Both the position numbers and the translations under genes were made by a program. Below the pieces are notes generated by a model. That model was not told the DNA's origin. It ran no database searches and worked only from the letters and a program-made list of their open reading frames with translations. This document shows positions 1 to 64,000 of a stretch of 64,000 nt of DNA, piece after piece. This stretch comes from Astropecten irregularis (taxonomy: Eukaryota; Echinodermata; Asteroidea; Paxillosida; Astropectinidae), in contig OZ020244.1 in NCBI GenBank assembly GCA_963971285.1, positions 35,464,001 to 35,528,000 on the forward strand, written 5' to 3'. The number at the start of each line of letters is the position of its first letter. Within the stretch, counting starts at the first letter, position 1.

Positions 1-389
1 CATTGGTAAACATTTTAGTCAACAAATTTGGTATATTTTGCATTAACTGCAAAATGGAAGACATACTGCCGTAATAGGCACAATTTGTAAATATGACCCC
101 TTAGCAAAAGATCCGAAACACAATATAGTTTTAAGTTTAAGTTTCCGTTGCTGTTTTCTGAGCAACGTGAGTTAACTGCAATTTTTGTCCTCATTGATAA
201 GACAATTATTAGACAATCACAATTATATCACTTTTTGGGTCATTTTACGGCAGTTTTCTTGTAAAGGCGTGTACAACATAGGTAAAGGTGACAGATGGAA
301 ACAGTAGAAATCGACGAAAAACCGTTCCAAATTATTGGTACGCCAAATTGTGTGGGAAAAGCTGTCTCATTTTTTCATCTTGCCAAGGT

Positions 390-550
390 AACTGTTTTGG
401 CGATTTGGTTTTTGACTCTTTTCTGGATAAATACAGCATTTCAGGCTGAACATTTTTCACTGTATGTTTCCGCCATTACCGTCTTTGTACTTAAATCTGT
501 GAACATTTCAGTATTGGTTTGTTACCAATGTTGTGCATGCCCTTTAAATG
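390..550 (+). repeat. TTAA MITE family A, right-half remnant
   Basis: Matches the family A right half (CTGGATAAATACA, CATTTCAGGC, AAATCTGTGAACATTTC) with a decayed end near 550. The short open frame over it is not a gene. Confidence 0.6.
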
Positions 551-654
551 TACTTCTAAGATACAATCAGCAGTGAGGTATTCCTAGCGATGTACTCCGT
601 TTTATGATTTATTTATTTCTATGTCCACTACTGTTACTTTATTACGTTTTAAAA

Positions 655-1040
655 GATGGTACAAAACATGATTGGTAAAGGTCACAGGACAGCACTCATA
701 CTAAGTATGATCAAAATAACATGTACACGAAATAATAAACCTGTGAAAATTTGAGCTCAATCGGACATCTGAGTCACGAGAAAATAGCGGAAACCCGACT
801 CGATTTTTCTTATAAAACATGAAAAATAGTTTACTTTACATTTGTTCCAAAAATCGTTTGGACGAACGATCTTTGGAAAAGACACTAAATCTTGATTTCC
901 TTGAAAACCCAGCATCTGATGAACTAAGATTTCCCATGGTGACTGTTTGCACTGTTTACGAACTGTTGAGTCCATTTTCTATCTCAAACTCAATATTTTT
1001 TTTAGGCCTTGCAAATCCTATATGCTCGATCCCTTTAAGC
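655..1040 (+). repeat. TTAA MITE family B
   Basis: Begins GGTACAAAACATGATTGG, carries the family B block GAGCTCAATCGGACATCTG, and ends GCAAATCCTATATGCTC then CCTTTAA. The same order recurs at 18955-19322. Confidence 0.7.
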
Positions 1041-1650
1041 GTGTCTGGAACTCATTGCCTATGAGTCAATTACCACGTGTGGCAAGACCCTTAGGCCATT
1101 TTTGTGGCAATATGAATGTGTACAGCTCATTATGAAGTACCGCTGGATGTGTGTAATCATCAATTTGGTTTACTGTATAAATTCTCCTTCGACCGGAGCA
1201 AAAATACAGTACCATTCATAATTCCCATTGTCCCCGAGCCTCCACCGTAGTGCGATGTTTTGTTTCCCTCGTAGTCATACCAAACTTACATGAAATCAAT
1301 AATGGATTGTGACCGGTGTGATTGTTGCACAACAAGCTAAAGAATAAGAACCGCCATCTTTCTCACGGCTGATCGATAATACGGCGTTAAACAGCTCCGT
1401 TATATGAAGACCTCTACGCCCGTTATACCCCAAATAAAACTGAAGATGTCTCGAAGCAAGTCCTTCATGAAAAGAACACGGTCAGTTGAACAACGATAGC
1501 TGAGCGCTTGACTACCAAATGTTAGGTCCAAAAATCAAATCCGCTGGACAAAATCGTCCTTCGTAAGGTTGTTGCCAATTACCGTCCTGGCATCTTCTTT
1601 TGCATTTCTTTGCCAATCAGCTCATGCAGGTTTTGCACCTGTCTCTTTCA
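1041..1650. other. No feature recognised
   Basis: I see no exon with a convincing open frame and splice sites, and no repeat shared with the rest of the window. A further exon of the minus-strand gene at 2546-4212 could lie here unrecognised. Confidence 0.4.
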
Positions 1651-2013
1651 AGGTAGTATCATACTTTGGTAAGAAACCAAAACTGAAATGTTCACAGATT
1701 CACGTATAACTTTCAGAGCATGCAGATGGTGCTGGTAGAAACCTACCGTTAAAATTTTGCCGGCTGAAATGGTGTATTTATCCAGAAATTAGTAAAACAA
1801 CGACCAAAAATCGTTTTGATCTTTTAAAAGATCAAAAATAAAAGAGAAAAAAATTAAGAAATACTGTGGCCGTTTTTCACGATTGTCTCTAAAAGTGGGC
1901 ACCGTATGGGATTGAAATTTTCACAGATGACTGTTACTGTATCTTCCTAGATATTTTTGCCCATATGCATGAATCTGTACTTCTTTGACAAAAACCAAAG
2001 TATGATACTATCT
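1651..2013 (-). repeat. TTAA MITE family A
   Basis: Near full-length copy in reverse orientation, from AGGTAGTATCATACTTTGG to CCAAAGTATGATACTATCT, with the central palindrome GATCTTTTAAAAGATC. The left target site is mutated (TTCA); the right is TTAA. Confidence 0.85.
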
Positions 2014-2433
2014 TTAATCATATCCTTAAAACTGGTTCGAGAGAACACTTTGTTCGTTCGTCAAGGTAACTTTGAACTCATTGGTTTCATCTGATACGTG
2101 GCAAACCTGTTAGTTATAAACACCACCACATTTTGCTGAAAAGGCGACTTTTTTGCGCCTCCAATATTTCATTTTGTCTAAGAAGGATCGATTATTACCA
2201 TCAATTAACACGGAAATCTCTTATTACTATTGAGATTCTATAATGATAGGCCCTACTTATGAAGGGAAAGACTGCATTTACAAATAATGGCCTACGTCGA
2301 ACACATTCAAGGACATTTCTTCAAGTGCGCGCTCAAAAGAAAACAGAAGACTAGCTGTGGTGGCTTGAAGAGGTATGTTTTGGGAGGTGTTTCGACGTGT
2401 GGTGATAGACAACAAAGAGGGAAATTATTTATA

Positions 2434-2435
<2 letters not shown>

Positions 2436-2469
<34 letters not shown>

Positions 2470-2491
2470 CTGTTTACAACAACAACAACAA
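2436..2491. repeat. (CAA)n microsatellite
   Basis: About 12 CAA units, a short break, then five more. It creates a polyglutamine reading frame on the plus strand that is not supported as a gene. Confidence 0.9.
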
Positions 2492-2545
2492 TCTTAAATC
2501 AGAATGGTTTGTGGGTACGGAATTTTGCTTGAGTAGTTTACTCAC

Positions 2546-4212
2546 CTCTGGCAAATTCCCAAATCGCATTGTGACTTGACTTGTCTTCTGCAAATTGTGG
2601 GCTTGTATCGGACGTCTTCATCTGCAAACAAAACGTCCCGAGTGTCTTGTTTAATATTAATGCTCCGTTAAAATGAGAGAGAATTAACCGAGGCCAGTAT
2701 TATGAAGGTAAATGGACGTCCGGACAAGGCGAAAACAGTCTGGTAAACTGGCCAAATGAATGCGAAATGTTAATGAATAGGCCTCCCTGTCTACGAAAAT
2801 GATTTCATTAAATTGGAGTTCGGCAATCCTATAGGTTGTTGTAACAGCCTATAAATACAAAGGAGGTATATCATGTACCGACATGATTTCGGGAATTGTA
2901 CAAGCATTTTATACAGTCAAAGATGTTATTCAATTATTGTTTTGTAAACATTGAGTTGATAAAGACGAATTATAGGGCCTTAAAGGTAGTATCATGCTAA
3001 TTTGGTTTTTATCAAAGAAATACAGATTCACGGGCAAAAATACCAAGACAGATACAATAACAGTCATCTGTGGAAATGTCAGTCCCATACGGTGCCCACT
3101 TTTTGAGAAAACAGTGAAAAACAGCCACAGTATTTCTTATGTCATTTCTCTTTTATTGTTGATCTTTTAAAAGATCAAAATGATTTTCGGTCGTTGTTTT
3201 ACTAATTTCTGGATAACCATTTTAGGCGGAACATTTTAGCGGTCTGTTTCTACCATCACCATCTTCATACCCTGTAAGTTATACGTAAATCTGTGAACAT
3301 TTCTGTTTTGGTCTCTTACCAAAGTATGATACTACCTTTAAGGGAGGCCCCTTAGAAGATTTATATTTTTGTAAAACTCGTAAAAGTCATCAACATCTAC
3401 AATACCCACGGTTCTCTAATCTAGGCCTAGAATATTATCCGTTTCACTTTTGACTTCTTCTTGAATTATCTTTAAAAATTATTGAGCCTGGTTCATCATG
3501 CTTCATGCAAATGGAAGCGAATTTTCTCGCATCGCAATCGTGAGAAAAGCAGCGTGAACAACGTGTTAGTAGGCCTATTTAAAATTCGCTCTAGTACAAA
3601 GTTCGCAGGAAGTATGAAGTAGCTATGGCCTTCAGTCGGCAAACGCCAAAAGGACTGGGGCCAATTTCATAAAACTGCTAAGCACAACAATTTGCTTAGC
3701 ACAAAAACGTCTCGCCCAATAAAACAAACCACCATTGAAAATTCCATTTGATATTCATGGTAAGCGAACAACAGCCAAAGAACAATCACAAGTGATACAC
3801 AACACGTGGAAATTTGGTTGTTAACCCTGTTTTTATTAAGACAGAAATGTCATGCTTAGCAAATTTTTGTGCTTAACAGTTTTACAAAATTGGCCCCTGA
3901 TATCTTCCAACTTGACAGAAAAACCACCCAATAAAATAATGGAGACGAAATATACTCGAAAGTTACTTCCATCACTAGCAAAATCATTGCGTGATCTCAA
4001 CTCTTCCAATAACGACCATTAGGCGTCAAATCGTCACAATTCATCACAATCTGATGTATTTCGTGAAGCATCATAATTATATAAAGTAAGATTATTTGAT
4101 GGTCTGATTAGACGAACTTCAGCTTACCGAACAAAGAAGCAACACCAGACACAAGAAGGCAGAGCACGGCGGCTCGAGCCCAACCGTCGAAGCCTTGAAA
4201 TATCCTTCCCAT
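2546..4212 (-). CDS. 5' part of an unrecognised gene with a signal peptide (two exons)
   Basis: Exon 1 is 4128-4212. ATG at 4212-4210 opens MGRIFQGFDGWARAAV followed by CLLVSGVASLF: a basic start, then a hydrophobic core, as in a signal peptide. It ends in phase 1 at a GTAAGC donor. A candidate next exon is 2546-2621, with a TTTTGTTTGCAG acceptor and GTGAGT donor. In the matching phase it stays open and encodes DEDVRYKPTICRRQVKSQCD then LGICQ, with three cysteines. Further exons would lie left of 2546 or outside the window; exons between these two cannot be excluded. I do not recognise the family. A TATA box 170 bp upstream of the ATG and moderately CpG-rich sequence around exon 1 support a promoter. 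Inference: a secreted or membrane protein. Exon 1 is more secure than exon 2. Confidence 0.5.
2984..3337 (+). repeat. TTAA MITE family A
   Basis: Full-length copy bounded by intact TTAA at 2980-2983 and 3338-3341, with both terminal repeats and the central palindrome. Confidence 0.9.
3657..3897 (+). repeat. MITE family C (GGGGCCAATTTCAT ends)
   Basis: A 241 bp element with terminal inverted repeats GGGGCCAATTTCATAAAACT and its complement TTTACAAAATTGGCCCC. Other copies: 6843-7085, 14322-14561, 23807-24047. Confidence 0.9.
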
Positions 4213-4381
4213 CTTAGATTGCCGCCGGTTCGCTCCAATTCCGAGACGTCGGGCAATATCCATCCATTTCAAGAGCACTATACCGTGCCAGGTCGTCTGA
4301 AGTTATATTCCACCGTTCTTTTCCAGGACAAAACCCTCCAGATTTCGCAAGCACGAACTCACTCCTGAGAGGACCGTGGCG

Positions 4382-4388
4382 TTTTATA
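4382..4388 (-). promoter_or_regulatory. Candidate TATA box
   Basis: Reads TATAAAA on the minus strand, 170 bp upstream of the ATG at 4212, in sequence richer in CpG than its surroundings. Confidence 0.5.
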
Positions 4389-4686
4389 AGACCGTGTCCG
4401 GCCGAGCGGGTGCAGGTAAGCGACTGTATAGGGGGTGGGAAGCGGCGCAGATGCGGGGCATGGTGAAGACCTGGTGAAGGGCGCCGATCGATACCATACC
4501 ATCAAGAGTATCGGCAATCTTCATCGGTATCAATTGTTACCCGGACTTTGCATACAACGGAACGGAAAAGTTTGTACTCGCTCGGTTACCAACGACTGTT
4601 TGAGGCTTCGATTTGTCCAGATTAACAAGGGCTCTCTGGGCGGGCGAACGACAGTTGCGTTTTCCGATTGTTTTATACACATTTAA

Positions 4687-5046
4687 AGGTAGTATCTATA
4701 CTTTGGTAAGAAACCAAAACAGAAATGTTCACAGATTTACGTATAACTTACAGGGTATGAAGATGGTGATGGTAGAAACATACCGTTAAAAATTGTCCGC
4801 CTGAAATTGTGTATTTATACAGAAATGAGTAAAACAACGACCGAAAGTCTTTTTGATCTTTTAAAAGATCAAAAATAAAAGAGAAAAGACTTAAGAGATA
4901 CTGTGGCCGTTTTTCACGATTTTCTCAAAAAGTGGGCACCGTATGGGACTGAAATTTTCACAGATGACTGTTACTGCATCTTCCTTGATATTTTTGCCCA
5001 TGAATCTGTACTTCTTTGACAAAAACCAAAGTATGATACTATACCT
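4687..5046 (-). repeat. TTAA MITE family A
   Basis: Full-length copy in reverse orientation. TTAA is intact on the left (4683-4686) and is TTAG on the right. Confidence 0.88.
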
Positions 5047-5489
5047 TTAGTGTAAACATCAAAGTAATTACCTGCCGATTTGGTTACTCATTTATTTTCT
5101 CGAAATGATGTGTATATAATGTGAACAGTCCAACGAGCGTACTTAATACCATTCATGAATTGGGAGTTACATCATACACGAGCCGAAAGAAACGGAACCT
5201 ACCATTTCACTTTTTGATTCTGGTAAATACCGAACCAGCGATTGTGAGGCCTCGAGCGAGCTTAATCACAATGTCAGGCATTACTCAAGAAGAGACGAAT
5301 GTCAACTTATTAATTTTATCAGACGCGAACTGAGAGAGGGTATAACATGGACTGATAGGCTATATAACCTGATCGTGCAGTGCCCTCGGTGGGCTTCGAA
5401 CCAGAGACAGATGTCCGAAAACGCACAGCGACGTCATCTTAGGCTAATTTGATTAGCATTCATCATCAATTAAAGTAACTAGAACAGCG

Positions 5490-6060
5490 AAGCTGTCGTG
5501 GATTGCTGCAGCCTTACATCATGCAGTTGAAAACATGATAGCAAACCCATCCATCACACACACATCCATCCAAATACAAATTCAACATTTTGAAACAATA
5601 GAAAAAACTTCAACATTTTGAAAAAAGAGAAAAAAATTCAACATTTTGAAAAATACAATAATAACAACATTATTTTGGACAACACACCCATCAAAAAAAA
5701 AAAATCAACATTTTGAAACAATAGACAAAAATCAACATTTTGAAAAAATAGAAAAAACTTCAAAATTTTTCATTTACAATAATAACAACATTATTTTGGA
5801 CAACGCACCCATCCAAAAAAATCAACATTTTGAAACAATAGAAAAAAATCAACATTTTGAAAAAATAGAAAAAACTTCAACATTTTTCATTGACAATAAT
5901 AACAACATTATTTTGGACAACGCACCCATCCAAAAAAAAATAATTGGGTTTCAAGTACAAACTAAAAAACTTAACCATTTCACGCGGACGGCCGATCGGA
6001 CGGGACGAACGGTACTACTACATAGGTTTCGCTTTGCTTCGCATCTCGCCAAAAATTAGA
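5490..6060. repeat. Dispersed AT-rich repeat J with internal tandem units
   Basis: Three ~115 bp units built on CAACATTTTGAAACAATAGA and AATAATAACAACATTATTTT, ending TTTCACGCGGACGGCC. The same order of blocks recurs at 8883-9372, so this is one dispersed repeat. The 137-codon frame over it comes from the repeats. Confidence 0.7.
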
Positions 6061-6842
6061 AAGTATCAAATTTGAGGGTTAATACCAAACTCAAAAGTTT
6101 AAAACAATTCAAGGCATTTGATGAATTCCAATGACAAATTCAGCCACAACGTAACTAAAAAAGAAAACAAAAAAGATCCTGCTAGGATCGAAACGCGACA
6201 GACCCTCCTAACTCTAAGCATTTGATATATTTCAGGTCATTTCGGCCGATGAGTAGTTTGCAGCAGTTTATTACTTGTATTAAAAAAAAAAAATTAAAAT
6301 AAACAAACAATAAACAAATTCTAACAAACATACAAGACGGACAAATCAAAAGAAACGAAAGAAAAACACCAATCGATTTTAGTGAGATATAATTTTGGAA
6401 TGTCCAGTATTATTAAACGATTGTATATTCTTTAGGATTGCTCATGACAGTTTAAAAAAAAATTATCTTAAAGAAACCAGCAGTATATTCAAAATTAAGC
6501 ACTAATCAATGTGACAAAGCTTCATACTGGTTCACAGGGGAGGTTTGTAAAAACATTTTCATTTGAAAAAAAAAATAAATCCTGGTCGTAGAAAAAAAAG
6601 ATTCACGGAACAGCCGTCGGGAGAGACTTTTTTTTCAATGGCGACATTGAATGTTTGAAGTCTGTTTGCCGTCTGCAAACCATGAAATATGAATTTGTGG
6701 AAGAAATCGAAATTGCTACATCTTCCTGCGATCAATGTTAAAGACAAACAAAATATTTCCTCCTCAATAAAAATTTCAGCAAAATTCAAACGGGAGATCA
6801 ACGAGCCGTTCATGCATAGTTAAGCAGAAGATCGAGTGATCT
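6061..6842. other. AT-rich stretch with one hammerhead-like hairpin
   Basis: Mostly homopolymer-rich AT sequence without supported coding potential. At 6168-6215 it holds AAGATCCTGCTAGGATCGAAAC, a sequence that recurs elsewhere (see findings). Confidence 0.5.
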
Positions 6843-7085
6843 GGGGCCAATTTCATAAAACTGTTAAGCACAAAAAATTTGCTAAGCATGACATTTCTGT
6901 CTTAATAAAAAACAGGGTTAACAACCAAATTTCCACGTGTTGTGTATCGCTTGTGATTGTTCTTCGGCTGTTGTTCACTGACCATGAATATCAAATGGAT
7001 ATTTTAAATGGTGGTTTGTTTCATCGGGCGAGACATTTTTGTGCTAAGCAAATTTTTGTGCTTAACAGTTTTATGAAATTGGCCC
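6843..7085 (+). repeat. MITE family C
   Basis: A 243 bp copy from GGGGCCAATTTCATAAAACT to TTTTATGAAATTGGCCC. The open frame over it is a by-product. Confidence 0.88.
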
Positions 7086-7405
7086 AAGCATGTACATTGT
7101 ATGTAAAAAAAAATTCAATTTTTTTTCAAATGACCAGGATTAATCTAGAAGCATTTAACAAAAATGTTATTTCAGTCCACTAAAAGTATTTCTTTTAAAA
7201 GGGCAGATGATTAAACATCTGAACCTTTGTTTATATTTTCTAGGCAAATGAATTTGACCTAGTAATAAATTCAGTTAATAGATTCCATCTTTTGTTTCCA
7301 CGTGTTGATTCCAAAACAAAACAAAAACACAGATTTTTGTTTTCTCATTGAAAAACTTTTAGTCCACATCGATAGTGCATTTTGCAACAGCCAATCTTGA
7401 TTCTT

Positions 7406-7680
7406 AATGGGAGACTTTGGAGAACCGGTCTTCAAGTCAACAACGCACGCGCACGCAATTGTGAGCATGCGCGCGTTGTTTTGCGCCTGCGCTGTTGAAC
7501 TAGAAGACCAGGGGTTGACTTCACGAAGCCCTGCGATCGATCGTAACTCGAGTTACGAAGGATAACCCATCCAAGAGGGCCTATCCCACGTAGGGCTTCA
7601 CTGCATCAAAAGTCCTACGATTGGTAGTAAGTTACGAATAGTTTGTTGAAATCGACCCCAGTTCTCAAAAGTCTCCCATT
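7406..7680. repeat. MITE family D interrupted by family E
   Basis: Outer hairpin element AATGGGAGACTTTGGAGAAC ... GTCTCCCATT, GC-rich in the middle. It is split by a second element. Uninterrupted copies are at 35489-35635, 36333-36462 and 45844-45990. Confidence 0.85.
7511..7659. repeat. MITE family E inside family D
   Basis: Ends GGGGTTGACTTCACGAAG and TTGAAATCGACCCC, with the palindromic block CGATCGATCGTAACTCGAG. Related copies: 49096-49243 and a partial one at 62340-62420. Confidence 0.8.
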
Positions 7681-7800
7681 ACATTGTATATCAATGCAGG
7701 TTCGATATAAGGAATCGCAGAAAAAACATTTCACTTACAATTTTGAGGTCATTGAAAACTTCAATTAGTTCAAACAGCCTTTAAGACCAATCCTTTATGG

Positions 7801-8118
7801 CAGGGGTGGGCAACCTACAGCCCGCGGGCCGCAATTGATTTTTGTGCGGCCCGCGAGACGCATCCAGAATAAAAAAAATTGGAATGTGCTTCACACAGCG
7901 CGGTATAAATTGTGTCATATCGGTATTGCTCTGACAAGTTTTAACAAACAAAGCTCAGTTGTCAGGTTGTGTTCCTTATATAGTGGGGTTGCCCTCATAA
8001 GAAATTCCTCGTTACTGAATGTTTGAAATTGAAAGTGCATTGTTGACCATAGTGCGGCCGGCCAAATTTTCCATTCCTCATTTCTGGCCCATTGATTCAT
8101 AAAGGTTGCCCACCCCTG
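7801..8118. mobile_element. Non-autonomous hAT element (318 bp)
   Basis: Terminal repeats CAGGGGTGGGCAACCT and AGGTTGCCCACCCCTG are the hAT/Charlie type. The flanks carry a perfect 8-bp duplication, CTTTATGG, at 7793-7800 and 8119-8126. No transposase frame. Confidence 0.93.
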
Positions 8119-8345
8119 CTTTATGGAGTCTTTTTTTTAATTGCTTTTGATTTTGGATTTGGAAATCTCTTTATCTGATGTTCTGCATATTAGGATCACA
8201 TGTCTGGACTTAGGCCCATTTTTGATCAGATTTCTGGCCCTTTCATTTTTGCTTTTGCATTAAAATTGTTTGTTCAAGACAAAAATACGATGTCAGCCTC
8301 TACTATTTAATTTTTGGTTCATTTTTTTCTCTTACATGGCTGGAT

Positions 8346-8478
8346 TCACACAATTTCCTGCTGGCTTTCCGCCATGTCCTTTCCGATCATCGTAGCGGTA
8401 ATCGGATGCATGTCGTCTTTGTATTGCTTGAAAGTCGCCACAGCCTGGTTCCTAGCCACAGGAAACTTGAACAAGTCC
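8346..8478 (-). CDS. LTA4H: LTA4H exon 16 (C-terminus and stop)
   Basis: Encodes residues 577-620, including [16 protein letters not shown], aligned with the human C-terminus ASMHPVTAMLVGKDL. The tail is a few residues longer than in human. Confidence 0.95.
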
Positions 8479-11400
8479 CTGATATAGGACAAGAAAGCAC
8501 ACAAACAAATTGGGTTTACGGACGTTAGTATGGGCACAAAGAAGTGCATGTTAGGTTCATTTACGGTATTAGAAAAAAGTATAGCAATTGTTTTTAATCT
8601 GATTTCTGGGGAGGGGGGTACACCCCCCAAGTCATGTCATGGCTCGCTGCGGCAGTGGCGCACCCAGGGGGAGTGGGGGGGGACTCGGGGGACTTGAGCC
8701 CACCCCCACCAAGAGGGTCCCTGAAAAAAAAAAATGAAAAAAAAATGGGGGAGAGGGAAAGGGAGAGGAGGAGAGGGGGGGGGGGAGTCACAAAATGTTT
8801 GTTGGCCGTTTTTTGGGAGAAAAGTTTTCTTTGAGCAACCCCCCACCACCCCCCCAAGACAAAATCCTGGGTGCGCCGCGGCCTTACGTGCAGTTACAAA
8901 CATGATAGCAAATAAAAATGTAACAGCAGAATGAAGCACAAGAATTCCTATCCAAATGTAGTAACCTCAGTAGTGCAACAATGTTTGAAATTCCAAGCCC
9001 TGCATGCACAATGTACGATTTGATGATTAACATGTACACCCATGCCCCTCACACAGCCCTAAACTTAAGAGGCCAAATCATCAACAAAAAATAAAAAACA
9101 ATTCCACATTTTGAAACAATAGATAAAACTTTAACATTTTTAAACAATAGAAAAACTTCAACATTGTCCATTTTTCATTTATGATAATGATTAAAACATT
9201 ATATTGGACAACAGACCAATGGCCTGAGACTAAAACTGTGTATGACATTAAAAGAAATTGGGCTTCAAGCACATACTAAAAAACATTTCACGCGGACGGC
9301 CAGACGGACGGATGGACGGAAATCGGTATTACATAGACTCGCACTGCTTTGCAGCAGCTTGCCAACAAATTACCTTTAACCAGCTACAACAACCTGCCCT
9401 CACCTGAAAATGGGTCTGGTGAATTTCAGTCGTCCCCACTTGACAGCAAAGTCTAGCGCCCTCTGGATGATAGGTTCGTGTCCTGCCCGGATGCAGAGGC
9501 GGTACCAGCGGAATACGATCTCCGCATTGCCACTCTCGCCGAAGCCGTAAGACTTCTCCATGGCCTGGATGTGCTGAGAGCTCAACGGGGGCTGGAAAAG
9601 AAGCACGGCAGAGGAATAATGAGCGTAGGTCTCAGTAAGCTGAGGTGTGTAATGGTGCAGAGACTTAAGGCCACAAACTTAATGCCTTCTGACAAGCGGC
9701 ATATGTATCCTTTGGCAATTTGAGGCTCTATACATATAAATCCAGATATTCAGATTATCATTATTACCATGCCAATAATAGACACTTTATTGTTGTAGTC
9801 TCAAAGCTTGCAATTCATTAAAGGGAGCATATAGGATTTGCAAGGCCTCCAAAAATATCTACTGAGTTTGAGACAGAAAATGGACTCAACAGTTCGTAAA
9901 CAGTGCAAACAGTCACCATGGTTCATCAGATGCTGGGTTTTTCAAGGAAATCAAGATATAGTGTCTTTTCCCAAAGATCGTTCGTCCGAAACATAAAGGA
10001 CATCCTCACTAGTGAGTTGTTTTAGTTATCCCCTTTCACTCAAGGTATGAATATGGAGCTGGTAGAAACATAACATCAAAATATTTCCACCTGAAATGCT
10101 GTATTTATCCAGAAATTAGTAAAACGTAGACTGAAAACAATTTTGATCTCGGGGTAAGATAAAAACCATTCTTTAAGTTTTATGAGAAAAATTGAGTCAG
10201 GTTTACGCTATTTTCTCGTGACTCAGATGTCTGATTGAGCTCAAATTTTCACAGGTTTATCATTTCATGTTCCTGTTTGATCAGACAAAGTATGAGTGCT
10301 GTCCTGTCGCCTACTAAAATTATAACGCATTATCCCACCCTACCAAAGACGAACTGAGCTTGGAATGTTGAATGCTAAACCATTGATTCTTCTCAAAACC
10401 ACAGAGATTACATGGTGTTACCGCAAACCTAGCTTATTTAGTACTTCTACCACGCATAGCTTTACAGATAATATCATACTTTGGTTTTTGTCAAAGAAAT
10501 ACAGATTCATGGGCAAAAAAATCAAGGAAGATACAATAACAGTCATCTGTGAAAATTTCAGTCCCATACGGTGCCCACTTTTTGAAAAAACAGTGAAAAG
10601 CGGCCATAGAATTTCTGAAGTCTTTTCTCTATCATTTGTGATCTTTTAAAGATAAAAAAACTTGAGTCATTGATTTTCCTCTTTTCTGGATAAAAACAGC
10701 ATTTCAGGCAGAATAAAATTAACGGTATGTTTCTACCATCACCATCTTTATACCCTGTAAGTTAGGTAAATCTGTGAAGATTTCTGTTTCGGTTTAAGTA
10801 TGATTCTACCTTTCAGTCTTATTTGACTTTAAAGCGGTTGTGCCATTCGAGATCCCGCCACAAACTTAAATTCTTACCTGGAGTAGAAGCTGTGACATGA
10901 CTTCTATGACCTGTTTAGAGGTCAACAACTTCAAGTCCTCTTTGGTGAAGGCTGACAGGTCAGACGGTGATGCTTGGCACCAGCGATGGCAGAGCTCCGT
11001 GCAGCTATTGGTTAATGCTGTGTCATAGCTGGATGTGACAAACGACAAGGATTAAAGGTACAGTAGTATCATACTTCGGTAAGAATCCAAAACAGAAATA
11101 TTCACAGATTTATGTATAACTTACAGGGTATGCAGATGGTGGTGGTAGAAACATACCGTGAAAATGTTTCCACCTGAAATGGTATATTTATCCAGAAATT
11201 AGTAAAACAACGACCAAAAATCTTTTTGATCTTAAGAGGTTAAGAGGTTTGGTGGGAGGGGTTGTTGACTAGGAAAGGAGACTAACTCACTCTGGTTTGA
11301 CTGGTGGCATCCCAGGCTGGAAGAACCAGGCATCCCAGTCCACGACATCAAACACCGATTGCTGATAAAAAAAGAAGCAAAAAACAATCAAACAATTTGA

Positions 11401-14400
11401 AGATGAAAGTCACTGCAAGAACAAGACAATTTGCACAAAGCAAAATCAGCGAGCAACATTTGTGACTTAGGTGGTACTTTTTAAGTAATGTATGTTAACT
11501 GAAAAGCTAGGTTGGTAAAGTATTGTTCAGTGTTGGGGTCGCGTCCTCAAATCCGAGTACAGTAAGGTGACAAGGGCCCTTTTCCAAACCTCGGCTCCGG
11601 CTCAGGCTCCGGCTTCGGCACTGTCATCCATATGCTGAAAATATAGTTTCTGGCTTTTCATTGAAGCTGAAGCTCTGTCTTCTTGTCAAAATTAGAGTAT
11701 CTACTTCCAAGCCATAGCCAAAAGATGATATTTTGATACCCTTCATTTTATAATGGTTTCAAGAAATGGAGCTGGAGCCGGAGCCTGAGCCGGAGCCGAG
11801 GTTTGGAAAAGGGCCCAGACATCCCTGATTTCCGGGGACAGTCCCCGATTTGACAGTGCCGTCCCCGATGAAAAACTGTCCCCGAAAATGTCCCCGATTC
11901 AACGAAATGCCCCCGAAAATTTCAATTGTCCTATAAAACAAAAAACTGAACACAAATGCTGTGCTGAAGAAGATCCATTCTTCAGAGAAGTATGCGAAGA
12001 CAACCGCCTATTAAAGACATGTAAGTATGTAACCCACTCATGTCAACTGGACAAGATGTCCATAGATGCCACCATTTTGCATGTAGGCAGCATCTGGATT
12101 AAAAAAGAATTCAAGTTATACCCCTCCCCAGGACACGGATCACTGTCCCTGGATCATCTCAACAAAATATGGTCACTTTAGAGTAGAGAGTACTCCGAGT
12201 ACTTCAACAATTTTATGTCACATGGTGTTTAATACCACAAATCAATAAAAAATACCGTACTGAAAGAATCTGAACCATTCCATGATTCTGCAGCCAACAT
12301 GAGCTTAACAAAGTTTTGAAAAATTCTGTCCTTAAAGGTAATACATGTATCATACTTTAGTGTTTGTCAAAGAAATACAGATTCATAGGCAAAAATATCA
12401 AGGAAGATACAGTCACAGTCATCTGTGAAAATTTCAGTCCCATACGGTGCCCACTTGTTGAGAAAACAGTGAAAAACGGCCACAGTATTTCTCATTAAGT
12501 CTTTTCTCTTTTATTTTTGATCTTTAAAAGATCAAAAATCATTTTGGTCACTGGTTTGACTTTTTCCTGGATAAATACAGCATTTCAGGCAGAATAATTT
12601 TAACAGTGTGTTTCTACCATCACTACCTTTATACCTTGTAAGTTATAGGTAATTCTTTGAAGATTTCTGTTTCGGTATAAGAGACCAAAACAGAAATGTT
12701 CACAGATTTATGTATAACTTACAGGGTATGGAGATGGTGGTGGTAGAAACATACTGTTAAAATGTTTCCGCCTGAAATGGTGTATTTATTCAGAAATTAG
12801 TAAAACAATGATCGAAAATAAAAGAGAATACACTTAAGAATTACTGTGGCCGTTTTTCGCTGTTTTCTCAAAAAGTGGGCAACGCATGGGACTAAAATTT
12901 TCACAGATGACTTTTACTGTATCTTCCTTGATATTTTTGCCCATGAATCTGTATTTCTTTGACAAAAACCAAAGTATGATACTACCTTTAATTCAACGAC
13001 CCAAAAGAAGAATATGTCACCTTGTCATGGAAGTAGTCAAAGAGATAGTCCTTCCATTCCTGTGTGGTAATGCTCTTATACTTGAACTTGTCAATGTAGG
13101 ACCTCAAGAAATTTTCAAATTCATCTGCAGTGAGAATAAAAGGCGAGGTTAAATCAGAATAATTAGCAAACTGTTTTATTAGTTCGTTTTGATTCTGTTT
13201 TTAAAGGTAGTATCATACTTTGGTTTTTATCAAAGAAATGCAGATTCATAAATATCAAGACAGATACAGTTATAGTCATCTGTGAAATTTTCAGTCCCAT
13301 ACAATGCCCACTTTTTGAGAAAACAGTGAAAACAACCACAGTATTTCTTAAGTCTTTTCTCTTTTATTTTTGATCTTTTAAAAGATTAAAAAGATTTTCG
13401 GTTGTTGTTTGACTAATTTCTGAATAAATACACCATTTTAGGCGGAAAACATTTTAACGGTATGTTTCTACCACCACCATCTTCATACCCTGTAAGTTAT
13501 ACGTAAATCTGTGAACATTTCTGTTTTGGTTTCTTACCAAAGTATGATACAACCTTTAATCAATGCAATATATAAACTGCTGCAAAGTGCTCATCAACCC
13601 CAAAAATTGACCTGAAATATATCAACATGCTTGGAGTTCAGGAGGGCCTGAAGCGTTTCGATCCTAGCAGGATCTTTCTCAGAGGCTAAATGACAAGAGG
13701 ACAAGAACATACAAGTAAAAGATACACATAATTTGTTTGTTTTGTTCCTCTATAGAGGGTGTCCCCCAAAAAAACCGCAACACTTGTGCCGATTAACTGT
13801 TTATCATTTCAAGATTCAGATATGTCATACAAGTATTAAAGTCTTGGCTATCACCATGTTGAATTTGAGAAAAATTTGACTAAAATTGAGTGAAAAAAAA
13901 AAAAAACTCAAATACCCGACCTCAAAACCCGATTTTCATCTTTCGTTCATACACATTATGTGTGTATTGACCACTATGCGTGTTATCCTTGTAAATTTGT
14001 TTTTAAGGAGTACTCTTTCAATTGGTCATATTTTCGCCAATTTCAGCCCCAGTATGCTTAAATTCTACATGGTAATAGCCTCTATAGACCCTTTGTGTTA
14101 GCTAATAATTTTACTTCTTTCTGAAAACTGCCCGGATTTGATTGCCTGTAAAGTGCCTCGTGTCAAAAAGCCATAAAACTTAACAGACTGCCGGCACGAG
14201 GAAAGATTCCAAATCTTGGTCGTCATTAATGGTAAGAAGACCTTGAACATGACGTCACAACTCGGGGTTCGTTCACTTTCGTTTTGTTTTGCTTAGCATA
14301 GTGCGTTCTCATCAATGAGCAGGGGCCAATTTCATAGAGCTGCTTAGCACAAAAATTTGCTAAGCACGACATTTCTGTCTTAATAAAAACTGGATTAACA

Positions 14401-17400
14401 ACCAAATTTCCATGTGTTGTGTATCACATTGTTCTCTGGCTGTTTTTCGCTGACCATGAATATCAAAATCAAATTTTCAGACGTGGTTTGTTTTTATTGG
14501 GCAAGCCATTTTTTGTGCTAAGCAATTTTTTTGTGCTAAGCGGCTCTATGAAATTGACCCCTGCTCATTGCGGAAGGAATTAAAGTAGTACCTTGATTGC
14601 CAACCAGAGTCTCAAGGTAAAACAGTAAGGTGGACCCCTTCTCATAAGGCACTGAGGAGAATGCATCATCAGGATCAACGTCCTTTAGATCGGGCAGGAG
14701 GTGGGTGTATGGGTGGGTTAGTCCATACCTGTCAACCTGATATTGAAACAAGGGTAAGTGGTGATTAACGAAAAGGAATCTTCCTCAGGGTCTAGATGCT
14801 AGGGATTGTGAGGGGGGTAAGTTTTTGGAATTACCCCATAGCTTTTAGTTATTATTATGGTGTTTTATTTAATCATCATTGCAGCCAAACAGGCTGAATT
14901 GCACATGATTTCACATTGATACAAAATACAGTAAAATACAATAAAATACAAAGAAATAAAGATAAAATACTTTTAGAGGTAAACTACAGGATTGGTAACA
15001 TACCCAAACAGAAATATTCATAGATATTAACGTATAACTTTCGGAATATGAAGATGGTGGTCTGGTGCTGGTAGAAACATACGGTTAAAATATTTTCGCC
15101 TGAAATGGTGTATTAATCCAGAAATTAGTAAAACAACGACTGAAAAGAGTTTTCATCTCGGGTAAGATCAAAACCATTCTCAAACCATGGATCAGACAAA
15201 GTGTGAGTGCTGTTCTGTGACCTTTACCAATCATGTGTCATACCTTTAAAGGTAGTATCATAGATTGGTTTTTGTCAAAGAAATACAGATTCATGGGCAG
15301 CAATATCAAGGACGATACAGTAATAATCATCTGTGAAAATCTGAGAAAACAGTGAAAAATTGCCACAGTATTTCTTAAGTCTTTTCTCTTTTATGTTTGA
15401 TCTTTTAAAAGATCATAAAGATTTTCGGTCGTTGTTTTACCATTTTACCATTTCAGGCGGAAACATTTTAACGGTAGGTTTCTACCACCACCATCTCCAT
15501 ACCCTGTAAGTTATATGTAAATCTGTTAACATTTCTGTTTTGGTGTCTTACCAAAGTATGATACTACCTTTAACCTGTTTACCAAACCAAAACATGACTG
15601 CAATACACATTATCCCAAACTTGGTACAAATGACTCTCTAAGATTCTGAAGCTGACACGGATGCCTAAAATCAAACCCATTGGCCTCGTTTTATTTGTTT
15701 GTTTGTTTGTTTGTTTTTCCTGAGAAATATCAAAATCAAACGGTATGTACAGTAATTGTTGCCATAATAGGGGTTGGGTGGGAGGGGCGGAGCTCTCCTG
15801 AAAAGAGAAGGAGGAGGGAACATCAAAGTGCATTAAATTGGAGTCAAACGTTTCACTTACCGAGTTTTTCAAATCTTTCCAACCGCCTGGCAAAAAAAAA
15901 GACAAGAGAAAAAAGAACGATAATCCATCAGGAAGTTTGAGTTTATTGCAAAGTGTCGCGCATAATGGGAGTTAAGATGGATGACATGAAGACAAGAATG
16001 GATAAGCGTGTTGGAAACATTGTTTAGGATGGGCACCACCCATTGAACACACGATGCACACGATGCCTTCAGGAAGAAGGATGAGATCGATAGGTGCTAA
16101 AACGAACCGATTCAGAGATAGTTTTGTACCATCGGCTGTGCAGGTTTTTTAACAATGGGGACTTTTAAGGTCTTAAGATTAAGGGTTGTTTTTACAGACA
16201 GTTGTAATGTTTTATTGTTTTATCATGTGTTTTAAAATTGTTCTTGTATTGTCATTGTTTGTATCTTACTTGTAAATATTTTATATTGAATATGTTTTTT
16301 TATGCGAGTCCAACTTTACAAATTCCTCTGTATTTTTTATGTAATCATTGGCTGAAATGAATAAATCTTGAAAGTGACATTCCCATCAAACGTGGCATAG
16401 GCAAGGCAGATTTTCAGTTTTTAATTCCCAAATTCCTTTTGTGGAGGGAAAACTGAAATGCCTTTCGAAGAAAATAGCCGCTGACAATCAAGAAAGCTCC
16501 TAGATATTTCAATCCTTAAAATGCAGGACTTTTCTAGGTCCCTTTTGCAGATGTCACGAGGATTTATAAGTTTCTCAAGAAGGTCATAATTTGTGATCTA
16601 ATACTTGGACAGTTAATTATAATAATAATAATAATAACGGGCATTTATAAAGCGCCTTTCCAAGAAGATCAAAGCGCTGTACATTATTATTATCCCTGGT
16701 CATCGGGCCATAATTTACATTCCTGAAACCATCTCAACTCCCTGGGGAGCATACAGCCCCATACTGGCAACCATAGGGCGCACAGAGGCTAATCAAACCA
16801 CAAAGCCATCTCTACCCTCACAGGTACCCACTTACACCTGGGTGAAGAGGAACAATATGTGATAAAGCGTTTTACCCAAGGACGCAAGTAACATTAACCC
16901 ATGGCTGGATTCGAACCCACAATCTGTAGATTGACCACAAGACTTTGGGTTCAACAGGCCAGACCAGTAGGCAACAGCATCCCACAACAGTTGGACATAG
17001 ACGATGATACAGTGAGGGGATTCAGCTAAAAAGTTTCAAGCCATGAAAACTGCCTCGATAAAAGGGGGAATCTTGGGATTACCTATGGCCTCAAAGTGCC
17101 TCTGCTTCTCGCCGTGCATCCGGCCGGCGATTTTTCTCTCCGCAAAGACGGTGAACCCTTCGTTGAGCCAGAAATGTTGCCAGCTGCAGTTGGTGACCAA
17201 GTTGCCCGTCCAGCTGTGACTGATCTCATGGGCAACGACCTGAATGTTAAAGTGATGGAAAGGATCAAACCAATCTGAAGATACCATGCATGACTTCGTT
17301 ATTGGCTACGGCTAATTGGCATATACAGCATTGGTAATTTTTTTTTTTTAAGTCCACAGATTTATGTATAACTTACAAAGACTTGCATGGTATAAAGACG

Positions 17401-20400
17401 GTAATGGAAGAAACATAATGTAAACAATTTTATGCCTGTAAATGCTGTATTTAATCACCAGTGGTGTCTGGTAAAAACCAGACACCAAAACATTTTTGAT
17501 CTTGGAAAGATAAAAAAAATAATAGCTATTCCCCATTTCTACTGTTTGTTTTTATTCCATAACAAATCAAATTATGAACAGCCTGCAGCTGCTCTGTCAC
17601 CTTTATCAATGCTGTACACTCCTTTGAAAGCTATAGCTATTTACAGATTTTACACTAGGTTTGTCCTTCACCAGAGTGGCATCAGCACTGCATGCTCAGT
17701 GCTTTTTTAGTGCACATGAAAGAATCATGCGCTGGCTCGGGTGGGATTCGAACACACGACTTCCCGCTTACTAGTGCAGATGTCATACCACTAAACCACC
17801 AAGCTACCCAGGGTCAGCAGGTTAAATCAATAATTCTATCGCTCCAATAAAAAAATATTAATAGCAATGTCTTAAAGGTAGTATCATACTTAGTTTTTTG
17901 TCGAAGAAATACAGATTCATGGGCAAAAATACCAAGGACGATACAGTAAAAGTCATCTGTGAAAATTTTTGTCCCGTACGGTGCCCACTTTTGGAAAAAA
18001 CAGTGAAAAACTGCCACAGTATTTCTGAAGTCTGTTCTCTTTTATTTTTGATCTTTTAAAAGATCAAAAAAGATTTTCGGTCGTTGTTTTACTAATTTCT
18101 GGATAAATACACCATTTCAGGCGGAACAAATTTAACGGTATGTTTCTACCACCACCATCTTCATACCCTGTAAGTTATACGTAAATCTGTGAACATTTCT
18201 GTTTTGGTCTCTTACCAAAGTATGATACTACCTTTAATCGAATGTAACATCGCAGCAATTTGTATCATTCTATCACCTCAGCAAAAAAATCTTAATAACA
18301 ACGGCTTAAAGCTTCAAACGAACAAACGACTGAAGCCTCTCCCATAGAAAGGTGTACATTTCCAGGCTATGGCTAGTCATTCTGACACAGTCAAAGCCAC
18401 TCACAGATCAATTCAAATTTGATTGAAGTCCGTTGTCTAGCGGAATGAAAAAAACAATGGATAGATTTGCCTGCAAGAGCTATAATCTGACTCGGGACAG
18501 GAAATCACACGGCAATCTTCCCCCTTGAGAAATTAATATCAAGGCAGGAAATTCACCACAGGTTATTATTAAAGAAGATTGATTTTTTGATAAGTGCATA
18601 TCGATATTAATTGCTAGGGAAAGTGTATTAAGGTCGTAATGCAATTTGGTGATAAATTGATAATTTAATTCATCTGTGGGTTGAATCGCGGAGCTTAATC
18701 AAATTCGAGGTCTTTTATGCTGTTCGTTCATATCCACTGTACTGTGTGACACGGACTACGCTAGCCGAGCCAAGGTGGTCAGCCTCTAAGATCACGACAC
18801 TTTACTTTCAAGGTACAGTACAGGATTGGTAACATACCCAAACAGAAATGTTCACAGATTCATGTATAACTTTTAGGGTATGAAGATGGTGCTGGTAGAA
18901 ACATACCGTTAAAATATTTTCGCCTGAAATTGTGTATTTTTAGCCAGACATTATTAAAGGTACAATACATGATTGGTAACTCATACTTTGTTTGATCAAA
19001 CATGTACATCCGTGAAATAATAAACCTGTGAAAATTTGAGTTCAATCGGACATCTCAGTCACGAGAAAATAGCGAAAACCCGACTCGATTTTTCTTATAA
19101 AACATGAAGAATAGTTTACTTTTTTTTTTTCCAAAAATCGTTCGGACGAACGATCTTTGGAAAAGACACTAAATCTTGATTTCATTGAAAAACCCAGCAT
19201 CTGATGAGCCAAGATTTCCCATGGTGACTGTTTGCACTGTTTACGAACTGTTCAGTCCATTTTCTGTCTCAAAATGAATAATTTTTTTGGAGGCCTTGCA
19301 AATCCTATATGCTCCCTTTAAAACAAAGTTCAAAAACAGTTTTGATCTCGGGGTAAGATCAAAACATTTATGTTTTATAAGAAAAAATTGGGTCAGGTTT
19401 TTGCTATTTCTTGTGACTCAGATGTCCGATTGAGCTCAAATTTTCACAGGTTTATTATTTTCATTTACATGCTGGATCAGACAAAGTGTGAGTGCTGTTC
19501 TGTGACCTTTACCACTCATGTATATCTTTTCTTGCGTCTGTCTGTCTTATCAGACACATGACGGTACAATTCACGGGACAGCAGCTGATCTTCAGCATGA
19601 TGAATTTGCGGATTTTAAAACGTTTGTTACATGGAAAGTCTTGATACTTACAGTTGCAAGTGAGCGGTCCCCTGCCTGTTGAATAAAAGCAACAAATAAA
19701 ATGAATTGAGAACACCGAAGCAAGAAAATTAATCCTCAAATTAGAACTACTTGAAATATCCTGTCCTTTCAAACTGATTTCTGTCACAATAATGAATTAC
19801 CATGATTACCAGCAAAATCAAGATCAGGGGTGGATTGCAATAAGCGGTCTTAAAGCTGTCTATATGCCTTAGTGAGTCTTAAATGGCTTAGACCTAGTTG
19901 TTCTATAAGTTAGACCATTGCAATGAAGCAGTCTTACTGCTTTAGCCAGTCTTAAAAGAGTTAGCCTGCTTGGAGGAGGCTTAACACTGTCTTAATATTT
20001 GGAATTTCACTAACTTGATTGCATTTTGGAAAAGTTTTTGTTGCTAAAATGGCAATTTTTACTTAGTTGTTGAAGATTTAAACAGAAGAGCCTTGGGTCA
20101 ACAGAGGGGTTCCTGAGGGACAGACTAAATCCTGTGGTGAATATGATAACAAAAATTTGACTGGAACAGCTCTTGAAACCTTGTCTTCAGAAATAGAAGT
20201 GGAAGGGGTTACACTGAGGGCAGGCGCGGTTCTAAAACCAACATTTTTTGGGGGTAGAAGACCCAATATTTTGGTTTCTTCAAACACTCGCTTCTGCTTT
20301 GTCTTATTAGGGGTTGGAAAACATGCACATAAAGCCCACACAACGCGTTTTTTTATGTCATTGGCGCTTAATAACTGAAAATAAAAATTTTAAAAAGTAA

Positions 20401-23400
20401 CATTTTGTTAACCCACCCCCCCCCCCCGTAGAACCACGGTTGTTTGAGGGACTAGAGAAGCCATATCCTCTTTGAGTGATCCCCCATGTACCGTTTCCAG
20501 GTTGCAGCATTGCTGCGTGTATCGTTAAAACGATCCTTGGGGTGCGGCGGTGTGTGAGTGGTTTCATTGCTTCTGACTGTCAAACGAACAAAGATAGTTG
20601 ACTATTATGGTCACCACCAACGTACGGCTGGATGGCTCAGTTGGTAGAGCGCCTGTACATACGGTATTCAGGAGGTAGCCGGTTCGAATCCCGCGCCAGT
20701 CAATTTTTCTTTGTTCACTTTTCAATGACTTCAAATTTCTCAGTCAGTTTCCCTTGTGGTTATTTTATTAACATAGACTTCTAATGGATTTGTTACCTAC
20801 CAGCAGTGTTGCAGTGACGAAGGTGAGGCAGGGATTTTCCATTCCTCCGTAGGGGAAGGACGGCGGAAGAATCAGGAGATCATACTGCCCCCAGATGTAT
20901 GGACCAAGCAAACCCTCGGCTATCTGAAGCATCTGTTCTGTCTGGTGAGAGATTGGAAATCAGTTCAAGAAATCACTGGGAGAAATGGGGAGGAAACAGT
21001 GAGGGCAAGTGCGTTAGGCACTTTTCAATAAAAGATGATTGGCGGTGTACAAAATAATATACTGACACCACCGCAGTTTCTTGTTTTATTCAAAAGAGGG
21101 CGCCATTCAAAACCGTGTGCTCGGATTACTGTATAATGCATTCATTTTATACAAGACACTCAAAGTTTGGCAAGTCACAGGTAATTAGACCGACGACTTG
21201 ATCATGAAACAATGGCAAACACACAGGGGTTAATTCATGGAGCGGCTGAGCAAACAATTGCAACACATTTGCTTAGCACCAACAAGATTCCATTTGATAT
21301 TCATGGTCAGGGAACACCAGCCAAAGACCAATCACAAGTAATACACATTTAACACATGGAAATTTGGTTGCAAATCCTACTTTTATTATGACAGAGATTT
21401 CATGGTTAGCAAATTTTTGTGCTAAGCATGCATCATGCAGAGCCTGTCAGCAGATTTGCTTCGACATCAAGCAAGCAGAGGGCCTTGCTCAAGTGACAAT
21501 ATCATTTAACCCTAACCCACTGCACCTACTGTAAATGTATCACATAAGTCAAGAGCTGCTTACCACACATTACCACCGTCTCCACAGGCCCGGGACTGGA
21601 TCATAAACCACACAATGCCACGAAAACCACACTGTGGTTGACTGTGATATGCCGGTGGGTTACGGTTAATTCTAAAGGAAATTTTAATATTAACTTTCAC
21701 AGACAAAAATGCAAATAAATAAATACCTCTGCAAACTCATATGCTCCTTCGTCAACATGCTCCTTCTCCGACCAGACTCTGGAACGTGGACCGATTATCC
21801 TGATGGCAAATAAACAAATTAACAAATAAACAAATGACAAAATGAAGCAATGAAGCAATGAAGCAATGAAGAAACGTAGAAATGAAGAAACGAAGAAACA
21901 AAGAAACAAAGAAACGACAAAACGACGAAACAACGAAACAACGAAATGAAGAAATGAAGAAATGAAGAAATGAAGAAATTAAGAAATGAAGAAATGAAGA
22001 AATGAAGAAACGAAGAAACAAAGAAACGAAGAAACGAAGAAACGAAGAAATGACAAAATGACGAAATGAAGAAATGAAGAAATGAAGAAATGAAGAAATG
22101 AAGGAATGACGAAATGACGAAATGAAGAAATGAAGAAATGAAGAAATGAAGAAATGAAGAAATGAAGAAATGAAGAAATGAAGAAATGAAGAAATGAAGA
22201 AATGATGAAATGAAGAAATGAAGAAATGAAGAAATGAAGAAATGAAGAAATGAAGAAATGAAGAAATGATGAAATGAAGAAATGAAGAAATGATGAAATG
22301 ATGAAATGAAGAAATGAAGAAATGAAGAAATGATGAAATGAAGAAATGAAGAAATGAAGAAATGAAGAAATGAAGAAATGATGAAATGATGAAATTGAAG
22401 AAATGAAGAAATGAAGAAATGAAGAAATGAAGAAATGAAGAAATGAAGGAATGACGAAATGACGAAATGAAGAAATGAAGAAATGAAGAAATGAAGAAAT
22501 GAAGAAATGAAGAAATGAAGAAATGACGAAATGAAGAAACAAAGAAATGAAGAAATGAAGAAATGAAGAAATGAAGGAATGACGAAATGACGAAATGAAG
22601 GAATGACGAAATGACGAAATGATGAAATGAAGAAATGAAGAAATGAAGAAATGAAGAAATGAAGAAATGAAGAAATGAAGAAATGAAGAAATGAAGAAAT
22701 GAAGAAATGAAGAAATGAAGAAATGAAGGAATGAAGAAATGAAGAAATGAAGAAATGAAGGAACGAAGAAACGAAGAAACAAAGAAATGACGAAATGACG
22801 AAATGAAGAAACGAAGAAATGAAGAAATGACGAAATGAAGAAACGAAGATAAGAAGAAACAAAAACGAAGAAACAAAGAAACAAAAAAACAAAGAAACAA
22901 ACAAACGAAGAAATGAAGAAATGAAGAAGTGAACAAATGAACAAATGAAAAAAACCAACAAATAAACAAATACTTTTTTCAAAGGATAACTTTATCTGGG
23001 AATCCTCGAACATGACAACAAACAAACAAATATATACAGAAGTGTGAAGATAAGAGGGAAATGTGGTAACCGAAATTTGTTGCATACAGATATGACATGT
23101 TGCATAGAGATATGACAAAAGCAAACAAACTTTACAAACAAGGTAAGACCAGATAAAGACGTTGTAAACAAATAAACAAATAAACAAACAAACAAACAAA
23201 CAAAACACCCCCACAGACAAACAGTAAAAACAAAACACAAATAGAATCATTTCAGTCCATACACTGTCTCATACCGAAGTTAATCAAATCTTAAAGGTAA
23301 TATCATACTTATTATCATACATATTTTAATCAAAGAAATACAGATTTATGGGCCCACAAATATCAAGACAGACACAGTAACAGTCATCTGTGAAAATTTC

Positions 23401-24880
23401 AGTCCCATGCGGTGCCCACTTTTTGAGAAAATAGCGAAAAACAGCCACAGTATTTCTCAAGTCTTTTTTATTTTTATTTTTGATCTTTTAAAAGATCAAA
23501 ACGATTTTCGGTCATTGTTTGACTAATTTCAGGACAAATACACCATTTGAGGTGGAACAATTTTAACGGTATGTTTCTACCACCACCATCTTCATACCCT
23601 GTACAAGCCTTGAATTTAACGGAGGCCAAGGAGACCATGGCCTTCGTTGCCCTGGTTCTTGGCTTTCGTGCCCCCTTCAAATGTTTCCATAGACATTATG
23701 ATTTTCCAATGGAAGTGCCCCTTTGCAATGGAAAAGTGGCCTTGCCCTTTTCAGAACCAAATTCAAGGCCTGCCTGTAAGTTATACGTAAATCTGTGAAC
23801 ATTTCTGGGGCCAATTTCATAAAACTGTTAAGCACAACAATTTGCTAAGCATGACAATTCTGTGGTAATAAAAACAGAGTTAACAACAAAACTTCCACGT
23901 GTTGTGAATCACTTGTGATTGTTCTTTGGCGCTTGTTCGCTGACCATGAATGTCAAATGGAATTTTCAATGGTGGTTTGTTTTATTGGGCGAGACATTTT
24001 TGTGCTAAGCAAATTTTTGTGCTTAACAGTTTTATGAAATTGGCCCCTGTTTTGGTTTCTAATACCAAAGTATGATACTACCTTTAAGACAATACACCTA
24101 TGGCCTGATCAATTTCTCTATCTAGTGATCAACATGCCCCACAGGTGCAAGCGTGCACGTAGAGTGCACGCAGGTTCAAATTTACACTGCAGTCAATTTC
24201 ATCAGGACTTTACAGAATCCAATCAGTTTTTTCCTGAGTGGTTTATTTGATTTAAGTCCTTTTCAACAAGCTAGCTACACGATAAATAAGTGGATAGTCA
24301 CATGCTGAATCACGAGCGGAGGCTTCTGTTCATTAAAAGTGCTCTCCACTATAACCTTTTAATTAAAATCCATGGACGTCAGATAGACACTTTGGACGAA
24401 CAAATCTTTTGCAATTAAATTCTTCACTTAAAGGTAGTATCATACTTTGGTTTTTATCAAAGAAAAAAAAAAAGATTCATGGGCAAAAAATACCAAGATC
24501 ACAGCTACAGTAACAGTCATCTGTGAAAATTTCAGTCCCATACGGTGCCCACTTTTTGAGAAAACAGTGAAAAATGGCCACAGTATTTCTTGAGTCTTTT
24601 CTTTTTTATTTTGGATCTTTTAAAAGATCCAAAAGATTTTTGGTTGTTGTTTTACTCATTTCTGGATAAATACACCATTTCAGGCGGAAACATTTGAACG
24701 GTATGTTTCTACCACCACCATCTTCATACCCTGTAAGTTATACGTAAATCTGTGAAAAATTCTGTTTTGGTTTCTTACCAAAGTATGATACTACCTTTAA
24801 GAAGAAAAACAAAACACACAAAATTTGTTTATTTGATAAAGAATTTTATGAAGAAAAACCTTTTGCACTTTTGCAATTAA

Positions 24881-24913
<33 letters not shown>

Positions 24914-27900
24914 CACACGTAAAACCTGACGTGCGGTATTAAAGAGGATGTTCAACACTCAACAAACCTCACTTTATTTGTTAGAACTATAATCATTAAA
25001 TTACTTGACACGAGAAAAAAAAAATTATCTTACACTGAACACAGAAAGAGAGTCTTTTTGATGATTTTTCTATCAACATGCTCAACGCGCAAGCTACCCC
25101 AAAATTGAAACTGTCTGAATTTCGTCAATGGGGGCAGCAGATATTTAATGAAAAGGCTCTGTTATGTGACGTAATGAGCCTTTTCATTTAATAAAAAGGC
25201 TCCGTAATGTCACGTCACAAAATCACACAGATTTGTCTGCTGCCTCCATTGACGAAATTCAGACAGTTTCACTTTTGGGGTAGCTTGCAGGTCGAGCATA
25301 TTGAGAGAAAAAATCATCAAAAAGACTCTTTCTGTGTTCAGTGTGAGATAAATATTTTTTTTTTCTCATGTCAAGTAATTTTAATGATTATATAGTTCTA
25401 ACAAATAAAGCGAGGTTTGTTGAGTGTTGAACATCCTCTTTAAAGGTACATGTAGTATCATACTTTGGTTTTTGTCACAGAAATACAGATTCGTGGGCAA
25501 AAATATCAAGGAAGATACAGTACAAGTAATCTGTGAAAATTTCAGTGCCATACGTTGCCCACTTTTTGAGAAAACAGTGCAAAATGGCCACAGTATTTCT
25601 TAAGTATTTCGTCTTTTATATTTGATCTTGTTTTACTAATTTCTGGATAAATACACCATTTCAGGCGGAAAGATTTTAACAGCATGTTTCTACCAGCACC
25701 ATCTTCATAGCCTGAAAGTTATCCGTAAATCTGTGAATATTTCTGTTTTGGTCTCTTACCAAAGTATGATACTACCTAGTAGACGTACACGTCAGGCATT
25801 AAATGAGATTCGGTTCAATGAGCCCAGTTATAATACTGAGTTCTATGGGGCCCGTGCGTTTGCTGTTGCTGTGCCACGCCTGTGGAACAAGCTCCCTATC
25901 TCGATTCGCATGAAGCCAACAATGGAATCTTTTAAGTCTTCATTAAAAACATATTTATTTCAACGGTATTTTATCTAAATTCAGTTCTATTCATGTTTTG
26001 TGGAAGTGTATTTTTAATTTATTTGTAACTTAAAATTTCATATTGCCTTTTTAGTTTTGGTAATCTTCTTTGTAACCTTTTAAGCCTTTTAATTGTTTTT
26101 AACATTTTTAGAATTTTTGTACGTAACTAAATTTCTCTCAATTTTTTAATGTAATTTTATCCATTTGTAAAGAGCTTTGAGATTGTGTTTACAATGTGAA
26201 GCGCTATTTAAGAATGTATTTATTATTATTATTATTATTAAAGCATACCTGCTCTCTAGAAGTCCGACCACAATAGCAATGAGATAGCTTGGGATGGGAA
26301 CTGTCTGCTGGAAGAGATAGGTCTTCTTAGAGGCATCAGTAGCACAGGGTTCGTCTCCTACCCTCTCAGCACTCATCAGAGCAACCAGGTCCCTTGGTAC
26401 TGTCACCTAGAGTGTCAATGACCATTCCAAACACTATCTTTACTAAAAGGGTGCACAAAAAGAAACTTCCGTTGATTTTGCTTTAAATGCTTTAAGTAAG
26501 GAGGGCCTGACGCATTTTGATCCTAACAGGATCTTTCTCAAAGGCAAACTGACGGAAGGACAAGAACATAGAAGTGAATGGAAACACAAATGTATGGATG
26601 AGGGAGTCAGGACAATGGGAGAGGGGATTGGTCACACACAGAGGGGTCAGGTAGGCAAGATCAAAGTTGCCAGACTACAAAGGGGTTGGGAAGAATGGGG
26701 CTGGGGGATAGGGATTAACAAAGAAGGTCATTTGACCCAGGGTCAACTTTCATTGAAAGTTTTTTTTTTTCCATTCAAAATTTGTATCAAGCAGGAAAAA
26801 ACAGCCACGGTCGTGACAGTAATCAAAATCAGGACGTTGAATAACCAACAACCCCTAGATAAAGTCAGCGCAAACAAACACAGACAAATTAATTCTTAAA
26901 GGCAACAAATATTATGTAAATATATGGAAATTGGATGGGCGATCCTGTTTTTATGTTTTTTTCTTAATGCTTGGAGTTAGGAGGGCAGGATGCATTTTGA
27001 TCCTAACAGAATCTCAATCCTGCTACTGGATTTTTTTTCATCAACATGATCAAGGATAACTCTTCATGCTTTTTAATTAAGTAAATGCCTAGACGGCTTA
27101 ACGAGCTCAACAAAGTTGGCCCCCCTGTACATGTATATGTACGTGTAATCTCGCAAAGCCAATTAGGGTGAAATTATGCCTATTGGTTTGATAAGCACCT
27201 GCGACACAATAAGGCACGTGTGTACACCATAGACGTACTTATTGGAGAGATTTTGTGCCGCCCATAAGGCCGAAAAAAAAAAAATTGTTGTGTTGCCCTC
27301 AAGTGGAAAAATTTAAATTTTGGGTCGGTCGGTCGTTTTTTTTAATTTTTTTTTTTGCCGACTTTCAAACATTGAAAATTAAATACTGTGTCGTTCATAT
27401 ACATGGTCACCAGGGCTTATAAATCAACGGTCTTGGGCCGTTTTGAGGAGACATGCTTTTTTACTGCTAAATCTTACATTTTCTGTCAAAAATTGTGAGT
27501 TAAAAAGAAAAATAAATAAATAAAAAATCCCGACCAAAAGTTTTGGCATTTTACGGTTGGTCGCTGAGGGCAACACAACAATTTTTGTTTTTTCGGCCTA
27601 AAGAACACGCACGAAGGGTGGGGGGGGGGGGGGGTGGGGGTTGTTTACGGATGCGTATGCCATGCGTACAGGGGTCTGGGGGGTCAGGCCAATGAGTGCG
27701 TCCTGTACCCAAACGTAAAATTTGCATAATCATATCACGCGAGAAGAGAGAAAAAAGTGGGGAAAAAAGCACCGTTTTTTTTTTCCCTTCTTCAACAATA
27801 AGAGTACACTCTTTGAAAGGCATTCCAGTCAAAGTGTTCTTGTCGGCCCTCAAATTCAAAATGACTGCGCCCAGGATGGCTTCAAAGCATCTACGCACGG

Positions 27901-30900
27901 AGAATGAGGAGCTAGCACTCTATCAATTTTATCAATAAAAAATAGTAAAATATGTGTGTATAAAAAAAATGGTTATGTACACTTAATAAGTCATTCATTT
28001 CAGAATTTGAAAGTGGGGTCATTCCATGTCAGACCAACACACTTTTTTACCTTAGGTCTTCTGATTTTTATAAAAATTAGTATGCAAGTAGGTATCAATG
28101 AGTAATGAATGCATGCCAATTTTTAGTGGAATCCCTCCACCCATGTGGCCAGTACGCATGCGCCAAAAATACGGACATTTTCATGTTCTGACACTACCTT
28201 GCACAGGATTAAACTATAACTCGGTCATATTTCAACAAAAATATGCAAGTGTGGTATCAAAATAGCTAGGGTATAGCTAGGGGGGTCCAAAATTGTGTCT
28301 AGCCCCCCCCCCCCCACCCCCCCACCCCAAAAAAAATACAAGTGGAATTTTTTTTTGAAAACACTGGATTTTTTCAGTTATTAAGCGCCAATTACATAAA
28401 AAACGCGTTGTGTGGGCTATACTTTGCATGTTTTTTGACCCCTTATAAGACATAGCAGAAGCGAGTATTAGAAGAACCCAAAATATTGGGTCTTCTAGCC
28501 CCCCCCAAAAATTTATTGCTCTTCTAGCCCCCCAAAAATGTTGGCCCTAGAACCGCGCATGGTCATGTGATCAGATAGGTGACACCATGAAGCACCTTGC
28601 TACCAAAGCAAGTCTTCACAGGCCCTATGAGGATCACATATTGAAAAGAAAATTTCAAGGAATCATTTCAGTGTGTTGAATTCCATCAGTTTCAGTTTTC
28701 ATGGCACCGAACAATTGAATGCATTTTTACTATCATGGTCTTCATGGAGGTCAACATACATCAACCATTAATATACTTGTACGCAGGTTGTCGTCCCATT
28801 ATTGTTTATACTGAAGATCTAACAAAAATGGTTCTGGGCCAACATCTTGTTCATTGCTTTATTAGACCATTCCATTTCTTTCTAAGACAAAATAATCAAT
28901 AATGTTTCTTTCTTCATTTTCCAATTACAATATAAGCAAGGAATTTTAGTATTTCAACTTATTATTTCCCTATGGTTACAAAGCTTATAAACCAAATCCA
29001 ACATTCTCCACTGGAATTTTATGGATCTTGCTCGTTGGCGGCTGATGTTATTTGTTAGTTGTCATTAGTCAGTTAGTATGATCCATTGCATGATTTGTAT
29101 CTGAAGTTATTCTGAACCCTGCTGGAACAAAAACACAACATGGAGAAACATATTCCATTGGAGTCAAATACTTAAGATCCTTTAAATTGAAGTCCCAACA
29201 CCATGAACACAGAACAAGGTGAAAATGTGGGTGTTTTATACATTGCAGATTAAAGGAGAATGAGATACGATGGGAAATTTAAGATTACATAAGGGGAAAT
29301 CACAATATATTGCCTACAGAACAAAGGTGTGTTTTATACAGTCTCTGAGGTACTGCAGGATAAAGGACAATGAGACATCAATTGGGAAAATTTAAATTAC
29401 ATTAAAGGGAACTGCACAGAGAAAGTTGTGAGGCCTATTGTTATTAAAGGGGACAAAACTACGCATGCATTGATCAGAAAAAATTCCATAAAATCATCAA
29501 TTTTCAAGTGCCCAGCGAAATTTCAATGGAATCTTGTAGAGAAAGACCTGTTCTATCAGGCAAACGTTGTTTCGTGAAATTTCAGAATGATACTTTTTTT
29601 TAAATCTAGGTCAAAGGTCAAAGTTCGTGTGTCAAAGGTCATGGGTATCCACTTTTACTTTTTCTCTATTTTTAGTGTAGCATCACTTAGAGCATCTAAT
29701 TCCGGTCATTTTGATACCACACTTGCATATTTTTGTAGAAATATGACCGAGTTATAGTTTAATCCAGTGCAAAGGTAGTGTCAGAACATGTATTTTTGGC
29801 GCATGCGTACTGGCCACATGGGTGGAGGGATTCCACTAAAAATTGGCATGCATTCATTACTCATTGATACCTACTTGCATACTAATTTTTATAAAAATCG
29901 GAAGACCTAAGGTAAAAAAGTGTGTTGGTCTGACATGGAATGACCCAGTGACGTCCCAATAACGGTACCGGCCTGGATTACTGTGACATTTTAATGATGC
30001 TAAAGCAAGGTACCACGAGAAGTGAAAAACCTAATGTGGAATGAGTATGCGTACAGGGGGGAGGAGGGGGTTGGGACCATTGCGTACGCCATGGTGTAAA
30101 TAGGGGGGGGGGAGGTAAAAAAAAGTCGGCAATTCGTGCTTACATACTTTATGGACGGCCCCTTACACTATGTACAATACTGTGTCAGTCATGGGTGATA
30201 ATAAGGATGGTACAAAATAGAAAGACCCACCTTAGCGCTGTAGGGTGCCTTGACTCCTGGTGTGTCTTGGCATGGAACCATGCTGCGTGCATGTATGGCC
30301 TGCAAAAGGTACCAGTCCACAAAATAAATATATGAGAAATAAGACTTTAAAAGAGCTTAAAGGTAATATCATACTTTGGATTTTGTCAAAGAAATACAAA
30401 TTCATGGGCACAAATATCATGAAAGATACAGTCACAGTCATCTGTGAAAATTTCAGTCCCATACGGTGCCCACTTTTTGAGAAAATCCTGAAAAACGGCC
30501 ACAGTATTTCTGAAGTCTTTTCTCTTTTATTTTTTATCTTTCAAAATATCAAAAAGATTTTTGGTCGTTGTTTTACTCATTTCTGGATAAATACACCATT
30601 TCAGGCTGAACCATTTTAACGGTAGGTTTCTACCAGCACCATCTTCATACACTGAACGTTATAGGTAAATCTGTGAACATTTCTGTTTTGGTCTCTTACC
30701 AAAGTATGATACTACCTTCAATGCATGGTGGAAGTACTAAATAAGGTATTTGTGTGGCTATTTAAGCCATCGGTTCTTCTCATGGTGACACTGCACCGCA
30801 GAGCTACCTTATAGTCAAGGAGAAAAGTTTTCTGAAAACCCTCTTATTACGGAGTTAGCTCAACCCCCACTACATCTATGGTTGACTTCATATTTATGGA

Positions 30901-33900
30901 AGTTTATACCATTAACAGCTTTGCTAGGTACTATGTGACTTCAAATTGTGGTATCACTTTGGAGAAAATGTGGTATCATTTGAGGATCAACAAAAAACAA
31001 GATTTACTTTCCCACAATGCAACAGAAAAAAGGGGCGTGGTTGTATTTTCTGCCCCCCCCCCCCCCCCTCCCAAGTCCTTGATATGTATTTTGGTGAATG
31101 ATTATGGGATTATATAATTCATAATCCATTTACAGAGAAATAACAATTAAAAAAATAAGTCAGAAGCAAGAGCTTAAACCCATTTGTTTCATTTTCTTTT
31201 GTTTTTCTTAATTTTTTGGGGGAAATATTACAATAATTTTTGGGATATTTTTAATACACAAAAGTGCTACCACAATTTGAGGCCACATAGTACCTAGAAA
31301 TGTTCCCAGAGGTCTGCTTAATCAATTTCTTAAGTCAGACCTTAGATGTGGTCGGGGTTGAGAACTCCATTGTTTTCATGGTCCGTGCTCCTCGACTATT
31401 AAAGGTACAACTGTAGTATCATACTTTGGTAGCATACTGCAACAGAAATCTTCACAGATTTACCTGTATCTTATGAACTTACAGGGTATAAACATTGTGA
31501 TGGTAGAAACATATTTCCGCCTATAATGCTGTATTTATCCAGACAAGAGTAAAACCAGTGACCAAAAATTATTTGTGAACTTTTGAAGATCAAACATAAA
31601 AGAGAAAAGACTTAAGAAATAATGCGGGCCGTTTTTCACTGTTTTCTCAAAAAGCGGGCACCGTATGGGACTGAAATTTGCACAGATTACTTTTACTGTA
31701 TCTTCCTTGATATTTTTGCCCATGAATCTGTATTTCTTTGATAAAGCCCATGCATTTCTTCTTTAATAATTAGATTTTTTTTTAAGGTAAAAGTCGGCAT
31801 CCTGCTTCTGTCGAACAGGGTGATAACCAAAGGTGCATTCGTTTAGCTCCCCCGGGTCGACACCAGTCAATCTCGTCCCCATGCTCTCGCTTGTGTTGTG
31901 CAGTATAGCAGGACCATAGGTGGCAAGTGCGTTAGGCACTCGCCTCTCACCAATGTGAGTCTGGTTTGAATCCAGCCTAGGTCATATGTGAGTAGAGTTG
32001 TGCGTTGCTTCTCTCCTATGCTACGAGGGTTTTTCTCCAGGTGATCCGGTTTTCCACCCTCCACAAAAATCAAACACTTTCAATCTCAGGCTGTACTCCG
32101 TGATCATATATGAGTTGATGTGGCTGGCGGCCAAGGGCGCCCATGAAAGCCTACTACTCGATCATGTTGAAGTCGCATTCTTTGCAATTCAGAACCCCAG
32201 CTGCGAGTAAGGATGATTAGCTTCCCAAATTATTATTATTATTATTATTTTTATGACAATTCCCAGTGAGGGCTGACCGTGATAGCTAAACGAATGAACC
32301 CCAAGTAACAAGATTTAATTGCTACGTACTGTAATCATCAGGAGTGTGTACATATACAGAATATGTACTTCACAAGAGACAATTTCTGTGAAATTGAACA
32401 TTAGAAGCGTGTGACACGTGAGCGTGTGACATGTGAGCATGTGACACGTGAGCATGTGACATGTGAGCATGTGACACGTGTGCAAATCAAAGACTGGTTG
32501 ACAATCCTCGCAGTTCATTGTCATTTTTCAATAATGATTTGTGCCTAAGCTCATTATGCGTAATTGTTTTGTGTATAGGCAAGGTCTACCATTCTTGATC
32601 ATTAGATCACACTGTGACACAATGTCAAAATAGTGAACACAAACATGTTTAAAGAGGATGTTCGACACTCGACAAACCTCGCTTTATTTGTTAGAACTAT
32701 AATCATTAAATCATTAATCATTAATCACTGTGTTCAGTGTGAGATAAATAATTTTTTTTCTCATATCAAGTAATTTAAAGGCAGTATCATACTTTGGTTT
32801 TTGTCAAAGAAGTACAGATTCATGGGCAAAAATATCAAGGAAGATACAGTCACAGTCATCTGTGGAAATTTCAATTCCATACGGTGAACACTTATTGCGA
32901 AAATCGTGAGAAACGGCCACAGTATTTCTTAAGTCTTTTCTCTTTTATTTTTGATCTTTTAAAAGATCAACAAGATTTTCGGTCGTTGTTTTACTCATTT
33001 CTGGATAAATACACCATTTCAGGCAGAAACATTTTAACGGTAGGTTTCTACTAGCATCATCTTCATACCATACCCTGAAAGTTATACATAAATCTGTGGA
33101 CATTTCTGTTTTGGTGTCTTACCAAGGTATGATACAGCCTTTAAGGATTATACATGTAGTTCTAACAAATAAAGCGAGGTTTGTTGAGTGTTGAACATCC
33201 TCTTTAAGAACTAAATTATATAGTGCATGCATGCCATGCACAATGGGAGGCACTAGTGATTATCTTATCCAACAGCTCCAGTCATGATCATATTGTATGG
33301 CGACGAAATTGCCCATCACTATGACAACATTCAATTAACTACAGGATGGTAACAACCTCCCTTTGTACATACTATGTCAGGGATGAGATTGACCAATGAT
33401 AAAAATGTCTGAAAACAGCTGACAGGGAGCATAAAAAGTCTGAAATTTAGAATCTCCTATACTTTTGTACACAGCCTGTGAGGAAAAAAAGTCTGAAATC
33501 CAAAACACAAAAGTCTGAAATCAGACTTTAATCTGAGAAATCTCATCCCTGATATGATCAATTTACATTGAATTCATATACTGTGATTAGATATAAAAAC
33601 CAAAGAAAACTCAAATCCATATAAAGGGTGCACAAAAAGTAACTTCTAGATCTAATCGGTTTGGGGTGATATGAGTAGTCTGAGTGTTTAGAGCACATCT
33701 TAAAGGGATGGTACAGAACTGGTGTTTGCGACAAAACCGTTGCTGACAGTGGATTGGTGGAAGCACATTATGTAATCCATCATATACCTTAACTGACAAA
33801 CCTGTAGAAGTTTGAGGTCAATCAGCCATCTGGGTCACGAGAAAATAGTGAAAACCCGTGTACGGAGAACTGTACACATTTCAACGAATGAATAAAACGC

Positions 33901-36900
33901 TTTCGAAGCGATTTATTCCAATCGGAAAATAGTTTCAGTTATTTCTCAACGAATATGGCATTTCAGACAAAAACATTTCATGGGATGTTTTCTCCTATCA
34001 TCACCATAATACTGTGTAAGTTTTATGTGAATCTGTGATTATGAAGTGTATTTTGTCTTACCAATTCTGTACCCTCCCTTTAAGCTTCATTTTGATGCCC
34101 TACTTCAGGGGTGGGCAACCTTCATGAATCAATGGGCCAGAAACGAGGAATGGAAAATTTGGCAGGCCGCACTATGGTCAACAATGCACTTTCAATTTCA
34201 AACATTCAGTAACGAGGATTTTCTTAGAGGGCAACCCCACTAAGGAACACAACCTGACAACTACTGAGAGGTGTTGGTTTCAGGTATACAATGACCACAT
34301 GTGCATTTAGGCACATCACAAGCGCCAGCAATATCACTCCGCACTTGCGCTAAAAATAGCACATCGGATCTCGGGCAAATTACATTGCAACCATGCAAAC
34401 GTGTGGTATGTCCGCGTGCATGCATGGTGTTCACTACGTGCGTGAGTCAATGTTTGTCTGACATTCGGGGACTCGTGTGACGTCATTAGTGCGGAGCGCT
34501 ATTAATAGGGAACTCGGAGCTAGCTCGTTCTTTGTGTTTATACCGTACCGAGCTGTGTGAAGCACATACCAATTTTTTTTCTTACTTGATGCGTCTCGCG
34601 GGCCGCATAGAAATCAACGGCCTGCAGGCCGTAGGCTGCCCACCCCTACCCTACTTGATACCAAGGACTCAACACTGTTCAATACACACGCTATTGTTTG
34701 TCAAAAGGTACAAAACCAAAAGTTGCACTTTTAGGTATACAGGTTGAACTTACCATGCGCTATATTGCATAGGGCGATATTGTTTGGGTCTACAATGGGT
34801 TACACACAGCTACACGCTGTATACCTAAAAGTGCAACTTTTGGTTTTGTACCTTTTGACAAACAATGCTGTGTCCATTGAACAGTGTTGAGTCAATTTGG
34901 CATCAAGTAGGGCATCAAAATGCAGCTTAAGATGTGCTCTAAACATCTACTCAGACTACTCATATCACCCCAAACCGATTAGATTTAGAGGGGTCGGGCG
35001 TCAAAATCAACAGAAGTTACTTTTTGTGCGCCCTTAACTTGTACATGTTTTCAGCAGCTTAAATTTACATAGACACTACAGTACAGTCATCGTGTCGATT
35101 TCTTTTCATTATTGGTGGGGATGATTGGCGATTTGGTGCCCTATGCGAGGGAACGAAACGACCAAGCGGTGAGGAGGGTGGTCCCGCACCAGGGACTTAA
35201 AAAAAAAAAACAGAGCATTTTAGAGCATTTAAAATTTATAAATGCTCAAAAATGCGACTTTTCAACTCTGTCTTTGTTAAAAACAATATTGCAATTTTTT
35301 TTTCTCATTATTTTGTTGGTACTTCAGAAATTTTGTCGAATGTAAATGACATTTAACCTCCAAATATTTTTTTTTGGGGGTGGGGGTTGGGCGGTGATAA
35401 TACACGCCATCCCTCCACCTCAAATATTTGGGGGGGGGGATTTATATCCCCCCATCCCCCCCGGGATCGACACCCATGAGTACAGTATAATGGGAGACTT
35501 TGGAGAATCGGTCTTCAAGTCAACAGCACACGTGCACGCACAACAGCGCAGGTACAAAACAACGCGCCCATGACGCTCACAATTGCGTGCGCGTGCGCTG
35601 CTGACTTGAAGACCAATTCTCCAAAGTCTCCCATTATGTTTGGGAAACATGGCTGAAGATTCTAGGGAATAAACCATTTGCGAGATAAATCTGAATAGTA
35701 TCTGGTACACAGGCTTCTTTCCTTGCATAGAAACACCTAAGTTTGAATTTCCCAGACTAAAGACTCTGTTGCTATATCACATGATTCGGGGCAAGCTTTT
35801 GCTTTAATAGTTACATAACAGACGTCTTGCACCAATGCACTGTTCATAATGGATAAGAATGGCACAAAGGAACCAGTCCATTCCAGAGATGGGTATCGCT
35901 ATGTAAAAGCTTGCCCCGAATCACGTGATATAGCAACAGTCTTTAGTCTGGGAAATTCAAATTGGGATGTTTATATGCAATGAAAGAAGTCGGCGTACCA
36001 GATACTATTCAGTTTTAACTCGCAAATGGCTTATTACCGGTAGTCATTTTTCCATGGTCATACAATGTACGATGTACGTGTACAGGTATCCCTTATGCCT
36101 CAATGTTCTAAATAATATCCTTAACACTAGCATTTGTCTGAGCCTTATAGTATTCATTACCTGGCACTGGCTGAAGAGATAAGGATGTTTCTTGCCTGCT
36201 GTTTGTGATGGCTGCAACCACTGCAGGGCAGAAGCACTGGATGACGTCTCATAGTTTATCCTGATGCACAGCTCTGCTCCCCTGACAAAAGACAGCACCT
36301 TGCTTTGACATTGTACCCTCTCTTTGGTCTTAACGGGAGACTTTGGAGAACCGGTCTTCTAGTCAACAGCTGCACACGCAGGCGCAAAACAATGCACGCA
36401 TGCTCACAACTGCGTGCGCATGCGCTGTTGACTTGAAGACCGGTTCTCCAAAGTCTCCCATTCTCAGATGTAGCCCCTTTTTTGCCACCAGGGGCCAATT
36501 TCAAAGAGCTGCTTAACCCTAACCTGCATTTTCCACACACGACGAGAGCTGCTTACCACACACTACCACAGTCTCCACAGTGGGACTGGATCATAAACCA
36601 TGCATTCCCATGAAAACCATAGCATAGGTGGCAAGTGCGTTAGGCACTCGCCTCTCACCAATGTGGCCCGGGTTCAATCCCGGCTTGGGTCATATGTGAG
36701 TAGAGTTGTGCGTTGGTTCTCTCCTATGCTACGAGGGTTTTTCTCCAGATGATCAGGTTTTCCTCCCTCCACAAAAATCAAACACTTTCGATCTCAGGCT
36801 GTACTCCGTGATCATATATGGGTTGATGTGGCTGGCAGCCAAGGGCGCCCATGAAAGCCTGCTACTCGATCACGTTGAAGTCGCATCCTTCGCAATTCAG

Positions 36901-39900
36901 CACCCCAGCTGCCAGTAAGGATGATTAGCCTCCCAAATTATTATAATTATTATAATTATTAAGTAACCACACTGTGGTGTATTGTGGTACTCAGGATACC
37001 ACACTTACGGGTGCACCCAAGTAAATAGTCCCAAAATCCGTCCGCCTAGCTCATTAATAAAAGTTACAGCACTCAATATATTTTAAATAAGAGAGTTCTG
37101 ATAGCTATAAAAAATGAGGGATTGAAGAAATATGGCACTGGACCTACTGCCTGGACTCTGGGCTTCCATTTGTGACCATTTGTGGTGCAATTGGGCGAGA
37201 AAGTGGGTCTATTTCAGCCGCTTTGCAGAGGGATGTTTTTTTGAAAATGGCTTCTTTGACTGAAGTGATCCATACCTTGTTTTAGGGGTGGTCAGTTGAG
37301 AATGAGTATATCTCAAAAATGCAATGGTCAACCGGTTCACCCACCATAAAATGAAAAGAAAATGAAAGGTGACATGTTCATCTGTGCAACTTGAACAGCT
37401 GTGAGAGTTATGTATATTTTTAAATGATTTTTGAAATAATTATACGGATTTATCACTGTTGTCTATGGGAGTTTATTTACTTGGGTGCAACCTTACCACA
37501 AGAGAAACCATTTGTGGTAAACTGTGGTATGGAGGTGGGATATACTGGATTAAGCACCAACATTTGCTTTTTAAAAGTACCATCTGACACCATTATTAAA
37601 TCAAATCAGTATGCCAGCCTATACTCCTTAAAATGTTCTGCTCAGCAAACAATAGCAGAATACAAGCCAAAAGCACGAACATTTGCTTGGTAATCCTGTT
37701 GGATCAAGGCCGAATTTTCATGCATTTTATTTGCAAAGTTTGTGCTTAACGGTAATATTATACTTTGGTTTTTGTCAAAGAAATACAGATTCATGGGCAA
37801 AAATATCAAGACAGATACAGTAACAGTTATCTGTGAAAATGTCAGTCCCATACGGTGCCCACTTTTTGAGAAAATAGTGAAAAACAGCCACAGTATTTCT
37901 TAAGTCTTTTCTCTTTTATTTTTGATCTTTTAAAAGATGATACGGCTTTGTTTAATTAATATATTCGTGAAATAACCACAAGGGAAACTGACTGAGTTTT
38001 TTAAGTCATTGAAAAGTGAACAAAGAAAAAAGAAAGCCGTATCCTCTTTGAGTGATCCCCCATGTACCGTTCCCAGGTTGCAGCATTGTTGCGTGTATCA
38101 TTGAAACGATCCCTGGGGTGTGACGGTGTGTGCGTGGTTTTATGGCTTCGGACTGCCAAACGAACAAAGATAGTTGACTACTGGGGTCACCACCAACATA
38201 GGGCTGGATGGCTCAGTTGGTAGAGCGCCTGTACGGTATTCAAGAGGTCGTCGGTTCGAATCCCGCTCCAGTCAATTTTTCTTTGTTCACTTTTCAATGA
38301 CTTAAAATAACTCAGTCAGTTTCCCTAGTTGGTTATTTCACGAAGTATGAATCTTATGAGATATATATGTAATTGAAGAGGGGGAACTAAGTTTTTTAGA
38401 TGTATCGTTTATTAATCAAGATTGTGTGATTAATCATAATAACAAGTTTACTTAATCTCCGCATCCTTTCATGGGAAAAATTGGTCAGGTGTGAAAAAGG
38501 ATTTGAAAAAACAATGACTATTCAATCCATATTTAAAGGCAGATATCTATGTCATCCCTTGCTCATTTTTCTTGACTGAGGTATCATTTGAAAGGCCAGG
38601 AAATGTCGTTTCTAAAAATGTGATTGATTCTTTAAAATAAAAATATCTAATATCTAATATATCTTAAATATCAAAATAAATTCTCTAGTTGACAGCTTTG
38701 TAATTGGTATTATGTTATCCGGCCTCACATTTAATTTTTTGCCTCCCTCTTGCTCTTTTTCCTTGGTATACAATCCTGCAGAACTCAAACTGCTATTTGT
38801 TTTTTCTAATTACGTGCCCGAGAATATTTTTAGTTTAAATATGTTTCAGGCCTTGATTTTTAATATTTAATATTCATAAATAAAAATATCGTTGGGCAAG
38901 TTACTTTTTGATAGCCTTGCTTCATATTGTCTTTACTCACTCATGCGTGAAGTATGGATCACAAGAATGGTATCAATTGAAAGCTGAGGAAATAAGCTTT
39001 TCAGATATATGTATCATTTATTATTCAAAAGTGAAATTTAAAATAGGATTAAACACTGACAAACCTAGGTTAGTAGGTTTCGGTTTTTTTCTGGGACACC
39101 CTGTACAGGCAGTGTGTATCTATTTTTAATATCCTTACTTGTTTTGCACACTGGAAGGCAGTTTGATGTGCAGCGCTGTCCCCAATGCCTTGTGAGGCTC
39201 AGCAAGATGGAAGTCTAGTTTCTCACCGCTGTTTTCATCACACACACTGGAGATCTGCAGGTTGCTTGTGTCCAGTATCTGATTTAAAATTGAAAAAAGA
39301 AAAACTGTCAACCCTAGCTCCCATTTACATTACATGTATACAACAATTTAACCACAGATGAATATTAAAGGTTCACTGTAATAAAAACACATCTGAAGTT
39401 AAATACATCTGTATTGTTATAAAACTCAACCTGCCTATCATTGTTTGTGCTAAAAAATATTGTATAATAGAAAAAGGAGGTATTCTAGACCCATAATTTA
39501 GCACCCCACTTTTCGCGACGAAAAACCTTGCTTACGTCACATGCAAAATGCCACACAGTATACTGTGGTGCGAGCTATACTAGTTCTGTAGGTGACATCA
39601 CACGCTATTGTTGCGTGGATCGGTTCCAAGGGGGACTTTTTTTGGGGACGGGGCAAACATGTACTGATTTTGTAACTTTTTGGTCAAAATGAAGCACTAG
39701 AAATATAAATTTATATAGTCATGCATTATGTATTAAGAAATTAGAGCACTTTCACCCCTATTCCAAATTTGATTACAGTAAACCTTTAACCCAGATGAAT
39801 ATTTTTACAGGTGTGGTCAGATTGGTATCCTGAATTTTAACTTAAAGGTATAATACATGATTGGTAATGGTCACTGAACAGCCCTCATACTTTGTATGAT

Positions 39901-41257
39901 CCAGAATGTACATAAAATAATAAACCTGTGAAAATTTGAGCTCAATGGGACATCTAAAACCAGACTCAATTTTTCTTTAAAACATAAAGAATGGTTTTGA
40001 TCTTACCCAGACATAAAAATTGTTTTTTAGCCTTTGTTATACTAATTTCCCCATGGGAAAAGTCACGGCAACCGTGACTTTTCTTTGACAAATGGAAATT
40101 TCGGCTCAAAATTGCTCGCTTTTGTTGACATCCGAAATGATAATTAAATTTCATATTGGCTATTCTGAATGCATCTTCACGACATCAGGAACACCAGGGT
40201 GAGTCATTATTCCACAGATCGTCGACAGACGTCAAGTACATGTTACAGTAATTTTAGGGGTGGGGAATCACATTCTCGTGTTTTTCAAGTTAAACGCCCT
40301 GTAGCCCTATATACGACGACACTGTCAGAATAGTAAACAAGGAGTAATGTATGTGTACATCTAATGCAGCTACAACTACAAGCTAGTGAGTATTGGAGAG
40401 TAGGCCTCTTGCAACGAATCTAGAATTCAACGAAACTATATCATAAACGCCCTCTATCATCCGATTCCTAATTTCGGTACCGAATTTGCAAATCTGTTAA
40501 GTGGACTCGTTGCCAGTCCCCATCACATTGTTGATGTTAAGTAGACAAAAACTATATGACCATTCGGTCTCGGATCGGCGGCAATGAGAAGTTTAGACCA
40601 ACTTAGTGCAGTGCATACTGCAGGACGTGCACCGCGACCGGTGCCCATAGATTTTTAAAAAATATTTAACTCCATGACCGGTGCCCAAACCTCACAGTTT
40701 GACTTGGACCCGGTCTATTAAAAGATGGTGCTAGCAGTAGCAGAATGAACGTGAACGGACGTGAACGTGGGCCGTGGGCGACATGTTTTTAAAATTTTAG
40801 CCTCGCTGTCCACCACGCTAATTAAACCCAAGTTGTTGTTTTTTGCCACAAATCTAATAAACAACAACAAAATAAACCAATATGTACTGGATATAATGCC
40901 TTTTTAACCTGACCACAAAAATCTCTGAACACATCAACGGATTTGAAAATCCGTAAACGAAACTAGGATTCCTAGTTTCGTCGCACCGCCACCGGATGTG
41001 CAAATCCGACGATTCGTTGCAACAAGCCTACAGTACAGTGTGTATCACTGTATGTCCGTAAATTGGGCTTAAGATAAAAACAATGTTTTGCTCACCAAAT
41101 AGGCCACTTCTTCATCAAGAATGCGTAGAGCAAGCTGGGCTGATCCAACCAGTTTCCTCTCCGAGAAATTCACGTCCCAAACTAAGTCAAGTTTGCTGGT
41201 AACAATGCGCTCGGGCTCAGAAAACGAGCATGGGTCGTCAACACCGGCGGCCGCCAT
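8346..41257 (-). CDS. LTA4H: Leukotriene A4 hydrolase / aminopeptidase, 16 coding exons, 620 aa
   Basis: Bifunctional cytosolic zinc metalloenzyme of family M1: epoxide hydrolase making leukotriene B4 from LTA4, and aminopeptidase on tripeptides. Exons in order of transcription: 41257-41096, 39278-39139, 36281-36161, 30299-30231, 26406-26249, 21799-21727, 20941-20801, 19675-19652, 17239-17083, 15886-15861, 14736-14592, 13124-13021, 11361-11291, 11028-10878, 9591-9404, 8478-8346. All introns are GT-AG and all phases agree, giving 620 aa (human 611). Landmarks: [27 protein letters not shown] (Glu276), HEISH (His300, Glu301, His304) with third zinc ligand Glu323, Asp380, Tyr388, Arg568 and Lys570. 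Numbering is human plus 5 in this region. Human Tyr378 is Phe383 here. The N-terminal beta domain, catalytic core and C-terminal helical domain are all present. RNPEP is less likely, because the [21 protein letters not shown] block and the C-terminus follow LTA4H. Confidence 0.97.
8653..8880. repeat. MITE family H (CAGTGGCGCACCCAGG ends)
   Basis: Ends CAGTGGCGCACCCAGG and CCTGGGTGCGCC, with G-rich, A-rich and C-rich blocks between. The second copy at 42142-42369 has a 9-bp target duplication. Confidence 0.82.
8883..9372. repeat. Dispersed repeat J, second copy
   Basis: Shares ACAAACATGATAGCAAA, CACATTTTGAAACAATAGA and TTTCACGCGGACGGCC with 5490-6060, in the same order but with fewer internal units. 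Confidence 0.65.
9404..9591 (-). CDS. LTA4H: LTA4H exon 15
   Basis: Residues 515-577. Contains FRWYRLCI and [10 protein letters not shown]; Arg568 and Lys570 match human Arg563 and Lys565, which bind the substrate carboxylate. Confidence 0.96.
9822..10310 (-). repeat. TTAA MITE family B, rearranged
   Basis: Starts TTAAAGGGAGCATATAGG, the family B right end in reverse. After a break it continues with a family B body (GAGCTCAAATTTTCACAGG). Probably two pieces. Confidence 0.6.
10466..10811 (+). repeat. TTAA MITE family A, diverged
   Basis: Almost full-length; both terminal repeats are mutated (CAGATAATATCATAC, GATTCTACCT). Confidence 0.82.
10878..11028 (-). CDS. LTA4H: LTA4H exon 14
   Basis: Residues 464-514, helical C-terminal domain ([16 protein letters not shown]), aligned to human YDMTLTNACIALSQRW. 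Confidence 0.95.
11056..11236 (-). repeat. TTAA MITE family A, truncated
   Basis: Starts after TTAA at 11052-11055 and breaks off near the central palindrome. Confidence 0.8.
11291..11361 (-). CDS. LTA4H: LTA4H exon 13
   Basis: Residues 441-464, [20 protein letters not shown], matching human VDWNAWLYSPGLPP. Confidence 0.95.
11574..11816. repeat. MITE family I (GGGCCCTTTTCCAAACC ends)
   Basis: A 243 bp element whose inverted termini run from GGGCCCTTTTCCAAACCTCG into short runs of GGCTCC hexamers. Larger relative: 41959-42479. Confidence 0.85.
11817..12335. other. Unrecognised; small cluster of CCCCGA-rich motifs
   Basis: Contains repeated TCCCCGAT/TCCCCGAAAA motifs at 11820-11920 and a 97-codon frame (11888-12181) with no recognisable domain and no splice context. 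Probably an unidentified repeat. Confidence 0.3.
12336..12987. repeat. Two TTAA MITE family A copies head to head
   Basis: A plus-oriented copy (12336 to ~12670) joined to a minus-oriented copy (~12680-12987), with the inner terminal repeats missing. The right end lies 33 bp from LTA4H exon 12, on its donor side. Confidence 0.8.
13021..13124 (-). CDS. LTA4H: LTA4H exon 12
   Basis: Residues 406-440: [19 protein letters not shown], aligned to human FLKAYVEKFSYKSITTDDW. Confidence 0.95.
13205..13555 (+). repeat. TTAA MITE family A
   Basis: Near full-length, TTAA at 13201-13204, with a small internal deletion near ATTCATAAATATCAAG. Confidence 0.88.
13565..13740 (-). repeat. Dispersed repeat with hammerhead-like hairpin
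   Basis: On the minus strand it contains GAAAGATCCTGCTAGGATCG followed by AAAC. The flanking block ATAAACTGCTGCAAA ... CTTGGAGTT is shared with 57775-57900 and, inverted, 6165-6280. Confidence 0.6.
14322..14561 (+). repeat. MITE family C
   Basis: Ends GGGGCCAATTTCATAGAGCT and AAATTGACCCC. Here the inverted repeat extends a further 9 bp outward (AATGAGCA / TGCTCATT). It lies 31 bp from LTA4H exon 11, on its donor side. Confidence 0.88.
14592..14736 (-). CDS. LTA4H: LTA4H exon 11 (Phe in place of human Tyr378)
   Basis: Residues 358-406. Reads [14 protein letters not shown] where human has [14 protein letters not shown]: Asp380 (human Asp375) and Tyr388 (human Tyr383) are kept, and human Tyr378 is Phe383. 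The Phe codon TTC is at 14661-14659. Confidence 0.96.
14975..15245 (-). repeat. TTAA MITE family B, internally deleted
   Basis: Begins ACTACAGGATTGGTAACATA, contains ATATTTTCGCCTGAAATGG and ends CCAATCATGTGTCATACC. It abuts the next family A copy and shares its TTAA. Confidence 0.75.
15250..15569 (+). repeat. TTAA MITE family A
   Basis: Bounded by TTAA at 15246-15249 and 15570-15573; about 40 bp is missing internally. Confidence 0.88.
15861..15886 (-). CDS. LTA4H: LTA4H exon 10 (26-bp microexon)
   Basis: Residues 349-357, GGWKDLKNS, fitting human GGWGELQNS. Strong acceptor (T-rich then GCCAG) and GTAAGTG donor. Confidence 0.93.
16618..16976 (-). repeat. tRNA-headed SINE
   Basis: On the minus strand a B-box-like GGTTCGAATCC lies in the first third. 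The body ends TGTACAGCGCTTTGATC ... GCGCTTTATAAATGCCC, followed by a (TTA)n tail. The same body piece occurs near 48465-48545. Confidence 0.7.
17083..17239 (-). CDS. LTA4H: LTA4H exon 9 (zinc site)
   Basis: Residues 297-349. Carries [14 protein letters not shown] and WLNEGFTVF: zinc ligands His300, His304 and Glu323 and general base Glu301. Confidence 0.97.
17640..17812 (-). repeat. tRNA-derived SINE-like sequence
   Basis: On the minus strand GGTTTAGTGGTATGAC resembles an A box and GTGTTCGAATCCCACC a B box, with tRNA-like spacing. The stems are imperfect, so a functional tRNA is unlikely. Confidence 0.55.
17876..18233 (+). repeat. TTAA MITE family A
   Basis: Full-length copy with TTAA on both sides (17872-17875, 18234-18237). 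Confidence 0.92.
18238..18811. other. No feature recognised
   Basis: Intronic sequence of LTA4H; I see no shared repeat, exon or structured element. Confidence 0.4.
18812..19515. repeat. TTAA MITE family B cluster
   Basis: A reverse family B half (18812-18954), then a complete plus copy (18955-19322, to GCAAATCCTATATGCTCCC), then another reverse half to about 19515. The complete copy may have inserted into the other. Confidence 0.7.
19652..19675 (-). CDS. LTA4H: LTA4H exon 8 (24-bp microexon)
   Basis: Eight codons, AGDRSLAT, residues 289-296, matching human AGDKSLSN before the HEISH exon. TTTTATTCAACAG acceptor and GTAAGT donor. Confidence 0.95.
19832..20130. other. No feature recognised
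   Basis: Intronic; TTAGAC and AGTCTTA motifs recur loosely, but no element boundary is visible. Confidence 0.35.
20200..20440. repeat. Dispersed repeat shared with 28360-28560
   Basis: Blocks AGAAGACCCAATATTTTGG, CACAACGCG and TGGCGCTTAATAACTGAAAA appear in reverse complement at 28360-28560. Both copies are followed by long C or G runs. Confidence 0.7.
20458..20775 (+). repeat. tRNA-carrying repeat, copy without left arm
   Basis: Shares its body with 37964-38344 (CCTCTTTGAGTGATCCCCCA, tRNA-like block 20631-20702, TTTTTCTTTGTTCACTTTTC) but lacks the left inverted arm. Confidence 0.8.
20801..20941 (-). CDS. LTA4H: LTA4H exon 7
   Basis: Residues 242-288 with the M1 exopeptidase motif [14 protein letters not shown]; Glu276 corresponds to human Glu271. 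Confidence 0.97.
21226..21430 (+). repeat. MITE family C, degenerate
   Basis: Recognisable by TTTGCTTAGCAC, CCATTTGATATTCATGGTC and GCAAATTTTTGTGCTAAGCA; both ends are decayed. Confidence 0.6.
21540..21665. repeat. Dispersed repeat shared with 36540-36605
   Basis: Both loci read GAGCTGCTTACCACACA ... GACTGGATCATAAACCA. At 36606 a SINE interrupts the second copy. Confidence 0.6.
21727..21799 (-). CDS. LTA4H: LTA4H exon 6
   Basis: Residues 217-241: [20 protein letters not shown], matching human QIGPRTLVWSEKEQVEKSAY. The acceptor is preceded by an extended pyrimidine-rich tract. Confidence 0.96.
21839..22945. repeat. 8-bp minisatellite, about 135 units
   Basis: Units GAAGAAAT with variants GACGAAAT, GATGAAAT, GAAGGAAT and GAAGAAAC. 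Eight is not a multiple of three, so all three minus-strand frames read one octapeptide (roughly FFISSFLH) and stay open. This explains the 387-423 codon frames, which are not genes. It lies 40 bp upstream of the LTA4H exon 6 acceptor. Confidence 0.97.
23604..23780. repeat. Small MITE with AAGCCTTGAATTT ends
   Basis: Termini AAGCCTTGAATTT and AAATTCAAGGCC are inverted. CCTGT occurs at both junctions with the host MITE, a likely target duplication. Confidence 0.7.
23807..24047 (+). repeat. MITE family C inside a family A copy
   Basis: Complete 241 bp element between CATTTCT and TGTTTTGG of the family A right end. Confidence 0.92.
24432..24796 (+). repeat. TTAA MITE family A
   Basis: Full-length, TTAA at both sides. 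Confidence 0.92.
24943..25439. repeat. TTAA foldback element F, full copy
   Basis: A ~497 bp near-palindrome with arms over 200 bp, AGAGGATGTTCAACACTCAA and its complement, TTAA on both sides. No coding capacity. The right TTAA is shared with the next family A copy. Sister copies: 60339-60816 and 32653-33203. Confidence 0.92.
25444..25777 (+). repeat. TTAA MITE family A
   Basis: Abuts foldback F on the left and a LINE 3' end on the right. Confidence 0.88.
25778..26243 (+). mobile_element. LINE 3' end (5'-truncated)
   Basis: The end of a non-LTR retrotransposon ORF2: [20 protein letters not shown] then [20 protein letters not shown], stop, a ~260 bp 3' UTR ending AAGCGCTATTTAAGAATG and an (ATT)n tail. 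Resembles CR1/L2-type pol C-termini. 5'-truncated, as is usual. Confidence 0.85.
26249..26406 (-). CDS. LTA4H: LTA4H exon 5
   Basis: Residues 165-217: [17 protein letters not shown] and [18 protein letters not shown], aligned with human VPKELVALMSA and VPIPCYLIALVVGALESR. Its GTATGC donor is followed at once by the (ATT)n tail of the LINE. Confidence 0.97.
26407..27264. other. Intronic, two hammerhead-like hairpin repeats
   Basis: GATCCTAACAGGATCTTTCTC at 26518-26540 and a decayed version at 26995-27020. A single end of foldback Q (GGGTGCACAAAAAG) is near 26450. Otherwise unrecognised. Confidence 0.5.
27265..27600. repeat. MITE with TAGGCCG ends
   Basis: A ~336 bp foldback: ends TAAGGCCGAAAAAA and TTTTTTCGGCCTA, then TTGTTGTGTTGCCCTC inverted inside. 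Second copy 58121-58456. Confidence 0.85.
28016..29946. mobile_element. 1.9 kb DNA element with ~250 bp terminal inverted repeats
   Basis: Arms 28016-28264 and ~29698-29946 are near-perfect inverted copies starting GGGTCATTCCATGTCAGACC. AGTG flanks both ends (28012-28015, 29947-29950), a possible 4-bp target duplication. The interior has no long frame and holds the dispersed repeat at 28360-28560, so it is non-autonomous. Superfamily not assigned. Confidence 0.88.
28360..28560. repeat. Dispersed repeat inside the 1.9 kb element
   Basis: Reverse complement of 20200-20440; flanked by C-rich runs (TAGCCCCCCCCC). Confidence 0.65.
30231..30299 (-). CDS. LTA4H: LTA4H exon 4
   Basis: Residues 142-164, [20 protein letters not shown], matching human AIHCRAILPCQDTPSVKLTY. 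Confidence 0.96.
30361..30717 (+). repeat. TTAA MITE family A
   Basis: Full-length; its left end is 62 bp from LTA4H exon 4, on the acceptor side. Confidence 0.9.
30795..31398. repeat. MITE family O (foldback)
   Basis: A ~600 bp element with inverted inner blocks (TAGGTACTATGTG / CACATAGTACCTA). Its outer ends, AGTCAAGGAG and CATGGTCCGTGCTCCTCG, recur in a copy at 41845-42570 that is split by another MITE. Confidence 0.7.
31403..31748 (-). repeat. TTAA MITE family A, right end lost
   Basis: TTAA at 31399-31402, body intact; stops before the outer terminal repeat. Confidence 0.85.
31828..32303. repeat. MITE family L interrupted by a SINE
   Basis: Ends GGTGCATTCGTTTAGCTCCC and AGCTAAACGAATGAACCCC. 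The uninterrupted copy is 45450-45581. Confidence 0.78.
31916..32252 (+). repeat. tRNA-headed SINE
   Basis: Head GGCAAGTGCGTTAGGCACTC with B-box-like GGTTTGAATCC, a ~250 bp body, and an (ATT)n tail. Nearly the same at 36606-36962. Confidence 0.82.
32404..32482. repeat. Minisatellite, ~15-bp units
   Basis: About five units of GTGACACGTGAGCAT / GTGACATGTGAGCAT, rich in CACGTG E-box palindromes. Confidence 0.85.
32653..33203. repeat. TTAA foldback F, short derivative split by family A
   Basis: Left 32653-32778 and right 33141-33203 are the ends of foldback F with most of the centre deleted. A family A copy sits in a TTAA that foldback F carries at this position. Confidence 0.88.
32779..33140 (+). 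repeat. TTAA MITE family A inside foldback F
   Basis: Full-length, TTAA at 32775-32778 and 33141-33144. Confidence 0.92.
33714..34079 (+). repeat. TTAA MITE family K
   Basis: Starts AGGGATGGTACAGAACTGG, ends CCAATTCTGTACCCTCCCT, TTAA on both sides. Its middle (GGTCAATCAGCCATCTGGGT, CACGAGAAAATAG) is related to families A and B. Confidence 0.9.
34106..34648. mobile_element. Non-autonomous hAT element (543 bp)
   Basis: CAGGGGTGGGCAACCT / GGCTGCCCACCCCTA ends, with perfect 8-bp duplication CCCTACTT at 34098-34105 and 34649-34656. Longer relative of 7801-8118; its extra interior (34330-34420) resembles 59730-59800. Confidence 0.93.
35489..35635. repeat. MITE family D
   Basis: A 147 bp near-perfect hairpin AATGGGAGACTTTGGAGAAT ... 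GTCTCCCATT with a GCACACGTGCACGC-type core. Confidence 0.9.
36161..36281 (-). CDS. LTA4H: LTA4H exon 3
   Basis: Residues 101-141: [20 protein letters not shown] then [13 protein letters not shown], almost the human sequence ALQWLTPEQTSGKEHPYLFS. The final Gln matches human Gln136. Confidence 0.97.
36333..36462. repeat. MITE family D
   Basis: A 130 bp hairpin copy, 52 bp from the acceptor of LTA4H exon 3. Confidence 0.88.
36606..36962 (+). repeat. tRNA-headed SINE inside another repeat
   Basis: Same SINE as 31916-32252; it splits a repeat related to 21540-21665 (left AAACCA, right CCACACTGTGG). Tail TTATAATTATTATAATTATT. Confidence 0.82.
37011..37489. repeat. MITE with GGGTGCACCCAAGTAAA ends
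   Basis: A ~480 bp element; the ends GGGTGCACCCAAGTAAA / TTTACTTGGGTGCAACC are inverted and TTAC flanks both sides. Confidence 0.75.
37750..37937 (+). repeat. TTAA MITE family A, left half
   Basis: Breaks off at the central palindrome, next to the tRNA-carrying foldback element. Confidence 0.82.
37964..38344 (+). repeat. Foldback element carrying a tRNA-like sequence
   Basis: Inverted arms of ~65 bp (CGTGAAATAACCACAAGGG, AAGTCATTGAAAAGTGAACA and complements) enclose ~300 bp with a tRNA-like block at 38201-38274. That block has a perfect 7-bp acceptor stem (GGCTGGA/TCCAGTC), a D arm (GCTCAGTTGGTAGAGC) and B box GGTTCGAATCC. The anticodon arm is abnormal, so this is probably not a working tRNA gene. 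Confidence 0.8.
38345..39138. other. AT-rich intron sequence, no clear element
   Basis: One end resembling a mariner-type terminus (CTGGGACACCCTGTA) at about 39091-39105. No exon or complete repeat recognised. Confidence 0.4.
39139..39278 (-). CDS. LTA4H: LTA4H exon 2
   Basis: Residues 55-101: [12 protein letters not shown] ... [16 protein letters not shown]-terminal beta domain, phase 0 in and 2 out. Confidence 0.95.
39366..39792. repeat. TTAA MITE family P
   Basis: Ends TTAAAGGTTCACTGTAAT and ATTACAGTAAACCTTTAA; ~425 bp, same TTAA-AGG end structure as family A but an unrelated interior. Confidence 0.82.
39845..40035 (+). repeat. TTAA MITE family B, left half
   Basis: AGGTATAATACATGATTGG start and GAGCTCAATGGGACATCT block; truncated. 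Confidence 0.75.
40402..41033. repeat. MITE with CTTGCAACGAATC ends
   Basis: TAGGCCTCTTGCAACGAATC and GATTCGTTGCAACAAGCCTA are inverted over ~20 bp; ~630 bp, no coding capacity. Lies in LTA4H intron 1 near its donor. Confidence 0.75.
41096..41257 (-). CDS. LTA4H: LTA4H exon 1 (start)
   Basis: Residues 1-54, [20 protein letters not shown] onward. The start codon is the only ATG in the frame and gives a length close to human. It lies inside AAAATGGCGGCCG, a YY1-like site. Confidence 0.94.
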
Positions 41258-41259
41258 TT
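41247..41259 (-). promoter_or_regulatory. YY1-like site overlapping the LTA4H start codon
   Basis: AAAATGGCGGCC fits the YY1 core (AANATGGCGGC). Such sites at start codons are common in animal housekeeping promoters; the role here is inferred. Confidence 0.4.
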
Positions 41260-41844
41260 TGCTAGATCCAGGGACTGGACCTTGAGCCAGATAGAGGGGG
41301 TACGCCTTTTTTATGTAAATAGAGCAGTGTGCCTAGCTACGGTGATATTAAAGTGACGTCGCAAATTTAGCAATTTCAAATAAACTTGCCGCACATGCAA
41401 CAATCGCAAATAGCGTAAGGCATTAAAAATCAATTAATTAACTCGCATTTATAATTTCTCTTTGAATTGTATTGCTGTGGACCTCAAGATAATGGGTGGT
41501 TGTGGGATTTGTGATGTTCATTCTAACCCACCTTACACTACTAGCGCCCTTTTTTTATGAAAAAATATAGTATAATAATAATTAGACCTTGGTCATAATC
41601 AGTTTCGTTCTCATTGTTAGGTAGACTGCATGCTGTGCCATATAATGCCTTATTAGTGCGGTTAGAGACATGAGCTTCAATGGGACACTGTAGAATCATG
41701 AGACATACACACATTATGAGTTATGTGTCTTATTATTTCAAAATATGATCTTGGTTAGTGCACTGAAATCACGTTACACCAACACCAGACTAACAAGTGG
41801 CATTTATTATCATGACGCTCGTCTCGGGATCATTACGTATTATG
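41258..41844. other. LTA4H upstream region
   Basis: No TATA box at a usual distance and no repeat recognised. It presumably contains the promoter. Confidence 0.4.
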
Positions 41845-41958
41845 GACAAGAAGCACGGACCATGAAAACATTGGAGTTCTCAACCCCGACCACATCTAAG
41901 GTCTGACTTCAGAAATTGATGGAGCAGACCACAGGGAACATTTCTACCTAGCAAAGCT

Positions 41959-42419
41959 GGGCCCTTTTCCAAACCTCGGCTCCGGCTCAGGCTCCGGCTC
42001 CAGCTCCATTTCTTGAGTCAATTTTAAAATAACGGGTCAGATCAACTGAATAGAGACCAGTTTTGCTGTGGTTCGGAAGTAGATTCTCTGGTTTGAAAGG
42101 GAAAACGGAGCTTCAGCTTCAATGAATACCCACCGTGAACCAGTGGCGCACCCAGGGGGGGGGGGGGGCTCGGGGGGCTTGAGCCCCCCCCCCCCCCCCC
42201 CCCCCCCAAGAGGGTCCCTGAAAAAAAAAAAACTGAAAAAAAGAAAAAAAAAAGAGAAAAAAAAGGGGGGGGAGAGGGAAAGGGAGAGGAGGAAGGGGGG
42301 AATGTTTTGTGGGAGAAAAATTTTCTTTGAGCCCCCCCCCCCCAAGACAAAATCCTGGGTGCGCCGGTGCCGTGAACCTCTATTTTCAGCATATGGATGA
42401 CGGAGCCGGAGCCGGAGCT

Positions 42420-42462
<43 letters not shown>

Positions 42463-42479
42463 AGGTTTGGAAAAGGGCC
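41959..42479. repeat. MITE family I with expanded hexamers
   Basis: Ends GGGCCCTTTTCCAAACCTCG / GAGGTTTGGAAAAGGGCC; the right arm has about ten GGAGCC units, far fewer on the left. Contains family H. Confidence 0.88.
42142..42369. repeat. MITE family H inside family I
   Basis: AGTGGCGCACCCAGG ... CCTGGGTGCGCC with CCGTGAACC duplicated at 42133-42141 and 42370-42378. Confidence 0.88.
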
Positions 42480-42760
42480 ATGTTTAATGGTATAAACTTC
42501 CATTTGGTGTTGAGCTTACTCCTTAATAAGAGGGTTTTTCAGAACTTTGCTCCTTGACTAATACTGACATCGTAGATTTACAAGTTGAATCCTAGTCTGG
42601 TTCCCTGTCCAAAGATTCCCTTACGACTCAGTCTGATTAAAAGTCTGTGATTCTTGGTCTGGGAACCAGACTAGTTAAATCCGAGGCCGTTGGAGTGATC
42701 TTTTGAATCCAGATGCAGAGAAAAAGGAGTATCTATAAACACACATACACAGCACATTAA

Positions 42761-43118
42761 TGGTACTTGCCAGACTTTGTTTTTTGTCAAAGAAATACAG
42801 ATTCATGGGCAAAAATATCAAGGACGATACAGTAGCAGTCATCTGTAAAAATTTCAGTCCCATACGGTGCCCACTTTTCGAAAAAACAGTGAAAAATGGC
42901 CACAGTATTTCTTAAGTCTTTTCTCTGTTATTTTTGATCTTTTAAAAGATCAAAAAGATTTTCGGTCGTTGTTTGACTTATTTTTGGATAAAACACCATT
43001 TCAGGCAGAAATATTTTAACGGTATGTTTCTACCATCACCATCTTCATAATCCTGTAAGTTATAGGTAAATCTGTGAATATTTCTATTACGGTATGCTAC
43101 CAAAGTATGATACTACCT
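42761..43118 (+). repeat. TTAA MITE family A
   Basis: Complete body, left terminal repeat altered (TGGTACTTGCCAGAC). Confidence 0.85.
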
Positions 43119-43720
43119 TTACTGAAGTGTGTCGCAATTTTTGCCCGCTGTGAACATCACAAATTATATGATATAATATTTTATCATTAATTATCATTAT
43201 TACATGGCGATGATTTGCCAATCACGTGCACACACAATATAAACTTGATCAATACCCGTGAAAATACACAAAAAAGTCAATCATCAAATAAACACAAGAG
43301 AAACTAATTTTATGTCATTAAAACTGTTCCATACCAACATCGTATTGAAGAGTTCATTTGCAAAAACAGAAACAGAAACATTTACATTATCATCACGGAT
43401 GCTTCTATTTTTTCATTGACATTTTTTTTTTTTCATTTTCTGTATTTTGTTAAATTTGCAATAAATTGATAAGTGTTATATGTCCAAATGTACGCTGTTT
43501 CCGTGAATAATCAAATGTAAAGTATGATTAAATTAATTTTTCATAAATCTGTTTTTGCAAATGAACTTTTATCCATAATAATGCTCTTCTTTTGTTTTCT
43601 TCCTTCTATAGATATGTACACAAACAAGTCAACTGTTAATTTTCATAGTGAGTAACTGATGAATGGGTGACCAGTGAGCCTCATGATTATTTCCACAATA
43701 TCAATTAATAAGAGAACTAT
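43119..43720. other. AT-rich intergenic sequence
   Basis: Block TTCATTTGCAAAAACAGA at ~43351 has an inverted partner near 43547, a possible foldback of ~220 bp. Nothing else recognised. Confidence 0.4.
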
Positions 43721-43898
43721 AGGGGATTACGAAACGCCGGCTTAAGCTCAGGCTCCAGCTCCGTTATTCATAAATTATGCTGAAATATAATATTTGTGGT
43801 ATTTAATTGAAGCTGAGGCTCTGTTTTCCTTTTCAAACCAGAGAATCTATAACTTCTGAACCACGGCCAAATGGAGCCACAAAATGGAGCTGGAGCTG

Positions 43899-43984
<86 letters not shown>

Positions 43985-43986
43985 CA

Positions 43987-44034
<48 letters not shown>

Positions 44035-44035
44035 A

Positions 44036-44106
<71 letters not shown>

Positions 44107-44131
44107 ATAAGCCTCCGTTTCGTAAACCCCT
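43721..44131. repeat. MITE related to family I with a large GAGCCT expansion
   Basis: Ends AGGGGATTACGAAACG / CGTTTCGTAAACCCCT. The right arm contains ~35 GAGCCT units (43896-44108). The dipeptide frames it creates on both strands (EP, QA, SL, RL) are not genes. Confidence 0.88.
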
Positions 44132-44665
44132 AATTCACTCAACGCTGGTTATATGCATTAAATAACGTTGGATTTTGGAGTAAGTGTCGCCTGCTTACAT
44201 ACAAAACCATTAAAACTTAATTTCATACTGGCAGACTATCGCGCCTATACATCCCATGCTCAAATAAATCCAAATCAAGAATGCGTTCCATTGCCTTAAT
44301 CTTGTGTTGTCCATTAGAGGGAAACTGTTTTTCATGAGTATGAGCGAAGCGAAGGAGCATGAAAATACCATTATAACTTAATTTCGCTATGCTCCGTGTT
44401 TTAATCTTCTTTGGAATGTTGAGTAACTGTATATATCAATAATTGAAAACTAAAGGAAATACAGATAAGACTAGTGAGGACAGATTCAATATTTTGTAAA
44501 GCTGCTTGTTGCCATAATAACATAGCCGACATTTTAGTCAACTCATTTTATTGAAACATTAAACACATGAAATAAGTTAGCTGTATACATTCCCAAGCGA
44601 ACCCATTAACAGACAAAAAATAAATGTGAATTTCACTGATTGTGCACATCATCAAACACATTTAA
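44132..44665. other. No feature recognised
   Basis: AT-rich intergenic sequence, no shared repeat or exon seen. Confidence 0.4.
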
Positions 44666-45014
44666 AAGTGATATACTTTGGTTCAAGTTTGTCAAAGAAA
44701 TACAGATTCATGGGAAAAATATCAAGGACGATGCAGTAATAGTCATCTGTGAAAATGTCAGTCGCATATGGTGCCCACTTTTTGAGAAAACAGTGAAAAA
44801 CGCCCACGGTATTTCTTAAGTCTTTTCTCTTTTATTCTTGATTTTTAAAAGATCAAACATAATTTGGTAACTGTTTTTTTTCCTTTCCTGGATAATTTCA
44901 GGCAGAAATATGTTAACGGCATGTTTCTACCAACACCAACTTTATACCCTGTAAGTTACAGGTAAATATGTGAGTATTTCTATTTCGGTAGACGACCAAA
45001 GTATGATACTACAT
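44666..45014 (+). repeat. TTAA MITE family A
   Basis: Full-length but diverged (AAGTGATATACTTTGG ... GATACTACAT), TTAA on both sides. Confidence 0.85.
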
Positions 45015-45449
45015 TTAATGGAATTTATTTACATGTGAAACAACATAATAATATCATATTTTTTATTTCAATTCTAAAGTGTTAGAGACTGCAACCACTT
45101 TTCAGAGCATTCACGGCATGCAAATTATACAATCCATATTCAGGGAAAGACTTACGTCATCAGACAAAAATACTATAAATTATACCAATTACTATAGGCA
45201 ATTATTTGTGCACAAAGAATTGACAAGAGCATCTCAATGTCATGCGTTTCTGACAAAAGACGTTTTCCTTTCATAACTTGTTTCATGGCTGTGCTGATTG
45301 GCAATGCTTCTTTCAGTCAACAAGCAGGGCATTATTTTCCTTTGGCTAACAATTTCTTTCGGTCAAGTTCACCCTTTATTTTCCTCGTATGGTTTGTGTG
45401 CCCTTTTTCGTTGTAAAGACGTTAAAAAACATGTCATTCGATAGACTGC

Positions 45450-45581
45450 GGGTGCATTCGTTTAGCTCCCCCGGGTATACACCAGTCAACCTCGTCCCCA
45501 TTCTCTCGCTTGTTTTGTGCAGTATAACACGACCATTTCCAGAAAGGATGACCTGTGTTAACTAAACGAATGCACCCTATA
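45450..45581. repeat. MITE family L
   Basis: GGGTGCATTCGTTTAGCTCC ... ACTAAACGAATGCACCC, about 130 bp, uninterrupted. Confidence 0.85.
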
Positions 45582-45843
45582 TCATGTTGATTTGAAGCCA
45601 ACATATGACATGCCCAAAAATGTAATACTTCCCTGAAAAACTACCGCAGTAACCATTCAAATCTAAACAGAAATAATGGACTTGTTTATGGAATGTGCAA
45701 AAGATTCATACTCTCAAAATTATTGGTAAAGATATAATTACATAAAACATAATCATACTTATACATACATCAATTGGTCATTTTGTTCCAAAATGATTTT
45801 TAAAACGGAAAGATAGTACATGTACATGTGCATGCAATAATAA

Positions 45844-45990
45844 CCAATGGGAGACTTTTGAAGAGTCGGTCTTGAGTCAACAGCGCACGCGCACGCACGC
45901 GCAATACAACGCGCGCATGCGCACAATTGCGAAAGTGGTTTGCGCGTGCGCTGTTGACTCAAGACCGGTTCTCCAAAAGTCCCCCATTGG
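45844..45990. repeat. MITE family D
   Basis: CCAATGGGAGACTTTTGAAG ... AAAAGTCCCCCATTGG hairpin with a GCGCACGCGCACGC core. Confidence 0.88.
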
Positions 45991-46569
45991 CGATATACAA
46001 GTTATTTTATCATTCATTAGAAACGAATCCAATTCCGTCAGTGGCTGTCGCAACAATTTGCTTAATACCATTGGTTTTCTCTCATTATAGTGGTGTCAGT
46101 AATGGTTATGAAAATCATAATTAAAAAACAAGAACGACAGAAATATGTTTTTCGAAGGACCTCTTATTGAAAATGTAACGTGTAACCGTATCTTAATATA
46201 TATTGATAATATTCAACATTAACACATAAGTACAATTTTCGAACTCGATCACATTTTACATAAAACAATTTTACAAGAAATTTTCTCAATCATTTTGGAA
46301 TCGTGCAGTACGACATTTAGTGCGTTTTGGTTAATATTTCGTCGCCGACACTAACGAATTTAACTTACACCCAACTTTAAAGAAAATGTATTTATATTTT
46401 AAGATATAACCGTTTGAAGTTCGCGACTTTTTAAAACCGGCTTATTTCATGTAACATTTAAATATATTATGACTTTTCTTTTTACTTCCTTCTCAAAATA
46501 TGTTAATTAATTGTACTAGTCGACGTATTTGTAATTGTTGATTATGGGTATTGATTAACAAGCAATTAA
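45991..46569. other. AT-rich intergenic sequence
   Basis: No repeat shared with other parts of the window and no exon recognised. Confidence 0.4.
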
Positions 46570-46929
46570 AGGTAGTATCATACTTTAGTTTTTATTTAAA
46601 AAACACAGATTCATGAGCAAAAATATCAAGGAAGATACAGTAACAGTCATCTGTGAAAATTTCAGTCCCATACGGTTCCCATCACTTTTTGAGAAAACAG
46701 TGAAAAACAGCCACAGTATTTCTTAAGTCTTTTCTCTTTTATTTTTGATCTTTTAAAAGATCAAAAAGATTTTCGGTCGTTGTTTTACTAATTTCTGGAT
46801 AAATACACCATTTCAGGCGGAAAGATTTTAACGAAATGTTTCTACCACCACCATCTTCATACCCTGTAAGTTATACGTAAATCTATGAACATTTCTGTTT
46901 TGGTCTCTTACCAAAGTATGATACTACCT
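46570..46929 (+). repeat. TTAA MITE family A
   Basis: Full-length, TTAA at 46566-46569 and 46930-46933. Confidence 0.92.
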
Positions 46930-47110
46930 TTAAAGCCAAGAACATGCGTTTGGCATTTCGTGAAAACGAAAAGCTATGTAAACGTTAATTTACCGGTGCG
47001 AAATCTCACAGTCACAAATTTCAACGCATTTCAAAGTACATGGCCAGTGTTCAGCCAGTGCATGTTGATCATCTTAGGTGTATCTTGCACAGCTCATTGT
47101 CCGTTGTGTC

Positions 47111-48073
47111 TTAATAACGGCAGAAGCTGAGCAGAAAGGCTCCCGGCCGTCGGGCCAGCTCCAACGCTCGTCGCCGTATCGGAGTGTTCATGGCGTAGTA
47201 GATCACGACGTTCCACAAGCTGTTGGAAACATGCAGCCAGTACGTTGCGAAGAACACACCCAGTGGCTGCCTGACGTTTGCCAAGAGGCTAACGAAACCA
47301 ATGCAGACGTGGGGAAACCAGCAAATATAGAATGTGACGGCCATGATGACACACATGCGGAGAAACCTGACGGCTTGCTCTGATCTACTCTCCCTGGTTG
47401 CAAACTGTGGCACCATTTCGGCTCTTTGGCGAGCGGCTTGCCTCACTGCTCTCCAAGCCAAAATGGAGGTAATGCACAGGGTGATCATACTCGGCAAGAT
47501 GAAAACGGTGAAGTTGACGATTGGTGAGATCATCCGACTTTGGTAGGTAATGGTGCAGGAGTGGAGTAGGAATACGTACCTGTTGGATGACTCGCCTGTT
47601 AGGAACAAACAGGCGACGTAACCAACTGGAATGAGCCAACAGACAGCAAGACAGATCAACGTGCGTTGGGGAGTGACGACTCGACTGTACCTAAGAGGAT
47701 ACTTCACAGCAATGTAGCGCTCAATGCTCATCATGGTCAATACCAAAAGGGATACTTTCTTCGCGGTTGCTTCAACACAGGCAGCCGTCAAACAGACGAT
47801 GTCCCCGTAGGGCCACAGACCAAAGATCGCTGGGTATACGGACAATGACGCCACTAAGCCCACAATCAAGTCAGCAACGGAAAGGGACATCAAAAAACAA
47901 GAATGACAGTTACGGAACGATGGAGATATGCCCAATGTGATCAGAACCATCAGGTTGCCAGCTACCGTCAGGGTAGAGATGGAAGTTACGGTTGCAACTT
48001 TGATACCGCAAATGGCGCCTTCACAAGCAAAGGAACCAAAGGTCCCTGGTGATGTACTCAGATTTCCATTCAT
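47111..48073 (-). CDS. Class A GPCR, GPR21/GPR52-like, copy 1 (320 aa)
   Basis: Intronless seven-helix receptor of the plasma membrane; ligand unknown. Start chosen at MNGNLSTSPG, because copy 2 begins there; a frame eight codons longer exists (48097). Visible: N-glycosylation site NLS, TM1 GN, TM2 SVADL (Asp2.50), TM3 cysteine in GDIVC, SIERYIAV in place of DRY, TM4 CW, an ECL2 cysteine (LHSCTITY) for the disulfide, TM5 LPSM, TM6 CWFP, and TM7 SNSLWNVVIYY in place of NPxxY. From memory, human GPR21/52 also have a SNSxxNxVIY ending and a similar RYxAxxxPLxY loop, so that is the nearest named family. Sea urchins carry large lineage-specific expansions of such receptors. About 90% identical to copy 2 in TM1-TM3 and TM6 to C-terminus, less between. 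Confidence 0.9.
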   Translation of the reverse strand: MNGNLSTSPGTFGSFACEGAICGIKVATVTSISTLTVAGNLMVLITLGISPSFRNCHSCFLMSLSVADLIVGLVASLSVYPAIFGLWPYGDIVCLTAACVEATAKKVSLLVLTMMSIERYIAVKYPLRYSRVVTPQRTLICLAVCWLIPVGYVACLFLTGESSNRYVFLLHSCTITYQSRMISPIVNFTVFILPSMITLCITSILAWRAVRQAARQRAEMVPQFATRESRSEQAVRFLRMCVIMAVTFYICWFPHVCIGFVSLLANVRQPLGVFFATYWLHVSNSLWNVVIYYAMNTPIRRRALELARRPGAFLLSFCRY

Positions 48074-48187
48074 TCTTGCTGTGTCTCGTGCTATCACACA
48101 GATTCAAGCTCTGGTTATCGTGTTGCGCTTATTTTCTGGATAGGCCTAATTGTCATTCAAAGCACACAGCTAGCATCATTCCATGGG

Positions 48188-48194
48188 ATTTATA
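48188..48194 (-). promoter_or_regulatory. Candidate TATA box of GPCR copy 1
   Basis: TATAAAT on the minus strand, 115 bp from the ATG at 48073, the same spacing as in copy 2. Confidence 0.6.
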
Positions 48195-48464
48195 GCGTAT
48201 TTTCTGCATATGCCGCGTCTTTTATGTGATCTAAAAACAACAGGGAGGGGGCGCACGCGCAAATTGGTCCACTGTAGACGAGGTTGGATATGACGTCATT
48301 TAATCACCGCTCAGATCAGTGCGCTCACTAGTCAGTATTAAATAATATGCAAAAACTACTTTCATAAATGACGCATACTACCACACAACCAACGTGCGAT
48401 GTCTCTATAATGATAGCCTATGTTCGTATTTACTATTGTCACTGGTCATCCTGCAACATTCTGA

Positions 48465-48545
48465 ATCAATCTCAACTCCCTAGGGGAGCATACAGCCCCA
48501 GCTGGCTGCTGTATTAAGGCGCGCATGTATAAGCTAATCGAGCAC
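48465..48545. repeat. SINE body fragment
   Basis: AATCTCAACTCCC ... GGGAGCATACAGCCCC matches the SINE at 16618-16976. Confidence 0.6.
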
Positions 48546-48590
48546 AAAGCCACCGTCATATTAGGGTCTAACTTAGACTGAAACGTGTCA

Positions 48591-48724
48591 AGGGTGTCCC
48601 CCCAAAAACGCAACACTTTGTGTCGAGAACTATTATGTAAAAATTCAACTGTTTATCACCTGTACATCCTTTAATGTTAACATAATTGTTGTCGACAAAG
48701 TATTGCGTTTTGGGGGGACACGCT
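48591..48724. repeat. Small MITE with GGGTGTCCCCCCAAAA ends
   Basis: AGGGTGTCCCCCCAAAAACG and CGTTTTGGGGGGACACGCTG are inverted, ~134 bp; TA follows on the right. A related single end is at 13755. Confidence 0.75.
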
Positions 48725-48788
48725 GTATATCACAGAAACAATGGTTTCTTAAAACATGCAATATAAGCACCAATAATACGAATACAAT

Positions 48789-48846
48789 GTACTTCAGCTC
48801 GATATTAACACAATGCCTAATGCCGTGTTGTAATATCGAGCTGAAA
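48789..48846. repeat. Short palindrome
   Basis: TTCAGCTCGATATTAACAC and GTGTTGTAATATCGAGCTGA form a hairpin with a ~18 bp loop. Confidence 0.7.
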
Positions 48847-48967
48847 TATATTCTCATCTGAACAGGAAGTATTATAGGCTTGCAATAGATTCACATGTCA
48901 CTCAATATAGTAATGGTAAAGATAATAATGTAAGAAAAAAGATGATCAAAGTCACGCGATGTCGTGT

Positions 48968-49024
48968 TGCTGGTAGCGACGTTTCGGCTGCTGGTACTGC
49001 TAGCCTTCATCAGGCAACAGACTG
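48968..49024 (-). ncRNA. Candidate Penelope-type hammerhead ribozyme
   Basis: On the minus strand: CTGATGA (49013-49007), stem II GGCT ... AGCC closed by AGCAGTACCAGC, then CGAAAC (48986-48981) and GTC (48980-48978). The core nucleotides are all present. Stem III is only one or two base pairs with no loop, as in the small hammerheads of Penelope-like elements that act as dimers. Stem I can start C-G, G-C and then has an internal mismatch. It lies downstream of the Penelope-like reverse transcriptase remnant on the same strand. Confidence 0.7.
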
Positions 49025-49095
49025 AAGAACTGGATGCTGCAGAGTCCGTTTTATCCTGTGGGGCGGGGTTCGGGTTCACAATACCGATGGGTCTC

Positions 49096-49243
49096 CTGGG
49101 GTCGATTTCACATAGCACTACGATCGATCGTAACTCGAGTTACGAAGGATAACACATCGTATCCTACGTAGCGCTGCAATGCAATGCATCATAATGTCCT
49201 ACGACTGATAGTTAGTTACGATGAGTTTGGTGAAATCGGCCCC
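49096..49243. repeat. MITE family E
   Basis: GGGGTCGATTTCACATAG ... GGTGAAATCGGCCCC with CGATCGATCGTAACTCGAG; it sits between the ribozyme and the reverse transcriptase remnant. Confidence 0.82.
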
Positions 49244-49985
49244 GTGGCTTAGCCGATGTACACCTGGTCACAGTCACTAGGTCACGGCCGATCTGGTACA
49301 CAACTCTTCCCTGTCTCTCCGGAGGGACAGGATCATTCGGGCGGACGAGCTGGTTCCTAAAGGTGGTGGAAGATCATGGAACACCGTGCGGATGCCGTGT
49401 CCCCTCCTCGAGGATCCTCTTCAGCTGCTTCGAGATGCCATCCATGAAGGAGAGAACCGTGAAGGACTCGGTTCTCCGTACGCTCGGTGCCAGTGCTGGT
49501 CCTGGGCCGGGCTTGGGCCCCGTTGGCTGTGAGGGCGGCATTCGCGTGTCGTCCGTCTCGGTGGTCGTGCATCGCAGCCTCGATCGTCACCGGGCGGGAG
49601 GCGCGGTCATGGAGATACTTGGTGACTCCACGCTTCACGGACTCCGGGTGGTGCGAGTCGAAAGCCAAGTACATGTACTAGTCGGTGTGCGTGGGCTTGC
49701 GGTACGCGGTGCTGCATGGTCAGGCTTCCGTCTAGTTCCCTGTGGACCAAGGTGTCCAATAATGCGATGGTGTGTTGTTCTCCTCGGTCTCGATGGTGAA
49801 GCGGATGGTAGGCTGGATGCTATTGAGATGGTTGATGAGCAACTGGTCCGGGACTGGTCCCGCAGTGCAATGACGAAGGTGTCATCGACATACCGCTTAC
49901 TGTAGGGCAGCAATCAGGCGGGCAACTCTGCAAGGCCTCCGCTCCTCCTCGAACATCTCCATGTATAAGTTAGCAATCGCCGCTG
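49244..49985 (-). mobile_element. Penelope-like retroelement remnant (RT end and start of GIY-YIG)
   Basis: Minus-strand peptides NLYMEMFEEE, SKRYVDDTFVI, YLAFDSHHPESVKRG and, near the low-coordinate end, a VYIG match to the start of a GIY-YIG domain. These are hallmarks of Penelope-like elements. It is a broken fossil with several breaks, cut short by the family E MITE. The plus-strand 180-codon frame over it is its shadow. Confidence 0.85.
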
Positions 49986-49993
49986 AAACTGGA

Positions 49994-50180
49994 CTTTTTG
50001 ATCTTTAAAAAGATCACAAATAATTTTGATCACTGGTTTTAGGCCTACTCTTTTCTGGATAAAATTGGCATTTCAGGCAGACAAATTTTAATGCTGTGTT
50101 TCTACTTTCTACTATCACCATCTTTATAGCGGTTACATCTGTGAAGATTTCTGCTTTGGTTTCTTATGTACATACTATCT
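49994..50180 (+). repeat. TTAA MITE family A, right half
   Basis: Ends exactly at the stop codon of GPCR copy 2; its TTAA supplies or shares the TAA stop. Confidence 0.85.
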
Positions 50181-51140
50181 TTAACGGCAGAAGCTGAGCA
50201 GAAAGGCTCCCGGCCGCCGGGCCAGCTCCAACGCTCGTCGCCGTATCGGAGTGTTCATGGCGTAGTAGATCACGACGTTCCACAAGCTGTTGGAAACATG
50301 CAGCCAGTACGTTGCGAAGAACACATTCAGCGGTTGCCTAACATTTGCCAGAATGGAAGCGAAGCCAATGCCGACGTGGGGGAGCCAGCAAATGTAGAAT
50401 GTGACAGCCATGATGACACACATGCGGAGAAACCTGACGGCTTGCTCTGATCTGCGCTCTCTGGTTGCAAACTGTGGCACCATTTCAGCTCTTTGGCGAG
50501 CGGCTTGCCTCACTGCTCTCCAAGCCAAAATGGAGGTTATGCACAGGGTGACCATACTCGGCAAGTTAAAAACGACGACGCCGAGGCTTACCGAGATAAT
50601 CTTATTTAGGTAGGTAATGGTACAGGAGTGGAGAATGAAAACGAACATATGGGCTGTCTGGTCTGTTAGGAACAAACAGGCGAAGTAACCAACTGGAATG
50701 AGCCAACAGACAGCAAGACAGATCAATGTGCGTTTTGTTGTGACGATTTGGTTGTACCTAAGAGGGTGCGTCACAGCAATGTAGCGCTCAATGCTCATCA
50801 TGGTCAATACCAAAAGCGATACTTTCTTCGCGGTTGCTTCAACACAGGCAGCCGTCAAACAGACGATGTCCCCGTAGGGCCACAGACCAAAGATCGCTGG
50901 GTACACGGACAATGACGCCACTAAGCCCACCATCAAGTCAGCAACGGAAAGGGACATCAGAAAACAAGAATGACAGTTACGGAGCGATGGAGATAAGCCC
51001 AATGTGATCAGAACCATCAGGTTGCCAGCTACCATCAGGGTAGAGATGGAAGTTACGGTTGCAACTTTGATACCGCAAATGGCGCCTTCACAAGCAAAGG
51101 AACCAAAGGTCCCTGGTGATGTACTCAGATTTCCATCCAT
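50181..51140 (-). CDS. Class A GPCR, GPR21/GPR52-like, copy 2 (319 aa)
   Basis: Intronless tandem paralogue of copy 1, same features: MDGNLSTSPG start, SIERYIAV, ICWLPHV in TM6 and NVVIYY in TM7. Most differences lie in TM4-ECL2-TM5 (for example TDQTAHMFVFIL against TGESSNRYVFLL), while TM2-TM3 and the cytoplasmic tail are nearly unchanged. It ends LLSFCR and stop, one residue shorter than copy 1 (LLSFCRY), because a family A MITE starts there. The frame is intact with no stop or shift, so it is probably functional. Confidence 0.9.
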   Translation of the reverse strand: MDGNLSTSPGTFGSFACEGAICGIKVATVTSISTLMVAGNLMVLITLGLSPSLRNCHSCFLMSLSVADLMVGLVASLSVYPAIFGLWPYGDIVCLTAACVEATAKKVSLLVLTMMSIERYIAVTHPLRYNQIVTTKRTLICLAVCWLIPVGYFACLFLTDQTAHMFVFILHSCTITYLNKIISVSLGVVVFNLPSMVTLCITSILAWRAVRQAARQRAEMVPQFATRERRSEQAVRFLRMCVIMAVTFYICWLPHVGIGFASILANVRQPLNVFFATYWLHVSNSLWNVVIYYAMNTPIRRRALELARRPGAFLLSFCR

Positions 51141-51254
51141 TCTTGCTATTTTATCTAGTGAATTGCAGTGGAGTTTGCAGAGATTGAAGCTGTGGTTTAC
51201 GTGTTCTGCTTATTTTCTGGATGATACTTTTCATTAGGCCCGGAATGCAGTGGC

Positions 51255-51261
51255 TTTTATA
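51255..51261 (-). promoter_or_regulatory. Candidate TATA box of GPCR copy 2
   Basis: TATAAAA on the minus strand, 115 bp from the ATG at 51140. Confidence 0.65.
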
Positions 51262-51559
51262 ACGCCTGGTTTCCAGTCCCGCCCACTACCCCGTCTATAT
51301 TATGCAATCTAAAAAGTTGTCGCGTGCGCATTTGGATTTAGAAACCCAAGCCCAGTGTACACTCAAGCCCAGTGCACTAGTCTATGTGATAGACGCACTC
51401 GCCATACAGCGAGCAAGCTTCTATCACAATCATAAGTGCATAATCCTGATTAATTTATACGCAAACCAACCCGGCACTGGCCCTCGAACAAAATGACCAA
51501 TCAACATCCTCCGTCACGACCCTGACGGATCTGATTGGCTGATGTGCCGCGGATGCATT

Positions 51560-52012
51560 TATTCAGAAAAGAGTAAAAACCAGTGACCGGAATTATTGTT
51601 TGATCTTTTAAAGATAAAAAATAATAGATAAAAGACTTAAAGGTAGTATCATACTTTGGTTTTTGTCAAAGAAGTACAGATTTATGGGCAAAAATATCAA
51701 GGAAGATACAGTCACAGTCATCTGTGAAAATTTCAGTCCCATACGATGCCCACTTTTTGAGAAAATCGTAAAAAACGGCCACAGTATTTCTTAAGTCTTT
51801 TCTCTTTTATTTTCGATCTTTTAAAAGATCAAAAAAGATTTTCGGTCGTTGTTTTATTTCTGGATAAATACACCACCTCAGGCGGAAAAATCTTAACGGT
51901 ATGTTTCTACCGCCACCATTTACATACCCCTGTAAGTGGTTAGGCCTATACGTAAATATTATGAACATTTCTGTTTTGGTGTCTATATAGATACCAAAGT
52001 ATGATACTACCT
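51560..52012 (+). repeat. TTAA MITE family A, with a fragment before it
   Basis: Full-length copy 51641-52012; before it (51560-51636) a reverse fragment of the same family. Confidence 0.88.
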
Positions 52013-52044
52013 TTAATATTACCAATCATGTATTATACCTTTAA

Positions 52045-52400
52045 AGGTACTATCATACTCTGGTAAGAATCCAAAACAAAAATTTTCACAGATTTACGTA
52101 TAACTTTCAGGGTATGAAGATGATGGTGGTAGAAACATACCGTTAAAATTTTTCTGCCTGAAATGGTGTATTTATCCTGAAATTAGTAAAACAACGACCA
52201 AAAATCTTTTTGATCTTTTAAAAGATCAAAAATAAAAGAGAAAACACTTAAGAAATACTGAGGCCATTTTTCACGATTTTCTCAAAAAGTGGGCACCGTG
52301 TGGGACTGAAATTTTCACAGATGTCTGTGATTGTATCTTCCTTAATATTTTTGCTCATGATTCTGTACTTCTTTAACAAAAACCAAAGTATGATACTAAG
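52045..52400 (-). repeat. TTAA MITE family A
   Basis: TTAA at 52041-52044; the right end is altered (ACTAAG). A short family B end (CCAATCATGTATTATACC) precedes it. Confidence 0.88.
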
Positions 52401-52736
52401 TGATGAGATTCCGGCTATAATGTACCAACCAACTTTTCCGAACTTCAAAAGTTCTTTTACTCAATTTATCTGCACCATGTTCACAAAAAAAGTTTGGACA
52501 AGAACTTGCACACACGTCAGCTAGATAGCCTGAATACAATCAATTAATTATACGAAACAGGAATGAATCTGGCCTACGGACGAAACGAACAAGGTCATCG
52601 AGCACGAGACTCGGCAGACTAAAACAAATCATGATTCCACGGTTTTCAATTAGCATCAGCCTTCGCTCAGGGAGACAGGGACTGCACCCTCCAGCAAATT
52701 TTATTCTTGAAATACTAGAGTAATAAAGGTAGTATC
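52401..52736. other. No feature recognised
   Basis: Intergenic sequence between two family A copies; no exon seen. Confidence 0.4.
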
Positions 52737-53086
52737 ATACTTTGGTGAGAGACCAAAACAGAAATGTTCACAGATTTACGTATAAATTACAGGGTTTGAA
52801 GATGGTGCTGGTAGAAACATACTGTTAAAATGTTTCCGCCTGAAATGGTGTACTTATCCAGAAATTAGTAAAACAACGACCGAAAATGTTTTTGATCTTT
52901 TAAAAGATCAAAAATAAAAAATAAAACACTTAAGAAATACTGTGGCTGTTTTTCACTGTTTTCTCATAAAGTGGGCACCGTATGGGACTGAAATTTTCAC
53001 AGATGACTGTTATTACTGTATCTGTCTTGATATTTGTGCCCATGAATCTGTTTTTCTTTGACAAAAACCAAAGTATGATACTACCT
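52737..53086 (-). repeat. TTAA MITE family A
   Basis: Full-length; right TTAA intact, left site ATAA. Confidence 0.9.
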
Positions 53087-53412
53087 TTAAACTTCTTTAG
53101 ATATTTATGCAGAAACGCAAACGAAAAACTGTATATGTAAGAAGTTGAAACATATTTGTTGTCATCAGATTCGATTTGGATTCGTCCCCAAAACTCCCAA
53201 TAATGGGCTTATAAATGTGAGCAAGTTTGAGCTTGGTCAGTTGGTCAAATATAAATATAAAGACCGAATTAGACTGAGCGTCAAATGTGACCTCATCTAT
53301 CATACTGAATGCATAATACTATAAGCATGCAACATTATAGGGAAATGCGAATGGTACTTCAGAAAGGAAAACTGTATACAAAACTGACAAGATGCTGATA
53401 TTTGTCAATTAA

Positions 53413-53690
53413 AGGTAGAATACATGATTGGTAAATGTTGGGAAAATGTTACATTCAACTGAATTGAGTCAAAGGTCACAGAACAGCACTCACACTTTGT
53501 CTGATCCAACATGTACATAGAATAACACACCTGTGAAAATGTGAGCTCAGTCGGACATCTGAGTCACGAGAAAATAGCGAAAACCCGACTCAATTTTTCT
53601 TACAAAAACATAAAAAATTGATGTTATACGTAAATCTGTTAAGTTTTATGTTTGGTTGTGTTACCAATTTACCAATCCTGTATTGTACCT
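53413..53690 (+). repeat. TTAA MITE family B, internally deleted
   Basis: AGGTAGAATACATGATTGG ... CCAATCCTGTATTGTACCT with the GAGCTCAGTCGGACATCTG block. Confidence 0.8.
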
Positions 53691-53933
53691 CTAGAGTGCA
53701 TTTATGGTTACTTTGTTTTTTAACTCATTAATACCAATTAGAATCACATTCATGGTCATTGACTCATATAAGTTATCATGCTACAGAAATCTTTCACATA
53801 ATTGTTAAAAAAGGCTACAAAATTGGATTAATTTTGTTGAATGAAATGACTGCAAACAAAACAAAAGCAAAAACAAGAAACTAGTATATTATGTACATGT
53901 AAGCTTTTGAAATCATAAGGATCTGCCTCTTAA

Positions 53934-54646
53934 AGGTAGTATCATACTTTGGCTTCTGTCAAAGAAATACAGATTCATGGGCAAAAATATGAAGGAAGAC
54001 ACAGTCATCTGTGTAAATTTCAGTCCCATACGGTGCCCACTTTTTAACAAAATCAGTGAAAACGTCCACAGTATTTCTTAAAGGCAATATTATACTTTGG
54101 TTTTTGTCAAAGAAATACAGATTCATGGGCAAAAATATCAAGACAGATACAGTACCAGGCATCTGTGAAAATTTTAGTCCCATACCGTGCCCACTTTTGG
54201 AGAAAATAGTGAAAAACGGCCACAGTATTTCTTAAGTCATTTCTCCTTTATTTTTGATCTTTTAAAAGATCAAAAAGATTTTCGGTCTATGTTTTACTTA
54301 TTTCTGGATAAATATGATACCATTTCAGGCAGAAACATTTTAACGGTATGTTTCTACCGCCACCATTTTCATACCCTGTAAGTTATATGTAAATCTGTGA
54401 ACATTTCTGTTTTGGTTTCTTACCAAAGTAAGATACTACCTTTAAATCGTTTCTCTTTTATTTTTGATCTTTAAAAGATTTAAAAACATTTTCGTCACTG
54501 GTTTTACTCTTTTCTGGATAACTACAGCATTTCATGCAGAAAGATTTTAACGGTATGTTTCTACCATCACCATAGCTTATAAGGTATTTATAGGTAAATC
54601 TGTGAAGATTTCTCTTTCGGTATGCAACCACAGTATGATACTACAT
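53934..54646 (+). repeat. TTAA MITE family A split by another family A copy
   Basis: Left half 53934-54081 ends CACAGTATTTCTTAA, right half 54446-54646 resumes with TTTCTCTTTTATTTTTGATC. The consensus has one TTAA at this point. Confidence 0.92.
54082..54441 (+). repeat. TTAA MITE family A inserted in family A
   Basis: Full-length, flanked by TTAA at 54078-54081 and 54442-54445, both inside the host copy. Confidence 0.93.
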
Positions 54647-54664
54647 TTAAAGATTATGAGCGAA

Positions 54665-56866
54665 TCATCTTCTAGAAGCATCGCCAAAACCATGTACGCC
54701 TATAGTCTGTTTTTTAATAGGCCTAACATTGATACGTCTAAAGTGTGCCAAAGACATAAAGTGGTATGGTTGGTCGTCGACTGGTCTCTTGGCGAGCAGT
54801 TTGTCAACTTGATGTTTAGTCGGTCTTTTAAAAGGCCTAACGTTAATACATCCAAAGTGCACCGAAGAGATAGCATGAGATGCTCTGTAATTAGCTGGTC
54901 TCTCGGCGGGGATTTTATCTGGATTTCTAGCATGTGGAGCTGAAGGACTGACTATTTCTACTGCAGCAGCTTTCTCTCCATTAGAGGTCATGGAGGTAGG
55001 CCTACCCATGCTTTGGGATGGATTAGGACGAGTTGATTCTGTTTTGCATGGAAACTTGGCAGATGTCCTCCCTCGGCTCCCTGCCCGCTGGGATTTGGAC
55101 ACTGCTTCATCCAAGCCCTTGAAGAAGTCGAGGATACTTCTGGCTGCCGGCTTCTCACCAGCTCCTATACTTGAACCGGACTTCACATGCTGAACGGGCC
55201 TTGAAATGGGCCCAGAAAAGGATGGTAGAATCCTTGGCCTCTTGTTTGACATGCCTCTGAACAAGCGAGATTGTGTTTCTAGAGATTCTTGTTCAACCAA
55301 TTCGTCATGCTGCCTTTTGCGTGTTGTTGCCACAGCATTGGTCTCTGCCACTGTTGCCCCCTGGGGTGTGGGGTTCCGCTCATTCGCTGATGACACTCCA
55401 TGGACACATTTAGCTTGTAATGCTTTGGTTTCAGTTTTCAATTGGGTGGTATTTTTACAAGGTTTGCTAACCCTTCCAGGTGAGGTTTTAACTTCCGAGG
55501 AGCAAACACTACTTGAAACGTTCTCACCAAATGGCGCTGCTTCAATGTTGCTCACGATCTTTTCTGGACTTGGAGCAAGATCCGGACTTGGAGCGTTCAC
55601 GTTGATGATATCTGCATTGCTTTCGCTTTCAGCCAGTTGATGCTGCTGTAGTGAGACGCTGGAATTCATGTGCTCTGTAGGGGACATTGGATGATTTTGT
55701 TCCTGTTCATCGTCTTCCAGAAATATAACTCCCTTGGCGGCCTGATTTCTTCGATGACTCTGGCTGTGGATTCTCCGCAGGGGAATCATCTTGTCAAGAT
55801 CCCGCCGACAATCTTGAGGTCTGGAATGATTATCAGCAAACAATGACCTCAGCACAGAGGTTGGGATGTCGAAGGGTGCACTTGGAGACCTATCTAGGAG
55901 GTCATCAAAGTTGTGCATGTCTGCAACGGGATGACTGCTGCGAATGGAATCCTTTACAATTGGGATGATGGATCTTGGGCAGACTCTGGAGACAAACTGT
56001 CGCAGCTCAGGGTATGAAGAATGATCCGAGTATGGAATGACGAAGACATCGTCCTGATTGATGTACGGCTGGCCGTCTAGCGATGAGAACAGTCCAGTCG
56101 GAATGATAGCAATTGTCGGGGCCTCCCTGTTCCAGTTGGCCATGTTCTTCTTACTGATAGTTTGCCGAGGCACAAGCCGGACATGCCCCTCATCCTTGTC
56201 TGTTGTGAAGACATCCAGCAGTTCCAAGACCTGGAGCATTCTCATACGAGCGGGAGTGACCACCACACGGGTGCCGAGAGCAAGTGCAATGTCCAATAAA
56301 AGATCTTCTTTCCCTAAGGTGTAAACTCCAAGAACAACGTCATGATCAGGGTACTCTTCGAGTATATTCAAAATTTGCTCTCTGCACTCGCTTCGGGTCG
56401 GGAACCTGCACCTTGGGTTATTGAAGGTATTATCTAAGTAGAGCTTATCAACGGGGCGACCTGGTGAAAGGAAAGTCTCTGGGTAGGTCGACGGCTCGTA
56501 GCGGAAATCACCGGTGTACAGGATACGGCCAAAGTAGCCTTCGAAGAGGAACATGACGGAGCCCAGGCAGTGGTTTGCATCAAAGAGCGTCACCGTCATC
56601 ATCTCTTTGCCGCTCCGATCCAGCTTGATCAGATGACTCTGGTCGAGCTCCAGAGGTCTGATCAACTGCTCCCGGATCTGAAACTTCTCGACCAGCATCT
56701 TGGCCGAGAGAGGAGAGCAGTAGATGGGCCATCGCCACGATGCAGACAGACCCTGGGTGTGATCAGAGTGCATGTGAGACAGGAAGAAATGCTTGTGAGA
56801 CGGATTGTTGCCTCTTCGCCAAAGGTCCACCACGATGGGCGTGTCTGGAATAAGACAACCATTCAT
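54665..56866 (-). CDS. DCLRE1B: Apollo / SNM1B 5' exonuclease, 733 aa
   Basis: Nuclear 5'-3' DNA exonuclease of the metallo-beta-lactamase / beta-CASP class; in vertebrates it processes telomere ends and acts in crosslink repair. Start chosen at MNGCLIPDTPIVVD, which matches human MNGVLIPHTPIAVD; 27 upstream codons in frame include a likely splice acceptor (CTCTCTTCACAG at ~56890), so a 5' UTR exon probably exists. Residues: HMHSDH at 31-36, DANHCLGS at 96-103, GDFRY at 119-123 (Asp120), beta-CASP pieces YLDNTF, GVYTLGKEDLL and IPYSDHSSY. The catalytic part covers about 1-330. The rest is a low-complexity tail longer than in human (532 aa total). No YxLxP TRF2-binding motif is visible. The tail has SILDFFKG near 577 (PIP-like) and two 28-residue repeats at 656-683 and 694-721. 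Human has HCPG where this has HCLG. The whole coding part is one exon. Confidence 0.95.
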   Translation of the reverse strand: MNGCLIPDTPIVVDLWRRGNNPSHKHFFLSHMHSDHTQGLSASWRWPIYCSPLSAKMLVEKFQIREQLIRPLELDQSHLIKLDRSGKEMMTVTLFDANHCLGSVMFLFEGYFGRILYTGDFRYEPSTYPETFLSPGRPVDKLYLDNTFNNPRCRFPTRSECREQILNILEEYPDHDVVLGVYTLGKEDLLLDIALALGTRVVVTPARMRMLQVLELLDVFTTDKDEGHVRLVPRQTISKKNMANWNREAPTIAIIPTGLFSSLDGQPYINQDDVFVIPYSDHSSYPELRQFVSRVCPRSIIPIVKDSIRSSHPVADMHNFDDLLDRSPSAPFDIPTSVLRSLFADNHSRPQDCRRDLDKMIPLRRIHSQSHRRNQAAKGVIFLEDDEQEQNHPMSPTEHMNSSVSLQQHQLAESESNADIINVNAPSPDLAPSPEKIVSNIEAAPFGENVSSSVCSSEVKTSPGRVSKPCKNTTQLKTETKALQAKCVHGVSSANERNPTPQGATVAETNAVATTRKRQHDELVEQESLETQSRLFRGMSNKRPRILPSFSGPISRPVQHVKSGSSIGAGEKPAARSILDFFKGLDEAVSKSQRAGSRGRTSAKFPCKTESTRPNPSQSMGRPTSMTSNGEKAAAVEIVSPSAPHARNPDKIPAERPANYRASHAISSVHFGCINVRPFKRPTKHQVDKLLAKRPVDDQPYHFMSLAHFRRINVRPIKKQTIGVHGFGDASRR

Positions 56867-56975
56867 CTTCTCATCAGCTGAGTGGTATCTGTGAAGAGAG
56901 CAGTGTATTTCATTTTGGTAATTTGATGCATGACATATACCGAACAACTGGGAATACCGGTAAATAATATGTTAA

Positions 56976-57264
56976 AGGCACTAGCATACTTTGGTAGCAT
57001 ATCGAAACAGAAAACTTCACAGATTTACCTATAACTTACAGGGTATTCATGAAGATGGTGATGGTAGAAAAATACCGTTAAAATCTTTCTGCCTGAAATG
57101 CTGTATTTATCCAGAAAAGAGTAAAACCAATGACCAAAATTATTTTTGATCTTTTAAAAAGTGGGCACCGTATGGGACTGAAATATTTACAGTTGACTCA
57201 GACTGTACAGGTATCTTTCTTGATATTTATGCCCATGAATCTGTATTTCTTTGACAAAAACCAC
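56976..57264 (-). repeat. TTAA MITE family A, right end lost
   Basis: TTAA at 56972-56975; the inner half is shortened and the right terminal repeat is missing where the next copy starts. Confidence 0.85.
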
Positions 57265-57268
57265 TTAA

Positions 57269-57631
57269 AGGTAGTATCATACTTTGGTTTTTATCAAAGA
57301 AATACAGATTCATGGGCAAAAATATCAAGACAGATACAGTGACAGTCATCTGTGAAAATTTCAGTTCCATACGGTGCCCACTTTTTGAGAAAACAGTGAA
57401 AAACAGCCACAGTATTTCTTATGTCTTTTCTCTTTTATTTTTTATCTTTTTAAAGATCAAAAAGATTTTCGGTTGTTGTTTTACTAATTTCTGGATAAAT
57501 ACACCATTTCAGGCGGACAAATGTTAACAGTATGTTTCTACCACCAACATCTACATACACTGTAAGCTACACGTAAATCTGTGAACATTTCTGTTTTGGT
57601 GTATTACCAAAGTACGGGTATGATACTACCT
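57269..57631 (+). repeat. TTAA MITE family A
   Basis: Full-length, TTAA at 57265-57268 and 57632-57635. Confidence 0.92.
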
Positions 57632-57769
57632 TTAAGACAAAAAAGTATGATAAACAACAATATAAAAACATGGCCTGGACAGTGGGCACATGCACAGATG
57701 CCTGATACAACTATTAACAGATCTATGAAGCAAATAACTGGCATTATCCTATCCTAATTATCCTAATTT

Positions 57770-57920
57770 ATACAAGTTATAAACTGCTGCAAACTTCTCA
57801 TCAGCCAAAATGACCTGATATATATCAAATGCTTGGAGTTAAAAGGGCCTCACGCATTTCGATCCTAGCAGGATCTTTCTCAAAGGCTAAATGAAGAACG
57901 ACAAGAACATGCAACTTGGA
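57770..57920 (-). repeat. Dispersed repeat with hammerhead-like hairpin
   Basis: Shares ATAAACTGCTGCAAA, ATATATCAAATGCTTGGAGT and the hairpin GATCCTAGCAGGATC with 13565-13740. Confidence 0.62.
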
Positions 57921-58120
57921 AGTGAAAGAAGCATACATGAATGGATCAGAGGATATGGACAAAGGGAAGGGGTGGTTGGAGAGTGGGGGTACATGTAGGT
58001 AATTCTTTCACTTGCACTAAGAATGAATTGACTAATTTCTTGCCCAATTTCTATAAAATGAACGTTACGTATCTAGGTTTGCTCGTCATGAGGTCTTATA
58101 CTGTAGGAGAAGTCAAGACT

Positions 58121-58456
58121 ATAAGGCCAAAAAAAAAAATTGTTGTGTTGCCCTCAGCGACCGACCGTAAAATGCCAAAACCTTGGGTCGGGGTTTTTGA
58201 ATTTTTTTTTTCCTCTGAGTCCTAAAGTATAAAAACTCACGGCCATTTTTGATAAAAAATGTAAGATTTAGCAGTAAAAAAGCGTCTCTCCTCAAAACGA
58301 CCCAAGACCGTTGATTTATAAGCCCTGGTGACCATACATCCTGTATTTATTCTTAAATGTTTGAAAGTCGGTCAAAAAACAACAAAAACGACCGACCCAA
58401 CCGAAATTTTAAATTTTTCCACTTGAGGGCAACACAACCATTTTTTTCCCGGCCTA
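58121..58456. repeat. MITE with TAGGCCG ends, second copy
   Basis: ATAAGGCCAAAAAA ... TTTTTTTCCCGGCCTAA, inverted relative to 27265-27600 in its interior. Confidence 0.82.
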
Positions 58457-58496
58457 ATCATTAATCGTACAATCATAATAAGACTGCAATGTGCAG

Positions 58497-58570
58497 TAAT
58501 TGGGAATCCCTACACGAGTCTGCAAATAATTGGGAATCCCTACACGAGTCTGCAATAATTGGGAATTCCT
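58497..58570. repeat. Short tandem repeat, ~29-bp units
   Basis: Two and a half units of AATTGGGAATCCCTACACGA GTCTGCAA; further single units at 59388 and 59578. Confidence 0.8.
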
Positions 58571-58740
58571 ACATGTACATCGATGTACACTCGGCCTGCA
58601 AATTGGGAAGTCATACATTTGGCCTGCAATTTTACATAACTTGGGAAATCCTTCAAGAACACGGATCAGGCTGACATAACAGCCCACATGATCTGAAGTC
58701 TAGGTGTGGCAAAGACTGCCACTCCCATGTTGGCCTTATA

Positions 58741-59271
58741 CAGTGTGTCCCCCCAAAAAAAAATTATACCCATTTTCAAAAAATTATGGAAAGAAGTTGT
58801 ACATGTATGTATTCAGTCAGCTATTTGATTTTTAGCCTATTGCATTCACTATCTCACTGGGTATATTCTGACCAAATTTTAATGCAATCCATTCATGCAT
58901 CACCAAGCAATTACTAATTGTCTTGAAAGGTCCATTTTGCTACCATTTCAAATGAGTGACAGTTGTGGTCATCTTAGTGGTGATCTGTGTGTAGGGAATG
59001 TGGGTGGCCACAATGAGAGGAGATTTACAGATCACAACCCAGAATGTTAAGATGACCACCATTGGCACTCAATTGTAATGGTAGCAAAATGGACTTTTCC
59101 AGACAATCAGTAATTGCTCAGTGATGCATGAATGGATTGCATTGAAATTTCATCAGAACATGGCCTGGGATATATTGAATGCGTTAGGCTACAAATTTAA
59201 TACCTACAAACATACAATTTCTTTTCATAATTTTTTGAAAATGGGTATCATTTTTTTGGGGGGACACACTG
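58741..59271. repeat. Foldback MITE with CAGTGTGTCCCCCC ends and TA target
   Basis: A 531 bp near-palindrome, arms ~230 bp (CAGTGTGTCCCCCC / GGGGGGACACACTG), TA on both sides. Tc1/mariner-like target choice. Confidence 0.88.
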
Positions 59272-60338
59272 TATAAGCCACAAAAGGAGATGCAGCAACT
59301 AGAAATGACCAAACTTGGTGCATGCAACCATTGTCTCCCGAGAGGGGAGGAGGCCAATGATGACCACATCATGTACACTCAGCCTGCAAATTGGGAATTC
59401 GTAGACTCTGCCTGCAACAGAGTCTATTGCTGATCGCGATATATCCCACAATAACGCAATGTATTATGGGGTGGTAAAGGGGGCATCGCGTGCACGTCGA
59501 GAATAGTGGATGCGCCATTTTAAAGGGCGCCCCTGTTGAAATAACTGATCGATAATAGGGTCTACATGTATGTATGTAATTGGGAATTCCTACTGTGCAG
59601 GTACATGTACCTGTAGGCTACATGTAGACCCTATCATCATTATATCTAACATGACCAAGGCAAGTTTTGCAAGGGTTTCAATTATCACAACTATTGTTCA
59701 TCTACCATGTCTACATCTGGGCAAGAATAGCGCTCCACACTTGCGCTAAAAATAGCACCGGATCTCAGACAAACATTGCAACCATGCAAACGTGTACAAT
59801 GCATGTGCGCGTCCATTAGGCCATGTAGTATATACACCAAAAATTAGATGACGCACCCGTGTACAAACCTTTGGAGCTATGTCCGTGCAAGCAGGACGCG
59901 GCCATTTTAGGTAGGACAAAAATGAACCTAAACATTCAAGCGCTTTATGCAAGCCGCGCGGTACGCGGTTCCGGCCATTACGCATTACGCTATGCACCAG
60001 AAACAATGATGGAACGCCGTAGTTATAATCGGTGGCTTAGAATGTTTGTTGCTAATTCCATCATTTAATTCGCCAATTTCATCATTTTATTTGCCGTGTT
60101 GTCATTCAGGTAGCCAATCAATTTGTCATTCTGTTATTCTATTCGCAAATTTCATCATTCAATTTGGCAAATTGAATGATGGAATTACCGAAGCAAACAA
60201 TCTAAAGAAGATAGCTACGGCATTCCATAAAAACGGATTTGAAACTCCGATCTAAAATGGCACCGTTAAAGACGCAGCCAAGAGCAGCCAATGCGTCCAT
60301 GCGTCATCTAACATAACGTTAGGATATTGATGGTTTAA
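59272..60338. other. Intergenic sequence with small shared pieces
   Basis: Hairpin around GGGTCTACATGTA / TACATGTAGACCC (59558-59636). Block CACTTGCGCTAAAAATAGCA at ~59740 is shared with the hAT element at 34330. No gene recognised. Confidence 0.45.
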
Positions 60339-60816
60339 AGAGGATCTTCAACACTCAACAAACCTCGCTTTATTTGTTAGAACTATAATCATTAAATTAC
60401 TTGACATGAGAAAAAAAAAATTTATCTCACACTGAACACAGAAAGAGAGTCTTTTTGATGATTTTTCTCTCCACATGCTCAACCCGCAAGCTAACCCAAA
60501 ATTGAAATTGTCTGAATTTCGTCAATGGGGGCAGCAGACATTTCATGAAAAGGCTCCGTACTATGACGTCATGAGCTATTCATTATAGTACGGAGCCTTT
60601 TCATGAAATGTCTGCTGCCCCCATTGACGAAATTCAGACAGTTTCAATTTTGGGTTAGCTTGCGGGTTGAGCATGTGGAGAGAAAAATCATCAAAAAGAC
60701 TCTCTTTCTGTGTTCAGTGTGAGATAAATTTTTTTTTTCTCATGTCAAGTAATTTAATGATTATAGGGCCTAGTTCTAACAAATAAAGCGAGGTTTGTTG
60801 AGTGTTGAAGATCCTC
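60339..60816. repeat. TTAA foldback element F, full copy
   Basis: A 478 bp near-palindrome with AGAGGATCTTCAACACTCAA arms; centre AGTACGGAGCCTTTTCATGA. TTAA at 60335-60338; the right end is decayed. Confidence 0.92.
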
Positions 60817-61347
60817 AATAGCAGGCCCCGCTTGCCTAGGCTAAAGCATTTAAAATTATACTTACTGACAAGGCTGATGAGATGAACACGACAACGGGCA
60901 AATTGTTACACGAAATACAACAAAACACCGTTACATTATATCATGTATTAATAAAGCTGGGAATATGTCAAAGATGATTCATTTTCAATTCAAATGTGGC
61001 GCAAAAACATTCCACAACCTGAGACTGGACGCCATTTTTATTCTGTTTATTTTGATCACTTGGTGGCGCTATTGCAGCCGCGCCTGTGGAAAAAGAAATA
61101 CACGATTAACAAAATGCTGCTGAATGCTAACTTTTTTGTTACGAACCTGTCATAATTATGTCCGTAAACTGTAAAGTACGCCCATCCATGTAATGAACAA
61201 GGCCATCAACTTCTCTTTTGTGGGTAGGCCTATGATCATATGATTTATTAAGTTACTTATTTTCATTAATTTTACTCTGTAAAAGTGTAAACATGGTAAA
61301 GTGTTCATCTGTTCAATCAATTACACTAGCTACATTGTACTAATTTG

Positions 61348-61461
61348 TAGCTAGTTAGTAGTTGCGATGATCGTAACCCTAGGTCTGACCATGTAGGAAG
61401 AAATCTAGTCTGACATGTCAGACCTAGGGTTACGATCATCGCAACTACTACTAGCTAGCTA
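61348..61461. repeat. Long hairpin (arms ~41 bp)
   Basis: TAGTTGCGATGATCGTAACC and CTAGGTCTGA on the left, fully inverted on the right, loop ~29 bp. Confidence 0.9.
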
Positions 61462-61598
61462 GCATGCAATTGCAGCCTCCATGATGCAACTAACACTGAC
61501 TAACATTAAGCAAGCACATTGTTAATTGTCATTTCATAATCAATCTTGTTAATGTTATTTATAGGCCTAAATCCTGTTCATATCCAGTTTGGGGTTAA

Positions 61599-61725
61599 TT
61601 ACCTCAGTTTAGTACACTCAGGGTAGCTGGTACCCAGCTTACAGTAAACTAACTTACCTAAATACGACTGGGTCTCAGTACCACTACCACTACCAGCTAA
61701 CCTGAGTGTACTAAACTGAGGTAAC
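61599..61725. repeat. Long hairpin (arms ~35 bp)
   Basis: TTACCTCAGTTTAGTACACT then CAGGGTAGCTGGTA, inverted at 61690-61725. Confidence 0.9.
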
Positions 61726-61727
61726 GC

Positions 61728-61960
61728 CTCCAGTTTTGATGGCTAAACGTACAAATTCAACTAATTAAAATGTTATCATGATTCATTCATTTGTCATTTC
61801 ATAATTAAGCAATCCTGTTATAAATCCTTTTCATTTCCGGTTTTGATGGCTAAACGTACAAAATCAACTTAATGTGATTATGATTCATTCACTTGTTATT
61901 TAATAATTAAGCAATAATACATCCTTCATTTCATTTCCAGTTTTGATGGCTAAACATCTC
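61728..61960 (+). repeat. Three ~100-bp tandem copies of an acceptor-like region
   Basis: TTTCCAGTTTTGATGGCTAA-type block at ~61728, ~61838 and ~61937, each after a CATTTCATAATTAAGCAAT-type spacer. Copies 1 and 3 have TCCAG, copy 2 has TCCGG. The third lies just upstream of the RBSN start codon. Confidence 0.8.
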
Positions 61961-62007
61961 TGCCTGCCAAACAACAAAGCCTGAGCCATACCTAGACCCA
62001 ACCAGTC

Positions 62008-62170
62008 ATGTCGGCAGCAGTAACGACCGACGACTCTTCTATTCGTGAGGGGTTTCTATGCCCCATATGTCTGCAGGATCTCAACTCGGTATACCAGCTC
62101 CAGACACACTTTGAGGAGAACCATCACACCGAGGATAAGGCTGTGCTTCACCAACTTAAAGGGTTTTTCG
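62008..62170 (+). CDS. RBSN: RBSN first coding exon (C2H2 finger)
   Basis: 54 codons plus one base; donor GTCAGT is used rather than GTATGT six bases on, because only the former keeps the next exon open. Confidence 0.92.
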
Positions 62171-63785
62171 GTCAGTATGTGAAGTTTGTACACGTAGGCC
62201 TACTCTCTCTCTAGGTCGTCCTCAGACGAGCCTTCCATCGTCGTTTCCAGTCATTCCGATTTTCGATACTTCCGGCCAGGTCGCTGGTGCTTTGCACTCC
62301 TGCGTCCTTCTTGAGAACGTCCAGGCCTCTAGTCCTACGTATAGGATAGGCCCCCATATGATGGGTTATCCTTGGTATCTCGAGTTACGATCGATCGTAG
62401 GGCTTCGTGAAATCCACCCCAGGTATGTTATTGTGGGACATCCTCGTGCCCGGTGCCCATGCGCTGGTTCCCACAGCACCAGTTTACTGGCCGGCAGCTC
62501 TTGGTGTCTTTGGCAGTGTCCAGCAAGTCTCATTCTCCTGGCAGCTCTTTTGTTGCTCACCTTGTGTATATTACATGTAGGATACCAATTGTTGATCTTC
62601 TTCAGTCAATGGACAAATTCTGACCTGAGGCTACTTTCAATAGAGCTGCTTAAGCACAAAGTTTGCTTAAGCATGAGAAATTTTCCTTGATCAAATAGGA
62701 TTAGGATTACCAACCAAATTCTCATGCGATGTTTACTGCTTTTGACTCATTCAGCTATTTTTTCTGAACGTAGCATTCACAGAGATTTTTGGCTGCCATA
62801 CAGATTTTATTTGTCAAGGTTTTTGGTGTGTAAGCAAATTTTGGTGCTTAAAAGCATGTTAAGCAGCTCTATGTGGCTAAGCAGCTATATGGTGGCTGCA
62901 ATGAGTTGGGGCAGCACATAGTCATACATACTGAGTGTGCTCTATGCACACTGCATAGATAGTTTAAAAAAGCAAGAACCACAGTTTAATTTGTAAAAGA
63001 AGATTGTATATCAAGTAACTTTGTTTTTATATACTCATACCCAAGGTAAAGCCAAGAAGTTGTTGAGTAAGAATGAGGAGCAGTCATCGCTTGATGTTGT
63101 GGACTTGGAGGTGGATTTGGAGGCAGGGGGCGGAGCTACTAGTCCCACGACAACCTCGTGGCGTGTAGGTGGAATTGATGACACCCAGTGGGCTCCACAG
63201 GAAGTGGGTAAGGTCGATCCTCATGTTTGATCCTCGTGTTTGATCCTCGTGTTTGATCCTCGTGTTTGATCCTCGTGTTTGATCCTCGTGTTTGATCCTC
63301 GTGTTTGATCCCCGTGTTTGATCCCCGTGTTTGATCCCCGTGTTTGATCCTCGTGTTTGATCCCCGTGTTTGATCCTCGTGTTTGATCCTCATGTTTGAT
63401 CCTCATGTTTGATCCTCATGTTTGATCCTCATGTTTGATCCTCATGTTTGATCCTCACATTTGATCCTTATTGCTTATGTTTGATCCTCATGTTTAGTCC
63501 TCACATTTGAATCTCATGTCTGATCCTCACATTTGATCCTCATGTTTAATCTCAATAAGCAGAGCTGTGGGTTATAATTAATACATTGAAAACTTTCTTT
63601 TTGATCTTTCATGAATCCAGGGGCCTTGCGTGGTCATTACGAATATTTCAGGGGTCAGCGAGGGTCAAGGATTGACCGCAGCACCGTCGAGACCAACAAT
63701 CTATTAATACGTCTGGAGAAACTCGTTAAGTTCAACGTCCAGTGCAGCGAGCCGTCCAAGCGTAAAGGTAAACGAGCAAGAAAAG
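62008..63785 (+). CDS. RBSN: Rabenosyn-5, first three coding exons (partial)
   Basis: Rab4/Rab5 effector with a FYVE domain that acts in early endosome fusion and recycling. Exons: 62008-62170, 63046-63207, 63621-63767 or -63785; the gene continues past the window. Phases agree (1, 1, 1). Exon 1: MSAAVTTDDSSIREGFLCPI and CLQDLNSVYQLQTHFEENHH, against human EVREGFLCPLCLKDLQSFYQ; C2H2 finger Cys18, Cys21, His34, His39. Exon 2: FFGKAKKLLSKNEEQ, then GGIDDTQWAPQEVG (human GGVDPYMWEPQELG). Exon 3: ALRGHYEYFRGQRGSRIDRS and VETNNLLIRLEKL, as human HLSDFKKHRAARIDHYVVEV. The FYVE domain would lie to the right. A likely 5' UTR exon acceptor is near 61939. Confidence 0.92.
62340..62420. repeat. MITE family E, partial
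   Basis: CTCGAGTTACGATCGATCGT and GGCTTCGTGAAATCCACCCC match one arm of family E. Confidence 0.7.
62421..62560 (-). mobile_element. LINE pol C-terminal fragment
   Basis: Minus-strand peptide RMRLAGHCQRHQELPASKLV then LWEPAHGHRARG resembles the conserved tail of non-LTR retrotransposon ORF2. Short 5'- and 3'-truncated piece in RBSN intron 1. Confidence 0.6.
62626..62870 (+). repeat. MITE family C, degenerate
   Basis: GCTGCTTAAGCACAAAGTTT, ACCAACCAAATTCTCATGC and TAAGCAAATTTTGGTGCTTA keep the family C order. Confidence 0.6.
63046..63207 (+). CDS. RBSN: RBSN second coding exon
   Basis: 162 bp, phase 1 in and out; GTAAGG donor at 63208, directly followed by a minisatellite. Confidence 0.92.
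63214..63550 (+). repeat. 13-bp minisatellite in RBSN intron 2
   Basis: About 25 units TTTGATCCTCGTG; variants CTCGTG, CCCGTG, CTCATG and CTCACA are grouped along the array rather than mixed. Confidence 0.97.
63621..63785 (+). CDS. RBSN: RBSN third coding exon, alternative donors
   Basis: Two in-phase donors 18 bp apart: AAAG|GTAAAC after 63767 and AAAAG|GTATGG after 63785. The longer form adds six residues, GKRARK. Confidence 0.85.
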
Positions 63786-64000
63786 GTATGGACAAAAATG
63801 GATGTATTCTTGAAACGGATTCATTGTGTGTATCGTCACAATCCATTCTCAGCTTGCCAGCATTGATTGCCCCAGAGGTCAAAGTTCATGCGAAAAGAAG
63901 TCTTCCCATCCATTCGGTTTCACATCGCCAAACCAGTTGGAAAAAGATGTACCTGTCCCGGAAATTACACTTTTACACACTGGATCATAAACATTACATA

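What the first reader, a model, noticed from the sequence alone, without database searches (positions are those of the whole stretch)
14659..14661. LTA4H with Phe at the human Tyr378 position
The spliced protein reads [14 protein letters not shown] where human reads [14 protein letters not shown], with Asp375, Tyr383, Arg563, Lys565 and zinc ligands kept. Published mutagenesis of the human enzyme found that Tyr378 is the residue modified during suicide inactivation by LTA4, and that Phe there protects the enzyme and changes the product mix towards a double-bond isomer of LTB4. This animal may naturally have an inactivation-resistant enzyme, perhaps with altered product.
Basis: partly seen in the sequence, partly recalled or inferred. 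Interest (0 to 1): 0.72.

Follow-up and report, generated by a model that had tools for sequence, protein, structure and literature searches.

The report
Leukotriene enzyme with ordinary family residue
This animal's leukotriene A4 hydrolase really has phenylalanine where the human enzyme has tyrosine, but related enzymes from a frog, a yeast and a marine bacterium have phenylalanine there too, so the human tyrosine looks like the odd one and the finding is mostly ordinary.

Summary
A complete 16-exon leukotriene A4 hydrolase (LTA4H) gene lies on the minus strand (41257-8346). It encodes 620 aa, 56% identical to human over 606 columns, and passes NCBIfam's LTA4H cut-off. Its codon at 14661-14659 is TTC, Phe383, opposite human Tyr378; the catalytic and carboxylate-binding residues checked are kept.

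The reading of it as a special natural variant is not supported. Of the four LTA4H-type enzymes with solved structures seen, human has Tyr, while 4GAA (Xenopus by recall), yeast and Colwellia have Phe; yeast and Colwellia share the window's DPDDAFS. Of 22 distinct bacterial relatives none has Tyr (V7, L7, M5, I2, F1). The LTA4H profile slightly prefers Phe to Tyr (157.4 v 156.7 bits). Phe is therefore most simply ancestral and human Tyr derived.

The human covalent-inactivation site is absent by sequence. Whether this enzyme resists inactivation, makes another LTB4 isomer, or meets LTA4 at all is untested; the genome has lipoxygenase exons.

The parts
14659..14661 (-). TTC codon, Phe383, aligned with human Tyr378
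   Evidence: coordinates and codon; alignment to human
41096..41257 (-). LTA4H exon 1 with ATG
39139..39278 (-). LTA4H exon 2
36161..36281 (-). LTA4H exon 3
30231..30299 (-). LTA4H exon 4
26249..26406 (-). LTA4H exon 5
21727..21799 (-). LTA4H exon 6
20801..20941 (-). LTA4H exon 7, with GGMEN
19652..19675 (-). LTA4H exon 8 (24 bases)
17083..17239 (-). LTA4H exon 9, zinc motif HEISH...E
15861..15886 (-). LTA4H exon 10 (26 bases)
14592..14736 (-). LTA4H exon 11, Asp380 / Phe383 / Tyr388 (human 375 / 378 / 383)
13021..13124 (-). LTA4H exon 12
11291..11361 (-). LTA4H exon 13
10878..11028 (-). LTA4H exon 14
9404..9591 (-). LTA4H exon 15, Arg568 / Lys570 (human 563 / 565)
8346..8478 (-). LTA4H exon 16 with stop

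Best explanation
This is an ordinary animal LTA4H whose Phe383 is the old family state; Tyr378 of the human enzyme is the derived one. Shown here: an intact gene, catalytic residues kept, and Phe in three of the four solved LTA4H-type enzymes seen. Inferred: it works as a zinc aminopeptidase (Glu296-type base, Tyr383-type proton donor, Arg/Lys carboxylate clamp), for which the Tyr378 hydroxyl is not needed. If it is given LTA4 it can probably open the epoxide using the kept Asp375 and Tyr383 equivalents, with looser control of the triene geometry, and it cannot form the covalent adduct that human Tyr378 forms.
For: Intact 16-exon gene; NCBIfam TIGR02411 810 bits against a cut-off of 761.7; Pfam M1 N-terminal, M1 and Leuk-A4-hydro_C domains; active-site residues kept. 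Column at human 378: Phe in 4GAA, yeast 2XQ0/2XPY and Colwellia 3CIA, Tyr in human; 0 Tyr in 22 distinct bacterial relatives, all with Tyr at the 383 column (for the 378 column; one search lists the 383 column as Y in 20 of 20, and the two read IPYEKG and IAYDKG). Profile scores: TIGR02411 F 157.4, Y 156.7, W 155.3, L 154.3, V 154.0, A 153.3; Pfam M1 F 52.1, Y 51.4. A passage of PMC10343166 says the Tyr378 equivalent is Phe in PSA and factor F3.
Against: Only one animal column besides human and 4GAA was seen (the window); no fish, other amniote or other invertebrate LTA4H could be fetched. No tree was built. The Phe-over-Tyr preference of the profiles is only 0.7 bit, and the bacterial PepN profile TIGR02414 prefers Tyr (21.1 v 19.8). 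Most bacterial relatives have V, L, M or I, not Phe (21 of 22). Tyr does occur in more distant M1 enzymes: APN (PMC10343166 passage) and, by weak alignments, two other M1 loci of this genome (L008, L012).
Confidence: 0.8

Rival explanations
1. Tyr was ancestral in animals, and Phe arose separately in this lineage, in the 4GAA lineage and in yeast, perhaps because it protects the enzyme from its own substrate.
For: Human Y378F mutant papers exist (titles seen). Tyr occurs in other M1 enzymes (passage; L008, L012). The genome has lipoxygenase exons, so a leukotriene-like substrate is possible.
Against: It needs three or more changes where a single Phe-to-Tyr change on the human line explains human, 4GAA, window, yeast and Colwellia. 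None of 22 bacterial relatives has Tyr.
Confidence: 0.1
2. Phe is ancestral but functionally silent here, because the enzyme is only an aminopeptidase in this animal and never meets LTA4.
For: A passage of PMC2483973 states that the C. [quoted passage not shown] Pocket neighbours differ from human.
Against: Asp375, Tyr383, Arg563 and Lys565 equivalents are all kept, and lipoxygenase exons are present, a stretch of which is nearest to the allene oxide synthase-lipoxygenase protein and next to 5-lipoxygenase among solved chains. This is compatible with the best explanation's ancestry part.
Confidence: 0.4
3. The Phe is an assembly or paralogue artefact.
For: None found; no reads were available to exclude a base error directly.
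Against: Intact splice sites and frame; DPDDAFS is identical in yeast and Colwellia; no second genomic copy of exon 11 was listed among the 19 TIGR02411 matches in the genome.
Confidence: 0.02

Closest known systems
Human leukotriene A4 hydrolase (PDB 1HS6 and others)
   Same: 56% identity over 606 columns; zinc motif, GGMEN, Asp375, Tyr383, Arg563 and Lys565 kept
   Different: Phe for Tyr378; also F362Y, K364H, V366L, V367P, T370K, I372V, V376D
4GAA, 'MGC78867 protein' (Xenopus laevis LTA4H by recall)
   Same: Phe at the column ([14 protein letters not shown]) and Pro at the 367 column, as in the window
   Different: Val for Pro374 and Ala at 376, where the window has Pro and Asp
Yeast leukotriene A4 hydrolase (PDB 2XQ0, 2XPY)
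   Same: DPDDAFS identical to the window; Tyr383 kept
   Different: More distant overall: 446 bits against 780 for the best human chain
Colwellia cold-active aminopeptidase (PDB 3CIA)
   Same: DPDDAFS identical to the window
   Different: A bacterial enzyme, 377 bits to the window protein, and VPYVKG rather than VPYEKG

Membership tests
Leukotriene A4 hydrolase | Curated family score (NCBIfam TIGR02411 equivalog cut-off 761.7 bits) | tested here: met
   810 bits over residues 8-612
Leukotriene A4 hydrolase | Zinc site HEXXH...E and GXMEN | tested here: met
   His300, Glu301, His304, Glu323; GGMEN at 273-277
Leukotriene A4 hydrolase | LTA4H C-terminal domain PF09127 | tested here: met
   114 bits, gathering score 27
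Leukotriene A4 hydrolase | Asp375, Tyr383, Arg563 and Lys565 for epoxide hydrolysis and carboxylate binding | tested here: met
Leukotriene A4 hydrolase | Conversion of LTA4 to LTB4 | not testable with these tools
   needs recombinant enzyme
Human-like, suicide-inactivated LTA4H | Tyr at position 378 | tested here: not met
   Phe383, codon TTC; also not met in the 4GAA, yeast and Colwellia chains, so it does not define the LTA4H family as a whole

The most novel reading that the evidence does not exclude
Covalent suicide inactivation through Tyr378, together with strict 6-cis product geometry, is a late gain on the line to mammals. The animal in this window, like the 4GAA and yeast enzymes, keeps the older Phe form, which stays active during turnover and gives mixed LTB4 isomers. 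Swapping this one residue both ways between the two enzymes would then test why mammals acquired a self-limiting enzyme.
Probability: 0.3. Interest if true: 0.45.

Novelty: new member of a known kind. Interest (0 to 1): 0.17.

Why it matters
It corrects the direction of the comparison. Human Tyr378 is the residue in need of an evolutionary explanation, not the Phe of this animal. If suicide inactivation was gained on the line to mammals, the limit on LTB4 output in human inflammation would be a datable, testable innovation. As a single gene observation, the finding itself adds one more Phe-bearing LTA4H.

Tried and rejected
An extra coding exon in intron 11 (13612-13685, reading [25 protein letters not shown]) has the same phases as exon 12. 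It was rejected because 51 open AG...GT segments of like phase and 60-140 nt lie in the 33-kb gene region, a count that includes real exons if they fit the pattern.

A pseudogene or paralogue was rejected on the intact frame and splice sites and on the 19 genome matches, 9 of them in the window and 10 outside. Three of the 10 outside were looked at: L012 looks like aminopeptidase O (label recalled; DPHPTY at the column), L008 like a bacterial PepN on small contig C139, L014 like another M1 enzyme, with no match at the column.

A search for the animal's own aminopeptidase B did not complete. A viral scan gave no relative. Paper searches found no held paper on this column in echinoderms or other invertebrates; the original Y378 mutant papers and the yeast and C. 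elegans papers are not held (the ids were typed from recall). PMC2241622, searched for Tyr378, held none of those terms.

Full report
What is there. The window holds a complete LTA4H gene on the minus strand. tblastn with human LTA4H (typed from recall) found most of its exons; the remaining ones were read from the sequence and the whole was joined in a script. The result is 16 coding exons from 41257 to 8346, 15 introns all GT...AG, and an open frame of 620 aa. BLASTP against human gives 338/606 identities. NCBIfam TIGR02411 scores 810 bits, above its cut-off of 761.7, and Pfam finds the M1 N-terminal, M1 and LTA4H C-terminal domains. Phe383 is encoded by TTC at 14661-14659. In the pairwise alignment it sits opposite human Tyr378, with Asp375, Tyr383, Arg563, Lys565, Glu296, Glu271, Gln136, Tyr267 and the three zinc ligands kept. 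Seven nearby positions in 362-376 also differ from human.

Is Phe unusual? The PDB tool gave the same column in other LTA4H-type enzymes. Human chains read [14 protein letters not shown]. 4GAA, named MGC78867 protein and Xenopus by recall, reads [14 protein letters not shown]. Yeast 2XQ0 and 2XPY read DPDDAFSTVPYEKG. Colwellia 3CIA reads DPDDAFSGVPYVKG. So three of the four enzymes have Phe. The window's DPDDAFS is letter for letter that of yeast and Colwellia.

Bacterial relatives. Six loci came from the genome collection. Three of their genomes were then given handles, and phylum searches covered 118, 148 and 198 genomes, with overlap between the first two. One search examined 23 full-length loci, 3 of them repeats of others, leaving 20 distinct: V7, L6, M4, I2, F1, none Tyr, with the Tyr383 column Tyr in all 20. 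Two plasmid-borne relatives added L and M, making V7, L7, M5, I2, F1 in 22. In L005 a gap lies beside the column, so its V is less certain. The sample is narrow: four of the 22 (L001-L004) are Rufibacter, and 11 more come from the phylum search around L003. The further M1 relatives of 100-150 bits were not read at the column.

Family profiles. Single-residue variants of a 115-aa window segment were scored. For TIGR02411: F 157.4, Y 156.7, W 155.3, L 154.3, V 154.0, A 153.3; the control change Tyr383 to Phe drops it to 154.8; Asp376 to Val gives 155.7; Pro367 to Val raises it to 159.9. For Pfam M1: F 52.1, Y 51.4, L 47.2, V 46.7, control 48.5. Phe is thus at least as typical of the family as Tyr, though by a small margin. 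The bacterial PepN profile TIGR02414 goes the other way (Y 21.1, F 19.8).

Interpretation. On human, 4GAA, window, yeast and Colwellia, one Phe-to-Tyr change on the human line is the simplest history. This is parsimony on five sequences; no tree was built, and no fish, other amniote or other invertebrate sequence was available. A passage of PMC10343166 says the Tyr378 equivalent is Tyr in APN but Phe in PSA and factor F3, so both states occur across M1 enzymes.

Function. Passages of PMC8954237 describe Tyr267 and Tyr378 as wrapping the triene of LTA4 and as favouring the 6-cis product; its reference list shows the titles of the two 1996 Mueller papers on Tyr378 mutants. What those papers measured is recalled, not read: Phe or Gln at 378 protects human LTA4H from inactivation and yields a 6-trans-8-cis isomer of LTB4. 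I also recall, without a source in hand, that a Xenopus enzyme forms the same isomer and that the yeast residue (Phe424 in one numbering) has been studied; these are leads only. A passage of PMC2483973 says that the C. [quoted passage not shown] For this animal, resistance to inactivation is a fair prediction, but V376D, V367P and other changes mean it is not simply the human Y378F mutant.

Does the animal have a route to LTA4? Its 475.7-Mb genome gave ten lipoxygenase matches, five of them over the central segment, at five places on two contigs; three of these five have stops inside the matched or flanking stretch as listed, so not all need be working genes. Two joined exon stretches of one of them (L017) are nearest to the allene oxide synthase-lipoxygenase protein (1.9e-23) and next to 5-lipoxygenase (2.5e-20) among solved chains. 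Positional specificity was not determined.

Verdict. Observation confirmed; interpretation as a remarkable natural variant not supported; prediction of inactivation resistance plausible and untested. Interest is low as stated, moderate for the reversed question of when and why the human line gained Tyr378. The species was not identified.

Noticed in passing
window 47111-48103 (-) and 50181-51209 (-): Two intronless rhodopsin-type GPCR frames, 87.9% identical over 321 aa, both 7tm_1. The second is nearest to the histamine H2 receptor among solved chains (4.2e-28).
   Followed up: partly
window 54665-56971 (-): A 768-codon stop-to-stop frame with a DNA-repair metallo-beta-lactamase domain (DRMBL), like SNM1/DCLRE1 nucleases by recall.
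   Followed up: partly
window 17731-17806 (-), 20626-20702 (+), 38202-38274 (+): Three tRNA-like elements, all inside LTA4H introns; they may be tRNA-derived repeats rather than genes.
   Followed up: no
window 21752-23268 (-): Long repetitive frames (FLHFFISS...) open in all three minus-strand frames, just upstream of exon 6; a simple repeat in intron 5.
   Followed up: no
window 13612-13685 (-): A 74-base open AG...GT segment in intron 11 with the phases of exon 12; not above chance.
   Followed up: yes
L008 (G000:C139:51476-52270): A PepN-like frame of 1241 aa without introns on a small contig, 36% GC; possibly a bacterial contig in the assembly.
   Followed up: partly
L017 and L018 (G000:C19, about 13.68 and 13.27 Mb): Two nearly identical lipoxygenase exon stretches about 0.4 Mb apart: a recent duplication or an assembly duplicate.
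   Followed up: no
window introns, e.g. 12340-12700 and 17870-18240: Many copies of one interspersed repeat (GGTAGTATCATACTTTGG...) with inverted ends are visible in the LTA4H introns.
   Followed up: no
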